Positions 1 through 64,000 of a DNA stretch of 64,000 nt are shown here, in pieces. The position numbers and the translations under genes were made by a program. This DNA is from Aquila chrysaetos chrysaetos. Taxonomy: Eukaryota > Chordata > Aves > Accipitriformes > Accipitridae. The notes beneath the pieces are model-generated. The model ran no database searches. It worked only from the letters and a program-made list of their open reading frames with translations, and had not been told where the DNA came from. The stretch's first letter is position 1. Each line of letters opens with the position of its first letter. Location: contig NC_044012.1 in assembly GCF_900496995.4 (NCBI RefSeq), positions 27,107,606 through 27,171,605 on the forward strand, read 5' to 3'.

Positions 1-3000
1 GGCTGAGGGGGGCCCAGTGCTCCCAGGGAGGGGGGCAGCCGCTCTCCCCACAAGGCAGTGTGGGACCAGGGGGGGCTGCAGCCCCTCTCCCAGTGGGGAC
101 TGACATGCCGTGGACGTGGCCTCAGTTGGGGGGTCCCCACAGCCATTGTGGCAGGGCGGCCACTCTCCGCCCACCCCAGCAGGCACTGCTGGGCGGTGGC
201 TCAGCGTCCCGCCGGCCCGGGCTTGTCCGGGTGCAGGAAGAGACAGCGAACCAGTCAGACGAGTCCTCCGAGCACTCCCGGAAGGCGCCGGGCTCCCCAC
301 ATCCCCCCCACACTCCTGCAGGTCTGGCCCACTGTGGGGCTACGGACCTTGCCCTGGACCCCCTCCCTGGGTACTCAGGGTGCCACCCAGCTGCTGACCC
401 TGGGCTGGATGGGCATGGTGTGGCCAGGGGCTGGCTGGGGCAGCATCAGCCAGCGTTGCCGAGGGCTGTATCCCGCCTGCATGCTGGCTGCCGGGGACCA
501 GCCACAGTCCTTCTCCCAGTGCAGGGCCATGCCGGTGGCACGTGGCGGGGTGGGCTGGGGAGCCCAGCACAGCCCTGTTGGCCGGTGCAGCATGGCGGGG
601 AGCAGGGGACTGAGTCGGCTGCCCCGGCACAGTGCAGCACAGTGAGCTCTGCTTGCAAAATCCCTCCTGCCACTTGCCTTGACCTTGGCACCGCTCCCTG
701 GCCTGTGTGTGGCACTGCCGCCAGCTCAGTGGGGACCAGCCACCCAGCCCTGCTCTGCTCCGTGCCCTCAGGCAGGGTGCAGCATGGCATGCCAGGGGCA
801 GCCTGGACCAGCTGGGAGACTCCTGGGGTGCTGGTACGGGGGAACCCCAAGCCCTGCTGCCCCAAGGCAGGGGGGAGCCCTTGTTGGGACCCCAGCGCTG
901 GGGCTCAGGTGCCCCCTGGGTCCTGGGGGGGCTTCCACAGCTCCAGCAGCATGTCCAGCTCTGGGCACAAGGTGTGTGCCTGGACCAGCCGTGCAGCACG
1001 AGGCTTTGCATCACCCCGTGGCAGCATCTTCCTCCCCAAGTAGGGCTGGGTGCATCCTGCTCTCTGGCCAAATGCGTAAGGGCCTGGCGTGGCCAGCCAG
1101 CCTCGGGGATGTGGCTCTGCCCCTGCCACGCGCAGCCTGGCATCGGGCCGTGCCTACCTGCTGGGCTGCACGCAGCCGGCGTGGCACGTCACTGTGGCCT
1201 TCACTCCTGGCCACGGACTGGACAGTTCCTCTTCCTCCCCCAGCCTCATGGCCAGTGACGTCAGCCCGGGCAGGGGCACACCTGGGTGTCCCGAGCCGAG
1301 AAACCATAAATGGTTTGTCACGAGCTCCGCGGCCTCTGGCCAGCCCCACCTGCCCTGTGCCTCTCTGCTGCAAGCGTTTACGGCGCGAAATGGCTTCACC
1401 TTTGTCCTGCAAACTGCAGCTGGTGTGGCAGGAGGCCTGCCTGCGCGGGCACTGACCCCGTCCCACGGTCACCCGGGGCAGTCCCCAGCCCCAGATGCAC
1501 CAGGAGGCGTGGCTGTGACCATTCACACGTGCACACCACCACGGGCACCCCCGGTGCCACTGGGGGTGGGCACCCACCCTGTATGGAGCCCTGCCTATGG
1601 TCACCCTGTCCCTGCTGTGGCTTGTCCCTCACCATTGAGCCCCAGGTGGGGAGGTAACTGGACACCTTCTAACCCCAGCTTGTCCCTCAGGCTGTCCCCA
1701 GCAGGGGACACATGCTTGTCCTTCCTCCCCCGGTCCAGCCACCAATGCTGGCACTGCCCTTTTGCCATGGTCCAGGCAGGGCAGTGATGCTGGGACCCAG
1801 CCAGGTCCCTGTGGCCTTGCTCCCAGTCCTGTCCCCATGCACTGGTAGCCCTGCCCTGGGACTGGGGACCACAGCAAAGGGAACGGGGGAGCCCCTCAGC
1901 CAACAGCACTGGGTACCACATCCCAGTCCCACAGGACGGACCTCGTGTGGTGCTCCTGGAGGCTCGTCACCCTCCAGGGCTTGCACCAGCCCTGCCAGGA
2001 GGGACGGCCTCAGGTGCTGGGCTTTGCCAGAGGCTGCACAGCCCCCCCATCACTGCTCCCTGCCTCGGTTTCCCCAGGCACCCGGCACAGGTGCAGCCTG
2101 TCTCTGCCACAGTGGGGGCAGTACGGGGGCGATGCCAGGACCCCAGGGAGGGAAGCAGCTGTGGTGCTGACCGGCTTCCACCACTGTCCGGCTGCACCCG
2201 TCCCCGCGGCTTGTGCATGCCACACTCTGATCCCACCGGGCTGCGGCCACAGGGGTGTTCCCAGGAGGTGCTCCTTGTACAAGCCACGGCAGCACTGGCT
2301 TGCCGGGAGCAGGAGGCCTCTCGTAGTCATTACGGTGCAGGGGATGATGTCAGGCCTGGCCGCAACAAGGGAGGATGAAAGGGAAGAAGCGGGTCCCCCT
2401 CCCACGGGAACCGAGGGTGGGGAGAGAGGCAGGGATGTGAGGAAGACATGGGGGATGCAGGTGGGACGTGGGGCACCCAGCCCCACATCCTCAGCCCCAC
2501 GGGAGCCCTTGGCTGCTGGAGCCGACAGCCACTCTCCGGTTACAGCCGCGGTGCCGGCGTCCACCCAAGCCCCTCCAGCGTGCCAGGGGAGCGCTCCTCG
2601 CACGGCTGCAGCGGCAGGCATGCAACATTACCCACAATCAATGGATCATTATGTAATAAACAAGAGGAAAGTTGTTTTGCAAATGCGGCTGAGTTATCAC
2701 TTCACAACACGGCGGCGAAGCATCTCTCCGCCGGGCTTAACAAGGATGGATTGGTGTTGGGGGCAGATGGGAGCAGATAGCGAGCCACTGCGCTCCCCTC
2801 CAGGCAGCCAGCAACGTGCCCGCTGCACATGCAGCCCCCCACCCTGTGCTGGGGGGGTCACAGAGGGGAATTTCACAATATCAAGCAAACGGAGAGCGGG
2901 GGAGCAGGGCGGGGGACGCATGCAGGGTTTGGCCGGTGCTGGAGCAAAGCCCTAGGAGAGCAGAGGCAGCTGATAATGGCAGGGGAGGAGGAGGGGGGGG

Positions 3001-3611
3001 GGCTGCCCCTGCCACTCCCAGCCCCTCCTTGGCAGCTGCTGTAGCTCCCGAGGCCCCGCTCGCCCAGGGGCTCCTGATGACCCTGGCATCTCAGATAAGG
3101 GGGTTCCCACGGCACGGGCTGGGAGGGGGACAGGCCTGCAGGGTGTCACCCCCCTCAGCTGGACCCCACCGCCAGCCAGTGCTCCCCCCAGCGAGGAGGG
3201 GACGGTCACGGCTCGGGCCCTTTGCCCCGAGCCCCCAGACTTCCCACCACCTCCCGCGGGGACCAACCCGGGCCTCAACCCCATTATCGCCCATCAACCC
3301 GGTGCCTCAGCCGGGGGCGAGACCCCCCCCCTGCAGACGCACACGCAGGACCACGGGCGGCGGTGCCGCCGGGCAGGACCTGCCCCGCCCCGAGCCTCCA
3401 CCGGTGGGGTGACGACCCCTGCCCGGTGCCGACCGTGCGCGGGGCCGGTCCGCGCCCCCCCTCCCCTCTCCCCGCACTGCTCGTGTTGTTGTTGTGTCTC
3501 GGCCCCGGTGTGCGGGGCGGGGCGCGGGGCCGGGCGCGGCGGCGGCGGGGCCGTACTTAAGGCGGGGGCCGGGCCCGCTGCCCGCCCAGCGGAGCGCGCC
3601 CCGCGAAGCGC
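1..3611. other. 5' flank of EFNA1, no gene recognised
   Basis: GC-rich flank with several overlapping long frames on both strands that lack splice logic or recognisable domains; I treat these as chance frames in GC-rich DNA. Two stretches stand out for mixed, non-repetitive composition: about 1285-1440 and about 2615-2725 (AT-richer, with octamer-like and C/EBP-like words). GATA-type words (agataa, tgataa) occur near 2970 and 3094. In mammals this interval would separate EFNA3 from EFNA1. From about 3200 onward the sequence becomes CpG-rich and is the likely EFNA1 promoter island. Confidence 0.6.
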
Positions 3612-6195
3612 ATGGAGCGGTGGTCGATGCTCCTGGCCCTGCTGGGGCTCGGGCTGTGCTGGGTAGCGGCCGCGGAACGCCACACCGTCTTCTGGAACAG
3701 CTCCAACCCCCGGTGAGTGCCGCCACCCCCCACCTCAGGGGACCCCCCCCCCACCCCGGATCGGGAGCTGGTGGCCCCGAGGGCTCGGGCGGCGCCGCTC
3801 CCTGCCGGGGCTGGGCGCTCCCCGGCGGCCTTTGTCCGGGGCGGGCAGCGGGGCCGGAGCCTTCGTGGGAGTGGGGAGGGGGGGACCGAGCGCGGGGCTG
3901 GGGGGGGGGCGGCGGGGCCGGTGTTTAACCACGATGGGGCCGGGGCTGAGCCCGGCGGGGCGGTCCCGCTGCGCAGCCGGGGAGCGGCGCGGCCGGTCCA
4001 GGTGCAGACCGGGGGGGTGGGGGGGGGGAGAACGACCGGGGGGCCCTTCCGTTCCCAGGGCCGAGCGGGAGCGGGGCCTCTTCCTTCCCCGCGGGGGCGG
4101 CGCGGCGCCAGCCCCGACGCCGGGGCACAGGGAAGCGTGTTGACAAACACGGCCCTGGCTCCCGCCGCCCGGGCAGGATGTGCGGGGGGGTTGGGGGGCA
4201 GACCGGGCCCTCCAACACCCTGGCTGTGCCCAGGAACCGGCCCCTGGGACGGGCTGTGGCTGTGGGGGTGACCCCATCCCAGGCATCAGACCCCCAGGCT
4301 GTAAGGGTCTCCCCCGGGCCATGACCCGCTAATTGTAGGGGTGCCCCCCAAGGCACCAGCCCACCAGACTGCAGGAGTGCCCCTCTTGGCTTTAGGGGTG
4401 CCCCCCCCCACTATGCACTAGACCCCTCTAGGCTAGGGGTGGCCCCCTGCCTGGGCTGTGTCTCCCCAGCTGTAGGTCACCCCCCAGGCACCACCCCCCA
4501 GGTTGTAGGGCTGTGTGTTGTCTACCTGTGTCGTCCGTCCCCCCCAAAAGGGTGACCAGGGTCCCCAGGGTTTGGGGAGCAGGGGCTGGCCCCGAGGCCA
4601 CTGCAGCCAGCAAGGTGAGGGGACCCCGCAGAGGCCCCTGACCAGCTCCCAGTTTGTCTGTGTCGTGTTCTGATTCCCCCCCCCCCCCGGGGTGAGGTGT
4701 GGGGAGCAGCAGGCGCTGGAGCCAGGCTGGCTGCCCCATGGGCGAGAGCTGTCGACGCCTCCTGGCTCTGGGAGCGTTGGGATGGGCAGGGTACACATCC
4801 TGGTGGGTCCCCTCCCAGCTCCCCGCCTGCTGGGGCCACTGGGGAGCTCTGGGAAGGGGGGTGTGCTCACCAGCTGGGTGCAGGGGGGCTGGTCCGGTGG
4901 GGGCTTTTCCTCCCAAAACCAGCCTGGGCACTGTGGGACTCTGCACAGGGAAGGGTGAACCAAAGGTTGACCTGTCCTGGGCTCTGAGGAGCTGCTGTGG
5001 GCAGGAGGCTGCTCTTTCTTGGCCTCGTTAATCAGTGTGAGCGATTTGGGGGTGCAGGGGAAGGGGAGTCCCCCCCATGCCTCTCCCTGCTGGAGCTGAC
5101 CCCTGGCCTCCCTCCTGCCTCAGGTTCCTGTGGAATGACTACACAGTAGAGGTGCGCCTCAACGACTACCTGGACATCATCTGCCCACACTATGAGGAGG
5201 GGACTGTCGACCCCCATGCCATGGAGCGTTACACACTCTATCTGGTGGAGCCCGAGGAATACCGGGCCTGCAAGCCCCGCTCCAAGGAGCAGATCCGCTG
5301 GGAGTGCAACAAGCCCAGTGCCCTTCATGGCCCCGAGAAGTTCTCGGAGAAGTTCCAGCGCTTCACCCCCTTCACACTGGGCAAGGAGTTCAAGGAGGGG
5401 CACAGCTACTACTACATCTGTGAGTGCCTGGGGGTCTGCCAGGGGGCTGGGGTCCCTACTGGGCTTCCGCCCACCCCAGTTAACCCCCATCCTCCCTTGC
5501 AGCCAAGCCCATTCACCAGCACGGGGAAGCATGCCTGAAGCTGAAGGTGACAGTCACTGGCAAAGGCAGTGAGTATCACCTGGACCCCTTGGGTCCTCCC
5601 CGTGCCTCCCCTTTCTGCTCACAGTGTCAGTGCCCAGCTTGGCCTTTCCTGAGCTGTGTCACGGCCAGGTCGTGGCCCCCTGCCAGCCCCAGGGTGTGGG
5701 CACATGTGGCTTGGCTGGGAAGGTGCTGGTGGCTGGGGTGGGGGATGGCCCCTGGTGAAACCTGGCTGGGGGGGGGGGGGGGTCAGGGAGCTGCCCTTCA
5801 CCCGCCTGACCCTGTGTTTGCTTTGCAGCTCAGGCACCGCCTGTCCCTTCCTCTACCCAGAAGGGGAGGATCCAGGCAGGTAGGTTGGTGGCTACAGGCA
5901 GGGAGACGGGTCCAGGCAGCCGTGGGGCTGGCAGGGGAGCTGGGCTGAGCCCAGCTGCTCTCCTGGGGTGGGGGGACCGGAGAGCAGGGCTAGCAGCAGC
6001 CCCCGTGCTGGGTGATGTGCTGCTGGCTTGGGGCATAGCACCTCCCCCAGGGATGCTCACAGCTCCTCTCTCCCCACAGATGATGCAGCTGCACATGTGC
6101 TGAGGAGCGTGGGGCAGAACTCGGGGATGCGGGGCAGCAGCCCCTTCACCTTCATCAGCCTCCTCCTGCCGCTCCTGGTGCCGCAGGGGCTGTGA
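3612..6195 (+). CDS. EFNA1: Ephrin-A1 (GPI-anchored Eph receptor ligand)
   Basis: Five coding exons: 3612-3712, 5124-5419, 5503-5568, 5829-5879, 6080-6195, giving 209 aa (human about 205). The start ATG heads a hydrophobic signal peptide (MERWSMLLALLGLG...), followed by the ephrin receptor-binding domain: RHTVFWNSSNP, LNDYLDIICPHYE, then GPEKFSEKFQRFTPFTLGKE and FKEGHSYYYIS, near-identical to ephrin-A1. The C-terminus is a short linker and a hydrophobic tail (FTFISLLLPLLVPQGL) typical of a GPI-attachment signal. The tail and the KPIHQH segment favour EFNA1 over EFNA3/EFNA4. The protein is expected at the outer plasma membrane, binding EphA receptors in adhesion, guidance and angiogenesis. A poly(A) signal aataaa at 6951-6956 gives a 3' UTR of about 770 bp. 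Intron 1 (3713-5123) is CpG-rich at its 5' end and shows nothing else. Confidence 0.96.
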
Positions 6196-6975
6196 GCTGC
6201 CCCGCTGTGCCTGGACAGACCAAGGCTGTGGCCGCTGGGGACAGAGCCAGGATGCTCAGGACCCCTGTGGTCCTCACATGCACCCCGGGGTGGCCTACCC
6301 TGTGCACATCTGGGCAAGGAAAGGATTTGTCAGTATTACAGGGCCAGAGGGCCCCAAGCCAAGCTGAGCAGCCAAAGCCCTCAGGCTGCCCCAGCTCCCC
6401 TGGCCCTCGCAGGCAGGATGGTCTCAGCAGCCAGAGGCTGAGCGTGAGCCTGAGGCTGGAGGAGCCGCACGTGCCCCAGACTGGAGAGGAGCAGGAGGCT
6501 GGCACCCCTGCCCCAGGAGCTGAGCTTGCCCATGGATGGCCCTTGGGTCTCTCTGCTGTGGGCTCAGACTGTGATGTGTCCCGCAGGCAGGGACGTGGTG
6601 CTGGCCCTGTGGCCAGCCAGGTGCCCTGGTGCTGGCTGCAGCCCCTTGGCATCCCTGGCTCTGGGAGTCTGGATGTGCTTGAGAAGATGCCTAGCAGCCA
6701 GCAGAGCGGGACTGTAGGAAACATCCCCCTCCCCACTGTGCTGTGCCCCTTTGCTATCCTTCATCCCACTGCACATGGCGGGGGCGGGGGGGACGGGCAG
6801 TGAGAGCTGTCCCCACCCTGAATCTCCCCCCTCCCCTCTGCTGGGTGCCAGAGGGGGCCCCCACTCCCCCAGTAGCACTGTGTGTGGGGCGCTTTGACCA
6901 CCCTGATTTGTACAGCTTTCTAACACAGGAGTTTTTATATGATTGTCTTGAATAAATAACCAAGAGCATGCTGAG

Positions 6976-8032
6976 CACCTGGGGCTGGGGGGGGGTAAGG
7001 GGCCTGCCCCCCCACCACAGAGCTGGGCTGTCCTGGCCATGTCTGGCCTTGGAAGGAGGAATGGCCCATGTGGGGCATTTGTGCTGGTTAATTAATTAAT
7101 TGGCTGGTGTTTGCACAGGGCTTTGAAGTGGAAAAGTGCCATGGTGGGGCTGGCTGGTGCTATCAGTTGTGTTTATCTGGTGACACAAAGCCCTCCCTGG
7201 GACTGGGGGCTGTGGTTTTTCCCCCTCCCCCTTGCACTGGAATGAGCTTCCAGGCTTGGGGTGGCAGATGTCTTAATGGGCAGCAAGGAGGGGGTTGAGG
7301 TGTGGCCGGAGTCCCATGGGGCTGGGCAGGGGACACAGCCTGGCAGGGCCCCAGGACTCCCTGTGGGGTGGTGGGTCCCTGGGGCCTAGGGGCCCCAGGA
7401 ACAGGGGATCTCGGGGCAGTGGGATGACAGAAATGTGGGACCCCTGCAGTGTGAGACATGGGATGTGGGGTCCTGGGGAGGTGGGAGCTCAGGGAATTGG
7501 GATCACAGGGATGTGTGACCCCAGGCATATGGGATCGGGGGGGGGGGGGGGGGAGGGACCCCATGGATGCAGGGTGCTGGGGAGGTGGGCTCACAGGTAA
7601 ATGAGGCCCCTGGAATTTGGTGCCGTAGGGATGGAGGGTCTTGGGGAGGCAGGGTCATAGGGATGGGGGACCCCGGGCATGTAGAATCTGGGGTGTGGGA
7701 GAACCCAGGGAGGCAGGGTCCTGGGGAGGTGGGCTCCCTGCACTGGGGACACGGGACACCGGGGGTGGGGTGTGGTTGTGTGTGTCGTGTCCTACCCCTC
7801 CCCGCTGTGGGGTGCTGCCTGGGGTGCCACATGGGACGGACCCTACCCATCGCGGTGGTGTCGGGGCTGCTCGGCGCGATGCGACCGGACACCCCGCTGG
7901 CTGCCTCCTCGGTTCCCGCCCCACCCCCCGCCCGGTCCCGCGGCCGGTCCCTCCCCGGTAGTGCGTCCCGCCCCGCCCCGCCGCGGTCAGGACCGCCCCC
8001 GCTCCCCGCTGCCGCCGGTGCAGCGGCCCGGC
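6976..8032. other. EFNA1-SLC50A1 spacer with a G-rich minisatellite
   Basis: A short TTAATTAATTAATT block sits at about 7086-7101. From about 7290 to 7760 the sequence is a degenerate tandem array built from words such as tggggaggtggg, cagggatg and gaccccaggcat, with a unit of roughly 55-65 bp and a G-run of about 20 at 7537-7556. The last 200 bp before SLC50A1 are CpG-rich and probably the promoter. No gene is visible. Confidence 0.6.
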
Positions 8033-9878
8033 ATGGCCGCGCTGCCGCTGCTTGCCGCCGCCTGCCTGGCCTGCACCCTCGCCATGTTTGGGACCGGCCT
8101 GTGAGCACCCGGGCGGCTCCGGGCACTGCGCGGCACCGGCGGCGGGGGGGGGGGTGGGGGGTGGGGGGGGGGGGTTGGGGGTGCAATGGGGAGGGCACGG
8201 GGGCAGTTCAGGGGGTGCAGTGGGGGCCATGGGGGTTTGGGGGGGGCGTTGGGGGTGCAATGGGGAGGGCACCTGGGCCGGTTTGGGGGGGTGCAATGAC
8301 GTCCATTGGGGGCTGGCGCAGAGGGTTTGGGGGTGCAGGGTGAACAGCACGGGTCCAATTCAGGGGGTGCAGTGGGAGAGGAATTGAGGGGTGTGGTGCA
8401 GTGGGCACTGGGGCCGTTTGGGGGGCTGACAAAGCTGAAGGCAAAGGACACCAGGGAATGGGGGGGGTCGGGGCATGCAGGGGGGACACTGAGGCTGTAG
8501 GGGCTGGAGGAGGGGTGGTCACAATTGCAGTGTGGAGGGGCTGGGAGTATTTCAGGGTGCATATTTTGGGGGATGCCTGCTGGCTCCAGAGGTTGCAGCC
8601 CCCCAGCACTGCACCCCCCCCCCCCCCCGCCATGGTGCCAGGCACCCAGGAGGCTGCTTCCCCCCGCCTCCCTAGGTCTGACCTGCGCCAGATGTTGGCA
8701 ACCAAGAGTGTGGAGAACATCCAGTTCCTGCCCTTCCTCACCACCGATGTCAAGTACAGTGGGGTCGAGCCTGGGGGCGGGGGGGGGGGTGTCTTAAGCA
8801 ACTGGTGGGGGTTACATGGTGGTGGGGGAGGGCAGAAGGCCCAAGGCTGCAGCAGTGAGCCCCTGTGCCATTTGCCCTGCAGCAACCTGAGCTGGTTGGG
8901 CTATGGCTGCCTGAAGCAGGACTGGACCCTGATCACCGTCAACACCATTGGGGTGGCACTGCAGACCCTCTACATCCTGGCATACCTCTACTACAGCCCT
9001 GCAAAGGTGGGGCCAGCCTGCCTGGGTCGATAGGGGGATGGAGGGACCCTTGCCCTAACCGTCCCCCTCCTCTCTGCCCCAGCGCCCCGTGCTGCTGCAG
9101 AGCCTGCTGCTCTTGGCCGTGCTGGCTGCTGGCTACGGCTACTTCACCCTCCTGATTGCCGATGCACGGACGCGCCTGGCACGCCTGGGGCTCTTCTGCA
9201 GTGTCTTCACCATCAGCATGTACCTCTCACCGCTGGCTGACCTGGTGCGTGGGGCTGGGTGGCAGCTGGTGGGGTTGGGGGGGGAGCGCAGCAGTGCTAG
9301 GACTGCCTAGCCCAGGCCCAGCCTGACATTTGCTTCTGCAGGCCAAGATTGTCCAGAGCAAGTCGACGCGTTGCCTGTCCTTCCCCCTGACCATCACCAC
9401 CTTCCTGGCCTCCACCAGCTGGACGCTCTACGGCCTGCAGTTCCATGACCCCTACATCACGGTGGGTTGGGGCAGCGGGCAGCCAAGGGATGCTCTCCCG
9501 TCCTGTCCCGTCCTGTCCCGTCCTGTCCCTGCCCCATGGCATTCGGCTGAGTGGTTGGCACCAGGCCGACCCCTGTCCAGCGTCGTGTGTGTCTCACAGC
9601 AAAGCCCGTGACTAGGCTCAGCGAGATGAGTATTGATTTTAATTAATTAGATGGTATAAGGCCAATAAATCTCCCCCAGCAACACAGGGCTGGTGGAGCA
9701 GCGATGGGGGAGGGCAGGAGCGCCATGAGCCAGGTAGACCCACTCCCCCCCTCCCCCGCATCATGTCCTCCTGCAGGTCCCGAATGTGCCAGGGATTGTC
9801 ACCAGCATCGTGCGGTTCTGGCTTTTCTGGCGGTACCCGCCAGGCCAGGACAAGCCCTACAGACCCCTGCATGCCTGA
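8033..9878 (+). CDS. SLC50A1: SWEET1 sugar transporter
   Basis: Six coding exons: 8033-8100, 8676-8753, 8883-9006, 9083-9244, 9342-9461, 9777-9878, giving 217 aa (human 221). The protein has two MtN3/saliva triple-helix repeats joined by a linker helix, seven membrane segments in all. Diagnostic stretches are SVENIQFLPFLTTDV, NTIGVALQTLYILAYLYY, LGLFCSVFTISMYLSPLADL and VPNVPGIVTSIVRFWLFWRYP. SWEET1 is the single animal SWEET, a glucose uniporter found at Golgi and plasma membrane. The start is supported by a hydrophobic first helix and by position, since exon 1 is the least conserved part. A poly(A) signal aataaa is at 10291-10296. Intron 1 (8101-8675) is a G-rich repeat; intron 5 carries an unexpected AT-rich block near 9625-9670. 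Confidence 0.95.
8115..8420. repeat. G-rich minisatellite in SLC50A1 intron 1
   Basis: Imperfect tandem copies of a unit containing gggggtgcaatggggagggc and cagttcagggggtgcagtgg recur at about 8175, 8250, 8290 and 8360. The tract is strongly G-skewed on the + strand, with runs of 7-10 G, so G-quadruplex potential is high. Frames through it are incidental. Confidence 0.7.
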
Positions 9879-10316
9879 GGGGGCCCCACTGGCCCCCCCA
9901 AGGAAGGAGCTCACGCACTGTTGGACTGATGAAGGATCCCTCAACCCTTGCCAGTTTGCTCCAGCGTGGACTGGCCCCAGCCACTGAGCCCCAGGTGCCA
10001 AGGGCTGCCCACTCCTGGCAGGACAGGGGCCCTGGGAGGGCACCTCCTGCCTTTGTGGTTCACTCTCACCGGCATCCCTCCAGCCCTTGGTCCTTCGGTG
10101 ATGGTTGGATTGGTCTCAGCAATGCCTTTGGGGTGCCAGGAGCCCCCCCCCCCCCCCCCCAAGTTCCTGGGCACCCCGCCTGTCCCCGGGGACCCCCGGA
10201 CAGTCTTCCATGCCCACGGCTCTGCCCCAGCACCAGGCTGGGGCTGCCGGGAAGCCCTGTGTCTCTCTTGTATGAATTTAAGTGCCTTTTAATAAATCAG
10301 AGACTGAAGAGCACCT

Positions 10317-12850
10317 GGTTGTTGTCCCCTCCTTCCTGGTGTGCTGGCTGTGGAGTGTGGGATGGCTCTTGTCCCCACAGCTGCTTTGTCCCCAGGGTGG
10401 TGGGGGCTCATCCTGGCACCCCCTGGACCCTCCAACAGCACCCACTTTCTGGCAGTGAGGAAGCATCAGCCCCAGCCCCAGGAAGGGAGCAAGCACAGGG
10501 CTGGGTTGGGGTAGGGAGGGGGCACCGAGGACCGCAGCACTGCCTGGGGAGGCTGCTCTGACTCCCCCCCTCCCTGAGCAGCAGCCTGGGGACACCGGTC
10601 ACAACAGGGAAAGAAAAGTCTGTTCTGCAGCTTCGACATGGGGCTTGCTACCAGCCGTCAGGCCAGCAAACTTATAATCAATTAAAATCCTGGCTAAAAC
10701 CATGATTGAGCATGCACAAATCAGGCGGCTGTTGGCATCGACTCAAACTCAATTAACAAATTAACAATGATCTGGAATGAAGTTATCAGGCAAGCACATC
10801 AGCAGAGGGTCAGGAACACATTTGGATGACCAAGTTGCACAACAGATGCCCAGAGCCTTGTGAAAGGTGCCCCCCTCCCAGGGCAGGAGACCCCTCCTCC
10901 AGGGCGAGGAGCCACATCCCTGCAGCTCTGTCTGCACAGGCAGGTCTTCCATCCTGGATGACGCAGGCTGGATTAAGGAAGTGGTGACGAGGACTTTGGC
11001 AGAGCCCATGCTACAGCTCAGACGCTCGTTTACACCTTGCAACGTGGCCTGGGAAAAATCAATACGGAGGCGAGCAGCAGGAACAGGGCCGAGATGAGAG
11101 CGGTGGCTGGAAGGCAAGACGAGCTCCTGCCGCGCTGCAGTGTGCAGCCCCAGCCAGTGCAGCTGCCGGGCTCGCCCGGCATGCTCTGTCTTGCTGCCGC
11201 GACCCGCGGAGCTGGGGCTCCCCTCGCCCGCACGGGCTGTGCTTGCAGGTGTGTCTGCCCCAGGGACTCACCCCAGGGCCATGCTCGCTCCCCCAGCCAC
11301 AGCAGCCCCATTTCCCAGCGAGGAGGAGCCCCCACTCTCCCCGCCCCAGCACCGGGGCGCAGCTCCCAGCCTCAGCGAAGGCACTGCTGAAGGACTGACT
11401 GCCTTGAGAAAGGGCAACTTTCCCCCCGACGCACCAGACAGAAACTTGGCTGCCGACCGGTCACGCCGGCTGGCATGCGCCTCTGGCGGCTGGCAGGAGT
11501 GGCCACAACGTGGCCCCACGCGCGAGGCCGGAGGCAAGCCGAGCATCTCCTGGGGACACGAGGACCCGCAGCGGGCACATGTCTGTGCAGGGAGAAGCTG
11601 TCGCTGTGCTGCTGGCCTGCTGAGCTGCTGGAGGGCTGTGAGTAGCCCCTGAATGGCCAGGAGTAGCCTGCAGAGGGCTGTGCATAGCCCACAGAGCTTG
11701 ACCTGCACCAAGGCTGCCGTCCCTGCCGCAGAAAGGCACCGTTTTGCTGAATCTAGGGTGGTGCTACCTCACAAACAGCTGCACATAGGCGAGACTGAGG
11801 GAGCTGCCCACCCTGTTCTGAGCTGCCATTGTTGCTCAGGAAACAGCTAATTAGTTGCTCCTGCTAATTAGCCTGAGTCCTCCCTCATGATACCAACTGC
11901 TCCTTTTTGCAGAAGGATGTGCAGCTGATAATTAAAAACAAGAAAGTCCTTTGGCTGGTATGCGAAGAAGCCGGGGAGGCTGCCAGGAAGGCAGGCCCCA
12001 GCATGCATCACCACCAGCCACACAGCTCTTCCAGCCGGGCTGGCAGCGTGGGCCTTGGGCCCCCTGGACAGAGGGCACCCCCGGACAGAGGTCGTCCCCC
12101 CCAGCAGGGATGCCTCTGCCACAGGGCACCTGACCCCCTTCCTGGAGAAGCCTGGCACAGTGCTCTGGCACGTCTGCCTGCCACTGCCCGTGAAGGTGGG
12201 GCCAGAGGAGCAGCAGATGCAGCCGCTGTGCTGGCAGGAGTGGGGAGCAGCCCCCCGGCATGGGCTGAGCCACCCCGGCAGGCCAGGGGACACCATAGGC
12301 TCTGGGCACTCTGCATTTTAAAGGCTGCACCGCCTGCTCCACCCAGCCAGCCTCTCTCCTCCTTCCCCTGGAAACGGGCCAGTGGGACCAGGATGAGTCT
12401 TCTCCAGCTCCCACCTGACGGTGCGAACCACATCTGAAGGGCAGCCGGGAATGTGCTCTGCCCGCAGCCGCGGGCCTTTGGGGCAAGGCTTGATCCTGTC
12501 CTTGGCACCTTGCATCCCTGCCTCTAGAGCCAAGCTCCAAGAAGCTGGGAGAGGGAGAGGCTGGGCTGGGGTCCCTGCAGCCTCTGCAGGGTGGTGGGAG
12601 TGCCGAGAGGGGACCCAGGCCTGTGTGGAGACCTCCCCCCCCCCCCCCCCCCCGAAGACCAGCCTCACAGTGGGGAGACATGAGTGATTTCCCACCAGTG
12701 TGGCTTCAGGCAGCATCCTGGGGTCCTTGGCTGCCTGTGGCCCCCAACCAGGGCAGCACTGCCCAGAGGAGCCCCAGCCAGAGGCCCCCCACCCCACCCC
12801 ATGCCCCGGTCCCCCGGGAGCACCATACACCACAGGCAGCCACAGTCCCT
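10317..12850. other. SLC50A1-DPM3 intergenic spacer, no gene recognised
   Basis: About 2.5 kb between two converging genes. Most is GC-rich and featureless, but two islands are AT-rich and non-repetitive: about 10655-10800 (with ATTA/TAAT words) and about 11840-11960 (two gctaattag copies 17 bp apart). They look like candidate regulatory elements rather than exons: no frame with splice sites or known domain runs through them. A C-run lies at about 12633-12653. Confidence 0.55.
11846..11871. promoter_or_regulatory. Paired homeodomain-type TAATTA sites
   Basis: The nonamer gctaattag occurs at 11846-11854 and again at 11863-11871 in the same orientation, inside an AT-rich island of about 120 bp in otherwise GC-rich intergenic DNA. 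TAATTA is the core recognised by many homeodomain proteins. Enhancer function is inference. Confidence 0.35.
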
Positions 12851-12864
12851 CAGCTTTATTGGGG

Positions 12865-13143
12865 TCAGAAGTGCAGCCCTCGTCGGCTCAGGTCTGCCCG
12901 TGCCGCACTGATGTGCTCCTGCAGCTCGGCAGCTGCCTCCTCGCAGTCGTTGAAGGTAGCCAGGCGGTAGCCCACGGTGGCCAGGGAGTAGCAGCCGAAG
13001 GCCACCAGCAGGTAGACAGGCAGGGGCAGCAGGGCCTGCCGGCACGGGGGCGGCAACCGCAGCCCCGGCGGCGCCAGCGCCAGCGCGGCCCAGGCCGAGC
13101 CCAGCAGGACGAGTCCGCACAGCCACTGCCCCAGCTTGGTCAT
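12865..13143 (-). CDS. DPM3: Dolichol-phosphate mannosyltransferase subunit 3
   Basis: Single coding exon encoding 92 aa, exactly the family length. It begins [18 protein letters not shown] and has two membrane helices (about residues 6-27 and 38-60) followed by a cytosolic tail, [20 protein letters not shown], the segment that binds DPM1. DPM3 tethers the catalytic DPM1 subunit to the ER membrane, together with DPM2, for synthesis of dolichol-P-mannose used in N-glycans, GPI anchors and O- and C-mannosylation. A polypyrimidine tract and CAG lie directly before the ATG on the minus strand (around 13150), so a 5' UTR intron is likely. The poly(A) signal AATAAA (12855-12860) begins only a few bases after the stop codon at 12865-12867, so the 3' UTR is extremely short. 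Confidence 0.97.
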
Positions 13144-13427
13144 GGCGGCCTGCAGAGAGAGCGGCCGTAAGAGCCGGACCGACCCGCGGCGCGCACCGAC
13201 ACCCCCCCCGGCCCACCACAACCGGGCCGGCCCCGGTCCCCCCTCCGGGGCCTCTTGAACGAAGCCCGACGCCGGACCCCACCGGGCCTTCGCCAACCGG
13301 CGCCGGGCCCCGGCCCCCTCCGAGCCCTCCCGAGCCGGCCGAAGAGCCGGTACCGCTGCCGGTCCCGGCCCCTCCCCCACCTGGACCGATCCCGGGCCCG
13401 GCGCCCGCTCGCCCCCCGTCGCGAGGA

Positions 13428-13514
13428 TTACGTCACAGCAGCGCGCCGCAGCGCGGGGTCCGCCGGGAGCTGCAGTGCCGAGCCGCGCCACGTCACGTCG
13501 CACAGCGCATGCGC
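13428..13514 (-). promoter_or_regulatory. Likely DPM3 promoter: CRE-like and NRF1 motifs
   Basis: A CpG-rich block upstream of DPM3 carries ttacgtca (13428-13435, CRE/ATF-like), a second CGTCA-type site at about 13489-13498, and the palindrome gcgcatgcgc (13505-13514), the core NRF1 motif. These are common in housekeeping promoters and fit DPM3. The transcription start is not visible directly. Confidence 0.55.
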
Positions 13515-13599
13515 GGCAGGAGGTTGCGGGGGGCGGCCCCGACGGGCGGGACACCCGGGCCCGGGCCCGGGCCCGGCGGAAGCGCCGGGCTTTGTCGGC

Positions 13600-14215
13600 G
13601 GCGGCCGAGGCCGCAGGAAGCATCTGGTTTCCTCCGCGTCCGGCCGGGACGGGCGGCAGGGGACTGGCGTGGGAGCAGCCCCTGCCAGCCCTCCCACGGC
13701 CACCCCCCACCCCGCGGTAGCACCGGTGCCCGGCGGCTGCCCTCCCCCGTCGCGGGCAGGGCACGGACGTGCCTTTGTTCTCCTGCCAAGCGCCGGCAGT
13801 CTCGGCCGTACCAGTGCAGGGGCCTGGTGGCAGTTGGGGACGGAGCCTGCCCCTCTGCCGCTCCCCCTCCCCCAGCAGAGACCTGAGCCACCGGCACCAC
13901 CGCAGCCCCCCACCCCCCCCCCTGCAGCACTGGAGCCAGTTCCCACCCGCCCGGCACCGCTAGGATTTTCCTCCCTTGTGGGTCCAGGCAGAGGAGACAC
14001 CGTCCCCTCTTTTTCCAGTGGGGGGGGGTCGACGGCTGCCACCACGCTCTGCCAGCTGGTGCCGGGACCCACCCCGGGCAGCAGCGAGGTGGAGAACCCA
14101 CCCCAGCCTCTGCCACAGCCTGGACAAGCCAAGGGGACCGCTCTCAGCCACAGCAGCACCCAGCCGGCAGAGGAACCAAACCCACGGCAGCCATGGACAA
14201 GAGGCTACAAAGAAA
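13600..14215. other. DPM3-KRTCAP2 spacer
   Basis: CpG-rich near DPM3 and then GC-rich without recognisable features up to the KRTCAP2 poly(A) site. Open frames on both strands here have no homology that I recognise. Confidence 0.5.
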
Positions 14216-14281
14216 TGGCTTTATTGGGCAGCTGAGAGCCCCAAGGGGAAGGGGCAGCCCGAGCGAAGGGGCAGCAGGCAG

Positions 14282-15460
<1,179 letters not shown>

Positions 15461-16088
15461 GGTGCCCCGCGGCGTCGCCCCCGGCCCAGGCCCGTCCCGC
15501 GGCCGCCAGTCTGCGCAGGCGCACTGCGACCGCGCGGGGAGGGACGCGGCACAGGCCGGGGGGAGGTAATGCGCATGCGCGGCGCCCCCGCCCATCCCCG
15601 CGGGCTCGGCGCTCCGGCGGGCTCCGGCGGGCTCCGGCACCCCCTGGCGGCCAGGCGCGGCGCTGCAGTCCCCGCCGTCTCCCGCGCCCCCTGGCGGCGG
15701 GGAGAGGCGCAGCGGGCGCCCCAGGGGAGGGAGGGGCGCGGGACCCCCCCACCGACCCCGTCCCCGTCCCCGTCCCCGTCCCTGCCCGGCGCCCCGCTCA
15801 GCCCGCCCGGGGTCCACCCCGGGCGCAGCTCGTCGAGCCGCGCTGCCGTCCGCACGGGCTCGGCGTGGGACGCCTGGGGGTGTGGCGAGAGCCCCCCGGT
15901 GCCGCGCCGCCACCGCCCCCCGCCGTCCCCCCGCCGCCGCTGCTGGGGAGGGTCCCGCTGAGCATGCGCGCCGCCGCCCCCCCGCCCCCTCCCCCCGGCT
16001 CCGCCGCTCCCTGCAACAGACCGGGGCGTCCGCGGCCGCCGCTGCTGCCGCCGCCGCGGGGACCGGCGCCGGGAGCGGGCGCGGAGCC
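15461..16088. promoter_or_regulatory. Divergent KRTCAP2 / TRIM46 CpG-island promoter
   Basis: Only 628 bp separate the two start codons. NRF1-type sites are clear: tgcgcaggcgca at 15512-15523 and gcgcatgcgc at 15571-15580. A CCCCGT hexamer array lies at about 15760-15785. The whole interval is CpG-rich, with no TATA box seen. NRF1 sites suit the housekeeping gene KRTCAP2; how TRIM46 gains neuronal restriction is not visible. Confidence 0.6.
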
Positions 16089-19000
16089 ATGGCCGAGGGC
16101 GAGGACCTGCAGACCTTCACCTCCATCATGGACGCGCTCGTCCGCATAAGCGTGAGCGGCGGCGGGGCGGGGGGTGCACAGCGGGGCGGCCGGGCCGGGC
16201 CGGGCTCCCCCGGGCCCGGCGTCGCCATGGCAACGCGGCGGGGCCCGATGGCGGGGGCGGGCGGGATGGCGAGGGTGCCCTTGAGGGCCGGGCAGGCCGC
16301 GGCGAGGCCTCGGACCCGCGCACCGACCCACCGGCCGGCGATCCCCGGGGAAGGCTGGCACCGGGCCCCCCCTGCACTGTGTCACCGCCGGGACCGTCCC
16401 CCCTCTGGGCCAGGAACACCGGGAGTGCCGGGGGCTGCCTGCACAGCCGTGGGCGGGGGTCCCTGTCCCCATCCTGTCCCCATTCCTGGTGCCCATCCCG
16501 GTGCTGGTCCTGGCTCTGGTCCCAGTGGTGGTCCTGATCCTGGCCCTGGTGCCGGCTCCAGCCCCAGTCCCCATCCCCATCCCAGCCCTGGTCCCCGTTC
16601 TGCTGCTGGTCCCAGTGCTAGTCCTGATCCTGACCATGCTGCTGCACCAGGCCTGATCCTGGCTCCAGTCCTGGTCCCCATCCTGGCTCCAGTCCTGGTC
16701 CCCATCCTAGCCCTGGTTGCAGTGCTGGTCCTCATCCTGGCCCTGGTGCTGGTCACAGGCCTGATCCTGGCCCTGCTGCTGGTCCAAGGCCTGAATCATG
16801 GACTTGGTGCTGGTCCTGGCTCTGGTCCTGGTGCCGGTCCCGATCCTGGCCCTGGTGCCAGCCCCAGTCCCAATCCCCATCCCAGTCACAGCCCTGGTCC
16901 CCATCTTGGTGGTGGTCCCAGTGCTGATCCTCCTGCCAGCCCAGGCTTGATCCTAGCCCTGGTTCTGGTCCCAGCCCTGATCCTGGCCCCAGTCCCAGCC
17001 CCAGTGCCCATCGTGGCCCCGGTCCCATCGGCAGCGGGTGATGCTCCCCCCTCTCTCCCCAGACCAGCATGAAGAACATGGAGCGGGAGCTGGTCTGCCC
17101 AGTGTGCAAGGAGATGTACAAGCAGCCGCTGGCCCTGCCCTGCACGCACAACGTCTGCCATGTCTGCGCCAGCGAGGTGCTGCTGCAGCACGGCTACCTC
17201 TGCTGTGACCCCACCTCTGAGCCCTCCTCACCTGCCGCCACCCCTGCCACCCGCAGCCCTCGCCTGGGGCGCCGGGCCATCCCCAAGCCCGACCGCCTCG
17301 ACCGCCTCCTGAAGTCAGGTGGGACAGCTGGAGGGGACTGGGATGGCACCCACCGGCTCCCCCACGGGAGGGCCGAGCAGCCCTGGGGTGCCGCGCCCCA
17401 CCTGATGCCCTCCCCGCCTCCCTCCCGCAGGCTTTGGCACCTACCCGGGGCGCAAGCGGGGCACCGTGCACCCGCAGACCATCAGCTTCCCCTGCCCTGC
17501 CTGCCAGCGGGATGTGGACCTGGGTGAGCGGGGCCTGGGCAGCCTCTTCCGCAACCTGACGCTGGAGCGGGTGGTGGAGCGCTACCGCCAGACCATCAAC
17601 ATCAGCGCCGCCATCATGTGCCAGTTCTGCAAGCCCCCGCAGCTGGAGGCCACCAAGGGCTGCACCGAGTGCAAGTCCAGCTTCTGCAATGAGTGCTTCA
17701 AGCTATACCACCCCTGGGGCACCCAGAAAGCCCAGCATGAGCCCACGCCCCCCACCCTCACCTTCCGCCCCAAGGTACGGCCTCTCAGTCGGGGTCTTCC
17801 TTCCCCGCTTGGGATTTTGCAGGTGGTGGGGGGGGACAGGGACGCTGGATGGGGGATGGGCACGGAGCCCTGCTGAGCTCCCCTGTGCCCGCGCAGGGGC
17901 TGATGTGCCCAGAGCACAAGGAGGAGGTGACTCACTACTGCAAGACCTGCCAGCGGCTGGTGTGCCAGCTCTGCCGCGTGCGACGCACTCATACCAGCCA
18001 CAAGATCACCCCGGTGCTCAGCGCTTACCAGGCCCTCAGGGTAAGGGCCGCTGGGGCCACACTCAGGGTAGGGACGGGGCTCAGCAGGGAGGAATTGGGG
18101 GCACTGGCGGAGCCCCACTGCAGATGGGGTGTGCAGGTCGGGGACGTGGGCGTTGCCAGCGCCTCGCCTCACCCCTTTCTCTGCAGGAGAAGCTGACAAA
18201 GAGCCTCGCCTACATCCTGAGCAGCCAGGACACGGTGCAGACCCAGATTGCTGAGCTGGAGGAGACGGTGAAGCACACAGAGGTGAGAGCGGAAGGTGCC
18301 CATCTGTCCCTGAGCTGTCCCTAGGTGGGGGGTGGCACTGCCAGCCTGGTCCCCTCTCTGCCCCGGGGCGTGCGGCACGCTGACCCTGCTGTGCTCTGCA
18401 GGTGAACGGCTCACAGGCCAAGGAGGAGGTGTCGCAGCTGATCCAGGGGCTGTGTGCCATGCTGGAGGAGAAGCGGGCAATCCTGTTGCAGGCGATCGAG
18501 GAGTGCCAGCAGGAGCGGCTGGCCAGCCTGCACTGCCAGATCCGGGAACACCAGGCCATGCTGGAGAACTCGGGCATGGTGGGCTATGCCCAGGAGGTGC
18601 TGAAGGAAACCGACCACCCCTGCTTCGTCCAGGCTGCCAAGCAGCTGCACAACAGGTACCAGGCTGCAGGAACCCTGGCGGGTGTGGGGCTGCTGGGGGG
18701 GGGTGGTCAGGGCCCTCCAGTGCCCAAGGTGGCCACTGCGTGCCACCCTGACATCCGTGCTCTCCCATGCTTCAGGATCCTCAGGGCCACTGACTCACTG
18801 CAGAGCTTCCGTCCTGCAGCCACGGCCTCTTTCAGCCACTTCCAGCTGGACGTCAGCAGGGAGCTGAAGCTGCTCACTGACCTGGCTTTCATCCGAGGTA
18901 AAGGCAGCAGGACCCAGGCACCGGCTGTGCCCCATGCGGAGGTGCAGCCCCTGTGGGCAGAGTGGCTCCCTGCCCGCCTCGGAGCTGGAGCTCAACCACG

Positions 19001-21261
19001 GCCGTGGAGAGCTGTGCTCGGGGTGGGCGCTCGCGGATCTGCTGGTCCCCCTTCCCCGTCAGGGATGGCCCCCATCCCAGCAGCCCCCAAGGCGATCCCT
19101 GTCTCTGCCCTGCCCTGTGCCAGGGCAGCCAGGCGAGGGGGCAGGACAGGCAGGGCCACGGTGCCAGGTAAGGGCAGCAGGAGCGCCAGAGGGTGAGTAC
19201 AGAGCGGAGGCTGCCCCGCTGCAGGGCAGACACTTCCCCACAGGGCAGGAGCCGCGTGGCCCTGCTGGACCCGCTGGCAACACTTTTCAGACCTGCTTCT
19301 ACCTCTCTTTGTTTATAGGCTGCGGCCGCTGCTGAGTCGTCACTGAAGTAACTGAGGCAAGTCACATCCCTGCCCCAGAGCTGGCCCCGCTCTCTCTGTC
19401 CCATCCCTCCATCCCCACTCCCGGCCTGTCCCCCCTCCACTGCCATTGTCCGTGCCTGTCCTGCCCGCTGGCAGTGGCAGGCTGTGGCTCTGTCCCCCCT
19501 CCATCTGCTGCCGAGCATCCTGCCCCCTCCTCGCCCCATTTCCGTCCGCCTCTCGCCCCATTTCCGTCTGCTTCTCACCCCATTTCTGTCCCCTCCTCAC
19601 CCCATTTCTGTCCCCTTTTCGTCCCATTTCCGTCCCCCTCCTTGCCCCACTTCCACCTGCCATCCCTTCATCTCTCCACCCCTCCTTCCCACCCTGCTTT
19701 GCTGCTCCTGCCACGCCACTGGCATCTTCACACTACTCTGCCATCCCCATCTCCTTCCCTCCTCCTCTCCTGCTGCCTCCATCCTCTCTCTTTCTCTCTC
19801 TCTTCTGCCTCCCTGACTTGCACTCAGCCTGTCTGGTCCCTGGAGCCCCACAGCAGCGAGCTCCTCTGTCTCCCCGACTCTCGCTCTCCTCTGGTGCCTA
19901 CACACGGTCTCTGCAGTCAGATCCCCCTAGACTCCTGCTGGTTGTGCGTCCGTGCGTCCGTCCGGAATGCCCCCTCCCTGCGTCTGGCCGCCTCCCCGCC
20001 TGCCGGGGCAGGGGATGCTGCCTGATGCCCGCCGGTGCCTCTCCCCGCAGCGCCTGAGGCCCCCGTCATCGACACACAGCGCACCTACGCCTACGACCAG
20101 ATCTTCCTGTGCTGGCGGCTGCCGCAACACTCGCCACCCGCCTGGCACTACACGGTGGAGTACCGCAAGACAGACGCCAAGGCCAAGGGGCTGAAGCTGT
20201 GGCAGCGGCGGGAGGAGGTGCGCGGCACCAGCGCCCTCGTGGAGTACCTGGACACTGACAGCGTCTACGTGCTCCGAGTGAAGGGCTGCAACAAGGCGGG
20301 CTTTGGGGAGTACAGTGAGGACATCTACCTGCACACGCCGCCTGCCCCAGGTGAGGGGTGCTAGGGGCTCGGACCAGCGATCCAGAGCACCCCACTGGCT
20401 GCTCGCACTGTCCTTCTCACCCCTCCTCCTCTCCTCCTCCCTGCAGTCCTCAACTTCTTCCTGGACAACCGCTGGGGCTTCAACCGGGACCGGCTGGCCA
20501 TCAGCAAGGACCAGCGGGCTGTGCGCAGCGTCCCTGGCATTCCCATGCTCTTCGCCGCTGAGCGCCTGATGACCAGCTGCCACCTGTCCATTGACCTGGT
20601 CATTGGCGACGTGGCCATCACGCAGGGCAAGAGCTACTGGGCCTGCTGTGTGGACCCCAGCTCCTACCTGGTCAAGGTGGGTGTGGGGCTGGAGAGCAAG
20701 CTGCAGGAGTGGTTCCAGGTGCCGCAGGATGTGGTGAGCCCCAGGTGAGCAGGGTCTCGGTGGGTGCGGGGGGGTCCTCCGCCTGTTCCTGCCTCCCCAC
20801 TGGGCACTGGCATTGGGGCACGGAGAGGAGCCCCAGCCTGTCCCTTGCATGTCAGCACCGGGACTCACCCATCCCCCCACCGCAGGTATGACCCTGACAG
20901 CGGTCACGACAGCGGGGCAGAGGACACAACGGTGGAGGCACCCCCGCCCTATGCTTTCCTCACCATTGGCATGGGCAAGATCTTGCTCTCGCACGGGTCG
21001 GCGCTCACCTCTCGCGACCCCAATGGCTGCACCGTGCCCTTGCCTCCGCGCATTGGCATCTGCCTGGACTACGAGCAGGGCAAGGTGAGCTTCTATGATG
21101 CCGTCTCCTTCCGTGAGCTCTGGGAGTGCGGTGTGGACTGCTCGGGGCCCGTCTGCCCTGCCTTCTGCTTCATCGGAGGGGGTGCCCTGCATCTCCAGGA
21201 GCTGGTGGCCAACAAGCAGGAGCGTAAAGTGACCATTGGGGGCTTCGCCAAGCTGGACTGA
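16089..21261 (+). CDS. TRIM46: Tripartite motif protein 46 (axonal microtubule organiser)
   Basis: Ten coding exons: 16089-16151, 17063-17318, 17431-17774, 17897-18040, 18187-18282, 18402-18655, 18776-18897, 20051-20350, 20447-20744, 20886-21261; 750 aa (human 759). Order: class C-I RING (CPVC...[10 protein letters not shown], residues about 33-60), B-box 1 (MCQFCKPP...[13 protein letters not shown]), B-box 2 ([13 protein letters not shown]...[10 protein letters not shown]), coiled coil, COS box, fibronectin III ([19 protein letters not shown] to LHTPPAP) and B30.2/SPRY ending [15 protein letters not shown]46 bundles parallel microtubules in the proximal axon and helps set neuronal polarity and the axon initial segment. 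The RING lacks a classical second zinc half, as in its relatives, so ligase activity is uncertain. Intron 1 (16152-17062) and intron 7 (18898-20050) carry tandem repeats. The poly(A) signal aataaa is at 22188-22193. Confidence 0.96.
16466..17030. repeat. Hexamer-based minisatellite in TRIM46 intron 1
   Basis: About 560 bp of degenerate tandem units built on cctggt/ccctgg/tcctga words, in larger blocks such as tggtcctgatcctggccctg. Because units are mostly multiples of six, several frames stay open on both strands and would translate to Pro-Gly-rich or Thr-Arg-Gly-rich polypeptides. It lies wholly inside an intron with good donor (16152) and acceptor (17061-17062), so I call it non-coding repeat. 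Confidence 0.8.
19510..19670. repeat. Short tandem repeat in TRIM46 intron 7
   Basis: About six to seven imperfect copies of a 22-23 bp unit resembling ccccatttccgtcc(g/c)cctc, in a pyrimidine-rich intronic tract. No coding role is suggested: the flanking splice sites join exon 7 (ending 18897) to exon 8 (starting 20051) in phase. Confidence 0.65.
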
Positions 21262-22214
21262 GCCATGCCCGTGCTCCCCGCATGCGCGCCGGCTGTGACC
21301 CCCGATTGCCCAGCGAGCTCCAGGGCCTGGGGGGGACAGGAGCAAGCAGGGAGCAGAGCACAGGGAGGGCAGCCCCGGCCCTGCTGCTGCTGGGAACAGG
21401 CACATGTTTTTTTTGTGGTGTGGGGGGAATGGGGACAGCTCTGCCATTCCCTCCTCTCCCTGTCCACCTGCCCCTTTCCCCAGTTCAGCTCGAGGCTGCT
21501 CTGAGCTGGGGCTGAGGGCAGGGCTGGGCAGAGGGTCAGCCCTAGAGACGGACCAGGGAGGGGGGCGAGAGCAGGACAAGGGGCTGCACAGGGAGGGGGG
21601 TGACAGGTGGTGGTGGGGGGTAATGGGGGGGGAGACACTGGGTGCTGGCTGGGGTGGGGGAGGCAGCTGGGCTTGGGGAGAGAGGGCGGGGGGGGAGGCT
21701 GGGCTGGAACGAGGTGTGAAGACTTTTTTTAAAAATGGCTCATTTTCAATGTGGCTCACTCAGCTGCAGCACTGTGGCCATGCACAGCCACCATGGCCAG
21801 ACACAGCTGCCACTGGGTCCCTCCTGTGGGCTGCCAGGCTGTGGGACTGCGGTGCCCACTGCTCTCCCTTGGGGCCACAGAGTGCTGCTGGCTGTTCTGG
21901 CCTGTCCCCAGGGGAGCCATGTGCTCGGCCATCTTTGCCCGTGCCCCTGCCTGCACATGCTCCGGAGGGACACGCTTGGCCCCCGTTACACCGCTCGGTG
22001 CCAAACCACACGCAGCCGGAGCTGGCGGGGGCTGGGGCCGTGGGGTCGGGATCCGACCAGGCCGGGAGCCATGCAGGGCTGCCATCCACCAGGGGGGCCC
22101 GTGCCAGCGGTCCCGTGCCAGGATCCATCCGAGCTGCTGTAGTTTCTCCTGGGTTGTTACAATTGCTGTATTTTCATGGTTTCCTACAATAAAATGCAAT
22201 GCCAGACTCCTCCA

Positions 22215-24445
22215 GAGACACCCCACGGCAGAGGGCAGCCGCCCCGTGGGGAGCACCGGCACTGGGGGCTGTGGGGTGCTGGCTGCTCCCTGGGGTGCGG
22301 TGCCCATCGGTGAGGCCATGGGGCTGGCCCTGGCAGCGAGGCCATGGGGCTGGGCTGTCCTTCTGTCCGTGGCCAGCAGGGGCCAAACCTGCCCAGGAAA
22401 GAGTCCGGGGCAGCCCGGGCAGTGCTGACGTGTCTGGTCCCTGCCCGCACTCTGCCCAGCCATGTGGCTGCTGCCACCCTGTCCTGGGGTATCGGGGTGC
22501 TCCTGGACTGGCTGCCAGCAGAGACCATCTCCCTGCTGGGCCTAGAGAAAACCCCTATAGCATTAGCGGGGGGTCCCAACGGTGACCGGTGCAGCCTGGG
22601 GGGGCTGCTGGGTGCTGGGGTATCCTCTTGGGGAGGGTAACAGGGGTTGGACTCCTCCCCCCAGGTACCCACATCCCGTAGGGCCCTGGGGAGTGGCATG
22701 GCAGGCGGAGGAGCCACATGTGGGGCCAAACCCCACCCTGGGGAACACCCCCCCCCCCCCATTCGGAGCTAGTGGGGCTGTGGTAGCCAGGCTGGGCTCC
22801 CTGTGAACAGGCAGCTCTTTGTAGGCCCTAGTTTAGTTTCGATGTAGGGTGTCTGTTTTGATTCCTGTGGGTCCTGCCCAGGGCTGGGGGGGGGGGGGGG
22901 GGGGAGGCACAGCCCTGCCCGGCTCCATGCAGCAGCAGCCCCGCACAGCCCCCCCCACACCCTGCGGGGCCCTGTCCCTGGCACATGACCTGATCCCCAG
23001 CTGGCAGTGGGGGGGATGTGACACTGTGCCTCAGCCACCACCCTCCCCCCCCCCCATTTTTTAGGTTTGCCCCTTCCTTCTGGCATGCAACGGCATTGCG
23101 TGTCCCCCCATCATCCTGCTGTTCATGTGCATGCAAAGACCCCCCCCCCCCCCAAAGCCCTCCCTGTGGCAAACCCCCCAGCTCCTGCCCTAATCCCCCT
23201 CCCCAGGGTGCACCCTCCCTTGCAGACCCCTCCATCCCCATGCCTGCCAGGCTGGAAGGCTGCTGGGTTTTGCTGTTGGCAACTCTGGTTATCAGCAAGG
23301 CACATGGAAAACCAAAAGCAGTAGAGGCACCCCCCCACCAGCCTTGGGGCTTGTGTCACCCTCCTCTCACCAGGCAGACTCCCCCGGCCCCAGAGTCCCC
23401 CCCAGCCCCTTGCCTACACCCTGGCACCTCCCAGCACATGCCAGGGGTCACCGGGCACCTGGTGCAGCCGTGTTCCCCAGCCAGAGCCCATGTGCTGCGG
23501 CTAAGGTGCCCATCAGCCACACGCTGCTGGGCCAGGCCCAGGACTGGTTCCCAGTGAAGCAGCTGGCTCAGCGCCTGAGCTCACAAGGGATTTCTTTGAG
23601 GAAGGTTTGTTTCCTTGTTTTTCTGCCTTTTCAGTGGTTGCCAAAACCCTCCCAGCCCCCAGCACAGGCCCAGCCCAATCCAGGACTTCCGGGGGGGCCA
23701 CCCGCCCCGGCTCAGGGCACCACTGTCCCGAAGGCTTGTGCCCTGGCACAGCCCAGCACACAGGCCAGGTCCTGCTTTGGTCCCCAGCCCTGCTGGGGCC
23801 AACCCCCTGCCCCTCAGCATGTCCCCCAGCCCTGCTGTGCTCCCCTTCCTCCCAGCAGCCCCCAAAGCAGTTTCGGGGCTCACACAGGGTTTGGAGGATC
23901 TCGAGCCAGGACCAGGCAGGAGAGGGGAGTAGGACTGGCTGGGCTCAGACATGGCTGTGCGCGCACCAGCAATGCACATACAGCCTTCACAGCACTCGTC
24001 CCACAGCTCTGTGGCCCCATTGTCACCTTGTGCAGCGGCGAGATAACCAGTTGTGCCAAATGAGACACGTTTCCTCATAAGACAGAAACTGAGGGTATGG
24101 GACAGGCGGGTGGGATATGAGCAAGAGGGATGGTGTCCCAGCAGGACATGGTCACACCCGGGGGACACAGGGAGCAGCCCCCACACCCAGGCAACTAGGT
24201 ACGATGACAGTGAATGTGAAACAACCCCAGCACAAACCCCAGGTGTGCCTGGCCCAAGAAATGAGAGCAGCCCCCCTGAGTCACCCAGGTGGGCAATGGC
24301 CATGCCAGCAACATCCCACCAGCCACAGAGCCAGAAGGGGAGTCACTCACCCAGGGGAGGCACCTGGCGTGCTGGGGAAGCTGCCGAGGCATCACGGTAC
24401 GGCGGGGCTCGCTGCAGCCCCGTGAGACACAGTGCCCGACTGCAC
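22215..24445. other. TRIM46-MUC1 convergent spacer
   Basis: About 2.2 kb between two converging 3' ends. It has several C or G homopolymers (about 22750, 22890, 23050, 23145) and no recognisable exon, RNA gene or repeat family. Frames here are short or low-complexity. Confidence 0.55.
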
Positions 24446-24889
24446 CCATCCTTTTATTGCGAAATGCGATAAATATACCACAGCCGAGGATCCTGCTTCC
24501 CCACTGAGCCAAGTCTGGCAGTAACACCCTGCATATTGACATTTATATAAAATAACACCACAAAAAGAGCAATTGAACCCCCAGGGGTGAGCACGGGGGG
24601 GGGCACGAGCCCGGACCCCCACCCACAGCACAGAGCAGGGTTGCAAAGCCAAGCGAGTGCAGGGGCCAGAGGGTGCTGGGTACCCTCCCTCCTGCCCCCA
24701 AATCTTTGTTCATCCAGTTCTGTGATGCGCATGAATCCAGCTGCTCCAGAACCATCTGGTTCCTGCTGCCCAAGGCGAGGGGCCGAGCAGCACCGGGGGA
24801 CGCAACCAGGGCTGGTGCTGCTCCCCTGGGAGTGGGAGGCTGCAGCTATCCCCTCCCCTCAGCAGTCACCCTTCATCCCAGTGCATCCC

Positions 24890-27800
24890 TCACAGGTTGT
24901 CAGAGGCGGCAGCAGGGTCAGTGTAGGTGAAGGTGCCGGCCCCCGCACCGTTGCTGCTGGCCACCTGGGGAGGGATCAGCGAAGGGGTGTCAGAGATGGG
25001 CTGGGCTGAGCCCCCTCCTCAGCCCCTACCCCGGGGCAGCAGGGGAACCCCCACACCCTCACCACGGGCACCACGGACAGGCTGGTGCTCAGCCAAAAAA
25101 TGCATCCCCCCCTGCATGGTGGGCAGCTGCACCCAGCCATGGGCACTGTGGGCACCCACCGCCTCCATGGGCACCCCAAGCCCCCCCGGGTGCAGGAGCT
25201 GGTGGAGAAGCTGAAGTGGCCCTGGCTGTGTTCCCCTCCTGCGCGATAAGCCTACCCGGCAAGTGCAAAGGTAAATATTTACCCAGGCCCCTGCTATCTG
25301 AACAGGGCAAGCTGCTTGCACAGAGCCAAGCAGCTGGATACGGTCCCCGCCTGCAGCACCAGCGTGCACGGGAGCACAGCGCACTGGGGGGATGGGGGGT
25401 CCCCCAAACCCCACATACATTACTCAGGGGAGCCGTACCCTTTGTGTGTACAGGCAGCTCCTGATTCTGCACCTGCAGGATACAGCGTGCAGGATACGGG
25501 GATCAGCCCCCTGCCACCCCTGCACTGCCCCAGCCCCAGCCCCAACCCCAACCCTACTCCCCATCCATGGCAGAAGGATGCTCTGACTCCGGCAGATGGA
25601 AGGGTCCGGCTGGGACACAGGGAGAAGGGGCAGTGAGCCCCCTGCCCACTGTGCAGGGCTGGGTAGGGGGAGCAGCCACCTAAGGTCGCGGGGAGTTCCC
25701 CAGAGCCAGGCCGTGTTTGCCAGCACCGGCTGCGCGCCCAGCGCTGCTGCTCCATCCAGGCGTGAAAGTTAGGCTCACCTCCCAGCCAGGAGGGGACCGG
25801 TGTGGGGCAGGCTCGCAGGGCCACCCATCCCCTGTCCCACCGGCTCTGTTAGCCATTAACCCAGTGGTCAAGGGACCTACCCAGCTACCGAAAAGCACCT
25901 TCCCCTGCACCACCCCAGCCCCGCAGCGGCTGGGACGCCAGGCACGAGCAGCCCCGGGAACGGTGGCACTCGGCTCTCACCTGGCTGTAGGGGTTGGGCT
26001 TGCTGTTGGGTGACACGTAGCGCCCGTGGCTCTGGTATGGGGGGTACTCGGCCATGGGGTGGTAGGAGTCCTTTGTGCTGAACAGGTCCAGCTTCCCTCG
26101 GCTTTTCCGACGGCAGGTGCAGGTGGTCTGCAGGGGGAGAGGGAAGGGGTCAGGGGCCTGGGGGCATGGGGACAGGGACAGGGGACCCACCAGCAGAAGG
26201 CAGGTGAGGACAGGGATGGGGACGGGGGACTTACCATCAGAAGGCAGGTGAGGATGCTCAGCAGCAGCAGGATGCAGACCAGGACCAGCAGAGCAATGGC
26301 CCAGTCCGGGACCATGGGCACCGGTGCTGGGGATGCCACGTCCACAGTGCCTGAAAGAGGACCAGAGCCATGTCTGGGCTGCTGGGCAGAGCCACAGGGC
26401 TGGCCAGGACAAACAGGCCTGAGAGACCCCCAGGATGGGGCATGAGGGAATGAGCCCTCCTCCACAGGGTCCAGTTAGTCTTCCCAGTGCTGTCCGCCAC
26501 AGGCACTGGGAAACTGCATTGGCTCTGCCAGCTGCAAGCCCTGAGCCTGTCCCACAGCCAAAGAGCCTCCTTGCCCCAGCCAGGATGGGGCAGCGCTTGT
26601 GAAATACCCCAGGGCACTCCCACGGGGATCCGTCCACCCTCACACCCCCAGCCTGAAGCTCCCACTCACTCTGGATGCTGGCCAGCTGCAGGTCCATGAT
26701 GAAGCCATTCTGGTCCAGGCTGTTCCTCAGTTGCTGCTCAGCAGCATCGCTGGTGACAGTGTCGTTGCTGTGCCCAAACACGAGGGTTGACTGCACCTCC
26801 ACCGAGCCTTGGCTGCCCACGAAAGGAAGCGTTAGCACCTGGAGACGCCCCGCGAGGGGCTCTGCACCATGCAGCCAGGACATGCTGGCCTCTGCAGCCG
26901 GAGCCGCTGGCCTGCTCACCTGAAACGGAGCTCACTGCATCCCTTGTAGGTCTGCCCACCCACGCAGCTCGCGCAGCCAAAGACGTATTCGAACTGGAAC
27001 AAAGCATGGGGGTGACGGCCACCTCCCCAGCAGACACCCACTCCTTCCTGTCCCCTCACCGCTCCCCCTCACAGGACCAGCCAGGGCTGCTGAAGTGGCT
27101 GGCAGAGCGGATGCTCGGAGCACTTTCATGGGGAGCCCTGACAGGATGTGGCTCCTTCCCAGCATGTCTGTGACCCAGGGGGTCTTTGCTCACCCGGGCA
27201 GCCCGCGGGAAGGGCTGGGACTTACCATGGTCAAGACAGTGTGGCTCAGGCTCCTGTACTCCTTCGACGTGGGGTCACGCAGGCTCTCGTTGAACCTCCT
27301 GTTGACGATGCGGAAGGACAGTGAGATGTGGAGGAGCAGCTGGACCGCGGTAGGAAGCAGGGCTGTGGTTTTGCTGGGGTTGGGACTGCCGCTGCTGCCC
27401 AGCACAGCTGTGGGGGTCTCCCTGGGAGCCATGCTGCCCTGAGTGGTGACAGTTCTCCATGTGAGGACGACTTGAGTACTGCTGCTCTTATTGCCTTTGG
27501 TGCTGGAGGTGGGGATCACTGTGCCACCACCTGTGGCAGAGGTGGGAACCGCAAAGCTGTTGCTAGTTGTGTTGGTGCCAAAGTAGGGGACCCAGTTGCT
27601 GCTGTTTGCAGTGGTGTTGGTGTGGGAGATGGCAGTGCTGCTAGAGACGGGCACTGCGGTGCTGTTGGCTGTGGTGTTGCCTGCGGAGCTGTTGCTGGAC
27701 TGGAAGTTTGTGGTGTTGCCTGTGGCAGGGAAGACTGTGGTGTAGGAGGAGACAGAGGTTTGGGTCCCGTTGCCACTTGTGTTTTTGGAGATCGTGACAT

Positions 27801-28862
27801 TCAGAGTGGTGGTCGTGGGGGTGGTGGTCGTCTTGATGGTTGTCTCCATCGTTGTCTCTGTAGTGGTTGTGTCAGTTGTGGTCGTCTCTGTAGTGGTCTC
27901 TGTGGTGGTCATGGCACATGTACCTACATGAAACACTAGGAGTCAGCAGCTGGGACTGCAGCACTGGTTTGCGAAGATTTTACACAGCGCAGCTCCTCAG
28001 CTAGACACTCCCCTGGGCCACAAAGTCCGAGAAGCACCACAACTTCCAGGAGCCGATCATGGGCAGCTCCTGCTGCTGACAAGGCCAACAAGACCTTCAG
28101 GAACACTCCGCAAGTGGGGCTTCTGCTGAGCACACGTGGCACCACCAAAGGTGTGGGTAGTGCCACCTGGACGGCTGGCACCAGCTCTGTGTCTAGCCCT
28201 GCAGACCGCCCCCCCCCCCCATCCTGGGGTGACCTTGCCACACTGGGGGGCTCAGGCACAGGCTGCCCACCCCCAGTAAAACCTCCTTTGCTGTGGGTCA
28301 TTGGGCTGGGAGGGTGGGGTGCCACCCGCACCCCCCCCCCGAGCCTGCATGGCCTGGCTGCTGGCCAGCACAGGCGGCTCCCGGGCAGTTTACCAGTGGG
28401 TGCTGCAGGAGCCAGCAGCACTGGAGAAGAGCCTGGGGTCCCGACGGCTCACTGAGACACACCTGCATACCAGCCTGCGAGCCCCGGGCACAGCCTGCTC
28501 CGGCTGGTCCCAGCACAGCCCAGCTGTCCGGCCCCAGCCGGTCCTTTCAGTTATAGTTAAGAGGGACCATGAACTGAGCGAGGTCCCCAGGTCCTGGCTT
28601 TGCTGGGAACAACGAGCCCTGGGGCGCTGCACCCCGGGGCCAGACCAGGAGAGATGGTGAGGTCCCTGCCGCCAGGGTGCCGCGGGCCACCAGCTCTGGT
28701 GTCCCCTGGTCCCCAGTCAGAAAGCAGCCCAGGGGACCCCACTCCCATCCCCCTGCTCCATTACCTCCCTGCTTGCCCGGGTCCCAGGCCGGCTCCCTCT
28801 GGCCTCTTACCTGAAGGTGCTGAGCCTAGCACCAGCAGCAGCAGAAGGGTGGTGAATGCCAT
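24890..28862 (-). CDS. MUC1: Mucin-1-like SEA-domain transmembrane mucin
   Basis: Seven coding exons on the minus strand: 28811-28862, 27226-27923, 26920-26993, 26670-26812, 26235-26350, 25981-26127, 24890-24964; 434 aa. A signal peptide ([14 protein letters not shown]) leads to a Thr-rich stalk (TTTETTTE..., about residues 21-55), then a Ser/Thr/Asn-rich region with eleven N-X-S/T sequons. The SEA domain runs from [20 protein letters not shown] and contains the autocleavage-type G-SVEV site (MUC1 has G-SVVV). The membrane helix is [23 protein letters not shown]. The tail keeps [21 protein letters not shown] and ends [14 protein letters not shown], close to human YHPMSEYPTYHTHGRYVPP and SYTNPAVAATSANL. 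There is no 20-residue VNTR. The poly(A) signal AATAAA is at 24453-24458. It is the apical cell-surface mucin with a signalling tail; orthology rests on synteny, SEA and tail. Confidence 0.93.
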
Positions 28863-28983
28863 GGGGCTTGTCCCAGGGGGTCCCGGTGCCTTGCGAGGCT
28901 CTGCAGCAGCTGGGCTCCCGTTAGCTGGCGGCGTGCTCGGCAATCCAGGAATCAGGAACTGGTGGCTCAACAGCGGCAGGAGC

Positions 28984-28989
28984 TTTATA
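28984..28989 (-). promoter_or_regulatory. TATA box of MUC1
   Basis: On the minus strand CTATAAAGCT occurs about 122 bp upstream of the MUC1 ATG (tttata on + at 28984-28989). Position and sequence fit a TATA box for a regulated epithelial gene, with a start site expected near 28955. The neighbouring genes show CpG-island promoters without TATA. Confidence 0.6.
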
Positions 28990-28994
28990 GAGCA

Positions 28995-31150
28995 CCTGGA
29001 GCAGGTGGGGAGGCCCCACCCTGCTACTGGCCCCAGGGAGGGGGGGTCCCTCTGCCCCACTTGGCACAGGGCATGGGTGTGCCGCCTCGCTGAGGGGGCC
29101 CCTGCAGCATCCTCCTCCTGGGTTGGGTCCCCCACACTCCCCTGGTTCAGGGAGACACTGCCAGCAGTATCCCCATGCCACAGGTGGATGCAGCCTCAGG
29201 TGGGGGCAGGGGGAAGGGGTAGTGGCCAGGCATCCGTGGGCAGAGGTGGGGGCAGCATCTGCCTGGCCCCGTGGGCTGAGCCACGGCCCCCAAGACCTGG
29301 CAGGAAGCATGGGAAGGACAGAGCCCCCCAGTCCCTCCTGCGGGGCAGAGGGGTGGGCCTCATCCTCTAGCTCAGCCCAGGGTTAATCATTACCAGCTGG
29401 CCACTGCGTCACCCTATGCTCAACTAAATGCTGGTGATCCCCCCCACTGAAATGCTTATGCAGGTGGGGCCCAGGGCCCCACAAAACCCCAGTACCTCCC
29501 AGTAACCTCCCCTCCCCAGGCCCCCCCCCCCCCCCCAGGCACGAGTGCCCCAGCAGGCACAAGACCCTCTTCCCACTCAGGACACAGCTCCTGGCCTAGG
29601 CTGATGCCTGGTGCCAGGCTGGATGCCGATGCTCTACCCCAGAGGTACCAGGTGCCACCCGTGCCAGGGTGCGGAGCCCCCGTCCTCCCTGGTGACACAT
29701 GCTCCTGGCAATACCAGTCCGCACCAGCCTTTCTGGTCCCTCCCTGCCCCTGCCCTGCGGGAGAGCCCCGATTGCCAGGCAGGGCCCCAAATCTCCAGGA
29801 GGGCTTGGCAGGCACCCCCACGCCCAGCATCCTGCCCAGCCCCGTGTGGAGCCGAACTGCCACCCGGGCTGTGCCAGGGGTGGAGGGGGGATACCGAGGC
29901 GTCGCTGCAAAGGGAGCAAAGAGGAGGGGACCCGCCCGCACTGCAGTGACAGCACGGCAAGGGATGGGTGGCCTGGGCATCAGCGTGGGCATGATGGGAC
30001 ACAGCTGCACCCAGTCCTCCGACAGGGTCCACAGCCTTAGTGCCAGGCAAAGGGGGCGCGGGTAGGGGGCGGGCAGGGCGCTCGGGGCCTCCCGGAAAGC
30101 CCCCCAGCCGTGGGGAAGGGCCGCCCCCCCCCGCCGGCCGGACAGCGCCTCCCACTGCCCCTGGCACGTTCGGCTCTTTGTACCGAGCTCGGCTCTCGGC
30201 TGCAGTTCAGCACCGGGGTTGCAGCTCCCGGCCCGCCCCTCCACAAAAGCCCCCCTCCCAGCCCGCTCAAAACGCGGCTTTAAGGGTGCGGCGTTCCCCT
30301 CGGCAGAGACCGCGCTGCGCGGGGGGAGCGGAGGGAAAGGAAGGGGCCGCACACGCAGATCCACGTCCCCGTCCCCTGAGGGCACCGGGCTCGGGGGCCT
30401 TGCGGCCAGACCGACCGTACCGGGTGCCTACACATGTCCGTGGGGATGAGCGGGGCCGTTGGGTCCCGACCCGCCCCGGCCCCACCGCCCGTGCACGCGC
30501 GGCCCGGCCCCACCCGGCGGCGCTTGAACTGCGGCGCCCCCTGGCGGGCGTGGCCCCCCGCAACGCGCGCCCCGGCTCCGCCGAGCGGGACCGGGACGGG
30601 GACCGGGACCTGGGCCCGCGGACGCCCCTCGTAGCTGGGGGGAGGGGGCGGCACGAGCCACGCCCCGCCGTGCACCTGCTGGCGGGGGGGGCGGGCGGGA
30701 CGGGAGGCGCTCGGTGCCGAGCGGTGATTTCACCTGCCCCGGCCCCGCACAGGTGCGCGCAACCCCGCCGTGATGCCCCGGCCCCCCCCGGGAAGCGCTC
30801 GCCCCCGGCCCGCGGCGGCCCCGGGGCGGGAACGGGCAGCGGACAACGCTCGCCCAGGTACCGGCACCGGCGACGCAGCCCCACGACCACCCCGTTGCCC
30901 TTTTAAGAGGGGGGCCCGAGGCCGCCGAGCCCTTTGTCGCCGCCACCGCCGCGATGGGAGGGGGGGGCCGGGCCGGGGCCGGGGCCGGCCCCGCGCGCTC
31001 CGGGGAGGGGGGGGGGCGCATTCCGCCGCGTTGCCGGGACACCCGTCGCCATGGCGACCGGGCACTGCCGCCGGGACTCGGCGCGCGCCGCGCAGTTCCC
31101 ACGGAGCGGCCCGAGCGGCGGCGGCGGCGGCTGCGCTCCGTTCCCTCTGG
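28995..31150. other. MUC1-mir-92b interval with CpG island
   Basis: The first part (to about 30030) is ordinary GC-rich spacer with a C-run at about 29520-29536. From about 30050 to beyond the mir-92b hairpin the sequence is a dense CpG island, which probably drives the miRNA primary transcript on the + strand. Very long open frames on both strands reflect the absence of A/T-rich stop codons, not genes. Confidence 0.55.
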
Positions 31151-31229
31151 GGCGGCGGGAGGGACGGGATGCGGTGCAGTGTTGTGCTCTCGCCTACCAA
31201 TATTGCACTCGTCCCGGCCTCCCGCCGCC
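31151..31229 (+). ncRNA. MIR92B: mir-92b microRNA precursor
   Basis: The 3p arm at 31201-31222 is tattgcactcgtcccggcct followed by cc, matching human miR-92b-3p over all 22 bases; the seed attgcac is that of the miR-25/32/92 family. The 5p arm (31160-31181) matches human miR-92b-5p with one difference (gggat for gggac). The base of the hairpin, ggcggcgggagg (31151-31162) and cctcccgccgcc (31218-31229), pairs perfectly over 12 bp. In mammals MIR92B lies between MUC1 and THBS3 on the strand of MTX1, as here. The family represses many mRNAs; mir-92b is associated with neural progenitors. Confidence 0.97.
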
Positions 31230-31679
31230 GTGGACTCCGCCAGTGGGACCGGCCGGGCACCGGGTTCCCCCCCCCCCCACTCCACCCCCCGCGACGACCA
31301 CCGGGAGGACGGTGCAGGACGGAGCCGAGAGCGGGGGGGAGGGGGTTGGGGGGGGGCAGCGCCCTCTCGAGGCACCGGGATCCACCCCAGAAACCGGGCG
31401 CGCAGGCTAGAAACACTCAAAACTTTATGGCCAGACTTCGGGCAGGGACCGCAGCAGCAGGCAGCGCCGCGGGCAGGGCGGGAGAGGGGGGCAGAGGGGG
31501 GGGCAGCCCCGCCACCCGCGGGGCCCCGCTCGCCCCGCTGCCGGCCGCACGCGCCGGTACCGGCAGTGCAAAGTCCGCGGGGGGGGGGCAGTGTGGGCCG
31601 GGAGCGGGGCCCGGCCGGGAGGGACTGCGGCGCTCGGAGAGCCCCTGGCGGGGGGCGGGCCCGGGCCAGGCGCGGCCGC

Positions 31680-39555
<7,876 letters not shown>

Positions 39556-40728
39556 GCCACCGGTACCGCCGGTACGGAGCGGAGAGCGGCGGCGGGGCGG
39601 GGTGGCGCGAGCGGGGAGGGGCCGGCGCTGCCGGCGAGGAGGAAACAAAGAGCCGTCAATCACGGGGCGCGCATCCCGGGGACCCCGGCGGGTGCTCGGC
39701 CGCAGCCCCGCCGGCGGAGAGGAGCGGGGCGGGGCGGGGCGCGGCGCACCGGGCCCGGGGCTACGGGCGACCCACCGGCCGCCCTGGCGCTACCCGTCCC
39801 TGGCGCTGCTCCCGCTCACAGAAATTGAGTGTGGCAGGCGCCGGTTCACCGGGAGGTCAGGCAGTCTGGGGCCGCCTCGCCAGCCAGAGCCGCCCCAGCA
39901 GCGCCGGAGCATCCCACCCCGGGAGAGCTGTTGTCTTCCCGCAGGTCGCCGGCAGCCGACGGCACGGCGACGGTGCGGGGCTGTTTTGCCAGGGCACCCC
40001 GGGTCGAGGTGCCAGCCCCCCGGGCAGGCGGAGTCCCCGGGCCCGTCGCAGATCCCCGGGCAGGCGGGAGAGGAGCGAGCGGAGCGGAGCCAGCCCGCCT
40101 GGAGAGCGCTCAGCGGCATAAATCAGCACCGGGACCCGGCCCAAGCCCTGCAGTAACACGATGAGCTCATCCCGGGAGCTCCCTCCCCTCCGCCCCGGGC
40201 TGCGGGGAGAGGGAGAGGGGGCGCCGGGGCCGCCGCGGGAGACCCCGCCATACCTTCGGGCGGCGGCGACCCGCGGGGCAGCGCCCGGGGCCGGTCTGTG
40301 CTGCCGGACCGCCCCCCCCCGGGCCTCCCGGGGGTGCTCGGGCCGGCTGAGCCGCTCCCCGCTGAGCGCCGGCCAAAGCGAGCGGGCGGCCCGCAGCTCC
40401 CCGGCCCCTGTTTACTCCTGTTTCCCCCGGCTCCATAACAACAGGCCGGGCTCAGCCCCGGGGCCGCCCCAGCCCCGCTCCCCCGGCCAACGGGAAGGGG
40501 GGGGAGACGACACACGGGACTTTCCCCTCCCTCCACTGCCAGCGGGCTCCCGCCCCTGTTTTCTTTCCATGGAAACAGGCGGGACGGAGCGCGGGTCTCG
40601 ACTCCAGGGACGCGGCGCTCCGCTCCGCCGCGCTCGGTGCACGGAGCGGCCCAGGGCCCGTGCTGCGGGGCCGCCCCGCGGTGGGGGCGGGCGGAGCCGG
40701 CCCGTGTGGTTCCGGGTCGGGTGGGAAG
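39556..40728. promoter_or_regulatory. Divergent THBS3 / MTX1 CpG-island promoter
   Basis: 1,173 bp separate the THBS3 start (minus) from the MTX1 start (plus). The whole interval is CpG-rich without a TATA box. In mammals THBS3 and MTX1 share this head-to-head arrangement. A YY1-type word aagatggcggc (40726-40736) overlaps the MTX1 ATG, as often seen in housekeeping genes with mitochondrial roles. Confidence 0.6.
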
Positions 40729-43700
40729 ATGGCGGCGCCCATGGAGCTGTTCTGCTGGGCCGGGGGCTGGGGGCTGCCCTCGGTGGACCCCGACTGCCTG
40801 GCCGTGCTGGTGAGCGGCGGTGGGGCCGGGGACGGGGACGGCGGCGGGGTCGGGGCCTGTGCGTCCCCCCCGCGGCCGAGCCCCCGCTCCCGCCGCCTCT
40901 CTCCTCTCCCGCAGACCTACGCGCGGTTCACGGGGGCTCCGCTGAAGGTGCACCGGGTCACCAGCCCCTGGAGGAGCCCCTCCGGTAAGGGCCCCCGCCG
41001 GGGTTACTGGCACCGCCCGGCAGCCGGGACTACCCGACCCTCCGCACCATCACCGCCTGCTGCCCCCCACCCTATCGCATCCCTTGCCCCATTGCACACC
41101 TCCCTGCCCCACTGCACACCCCCCTCACCCCATCGCACCCCCCCGCCCCATCACACCCCCTGCCCCATTGCACACCCCCCTTGCCCCATCACACCCCCCC
41201 TGCCCCATTGCAGGCTCCTGCCCCATTGCATGGCCCCATCGCACCCCCTGCCCCATTGCACACCCCCCTTGCCCCATTGCACCCCCTTGCCCCATTGTAC
41301 CCCCTTGCCCCATCGCACCCCCCTGCCCCATCGCACACCCCCCCACCCCATCGCTGCCCCCTGCCCCATCGCACACCCCCATCACACTCCCCTGCTCCAT
41401 TGCGCACCCCCCTCACACCATTGCACCCCCCTGCCCTATTGCATGCCCCCCTCACCCCGTTGCATCCCCCTCGTCCCGGCATGCTCCCCATGTCCCATCA
41501 CACACAGCTTTCATCCTCTCACCCACACCCCTTGCGTCACTGTGCCCCCCTGCCCCACCTTACATGCCCTCCACCCTGCCACATGCACCTCGCACTCTGC
41601 TTTACACCCCCTCACCCAAGTGTGGGGGCTGTTCGCCCCGGCACAGTGTGTCCCCCTACATCCGTGGCAGGGTGGCACCCTGGGCACTGCTGTCTGCAGC
41701 CACCCCTCTCCCTGCTCTCAGGGCGCCTGCCTGCGCTGAAGACACGGGATGAGGGCACCATCTCCAAAATGCAGCAGATCATAACTCACCTCAGGAAACA
41801 GGTAGGGGGGGGCAAGGGCACTCCTTGCTTCAGGCTAGGGTCTGGAGGGCACTGGAGTCCCCCTGGGAAGGAAGAAGCTTTGTCATGGTCACCCAAGAGG
41901 CATGGGCAGGACTTGCCACTTCCCTACCGGATCATGCCCCTTGCGTTTGCTTTGCAGAAGTATAATGCCGACTACGACCTCTCAGCTACGCAAGGTGCAG
42001 ACACGCTGGCCTTCGTGTCCCTGCTGGAAGAGAAACTGCTGCCAGTGCTGGTGAGTCTCCCCATCTCAGGGGGACACACGAGAAAGGTGGTCTTGCTAAG
42101 GACCAGATCTGCTCCCTGGAGCGATGCTGGGGGGCTCGGGTGTGAGCTCACCTGCAAGGAGAAGCAGAGAATGTTGCAGGCAACAAAATCCCAGGTGTCT
42201 GGAGCATCAGTAGCAGGGATCAGGGTGCCGGGGTTCTTGTGTGGCAGCAGTGGGTTGTGTAGCCAGGGCTGGGGTCTGGCATTGATCCTGGTGCTCCCTC
42301 AGACCCTCGCGGTCTCTGGGAGAGCCAGTCCTGTGCCAGACACGCGGCACCTGTGTGTGCGGCGCCGGGCACGGGCTCCGCGGTGCCCGCCATGGCAAAA
42401 GGCTGCGCTGGCTCCAGCCCCACCATGGCCTGGGCATGGATTTTTCTCTGCTGCAGATCCACACCTTCTGGGTGGACACAAAGAACTACGTGGAGCACAC
42501 GCGGAAGTGGTACACTGAAACCATTCCCTTCCCCCTGAACTTCTTCCTGCCCAACTGCATGCACAAGCAGCACCTGGAGCGGCTGCAGCTTATGTGGGGA
42601 GACAGCTACATGGAGGACGAGGAGAAGCTGGAGAAGGAGGTGAGGGGATGTGGTCTGGGCACGGCAGGTCCTCAGCTGGTGCCCAGAGGGACCCACACAA
42701 GGCCAAAATCTTAACTGGGGTCCGGGGCTCGCCCTGGCTGAGCACCCCCTTCCCACTCCCCTTAGCACTGTGGCAGTCTGCCGCGTGGCTGGGTGGGTGA
42801 CAACCCCCTATCCTTCTCCAGCTCTACCAGGATGCTCGGGAATGCCTGACACTCCTGTCCCAGCGCCTCGGCTCCCAGAAGTTTTTCTTCGGAGACTCGT
42901 AGGTGGCCATAGGGGGAAGGTGCTCTGGGGCCTGAGAGCCCCCCACACCCAGGCAGGACCGAGACCCCATGGACTGCAGGGAAGCTGCAGCCCATGCACG
43001 TCACTTGGGGGGTTGGACGGGCTCGCAGGGGACACAGCTGTCTGTGGCAGCACCGAGCGATGTGGGTGGCAGAATTAAGACTGCAGGAGCTGCCGCCAGC
43101 CCCGGCATCTCTTTCCCCATCTCTTGTTGGAACCAGTAGAGGTGCTCTGGGGTGGGGTCATCCTGCTTTCCCCCTCCTCACCATGGGGGCTGGAAGCAGA
43201 GAGCCTTCCCGAGGAGGAGGAGCTGCTTGCCGTTCCCTGAGACGCAGGGGGCTGGGGTGGCCAATGTGTCTGGGCGGCTTTGGGTGGGGACAGCCAGAGA
43301 GACCGTGACCCAGTCGCAGGTTTCTGTGCCCCAGGCCAGCCTCCCTTGACGCCTTTGTCTTCAGCCGCCTGGCGCCACTCCTGAAGGCAAAGCTGCCCAA
43401 CGGGAAACTGCAGCAGCACCTGAAGTCCCTGCAGAACCTGTGCAACTACTGCACCTCCATCCTCAGCCTCTACTTCCCCTGGGACGGAGGTGAGATGCGT
43501 CCCCCCACATTGTCCCATGGGCTCAGGGTGACTTGTCCTCCCTCCACACCCCCACTCTGCCCCCCCAGGTGAGCCCCCAGCCAGCGCCCCACGGGCTGCA
43601 GGTGCCGATGGCGGCGAGACAGAGGAGGACCCCCACAAACGACGGAACCAGCTGCTGTCGGTGCTGGTGGGGCTGGTGGCTATGCTGGGCTACGCCTTCC

Positions 43701-43795
43701 TGAGCGGCATCGTCTCCATCCAGCGTGGCGGCACGGGGCTGGCTGGCCGCCAGCCCATCACCTTGGAGGAGGAGGAAGAGGAGGAGGAGGACTAA
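40729..43795 (+). CDS. MTX1: Metaxin-1 (mitochondrial outer-membrane import/SAM component)
   Basis: Eight coding exons: 40729-40809, 40915-40984, 41722-41801, 41958-42050, 42457-42639, 42822-42898, 43335-43489, 43569-43795; 321 aa (human about 317). It starts [20 protein letters not shown], identical to mammals except for one or two residues. The N-terminal Tom37/thioredoxin-like part ([18 protein letters not shown]) is followed by a GST-C-like helical domain ([16 protein letters not shown]) and a C-terminal membrane anchor ([22 protein letters not shown], about residues 275-296) with a very acidic tail ([10 protein letters not shown]-like). It works with MTX2 and SAMM50 in beta-barrel insertion and links to trafficking adaptors. 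Exon 3 encodes [20 protein letters not shown], which varies among species. The poly(A) signal aataaa is at 43944-43949. Confidence 0.96.
41078..41480. repeat. Minisatellite in MTX1 intron 2
   Basis: About 400 bp of tandem, imperfect units of 15-20 bp of the type gccccat(c/t)gcaccccc. It is strongly C-skewed on the + strand. It lies between the exon 2 donor (40985) and the exon 3 acceptor (41720-41721) and keeps more than one frame open on each strand by periodicity; I see no evidence of coding use. Confidence 0.8.
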
Positions 43796-43969
43796 GGAAG
43801 AGCTGCTCAACTGTCCCTCCTCTGGTCCCTGGAACTGACTGTTTTTACACTGGGAGCCTGGCAGCATCGTTCCCTGCAGGTGCTCTGCTCTGCGTCCTGC
43901 CAGGAATCCCAGCCCTCTCCACGGGGAGTGCGACTGCCATGCCAATAAACCTCCCTCTCTCCACCTGCT

Positions 43970-45670
43970 CCCTCTCATCCTCCCAGCAAGCTTGGGGCCC
44001 TTGCCAGTTTCCCCAGTTGCACAGGCTGCAGCGCTGCAGTGGGCACCGATGCGCTGCCCTGTTGCCTGTCCAGCTCTGCCCCAGTACCGCACCCTGCGTC
44101 CTTCCTGCAGCTCTGGCCCTCATCCCCAGCCTCAGGGCTCTCTGGGGATGGGGTGAAGGGGAGACCTGTGGGTTTTTAGGTTCCTAAAAGCATCTGTGAA
44201 CGTCTTGGCAGCATTCCCCATCCTTTCTCTGGCAGCTGTGGGGCTGAGCCCTCCATCTGCCCTGCGCTGCAGCATCCCTGCCCTCTGGCTGCCAGGCAGA
44301 GCAGACAGCAGGTTGTATGGAGCCAGGCCCCACCACCACCACACTGCTGCCAGCCCGGCTTCCCCAAGAGCCGCAGCACTGCTGGAGACGGTCTCTGCTG
44401 CAGCAGAAACCAGCGGCAAGGGAGGCCTAGGCTTCTTGGCAGGATGCATCCCCAGGCCGGGGGGGACACGAGTGCTCCCCGCTGCTGGAGGGACGCCTGG
44501 ATCCCAGCTCCCTGCCGCGGCGTGAGCAGGGCGGTGAGCAGCCACAGCTGCAGCAGGAATTCCTCTGTTTGCATTCCTCCATGCCTGCCAGCAATGGGGA
44601 GTTCCTCGCAGCTGGCACTGCCAAAAACACGTCACGCAGTAAGCACAGATCCGTGCGGTGGCCAAGGGGGCTTGAGCTGCAGAGCGGGACCTGGGGCCGG
44701 GGGCAGCCACCCAAGCACTGTGTGCCCCAGCAGTGCTGTTAGTGGACCCTTGGGATGTGCCGCGTGAGGCTCAGCCCTGTGGCTGGCCACACTGCTGTGG
44801 TTTTCTGTGGCTGCTGCTGGTTTACGAGCACACAAATGGAAAAGCGGTGTCTGGCCAGGCTCACCTGCATGCCGGCTGCCGGGTGGTACACAGCCCTTGC
44901 TTGTTCGGCCACTGGCTGCACCACCACTGGCACCCTGACACTGCTGCTGTGGGCACCCTTAGGGACTGGCTGTGCCTGGCACCCCCGGGCCAAGCTCCCC
45001 AGACACACGTCCTACGTGCCCCCCATATGGGTGTGATGGCCAGGGGGGCCCCCACATTGTGCCGGGAGTGGAGCCACGGTGCTGTGCCGGGGCCAGCTGT
45101 GGAGCCTCCCCCACTCTGGCCCAGTTTGAGGGGCCCCACTGGGAAGGGGATGACTCAGTGCAGCCCCCCCCGTGCCCGCTCCCCCATAACGTCACTCGGG
45201 AAGTATGTGCCCAATGCTCCCGGTTCCCATTAGCTGGGGGGGGTTGGAAGGCCAATGGCTGCTCCGGCAGGAGAAACCACAGCACGCGGCTGCCTGCTCT
45301 GGCCAAGAGGAGAAGCTGGAGCTGCTGACGCTGGGGCCCTGTGCTGAACCCCAGCTGCAGGTCCTGGCTGCTGCTGGCCCCAGGTCCCTGCCAGCTTCTG
45401 GCCCCTGCCCTGCCTGGGGGGATGCTGCAGTGGGCAGAGGGGAGAGAGATGCTGCCCCTCCGGGTGACAGCCCCCTGCCTCCCTGCAGCACAGACCCGGT
45501 CCCTGGTAGGATGCCCCCAGGAAGCCGGGCAGAGGCGGGATGGGAGCCCATGGAGCTCAGCAGGTACTGCTGACCCCAAACCTGCCTTCTCCTCTGGCTA
45601 CTGGCACGGTCCTGCCTGCTGAGCAGGCAGCAAGGGAGGGCAGAGAGGGCACAGGTGAGGTTGTAGAAAA
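43970..45670. other. MTX1-GBA1 copy A convergent spacer
   Basis: 1.7 kb between the MTX1 and copy A 3' ends. No exon, RNA gene or repeat family recognised. In human the corresponding place also separates a convergent MTX1 from GBA-family sequence. Confidence 0.5.
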
Positions 45671-45855
45671 CCTGTTTATTTTATGAAAACATGTAGACAA
45701 GAGCAGGCATTGCAGCCCTTAGATCAAACAGGTCCCCTGGGGCGTCATGGGGCTGTGCCGCAGCCCCAGCTCCGTGCAGGGGCCTGTCCCCAAGCCCACC
45801 ACCAGCACTGCACTCCCGGTGCTGGCACCTCCCTCCTCTGCCAGCCACGGTCACG

Positions 45856-48479
45856 CTAGGCTGGCTGCTTCCACAGGAATGTCTGGATAGAGTCACCAGG
45901 AGCCATGGCCTCAATGAAGCCAACTTGTGGGTCAGAGATCCCGAAGAAAACGTCCACAGGGAAGCTGTGGGGATGCAAGAGGGGATGCAGGTCAGAGGGG
46001 GCAGCTAGGCTTTGAGCTGGGGCACAGGGCTGAGCTACTCACCGGTTCAAGACCACCAGGACGATGGCGCCGTCGGGGCGCAGGAAAGCCGAGTGCTCTA
46101 GCTCACACCGGTGGCACTTCTTGGACACAGCCAGCCCCACACGCTGGGAGCCCTCGGGGATGAACTTGCTGCACGGACAAGCAGGGCCTGAGTGCGGTGC
46201 CTGGGATGGCGGCTAGAGCTGGCAGCAGGAGCCAGCAGCCCCTTGCCAGCCACCCCCGGCCCCAACCCACCTGAAGTGTCCCAGGTGGTAGAACATGGGC
46301 TGCTTGTAGAAGACATCCTTGCTGCTGTCCACGATGATGGGGCTGTCCACGTAGTTCTTGCTCCAGTTGGGCCCCCCCTCCAGGTTCAGGGCCAGGTTCC
46401 AGTCAGTCCAGCCCGTCACGTAGTTGTTGAGGTTCTGCGGGGCAGGTGATGGTGCTGAGCCGTGGGTGGGCGCAGGGGGCGGCCGGCATGTCAACAGCCC
46501 CTGCCGAGCCCTACCGTCAGGATGCTGTGACTGTACTTGCTTCCACGGTCCCAGCCACCCAGCACCACCCTGGGCTCCCAGAAGTAGGAGCCGGTGGAGG
46601 CCTCTGTGGAGAGGAGGAAATAGTCTGGGAAGAGGTGATGGGTGATGGAGAGCGTGAGGTCGATGGGTGCCAGGAAGTCCAGGTACCAGTGGATGCCAAT
46701 GCCGCTGATGTAGCTGGCGGCCACAGGGTCTTTGAGAACCTGGCAGGAGAAAGGTATCACTGGTGCACAAGGCTGGGAGAGCTGCCGTGGGGCCAGGATA
46801 GCCACCATGGAGCCAGAAGAACCACCATGGGGACTCACCACCTGGGCCCAGTAGGGCAGCATCACCCTCTGGTCGTCCAGGATGATGAGCCGGACATCAC
46901 GGTGGGAGCTGTTGGCCAGCGCGGGGCCCAGGTCCCGTGCAATGAAGTCCCGCTGGTGCTCAGGGGAGAAGCCCAGGCACTGGAAGGGGTAGAAGACAAT
47001 CTCACCGGCTGTGGGCTCATTCCCCGCCGTCACTGCCCAGAAGGTCAAGTTGTGCTTAGCGTATTCATCCAGGAACCTGGGCGTGGGGGCAGTTGGTGAA
47101 TGGCCCCGGCACGGCAGCCCCAGCCCCACCTCCGGGTATGGTGACCCCGGTGCCCACTGCACTCCCACGGCCCCTCACCGGATGAAGTACTTGGCCCAGG
47201 CCTGGTGGTACTTGTCCCCAGGGCTGCCCTTCAGTGTCCCCCTCCCTGTCATCGCACCATTCGTCTTCATCCAGACCGGGGAGGTCCAGGGGCTGGCATA
47301 CAGTGACAACGGCCGCTTGGCCACCGCCTGGGCTGCCTGGAGGATGGGGATCTGGGGAGAACCGGGATGGCAGTGAGCTCTCCAAGTCTGCCCCAGCACT
47401 GGCATTGCAGGGGGCAGGATGAGTCCTCTCCCTCCCCATCAGCAGGAAGATGCTTCCCTTCCCCATCCCATCCCATCCCGTTCCACCCAGGCTGCAGCCG
47501 TGGCACCTCAGGCTCACCCTGTGGGACTCACCTTCATCCGCGTGTCCTCCTCTGTCAGGTTGAAGTGCTTCAGCTCGAAGTCGCCCTCCGCATCAGCATA
47601 GGTGTACAGGCGGATGGAGAAGTCGGTGCTGGCCATGGGGACACGCACAAGGTTGTACTCGATGCCTGGGGACAGAGTGGGCAGTGACGGGCATCCCTGG
47701 GGTGTATTCAGGGGATGCAGCCCCCTGGCTTCCAGCAGTCTCCCAGCCCTTTGGCATGAGTCTCAGCAGCCAACCCCCAGCAGGGGAGGCCAGACAGACT
47801 GGCTCTGCCACCCAGCAGCATCGCTCTGCCCTAGGCTCACCTTCCTCAGAGAAATAGGAGCGGAGCAGGTGGTTCTGGGCATCCTTGGACAGAGATTGGA
47901 TGTTGATGGCAGCTGAGTCTGTGACAGACCCACCAAACCCCTTCACCTTCTGGTACCGCTGCGCCATGTCCAGGGTGAGATGGAACTCTGCGGGGGACAA
48001 ACATCATCGCAGCTGCTGTGTACAGACAGACTCCGTTCCCTGGTGCATAGGCAAGCGTCCGGCCGTGGCGGGTACCTGGAGTCTCGGCGTTGCGCTGGAA
48101 GCTCCCCTCGCTGCGCTCCAGCCGCTTGCCGGCCTTGCTGCTCTCATACTTGACATAGGTGCCCAGGGCCGGCAGGACCACGGGGTCCAGCGTGTCGCAG
48201 TACGTGGCGCTGCAGGCGCACACCAGCGACCCGTGACCGAAGTCCTTGGCATTGCAGGGCCGGCCGCCTGCAGCAGGAGAGACTGGGCAGGCACAGAGGT
48301 CTGCGGCAGGAGCCGCACTCCAACCCACCATGGACACCGAACCCATGGCTTTGGTGCCCCAAACCACTGACCTCTGCAGCCCTCTGCTCGGGGACACGGT
48401 GCCAGCACTTACCTGCTGCTCGCAATGCTGCCTGCACCAGCAGGAGCCAGCCCAGGACGCCGGCGCACCCAGGCCCCAT
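45856..48479 (-). CDS. GBA1: Lysosomal acid glucosylceramidase, tandem copy A
   Basis: Ten coding exons on the minus strand, all in phase, 524 aa: 48413-48479, 48076-48267, 47841-47987, 47532-47665, 47179-47351, 46839-47076, 46515-46739, 46271-46434, 46043-46168, 45856-45964. After a signal peptide ([19 protein letters not shown]) the mature part begins GRPC and keeps the four N-terminal cysteines ([12 protein letters not shown]). The GH30 TIM barrel has the acid/base Glu in TAGNEPTAG (human E235) and the nucleophile Glu in STEASTGS (human E340), plus HWYLD and [10 protein letters not shown]. The N19-type sequon NATYC is SATYC here, so that site is lost; NLT and NSS sequons remain elsewhere. 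It ends FLWKQPA instead of the usual WRRQ-like end. It hydrolyses glucosylceramide in lysosomes if normally targeted. The poly(A) signal AATAAA is at 45675-45680. No CpG island or CLEAR site is visible upstream. Confidence 0.94.
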
Positions 48480-51040
48480 GGCACCTCTGCTGCAGCACGG
48501 CTTGGACAGATGCTGATGGCAAGCACCAGGGCTGGGAGCCGGGCGGCAGGTGTCAGCAACCAGCTCCTCTTGCCCTGTCCCAGCCCCACACGGGGACAGA
48601 GACACAGGGCAGGGACAGCCCCAGCATCCCCCTGCCTGGGAGCCTTGGGGACCACGAGCACCCCTCTGCCACTTTGCCTGCTCCCCACAGCCTCAGCCCA
48701 GCACTCACCTTCCCTCCTGCCTGCTGGTGCCCACGGACAGCTCTGGCTGCATCCCAGCCCAGGGTGCAGCCCCCTGGGTGTGTGCCACCCCGCACCCACC
48801 GGCATTCCCAGCCACCCACGCCAACTGTACCAGCAGCTTGGTTCGCTCCCATCACCTTCCTCCCACTCCTTCTCCCTCCTTGTTTGTCCCACGGCTGTGT
48901 CATGCCATGCCGTGCCATGCTGCTCCACACATCCCCCGTGCCTCCCAAGCCATGGCCAGGAGGAAACAGCGCCATGCTCTCAACCCCACAAGTGTGGCAG
49001 CAGGGACTTGCCCAGCCAGAGCTACTTGGGGCTCGATCCCCCGGTGCAGAGGGGTTCCGCATTTCCCTGCTCTCTGCAGGTGCTCCCACCCTGCCCTGTC
49101 CTTCCCACGATGCTGGGCAAGGAGCTTCTTGACAAGGGCATGGGAGGAGCCACCTCTGCGCCTGCTGCCCCTGGGCAGGGGGAGGTGAGGGTGGGATGGC
49201 ACCAGCTCGCTGCTCCTCGAGACTGTGCAGGATGGGGACCCAGGGCCAGGTGAGCTGTCCCACAGCCATCACCTCCTGCTCCCTGCCTGGGGCTGATGCC
49301 CAGTGCCATGGGCATGGCCTCATCATGGTCCTGCTGTCCAGGGCCATCCCCATCCCCACCAGCTGATGAAGCTGCTCTGGACCCAGAGTGCTCACCTGCT
49401 GCCAGAAAACCCTCTTGCTGCCTCTCTGCTGGGCGTGGGGCAGTGGGGCTGCAGGACCTGCTTTCTGGCTGTGCGTGGTAGGAGGTGACGGCATCTGGTG
49501 GAGCAGGAAAGGTGAGTCTGGGAGAGGACAGCTCATGGGACTTTCTGCATATGAAGAGAAACCCGTGGATGATTTTGCAACCTTGCTCCAATGAGAGCTT
49601 TCAACACTCACCGCAGCATTTGCAAAGCTCTCCTAAAACCTGTCCCAGTGGCCAGAGGGAAGCTGGCGGGGGGGCGGGGCAGGATGCCCACCAGCCCCCC
49701 AAGTGCCTCTATTGCCCCAGACAAGACCCCCTGGCTGCAGCCACCTCTGCCCAGCCCCAGCACAGTGCTCCCCTTGCAAAGAGCCCCACAAAAGCAGTCT
49801 GTTCTCCCCAGGACACCCTCAGGCAGGGGTAGGGCCGGTCATGCCCACCCAGGTGTCCCTGCTTGGGTCAGGCGGCTGCTGGGCCTCAAGTCCCACCTGG
49901 CAGCAGCTTGGCTTTGCCACAGGCACAGGCTTGCTGTCTGCAGCCAGTGCTGCAGCCATGACCCGTGCCCTGCTTATGGCTGCACCAGCAACTTTCCTGG
50001 CGTGGGCAGGGGTTCTGCCGAGGCTGGGGGCAACCCCACGAGCAGCCAGCCACGGCAAGGACGACTACACCCCACTCCTTGCTGCCCAGCTCAGAAGGAG
50101 ATGGGCGCAGCAGGAGGCTGCAGGTGCTGCCTGTCAGGGCCCCTGCTCACCCCTGCCGTGCGGCCGTGCCCCCCCACATCTGAGCCCCATGCCCGCAGCC
50201 AGGCTGGGTGGAGCAGGCTGCAGCAGTTTATCATCTGCAAAACAAGCCTGGGCTCCGCACCTTCTAATTTGGGATCCTTCCTAATTGCAGGCACCTGCCC
50301 ATCAGGAGAAACAGGAGTGGGGCAGAGCTACGGGAGAGGCAGTATCTGCCCACCCTGGCCCCGGAGTCCCCCTGATGTCGCTCATGCAGGTGGCCAGGGA
50401 GGCAGCCCCTCACCTGGGGACCGCTCTTCCTGCTGCGGCCAGAGCAAGGACCTCCCCAGCATCAGCTGTGGCCAGCAGGGACGATGGAGGTGATTCCTCC
50501 AGCCTCACCCTGGCCCCTCACACCCACCACTGAGGATGTTGCGTCCCTCAGTTTCCCCGTCAGCTTTTTGGCATGGAGGGAAGGTACAGCCCTGCGGCAG
50601 ATGCGTTTCCAGATGGCCAGGGAGCACAGAGCCCACCTGGAGGGGCTGTTCCAAAGCATTTCCCTGCACACACGTCCCTGAGCACTGCTGAACATCTGGG
50701 GGTGCAGGGGCTCCGTATGTGCCTTCCCTGCATGGCAGAGCTTTGATGTACTTTGAGAAGTGCAGGCAGCCCAGCTGCTGTTTGGGCTGGCGCTACCCAG
50801 GAACATTGATAAAAGCGCAGGAGAGGCAGATGTGCTCCATGAATGGGGCTGAGACGGAGCCCAGTGCTACCTTCATGCCACACTCCAAGAAAACAGTTGT
50901 TAAACCTCTTTTTTTTTTTTTTTTTTTTTCCTTTTTCCCCAACATCAGCAACTTCACAGCTCACGCACAAGGGGAAGTAGCCAAGGACTGCTCTGGCTTT
51001 CTCATTCCAGGACTTCAAAGATGCTGGTAACGTTCCTAAA
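48480..51040. other. Spacer between GBA1 copies A and B
   Basis: 5' flank of copy A merging into the 3' flank of copy B. Moderately GC-rich, poor in CpG compared with the flank of copy C. A T-run of about 22 at 50909-50930 is the longest A/T homopolymer in the window. No additional GBA exon fragment or other gene is recognised. A LINE remnant follows at 51040. Confidence 0.5.
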
Positions 51041-51330
51041 GGCTGGAGCAAGCAAATACTGTAACTGGTATTTAAAGAGAGCAAATAGGATGGCCAGGTA
51101 ATTGCGGGCTGCCAGCTCGATGTTGGCCACAGCCAGAATAGAGGGGAGTCTGTCCGGAGGCCACACCAGTGGAGGGTGGCTGGATGCAGCAAGCAGTGTG
51201 AGGTCTGGAGGGGATGGCATCAACTTAATTTGTCTGCGAGATTTGGTGGATGGGGACGCTGATGTAATTTACTCAGCCTTTTCTACAGTGTCTGCTCTAG
51301 TGCAGCAGGACATTTTGATTAAAAAAAAAA
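51040..51330 (+). mobile_element. Decayed CR1-type LINE fragment (reverse transcriptase region)
   Basis: One + strand frame reads INLICLRDLVDGDADVIY then SAFSTVSALVQQDILIKK, which lines up with the CR1 reverse-transcriptase stretch of the type TNLISFYD...LVDEGKAVDVVYLDFSKAFDTVSHSIL, with several residues lost between VIY and SAF. Just upstream, gtatttaaagagagcaaata and ggatggccaggtaattgcgg resemble the CR1 region encoding VFKKG..DPGNYRPVSL, in other frames. The piece is short, frameshifted and without a recognisable 3' end; an A-run follows at 51319-51332. CR1 is the dominant LINE of birds and reptiles. The match is from memory of the consensus. Confidence 0.6.
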
Positions 51331-51898
51331 AAGTAGGCTGGGGAAAACCAATGGCACATATGAAACGAATCAAGAGCTGGCAGGCGGCTGAGGCTCCAGC
51401 TGCAGCGATAAACAAGGCAGCCACACGCGGGCCATGGGGATGAAGCCCTCCGGGGGCACCCCTCGCCCTTTGCCGCCTCTCTGAGGAAAACCGAGCAATT
51501 TCCGAGAGCGTAAAGGAAACACTGACGGGACGATGCATACCGGAGGGAGCACGTCATGGCTTTACTTGGCACATGAGACACACACGAAGGTTTCAAGGGA
51601 GCCACGTGTGAAAGCGTGGTCCAGGAGGCAGAGCAGCAGGAGCTTTCAGGGGGCTGGGGGGTGCCAGGGAGGGAAGGGGGAGGCTGAGAAGCACCAGCAG
51701 CAGCAGCCCTGGTGAGACCCCAGTGCTGGGAGCACACACAGCCCCTCGCATGGGGGCAGGACCCCTGGTCCCTCTCGCACCCCCAGCAGCAGGTCACCAC
51801 CCTCTTCCACCATTGAAGAATGCTGGAAAGGGTGGGGGAAGACCTGACACACGGAGACCCCCAGCCACTTGGCACCATCCCCAGCACTGCCCTGGCCA

Positions 51899-54800
51899 TC
51901 ACTGCTGGCGCCACAGGTAGGTCTGGATGGAGTTGGCTGGAGCCACAGTCTTGATGAAACCAACGGCAGGGTCTCGGATCCCGAACGGCACGTCCCAGCC
52001 AAACCTGGGGGGGTAAGAGGGGCTGAGCAGGTTGTTACGGCCGGGGCTGAGCATCCCCTCGCCCGGGCTGACATGCTGACCTGTTAAGGACCACCAGGAC
52101 AAGAGCCCTGTCGGGGCGCAGGATGGCCACGTGCTCCAGCTGACAGGAGAGATATCGGTGGCTGATGTGTAGCCCCACACGCTGCGAGCCCTCGGGGATG
52201 AACTTGCTGCAGGGAGAGGAGCAGGAGAGGGATCATGCCCCCAGTCTCAGGCTGGTGGCAGCACCTGAGCCCCCCTGCCCCACCTGAAGTGCCCCAGGTG
52301 GTAGAACATGGGCTGCTTGTAGAAGACATCCTTGCTGCTGTCCACAATGACGGGGCTGTCCACGTAGTTCTTGACCCAGTTGGGGCCCCCCTCTAGGTCC
52401 AGGGCCAGGTTCCAGTCGGTCCAGCCAGCCACAAAGTGGTTCAGGACCTGAGCAGATGGGGAAGGGGCTGAGCAGGGCTGAGCCAGGCCCCCAGCCCCAG
52501 GCAGGCAGTGCCGGGGGGCCGTACCGTCAGGATGCTGTGGCTGTAATGGTCCCCTCGCTCCCAGCAGCCCAGGGACACAGAGAACCAGATGGTGAGGAAG
52601 CCACTGCAGGCCTCCGTGTAGAGGAGAAAATGGTCAGGGAAGAGCTTGTGGGTCGCCTCCAGGCTGCAGCTGGCTGGAACGAGGCCATCCAGGTACCAGT
52701 GAACCCCCACGCCAGCAACATAGCGGGCAGCGGTGGCATTGCCCAGGACCTGGAGGGGAGAAGAGGACATGCCTTGCACCAGGGCCACCAGTGCCCTGAG
52801 CCCCATGGGGATGGACGCACAGACCCCACATGCCAGCAGGGTCTTTTAGGGCCACCTGCCCCCACTCTTGTCCCCTCCTGCAGGACCGCAGGCTCCTGCG
52901 CTTGCAGCCACCTCCCTTCAGCACCTGCACCCCATGCAGCAAGCCACGAGCAACAACCCGACGTGGCTCCAGCACCCCACTGGGTACAGAGCAATGGGTG
53001 TGTGGGGACAGACGTGCCCCTCAGTGGGCTCCTCAACCCCTGCATGGCTCCTGCTGCTGCCTGGTCCTCTGCATCCTGCACCCCGCCCCTGAGTGATCTT
53101 GCATCACTGCCCTGCCTAGTCCCCAGCTGCTGCCAGTTCAAGGTGAGGGAGGGATGTGCTGTGCCCTCCCCTGCAGCTCCAGCCTCGCTTGAGGCAGGGG
53201 CAGGAGCATGTTTTCTTTTCTTTCCTTTTAGTTTAAGGTAATTCCCACAAACAGCTCTTCAGCATTGCGAAGGGTAAGCCAAATCAGCCAAAATTCTGCC
53301 TGGAGAAGGTGCTGGCATGCCAGCAGCACCTCTCCATGCCATGCTGCAGGAATCCAGGATGCAGATGCCACCTTCCATCCCTGCTTCAGCCAGGCACACG
53401 TGGAGGCGGTTGCTACTGAATTAGCCACCTTCAGCTCCTTCTCTGGCAGACCCAGTTTGCCTACTGCTCTGTCTAAGGCTCGGAGTGGCTGCTGGCTTAA
53501 TTTTCAGCTAAAACCCAAGGCTTGGGTGGGACATGGAGTGGAGGGAGAAGGAGCCAGACAGGGTGGCAGGCTTTGCTCTTCACCGCTTTGGCCCAGCGCA
53601 GGAGGTGGATGCGCTGGTCGTCCAGGATCATGAGCCGGGTGCGGTGGGGGCTGCGGGCCAGCGCAGGGCCCAGGTCACGGATGATGAAGTCCCGCTGCTG
53701 TGCAGCAGTGAAGGTGATGGTGGGGAACTGGGGGGGCGCGAGGAGTGCTGCAAGGGGCTCGTTCTGTGCCGTCACTGCCCAGAAGGTCAGGTTGTGTTTG
53801 GCGTATTCATCCAGGAACCTAGCATATGGAAGGGGGGCCAGCATCAGCCACACCTGCCCACCCTAACCCGCTCCCCTGTCCCCTCCAGCCCTCTGTGGTC
53901 CTCAAGCATCCCGGCCCTGGGGAACGATACTTGATGAAGTAGTTGGCCCAGGTCTTGTGGTACTTGTCCCCTGCCTGCCCCTTCAGCGTGCCCTTCCCAC
54001 GGATGTCCCCGTTACTCTTCATCCAGGCTGGGGAGGTCCAGGGGCTGGCATACAGTGACAGCGGCCGCCTGCTCATGGCTGAGGCTCGGTGCAGGAGGGG
54101 GATCTGCAGGAGGGGGCAGAGGGTCTGGCTCAGCTCCAGCTGCAGCCTGCCAAAACTACATGGCCCAGTGCAGGAGGAAGGGGAGCACTCAAGGCACCTC
54201 CACAGGGAATGGCAGCCTGTGAGCACCACCCCATGGCATGGTGCCCTGGCTCTGCACCCTGCCAGTGCCAGCCAGGATGTGCCAGGACATGCCCCAGAGG
54301 AGGTGCCAGCTCTCACAGGCTGTCCCCGCGCACCCTGCCACTGTGCATGGGGCTCAGCAGCACCTGGTCACCGGGGTCCTGGCACGCTTAGGAGCTCCGG
54401 CAGGAGAGGGGGACAAGGTGCCAATGGCAGTGGTTTCAGCCTCCCACCTTCATCTTCATGTCCTCCTCGGCCAGTCTGAAGTGCTTCAGCTCATAGTCGT
54501 GGGGGATGTCGTCGTAGCTGTAGGGGCGCATGGAGAAGTCGCTGCAAGCCATGGGGAGCCGGATGAGGTTGTACTCAATTCCTGCAGAGCAGGAAAGGCA
54601 TCAAGCAGTACCAGAGCAGGCACCCAGGTGATGGGCGTCCCTGCAGTGGGGACAGGCACAGCTGCCTCCAGGGACCCCAGGAGCCACCCCACGCTGCCAG
54701 TACCCTCACTGCTCACCACTCTCAGAGAAGTATGAGCGCAGCAGGTTGTCCTGGGCTGGCTGCGACAGCCCCAGGATGTTCAGGGCAGCAGCATCAGAGA

Positions 54801-55438
54801 GGGACCCGCCGAAGCCTTTCACGTGCTGGTACAGTGTGGAGATGTTGAGCGTCAGCAGCAGCTCTACGAGGGAGACCTCAGCTCAGTTTACAGTGCCTGG
54901 GGGTCCTGTGGTGGCACCCGCCACCTGCCCAGCTGCAGCAGGTACCTGGGGCATGCAGGCTGCGCTGGAAGCTCCCCTCGCTGCGCTCCAGCCGCTTGCC
55001 AGCCTTGCTGCTTTCATACTTGACGTAGGTGCCCAGGGCCGGCAGGACCACGGGGTCCAGCGTGTCACAGTACGTGGCGTTGCAGACACACACCATGGCA
55101 TCGCGGCCAAAGTACTTGGGGCTGCAGGGCCGGGCACCTAGGGGGCACAATCAGGGCAGGGGCAGCTGCCAGCTCAGGGACACGTCCCTGCCAGAGCTCT
55201 CCTGCCCGCCCTGCGTGCTCCCACTGCCCCCATGCTCCACACCCCATCACCTCCCGGGGCACCCCAGCTCCTGCACTGCCCCCGAGCTCCTGACCCTGTC
55301 CCAGGTCACCCCAGAACCCAAGCCACACTGTCCTATTGCCAGCCCTGTGATGTCCCTGCACTCACCTGCAGCCTGGGGCACCACCTGCAGCAGCAGCAGC
55401 AGCGGTAGCAGCCAGCCCAGAACACTGACAGCCCCCAT
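51899..55438 (-). CDS. GBA1: Lysosomal acid glucosylceramidase, tandem copy B (divergent active-site loop)
   Basis: Ten coding exons, in phase, 524 aa: 55366-55438, 54946-55137, 54717-54863, 54448-54581, 53931-54103, 53584-53818, 52525-52749, 52284-52447, 52081-52206, 51899-52004. The signal peptide has a long Leu core ([11 protein letters not shown]); the mature part begins [11 protein letters not shown]-terminal cysteines and the NATYC sequon are kept. Catalytic residues are present: TAQNEPLAA (acid/base) and TEACSG (nucleophile), also HWYLD and [10 protein letters not shown]. The loop after NEP, which in GBA1 reads like GYPFQCLGF, is [11 protein letters not shown] here, one residue shorter and without its Cys. 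The human N370 position (ITN-LLYH) is Val (LTV-LNHF). The N270-type sequon is lost (ARSPH). The C-terminus, YLWRQQ, is canonical. Exon 2 is nearly identical to copy C. Intron 6 (52750-53583) is the longest. Only a variant poly(A) signal AGTAAA (51561-51566) is seen. Confidence 0.93.
54926..55285 (-). repeat. Converted or recently duplicated tract, GBA1 copy B member
   Basis: This stretch (end of intron 2, all of exon 2, first part of intron 1) pairs with 61890-62249 of copy C. Exon 2 differs at one silent base in 192, and the intron part differs at about eight positions by eye. Flanking introns and exon 3 are clearly diverged. Confidence 0.85.
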
Positions 55439-58400
55439 GGCTCCAGTGGGTCCCGGGGAGCGGAGCCTGCAAGCAGGGGCACCCTCAGCCAAGGCAGGTG
55501 CAGGCAGGGATGAAGGGACAGGCTGTGCTCGCTGGCTGGATCTGCAGTCTCCTCTGCCCCTGCTCTTTCTTCTGCTGCTGGGGAGTTCCTGCTGCATGCT
55601 CTGTCCTCCCACCCACAAAGACCCTTGCCTTGCAGGAAGGTGAGGTGGGTCCATCCCTCCCAGGAACACACAGCTCACCAGCCTCTGTCCCAGCTGCTCC
55701 CTGACCTGCACTGCTGCCAGCCCTCCTCCTCCTCAGGCACCTCCAGCCTCCCCACCTCACCTTTATGGGGAGCCGCTGCAAGACCTCCCTCTGCAGCACA
55801 CCCTCTGCCACCCCCACAACTCCTCCTTGCTCTCCTCCCGGCCCATACCTACCACTGGTCTTGGACGCAGACCCTCATATGTCTCCTTGCCCCGGGATCT
55901 GGAGAACACCAGGTCTCCCTCACCTTCCACTGCCATGCAAGGGCAGCAGCCCCCAGAGAGGACAGACAGGGACATTGTGCTGGCAGCTCTGCCTACACAA
56001 AAGGCCCCACCAGCACAGGGAGGCACAGCATGGGGCAGTCCTGACAACCCACTGCAACGCCCTGAAGGAAGAGCTGATTTCTTTCTTTTGTCAGGCAGGG
56101 TCTGGATGAATCCCTGGAAGCACAGCAGAGCCCACGGGCAGGCTGTCCTGCTAATGAGCTCTAACAGCACCTCAGTCAATTTACCCCTGCCCATCACCCC
56201 AGTTCCCCCATTCCCCCCCTGCTGTGGCCATGCACCCAGTGTGGGGAGGGTCCAGGACCCCCAGGCAAGGATGGCAAACATGGCTGCACAGCTGGCACAG
56301 CAAAATGACCCACCAGGTGTGGCCACACAGGAGCTGGGACCGCTGCCATGCCCTGCCCAAGCCTTTTCATTGCTCGTCCCACCTCAGCACGCACCATGGA
56401 AGGCAGCAGCAGTAGCAGCAAGCTGGCAAGTGCCCCAGCTACTGCAAAGGCAGGGCTGTACTCTGGCCCCTGGCAATGGCAGCCAGGGCTGTGGTGTTGA
56501 GCCAGACCCACAGAGGGGAGCCCAGTGCCCCGACACCGGCTATGCCAGGAGCAGAGCTCTGCTCCTCTGAGCCTGGTGACAAATCACACCGGGAGTGCTC
56601 CCTGCTCCTCTGAGAGCAACCTTCCCAGTCCAAAGAGCCAGGACTGAACTGGGCCAGCTCACACAGACACTGCCTGGTCCTGGTCACATCACCCAGGACA
56701 TGCCCACTCCCATAGACACTCATGGACACACCCATCACTGTGGGGATACCCTCAGCATCTCTCTGCAGGGGTGGCCCGGGGGGACAGAGAGCGGCCAGCT
56801 CCCAGCCACTGCTCCACCTGCTTGAGAGCATCAAACACCAGGGCTCAGAGTTTCCCTCCACAGGGTTAAACTGCTCCATTAGCTCTCCCTCTCCGGGTGG
56901 AGCAGCACTTCATGACTAATTTTCTCCTTTTCTGGCATATCAGATGCAGCTGTGGGGCAATTCAATTCATCAAAGTTCCTCCTACCCTCCAGCACTGCCT
57001 GCTTGTAGTCCCACACCCCACGGGGTGCCTGGCAGCCCCCGGTCACAACTCAGGGGCAAACCGGCAGCCCTGGAAGGAAGCTCCTGGCCCCATCCCTCTG
57101 CCCCATGGGTCCTCCACCTTCAGCTGTGACTAACCTGCCAGCCGGCTGCTACACCCAGGCTAATAACCCCAACTTTGGGGAGGGGTTAATAGGGCAGCTC
57201 CTGCTGCTCCACAGTGATCACCTGCTTCCTGGCCCACTGCTGGCCACCTGGGGTGCCCTGTATACCCTTTTCCTCTCTGTTTCGGGATCCGGCTCTGTCT
57301 GCTGCCTTCCCAGCCACAGCTCCCGGGAGCAAAAACACTGTGGAGGCTGCTGGAGCTCATCCCTATCAACACCAGCTGATAAGAACTTCCTGCTGAGCAG
57401 GAAAAGTGAGACCCAGGGGAAGGGCAATGCCTTGGCACAGAGCTGGTGGCACTGGAGATGCTGGGCAGCCCCACCAAATCCTCTCAAAGCCACTTCTTGC
57501 TGGTGCTTCCAGCACGCAGGCATTTCTCACGTTGTTTGCAGACCTGCCCCGCAGCGGGCTGAGGAACCTGGGGGGGTAAATTTTGTCCCTTAGCCAGGCC
57601 AGTGGGGATGGGAGTCTGGGAACATGGAGCTGGGACTGAGCTGCCTTTATGGGGAATGCAACTCCGAAAACATCAGTGCCAAAGCGGGAGCCAGGCACGC
57701 AGACCCTCAGTGCAGCATCACTTCAGGCTCCAGAGTCCTGCCAGTCAGCTAGACCTCAGCCCTGAGCATGGGGAGACCCAGCCCTTGCTGGTGGCCACTG
57801 GTTCTAGGCAAGCTGGTGGGGGGTCCCATCCTCCCAGCTGCAGCAGCCACCAGCTGGTGCGCGCTCCAAAATGACATTGAAGGATTCACCCCCTCTTCAT
57901 TTAATCCAGAGCTAGTTGATCCTTCAGAGCCGAGCAGAGCACAGGGACAAGGGCACATGTCCCAGGATGATTCAGCATCCAACCATCAGCTTTTATTACC
58001 AGGGCCAGTAAAACATTAAAGGAAGCTGGTGAGTAACAACCTGGGGAAGAAGCAGCAGGTGGAGGAGCAGTCCTGCACCCGGGCACAGGCATACTGGAAG
58101 CGGGATCCTGGGAGCGGGGCTTGCTGTTGCTGTGATCCTGGAGAAATATTTCCCTCTTGTGGACAAACACAAACAGCCTCCAGGCAGGAGTGGCATGCTC
58201 CTGCCCCTCTGCACAGCCAGCTCTTCCCAGGACTCGCACACCCCCCCCCCCCAGTGTTGTGGAGTCCCAGGGCTCCTGCCCCAGGGCAGCATCCCAGTGG
58301 AACCATGGCACAGGATGTGCCAGCTTCTTAGGGTGACCCTGTCACACACTTTACCCACCGCCCCGGGCACTGCTGGAGCTGGCACTGGGCTGTGCCCAGC

Positions 58401-59395
58401 CCACGCAGCATCGCTGACAGCATCCCTGGGCCACATCCCGCATGCCTCAACCCGGCTGACCTGGATTGGCCCAGCAGCCCTGGCCTCCCTTCCTCACCCT
58501 ACCTGCAATTGTGACCTCCCTGCCCTAATCCTCTGCTCAGCACACCCTCCGAGCTCCCTCCCTCCTTCCTGGGTGTGCCCACACTCAGCGCCCACTCCCA
58601 GCCCATGCCTGCTTTGCTCAAGTTGCCCCAGCTCCGTGGCAGGTGCTGAGCCCCTGGTGCACCCTCACAGCCTCCTTGTTGCAGCAGGGACTGCTGTGCC
58701 CCATCCCTGTAGGGGACAGCACACCCCATGGCAGGGCCACTGCAGCCTGGCCAGCAACTTTCCCTGCAAAGCCCCAGGAGAAACTTGCAGATGCCCTGAC
58801 TCCATCCACAGCCAGCTCCTACCCCGAACCCACTGTGCTGCAATGCTCCTGGAGCTGGTTCTGCCTCCAGCCCTGACCTCAGGGAGCACCCTGCACCGGG
58901 TGAGATGTGATCCACACAGGCCCCCAGCCCAGCATTGGGCTGCGAGTGGCTCTAGCTTGGCAGGAAAAGCACAGAAAGCTGAAGCTTGGCTGCAGTCCCT
59001 GCCCACAGCTTCCACCAAGGCAGGTGTCCAGGTGCTTCACCCCCACTCCTGCTCCAGGACACAGAGCGTCGGCGTTGAGGGTAAATGCTGCCAGTTCCTA
59101 AACCTGCCTGCGAAGGCAGTAGGAGAGCACCTGGGCTCAGCGCACCCCTCTGCCAGGCAGCACAATACTTGGAACTGGGAGCAGACTGGTGCCTGGAACA
59201 CCTCCCCAGCAGGGTAAGCCCTGCTGTGAGTTGCAGGGGGGGAGAGCAGCAGGGGTTGAGGTGGGGACGGCAGCCACCCCAGGTGCTCTGGGCTGCTCTT
59301 GGGACCCCCGTGGGCTCTGTGCCCAGGTGGCACCCAAGAGCAGTGGAGGGACCTGGACATTTCTCTTCCAGCTGCAGACATAGAGGCAGCATCAG
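55439..59395. other. Spacer between GBA1 copies B and C
   Basis: About 4 kb without a recognised gene. An isolated AATAAA on the minus strand lies at about 57992-57997 (tttatt on +) without an exon I can assign. No CpG island stands at the 5' end of copy B. I see no extra GBA exon remnant and no similarity to the A-B spacer by eye. Confidence 0.5.
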
Positions 59396-59666
59396 CATTT
59401 AATGTCAGAGCAGCAGAAAACAGCAGTCACAGCCTGTGCGATCTCCATCCCAAGGGCACCGGTGCTCCCGGCCCTCCTGCATGCACACGGTGCTCCCTGG
59501 CCCAGCTCATTCCTCCAGCTCACCCAAGTGCTCGGCTCTGTCGTGGTGCAGACAGTGGTGAGCCGCCTCCTCCACGCTCCCAGGCCCGAGCCCATGGGCA
59601 TCGTGGGGCTGCTCTCCTGGCCTGGCTCAGTTTGGCCCTTGGCCAGCCATGGGTGTCCCAGCCCTG

Positions 59667-62348
59667 TCACTGCCGCTGCCACAGGTAGGTCTGGATGGAG
59701 CTGGCCGGAGCCACAGCTGCGATGAGGCCAACCGTATCAGCCAGCCCAAAGGTGATGTTCTGTGGGGACCTGGAGGGCAAGGAGCAGCAGGGTCAGACCT
59801 GCAGCAGCTCCCGAGCACCAGCAGTGCGCAAGGCTCAGCAGGACAGGTCCCATGCTCGTGGGTTGGGCTGCATTGCTCACCGGTTCAGAACAACCACCAC
59901 CACGGCACCATCGGGGCGCAGGAAAGCCGTGTACTCCAGGTCCATCTTCTTGGACTCTTTGGAGGCGATGAGCCCCACACGCTGGGAGCCCTCAGGGATG
60001 AACTTACTGCAAGGGCATGAGCAAGAGGCAACCGCAGGAAGGGAGTCAGACCCCAGAAAAGCTCCTCTCCCAACAAACCTCCCCTGCTCCCCTCCTGACA
60101 AGCTGCTACTGCAACCATGGAGCTGGAGCCCAGGCAGCTGAGAGTGTGTCAGGGGGCCTCGACCCACCTGAAGTGCCCCAGGTGGTAGAACATGGGCTGC
60201 TTGTAGAAGATGCCTTCACTGGTGTCCACAATGATGGGGCTGTCTACGTAGTTCTTGACCCAGTTGGGGCCCCCCTCCAGGTCCAGGGCCAGGTTCCAGT
60301 CGGTCCAGCCGGCCACAAAGTGGTTCAGGTTCTGCAATAGGACAGCCCAGATGTCTGCCCAAGGAGTGGGGTGCTGATGGGAGAGGAAGCGTGCCAGCAG
60401 CTCTCTCCAGGGCCCACTGCACAGGATGATGCGGGGGCCTCACCATCAGGATGCTGTGGCTGTACTGGTTCCCCCGCTCCCAGCAGCCCAGAATCACATC
60501 CCTCTCCCAGAAATGGGCCCCGATGCATGCCTCTGTGGCCAGGATGAAGTAGTCAGGGAAGAGCTCATGAGTGGGCACCACCGTGTCCTGTATGGGACCA
60601 ATGAAGTCCAGGTACCAGTGGATACCGATGCCATGGACATAGCGAGCTGCCTCTTCATCCTCCAGGACCTGGCAGGAAAAAAAGTTGGCCACCACCAGGT
60701 CCCAGAGGGCAGAGAGCCAGCCAGCCCTCGTGCTGTGGGATGCAGGGGCCAAGCCCTCTGCAGGGATGTGCTGCGCCAGTGGGACTGGGACTTTGCCCCA
60801 ACTTGCCACGCTGGTGGACCCCACGCTGCACTCACCACTTTGGCCCAGTGCGGGAGGTGGAGCCGGTTGTCATCCAGGATGATGAGCTGGATGTGGTGGT
60901 GGGAGCTGTTGGCTAGCACAGGGCCCAGGTCCCGTGCGATGAAGTCCCGCTGCTGCTCGGCTGTGAAGCCCAGGCACTGGAAGGGGTAGTTGTTGATCAG
61001 CCCGGCTGAAGGCTCATTCTCCGCCGTCACTGCCCAGAAGGAGAGGTTGTGCTTGGCGTATTCATCTAGGAACCTGGGCACAGGGGAGAGGGGTGATCCA
61101 TGGGGTCTCAGCCACTGCCGAGGATCCCCTGGGTATCTCCCTGCACCTCTTGCCCCAGGCATTCCTTACCGTACAAAGTAGTTGGCCCAGGTCTTGTGGT
61201 ACTTGTCCCCTGCCTGCCCCTTCAGCGTTCCCTTCCCCACAAAGGACTCACTGGTCTTCATCCAGGTCGGGGAGGTCCAGGGGCTGGCGTACAGTGACAG
61301 CGGCCGCTTGCTCATGGCCAAGGCTCGGTGCAGGAGGGGGATCTGCAGGAGGGGGCAGAGGGGCTGAGCCCCTGCACCCCCCCTACCCCCCATCCTACCC
61401 CGCTCCCTCCCACCGCTCGCCTTCAGCTTTGTGTCCTCGTCTCGCAGGCTGAAGTGGGCGAGCTCATAGTCAAAGGGAACATCGTCATAGGTGTAGGCAT
61501 GGAGAGAGAAGTCGCAGCTGGCCATAGGGAGTCGGACGAGGTTGTACTCCAGCCCTGCCAGGCACAGGGGGGTAGGACAGGCAGAGGTGGGCAGTGGGAC
61601 AGGAGGTCTCCAAGCCCTGCCAGTGTCCAGGCAGCGGCCTGCAGGGTCCCTGTTACCATCTCTCCTGCCTCCCCCAATGTGCTCACCTTCCTCAGAGAAG
61701 TACGAGCGCAGCAGGTGATCCTGGGCTGTTTCTGGCAGAGAAAAGATGTTCATGGCAGCTGCGTCAGTAATGGAGCCACCAAAACCCTTCACCTTCTGGT
61801 ACCGCTGCGTCGTGTCCACAGCCAGGACGAGATCTGCAGGGAGGGAAGTTAGTGTGATGGTGGGCTGCAGGCAGGGTCCGGCCCCTCTCTGCCCAGCTGC
61901 AGCAGGTACCTGGGGCATGCAGGCTGCGCTGGAAGCTCCCCTCGCTGCGCTCCAGCCGCTTGCCAGCCTTGCTGCTTTCATACTTGACGTAGGTGCCCAG
62001 GGCCGGCAGGACCACGGGGTCCAGCGTGTCACAGTACGTGGCGTTGCAGACACACACCATGGCATCACGGCCAAAGTACTTGGGGCTGCAGGGCCGGGCA
62101 CCTGGGGGGTACGGCCAGGGCAGGGGCAGCTGCCAGCTCAGGGACGCATCCCTGCCAGAGCTCTCCTGCCCGCCCTGCGTGCTCCCACTGCCCCCATGCT
62201 CCACACCCCATCACCTCCCGGGGCACCCCAGCTCCTGCGCTGCCCCTGCCCCCCCAGACACCCCCACCCCGCTGCCCCCGTGCTCACCTGTGGCCCGGTG
62301 CACGGCCTGCAGCAGCAGCAGCCAGCCCAGGGCACCAGCAGCCCCCAT
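59667..62348 (-). CDS. GBA1: Lysosomal acid glucosylceramidase, tandem copy C (most canonical)
   Basis: Ten coding exons, in phase, 520 aa: 62288-62348, 61910-62101, 61687-61833, 61421-61554, 61170-61342, 60836-61073, 60444-60668, 60168-60331, 59881-60006, 59667-59769. Signal peptide [16 protein letters not shown] resembles human TGLLLLQAV; the mature part begins [10 protein letters not shown] with all four N-terminal cysteines and NATYC. The active site is close to mammals: [16 protein letters not shown] (acid/base), [21 protein letters not shown] (nucleophile), [15 protein letters not shown]. The human Q284 position is Asn (LDDNR). The C-terminus is YLWQRQ. Intron 4 (61343-61420) begins GC instead of GT and is 78 nt with no stop in frame, so a 26-residue insertion by retention is possible. 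The poly(A) signal is probably ATTAAA (59398-59403). The upstream CpG island and CLEAR-like site suggest this is the housekeeping, TFEB-responsive gene. Confidence 0.95.
61890..62249 (-). repeat. Converted or recently duplicated tract, GBA1 copy C member
   Basis: Partner of 54926-55285 in copy B. Shared landmarks include tgcccagctgcagcaggtac at the exon 2 donor side and, in intron 1, ctgccagagctctcctgccc and ccatgctccacaccccatca. Copy A lacks the intron part. Confidence 0.85.
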
Positions 62349-62868
62349 TGCCCCTCCACGTCCCCCGGCAGGTCCCGGGGTGCAGGGCCCGTGAGCAGCA
62401 GCAGCGGCGGCGGCACCGTCAAAGCCTCCCGTCACACTGGCACCCCGAGCCGGTCCTGGCCGCGCTTGTTGCCAGGCCACCCCCTCAGCACCGGGCCCGC
62501 TGCAGGCCTCGCCTTTAAGGGCACCCGGGCTTCCCGTTCCGCCCACGCCCGGGGCGCCGGTGCAGGACCAGGAGCGGCACCAGCACTGGGCGGGCCGCGC
62601 CCGCGCCCGCTGTCTTGCCCAACCGGGGCCCGGCCCTACCCCCGCGACGGTAACGGGGCCGGCGATCTCGGGGGAGCCTCACGGGCGGCGGGGCCGTTCA
62701 CCCCCCCCACCCCCGGTACCGGGAGTCCCCGGGAGGCGCAGGTGGGCACTGGCGGTCGCCCCGCTTAGACAACGCGCTGCGTCCCCGCTCCGCCTGCCCC
62801 CGCGACCAGCGCCGGCACCGGCCGGGGCCGCCTCCGAAGACCCAAGCGGCCGCTGCCCCGCCCCGCCG

Positions 62869-62878
62869 GTCACGTGAT
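62869..62878. promoter_or_regulatory. CLEAR-like E-box upstream of GBA1 copy C
   Basis: gtcacgtgat matches the TFEB/TFE3 CLEAR consensus GTCACGTGAC in nine of ten bases. It lies about 520 bp upstream of the copy C ATG, inside a CpG-rich region (about 62380-62950), and only about 100 bp from the ENTREP3 poly(A) signal. Human GBA1 is a known CLEAR-network gene. I find no CACGTG in the kilobase upstream of copies A or B. Confidence 0.6.
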
Positions 62879-62973
62879 CGATCAGCTGACCAGCCGCACC
62901 GCACCGCACCGCACCGCCCCACCCCTTCCCCCGGCGCCACCGGCCCCACGGCCCCGGGCGGGCGGCGACCACA

Positions 62974-63601
62974 TTTATTCGGTCTCTAGCGAGGGGCAGC
63001 GCGGCTGCGAGCGCCGCGGGACCGGCCCCGCAACGCGTCCCCGGGCGCAGCCGGGCGCGGGCCGTGGCGGGACCGGGCGGGAGACAGGCACGGTCAGGGC
63101 AAGGGACAGGGGACCGGGCACGGCCGGTGTGGGGGGGCGGGACAGGGCACAGGCACAGCTGGCGCAGGGGACAGGCACAGCCAGCAGAGAGGACAGGCAC
63201 GGCTGGCACAGGGGACAGGCATGGCCAGCGCAGGGGGGGGACAGGGTGGGGGACAGGCACAGCCATCCCAGGGTAGAGGCACAGCCGGCACAGGGGACAG
63301 GGCAGGGGACAGACACGGCCATCCCAGGGCACAGGCACGGCTGGCACAGGGGACAGAGTAGGGGGGGGACAGGCATGGCCGTTTCAGCCCCCCAGCAGAT
63401 ACCCCAGGGGACCAGCCCCTTGTCCTGGCCCCACCTGGGGAAGGGGCCCAGAAGAGGCCCCAGGGCAGCAGTGCAGGACCCAGCCCCTCCAGCAGCAGCA
63501 ATGTCCAAGCAATGTCCGAGGGCCCTGGCCCAGAGCAGGACCCTCCCTCTCTGCACCAGGAGGGTCCCCACGGAGGCTGTGTCACAGGTGGGGGTGCGTC
63601 G
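62974..63601 (-). other. ENTREP3: ENTREP3 3' UTR with poly(A) signal and minisatellite
   Basis: Downstream of the ENTREP3 stop codon (63602-63604) the minus strand runs about 630 bp to AATAAA at 62974-62979. Most of 63080-63370 is a minisatellite. Assignment as 3' UTR follows from the uninterrupted path to the first canonical poly(A) signal. Confidence 0.6.
63080..63372. repeat. Minisatellite in the ENTREP3 3' UTR
   Basis: Repeated words ggcacaggggacaggcac and acggc(c/t)ggc(g/a)caggggacagg form imperfect units of about 20-22 bp and compound units of about 40 bp, at least nine copies. Purine-rich on +. Confidence 0.75.
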
Positions 63602-64000
63602 TCAGAGAACGCTCTCCTTGCAGGTCCCACTGAGGCTCCGCGGGTGGCTGCGCTCCAGCCGGCGGGTGGACAGGAGCCGTCGCAGGGACGAGGTGGAGCT
63701 CAGATCCCCGCAGCTCTGCAGGTGGATGCTTTCGTGGGGCTGCTCCGCTCCTGGCCAGGCACTCCAGGGAACCTGCAACCCCATGGGGACAAGCTGCAGC
63801 TGCACGGACGGCACCCCTAACCACAGCACCGTGCCCTCACCTGCCCTGCCAGACAGCCGGTGCACCAGGGGCAGCCGGGCAGGCACGCAGGGCAGGAGGA
63901 CAGAGGTGGCGAGGGATGGCGGAAGTGTGCATCACACGCATATGCTGTCATTAAGGATGGGCTCGTTCATACTGGGGCCTCCCGGGGCTGCGCAAGGTCT
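63602..64000 (-). CDS. ENTREP3: ENTREP3 (FAM189B), last two coding exons, partial
   Basis: The last exon (63602-63739) encodes PHESIHLQSCGDLSSTSSLR followed by RLLSTRRLERSHPRSLSGTC and KESVL before TGA. The preceding exon is cut by the window end: 63938-64000 reads ...PGGPSMNEPILNDSIC with a plausible GTGTGA donor at 63937. In human ENTREP3/FAM189B lies next to GBA1 on the same strand, as here; the family has MS4A-like membrane segments and a cytosolic tail with PY motifs that recruits HECT ubiquitin ligases. The tail seen here is only the extreme C-terminus. Identification rests on synteny and partial recollection of the SCGDLSS tail; the penultimate exon border is tentative. Confidence 0.65.

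Follow-up and report, generated by a model that had tools for sequence, protein, structure and literature searches.

Three tandem GBA1 genes in the golden eagle and the probable antiquity of the triplet

Gene organization

Within the window, that is, the whole stretch of 64,000 nucleotides of golden eagle DNA analysed here, spliced models built from the DNA place three GBA1-type genes on the minus strand between positions 45856 and 62348. They are designated A, B and C, and each comprises ten coding exons. The model of copy A (GBA1-A, 59667..62348, minus strand, 520 aa) and its translation were read by hand from the DNA, the exons being, from high to low coordinates, 62288-62348, 61910-62101, 61687-61833, 61421-61554, 61170-61342, 60836-61073, 60444-60668, 60168-60331, 59881-60006 and 59667-59769. 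The other two copies were fitted to A by spliced alignment and encode 524 aa each. Copy B (GBA1-B, 51899..55438, minus strand) has exons at 55366-55438, 54946-55137, 54717-54863, 54448-54581, 53931-54103, 53584-53818, 52525-52749, 52284-52447, 52081-52206 and 51899-52004, and those of copy C (GBA1-C, 45856..48479, minus strand) lie at 48413-48479, 48076-48267, 47841-47987, 47532-47665, 47179-47351, 46839-47076, 46515-46739, 46271-46434, 46043-46168 and 45856-45964.

Exons 2-5 and 7-9 are equal in length in the three genes (192, 147, 134, 173, 225, 164 and 126 bases), exon 6 measures 238, 235 and 238 bases in A, B and C, and the phases agree in all copies. Each copy has a single stop codon, the terminal one. 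A preliminary description of this DNA had claimed three complete tandem GBA1 genes, with ten exons each, the same orientation, open products of 520-524 aa and conserved phases; the spliced models bear this out for all three, with starts and stops matching its coordinates to the base. The two catalytic glutamates that it had assigned to every copy were also found in A, B and C, as E235 and E340. Here and below, residues are numbered as in human mature GCase, by way of the cat sequence (offset 39), the two glutamates serving as a check. The possibility of a decayed or unprocessed pseudogene was discarded, no broken frame and no lost catalytic residue being present in any copy. The hydrophobic N-termini were judged by eye to be signal peptides. 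Intron 6 of copy B (52750-53583) is 834 bases long, compared with 167 in A and 99 in C.

All splice sites are of the GT-AG type with the exception of the exon 4 donor of copy A, which is GC. The corresponding intron 4 (61343..61420, minus strand; donor AAG/GCGAGC, acceptor AG) has 78 bases and is open and in frame. The public Aquila chrysaetos protein P0001 (546 aa) retains it as 26 extra residues, all 520 residues of copy A being otherwise unchanged in that entry. Since B, C and the solved GCase are devoid of the 26 intron-encoded residues, GC-AG splicing seems the better reading than retention, and the length of 520 aa depends on it. Copy B equals Aquila P0121 letter for letter where the two align, P0121 skipping 41 aa and having a longer N-terminus, and copy C is 98% identical to Buteo P0053. 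A tblastn search of the window (53 hits at E <=1e-3) gave no hit outside the three genes, and thus no fourth copy or fragment.

Family membership and genomic context

The Pfam domains Glyco_hydro_30 (495-554 bits) and Glyco_hydro_30C (42-57 bits) score above their cut-offs in the three proteins; the sole match outside GH30 is one of copy A to GH59, below threshold. The comparison of copy A with the solved lysosomal acid glucosylceramidase gives an E value of 7.9e-237, which leaves no room for a chance similarity, and A, B and C are nested in the vertebrate GBA1 tree. Human GBA1 (GCase; PDB 1ogs and others) is about 60% identical to the B model and has in common with the triplet the GH30 plus beta-sandwich fold, the catalytic residues and the neighbouring genes. 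It differs in that mammals possess a single functional GBA1 copy, and the loop, LIMP-2-interface and N19 changes described below are absent from the 7 mammal rows. Human GBAP1 resembles the triplet in lying in tandem at the same locus and in undergoing gene conversion, but it is recent and broken, whereas A, B and C are intact and apparently old. GBA2 and GBA3 likewise hydrolyse glucosides, but they belong to other families.

The position of the genes beside pieces of MTX1 and THBS3 corresponds to the orthologous GBA1 site, as judged from Pfam scans and the human gene order. The pieces of MTX1 (metaxin 1; 42451..43461, plus strand) consist of Tom37 at 42451-42555 and GST_C_6 at 43321-43461, and the THBS3-type pieces (34516..36702, minus strand) of COMP at 36643-36702 and TSP_3 at 35126-35197 and 34516-34587; both names were derived from domains and position. 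Two further pieces score just below the Pfam cut-off and were read by position, a SEA piece (27217-27327, minus strand) as bird MUC1 and an fn3 piece (20098-20325, plus strand) as TRIM46. Towards the triplet, the domain order is Ephrin, MtN3_slv, DPM3, Keratin_assoc, fn3, SEA, COMP with TSP_3, and Tom37 with GST_C_6, which can be read as EFNA1, SLC50A1, DPM3, KRTCAP2, TRIM46, MUC1, THBS3 and MTX1, the order found beside human GBA1. These scans covered 7 of the 18 frame-blocks of positions 1-45000 and 3 of the 6 frames of 62400-64000, leaving room for further genes in both regions. On the far side, the three minus-strand frames of 62400-64000 gave no Pfam match.

Phylogeny and age of the triplication

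Over exons 3-10 the three proteins are 66-69% identical. Homologues were collected as the best 120 each of 1819, 1520 and 1201 matches, which correspond to 187 different proteins from birds, reptiles, mammals, amphibians and fish (55 of class A, 61 of B, 46 of C and 25 from other vertebrates). The first tree used 96 public rows picked by hand from these 187; the 84-row set omits 15 of them that were partial or suspect. The 83-row set is without the chimeric P0036, which is still included in the first AU tests and in the residue tables (among the 14 bird B rows). Bird A and bird B rows count the golden eagle twice, through the window and one public entry each.

In the 84-row tree built without exon 2, copy C is represented in birds, crocodilians, turtles, tuatara and squamates (support 100/100) and copy B in birds together with Pogona, Eublepharis and Gekko (100/99), while A is split into birds plus alligator (100/96), squamates (100/100) and turtles (100/99, placed beside A+B). 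When exons 2, 5 and 8, those in which A and B are most alike, were all left out, the 83-row tree recovered A as one clade of 27 rows (96/90), besides B with 16 (100/99) and C with 25 (100/99). Each of these clades holds birds and lizards, and A and C hold turtles and crocodilians as well. The three copies group together apart from mammals in both trees (100/98 with 84 rows, 99/98 with 83), the triplet clade standing beside the 7 mammals within amniotes (100/95) in the 83-row tree; the node joining A and B is weak there (86/53).

Duplication of A and B within single lineages was rejected by AU tests, whose groups were named only after the trees had been seen. A constraint uniting lizard A and B gave p-AU values of 2.7e-5 (84 rows) and 0.017 (without exons 2, 5 and 8 and P0036), and one that joined bird B to the A copies of birds and alligator gave 4.4e-5 and 0.009 with the same two sets. 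Because of these rejections and of the presence of birds and lizards in every clade, the three copies had most likely separated before lizards and birds diverged, as far as the sequences allow a dating; exon 2 conversion (see below) and the high identity in exons 5 and 8 blur the dating. The gene-tree check proposed in the preliminary description, with birds, crocodilians and turtles, thus came out in favour of copies older than the species splits. Its view that the copies are not recently redundant also holds, given their protein identity over exons 3-10 and the orthologues of each in birds and lizards.

In 11 genera, among the matches listed, proteins of two clades come from contigs of equal size (Alligator, Pelodiscus, Varanus, Hemicordylus, Erythrolamprus, Gekko kuhli, Buteo, Haliaeetus, Melanerpes, Passer and Gallus), which presumably means that the paralogues are linked on one contig. 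All three copies have orthologues in Athene. The 187 best matches include 15 crocodilian and turtle proteins, of which 5 are of class A, 10 of C and none of B, a pattern that may be due to loss of B or to its not being among the matches listed.

Exon 2 gene conversion

Copies A and B share 191 of the 192 bases of exon 2, as part of a tract that is 97.5% identical over 358 bases, other exons being 70-92% identical. The tract takes in the whole of exon 2 and extends on one side into intron 1 and on the other over the first 21 bases of intron 2 (A side, 61889..62246, minus strand, repeat family D1; B side, 54925..55282, minus strand). Between A and B, dS is 0.02 in exon 2 and 0.56 elsewhere. Given that the near-identity runs into introns 1 and 2, which indicates copying rather than constraint, the sequence identifies this likeness as gene conversion.

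At the protein level, among the 7 species with an A-B pair, the exon 2 identity between A and B is complete or nearly complete in four birds (eagle 63/63, Athene 42/43, Gallus 50/50, Eudromia 51/51), lower in a fifth, Melanerpes (56/63), and amounts to 34/63 and 32/63 in the lizards Gekko japonicus and Pogona. Eagle A and Gallus A agree at 47/63 positions of the same exon. The pattern suggests that A/B exon 2 conversion occurred repeatedly in birds, a process that would keep part of A and B alike while the remainder of the two genes stays apart.

The turtle A-type rows P0033, P0034, P0038 and P0040 fall with C in trees that contain exon 2 and with A once exons 2, 5 and 8 are omitted; in Pelodiscus, A and C agree at 57/63 exon 2 residues. 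Some public bird models join exons of different copies, namely A+C in crows (P0006, P0021), and P0036, P0009 and P0011, among which are A+B joins in macaw and rifleman and a B+C join in stork. Models with borrowed exons may distort the comparison of exon 2 across species.

Catalytic core and active-site loops

Besides the two catalytic glutamates, R120, D127, W179, N234, H311, Y313, W381 and N396 are present in the three window copies. Ten positions are invariant in 84/84 rows (R120, D127, N234, E235, H311, W312, Y313, E340, W381 and D399). In the same 84 rows W179 is missing only at gaps in two bird B rows, and a single lizard C row departs from N396. Pairwise dN/dS between A, B and C is 0.32-0.42, and the fold of B is predicted to be intact by structure modelling.

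The published loops 1-5, taken together, cover residues 237-248, 283-288, 311-319, 345-349 and 394-399 (PMC3226326). Considering the sites that are at least 90% conserved elsewhere, 17 of 235 are shifted in B, 8 of them within the loops and 9 outside, which corresponds to an enrichment in the loops (8 shifted versus 14 kept loop sites, p 2.3e-5). The shifted loop sites include Y244, Q247, F316, F347, W348 and E349, and loops 1, 2 and 4 are remodelled. The aromatics Y244, F316, F347 and W348 are kept in window A and C and replaced in B by P, G, T and I; being partly absent from fish and amphibians, they are a feature of human GCase rather than a mark of the family. Position 370, N in human GCase, is V in 14/14 bird B rows and D, T or N in lizard B. 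Bird B rows carry F345 and mostly L346, as do most amphibian and fish rows, so that some of loop 2 in bird B (human 345-347) may represent an ancestral state and not a novelty.

Copy A has Q284N (loop 5) in 27/27 rows, N284 being found also in 2/8 amphibian/fish rows, and L324V in 93% of rows. Copy C has C342S in 25/25 rows, with S342 occurring also in 4/10 bird A rows, and V394S in 23/25.

LIMP-2 interface and N19 glycosylation

In human GCase, D409 pairs with K181 of LIMP-2, and the salt bridge seems indispensable according to the authors (PMC11955523). In A this position is G in 10/10 birds, N in alligator and D in 16/16 lizards and turtles. The residue is kept in window B and C, and in 12/14 bird B, 9/10 bird C and 15/17 of all B rows. 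Copy A of the window therefore lacks the salt-bridge residue, which is not a defining trait of the enzyme family. L94, within the LIMP-2 core, is kept in 16/17 B rows and changed to Q in 10/10 bird C rows. Further interface residues differ as well: none of the three window copies retains I406 or R395, and A95 and I130 are variable across many clades. The interface thus appears to vary widely outside mammals, in which case a reading based on one position may mislead and the change at D409 might be compensated. The N19 sequon is kept in 4/25 C, 23/27 A and 16/17 B rows. As N370V (B) and D409G (A) fall on sites of human disease changes, B or A could be weak enzymes.

Features bearing on regulation

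In the 600 bases before each gene, CpG o/e is 0.88 for A, 0.12 for B and 0.28 for C, the flank being CpG-rich only at A (62349..62948, GC 0.78). Such values would be expected if A had a housekeeping promoter and B and C were restricted in use. Within the A flank, GTCACGTGAT (62869..62878, plus strand) lies one mismatch from the CLEAR element; the match is weak, 1.25 such matches being expected by chance in the window.

Sauropsid transcript-like entries ('lgn', 1651-2077 bases, whole open frame) among the 187 best matches are A-type only (P0002, P0012 and P0086), and no such source underlies any of the B (61) or C (46) proteins among the best matches listed, which speaks weakly against an equal expression of the copies. 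In hypomelanistic gecko embryos, one of the most strongly upregulated genes is reported to be 'GBA1-like' (PMC12774848), and it may be one of these paralogues.

Origin and division of the three genes

The data as a whole are best accounted for, and this is considered likely, by three tandem GBA1 genes of ancient origin at the ancestral site, with the catalytic machinery kept and the roles divided. Other histories have to be weighed against it. That the copies arose recently in a single bird, or merely through faulty assembly, is a view to which the nearly identical A/B exon 2 tract would lend itself, but it is scarcely credible given the protein identity of 66-69% in exons 3-10, the occurrence of orthologues of all three genes in other birds such as Athene, and the presumed linkage in 11 genera among the matches listed. 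Independent duplications in birds and lizards, with the sharing mimicked by long branches or conversion, could draw on the fact that just 3 lizard B rows are present, one of which (Pogona) was flagged as long-branched. The AU tests reject both the lizard and the archosaur A+B groupings, however, and bird and lizard B share Q247P (17/17), C248T (17/17, also in 3 lizard A rows) and D298N (16/17), which makes such parallel origins very improbable. More weight, although still that of an unlikely alternative, belongs to a triplet older than amniotes, in which B (or more) would have split before the parting of mammals and sauropsids and been lost in mammals. A clade of A, C and mammals, with B outside amniotes, was not rejected (p-AU 0.22), and F345, L346 and a residue other than F347 are common to B and most of the 8 amphibian/fish rows. 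Yet the best trees unite A, B and C apart from mammals, and B is unlike all 8 of these rows at Q247, D298 (in 16/17 B rows) and G250.

As to function, A might instead be the sole working enzyme of the triplet, with B and C decaying or devoid of catalysis. The confinement of the CpG-rich flank to A and of the transcript-like entries to A-type proteins, among the matches listed, would agree with this, as would the loss of the rim aromatics in B and of N370 in bird B. On the other hand, the frames are open in the window, the catalytic residues of B and C are kept across lizards and birds, the dN/dS values are those given above and the predicted B fold is intact, all of which renders this reading improbable.

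The functional division proposed in the preliminary description was supported in part, in that the clade differences in loops, the N19 site and the 5' flank make it the likely reading. Its interpretation of three complete, not recently redundant genes stands, but it had missed the GC donor of A, the recent homogenisation of exon 2 and the fact that the duplication is not specific to birds. Under a division of roles, all three proteins would enter the ER and hydrolyse beta-glucosides with retention of configuration, either in the lysosome or in some other acidic or extracellular compartment. Copy A, with its CpG-rich flank and unchanged loop aromatics, would be the broadly used glucosylceramidase, bird A no longer relying on the D409 salt bridge and being sorted via the rest of the LIMP-2 interface or by another route. 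In copy B the glucose-binding floor is retained, as are the LIMP-2 positions D409 and L94 in most rows; owing to the loss of the aromatic rim over the aglycone side, its substrate would most likely be another glucoside, or else glucosylceramide hydrolysed with an altered dependence on saposin C. Copy C, which keeps the rim and mostly D409 but carries C342S beside the nucleophile, L94Q in birds and mostly no N19 sequon, would most likely be a glucosylceramidase whose stability or sorting is altered and whose expression is restricted.

Lizards and birds parted some 280 million years ago. A bolder version, offered here tentatively, holds that the job of one gene was split three ways at about that time and that the split has been retained since. 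A would be the housekeeping enzyme whose LIMP-2 bridge was lost in birds, where it would get to lysosomes along a different path or by means of a reshaped interface, B a LIMP-2-competent enzyme whose aglycone mouth was rebuilt and whose substrate is new, and C a regulated one, exon 2 having been copied repeatedly between A and B in separate bird lineages.

Significance

GBA1 is the Gaucher gene and a leading Parkinson risk gene. The triplet, which on sequence grounds is real and older than the preliminary description had thought, provides three natural versions of it that keep the catalytic floor and differ at the active-site mouth, N370, D409 and the N19 glycan, and may thus be viewed as a natural experiment on GCase activation, sorting and stabilisation. 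No account of a sauropsid GBA1 triplet was found in the open-licence literature, as judged from titles and the start of abstracts among the matches listed. Bird and reptile entries named 'lysosomal acid glucosylceramidase' or '-like' are orthologues of A, B or C that were annotated singly and without reference to clade. Since some public models join exons from different copies, bird and reptile 'GBA1' data may mix paralogues. In Haliaeetus, names of the type 'isoform X2/X5' cover different genes.
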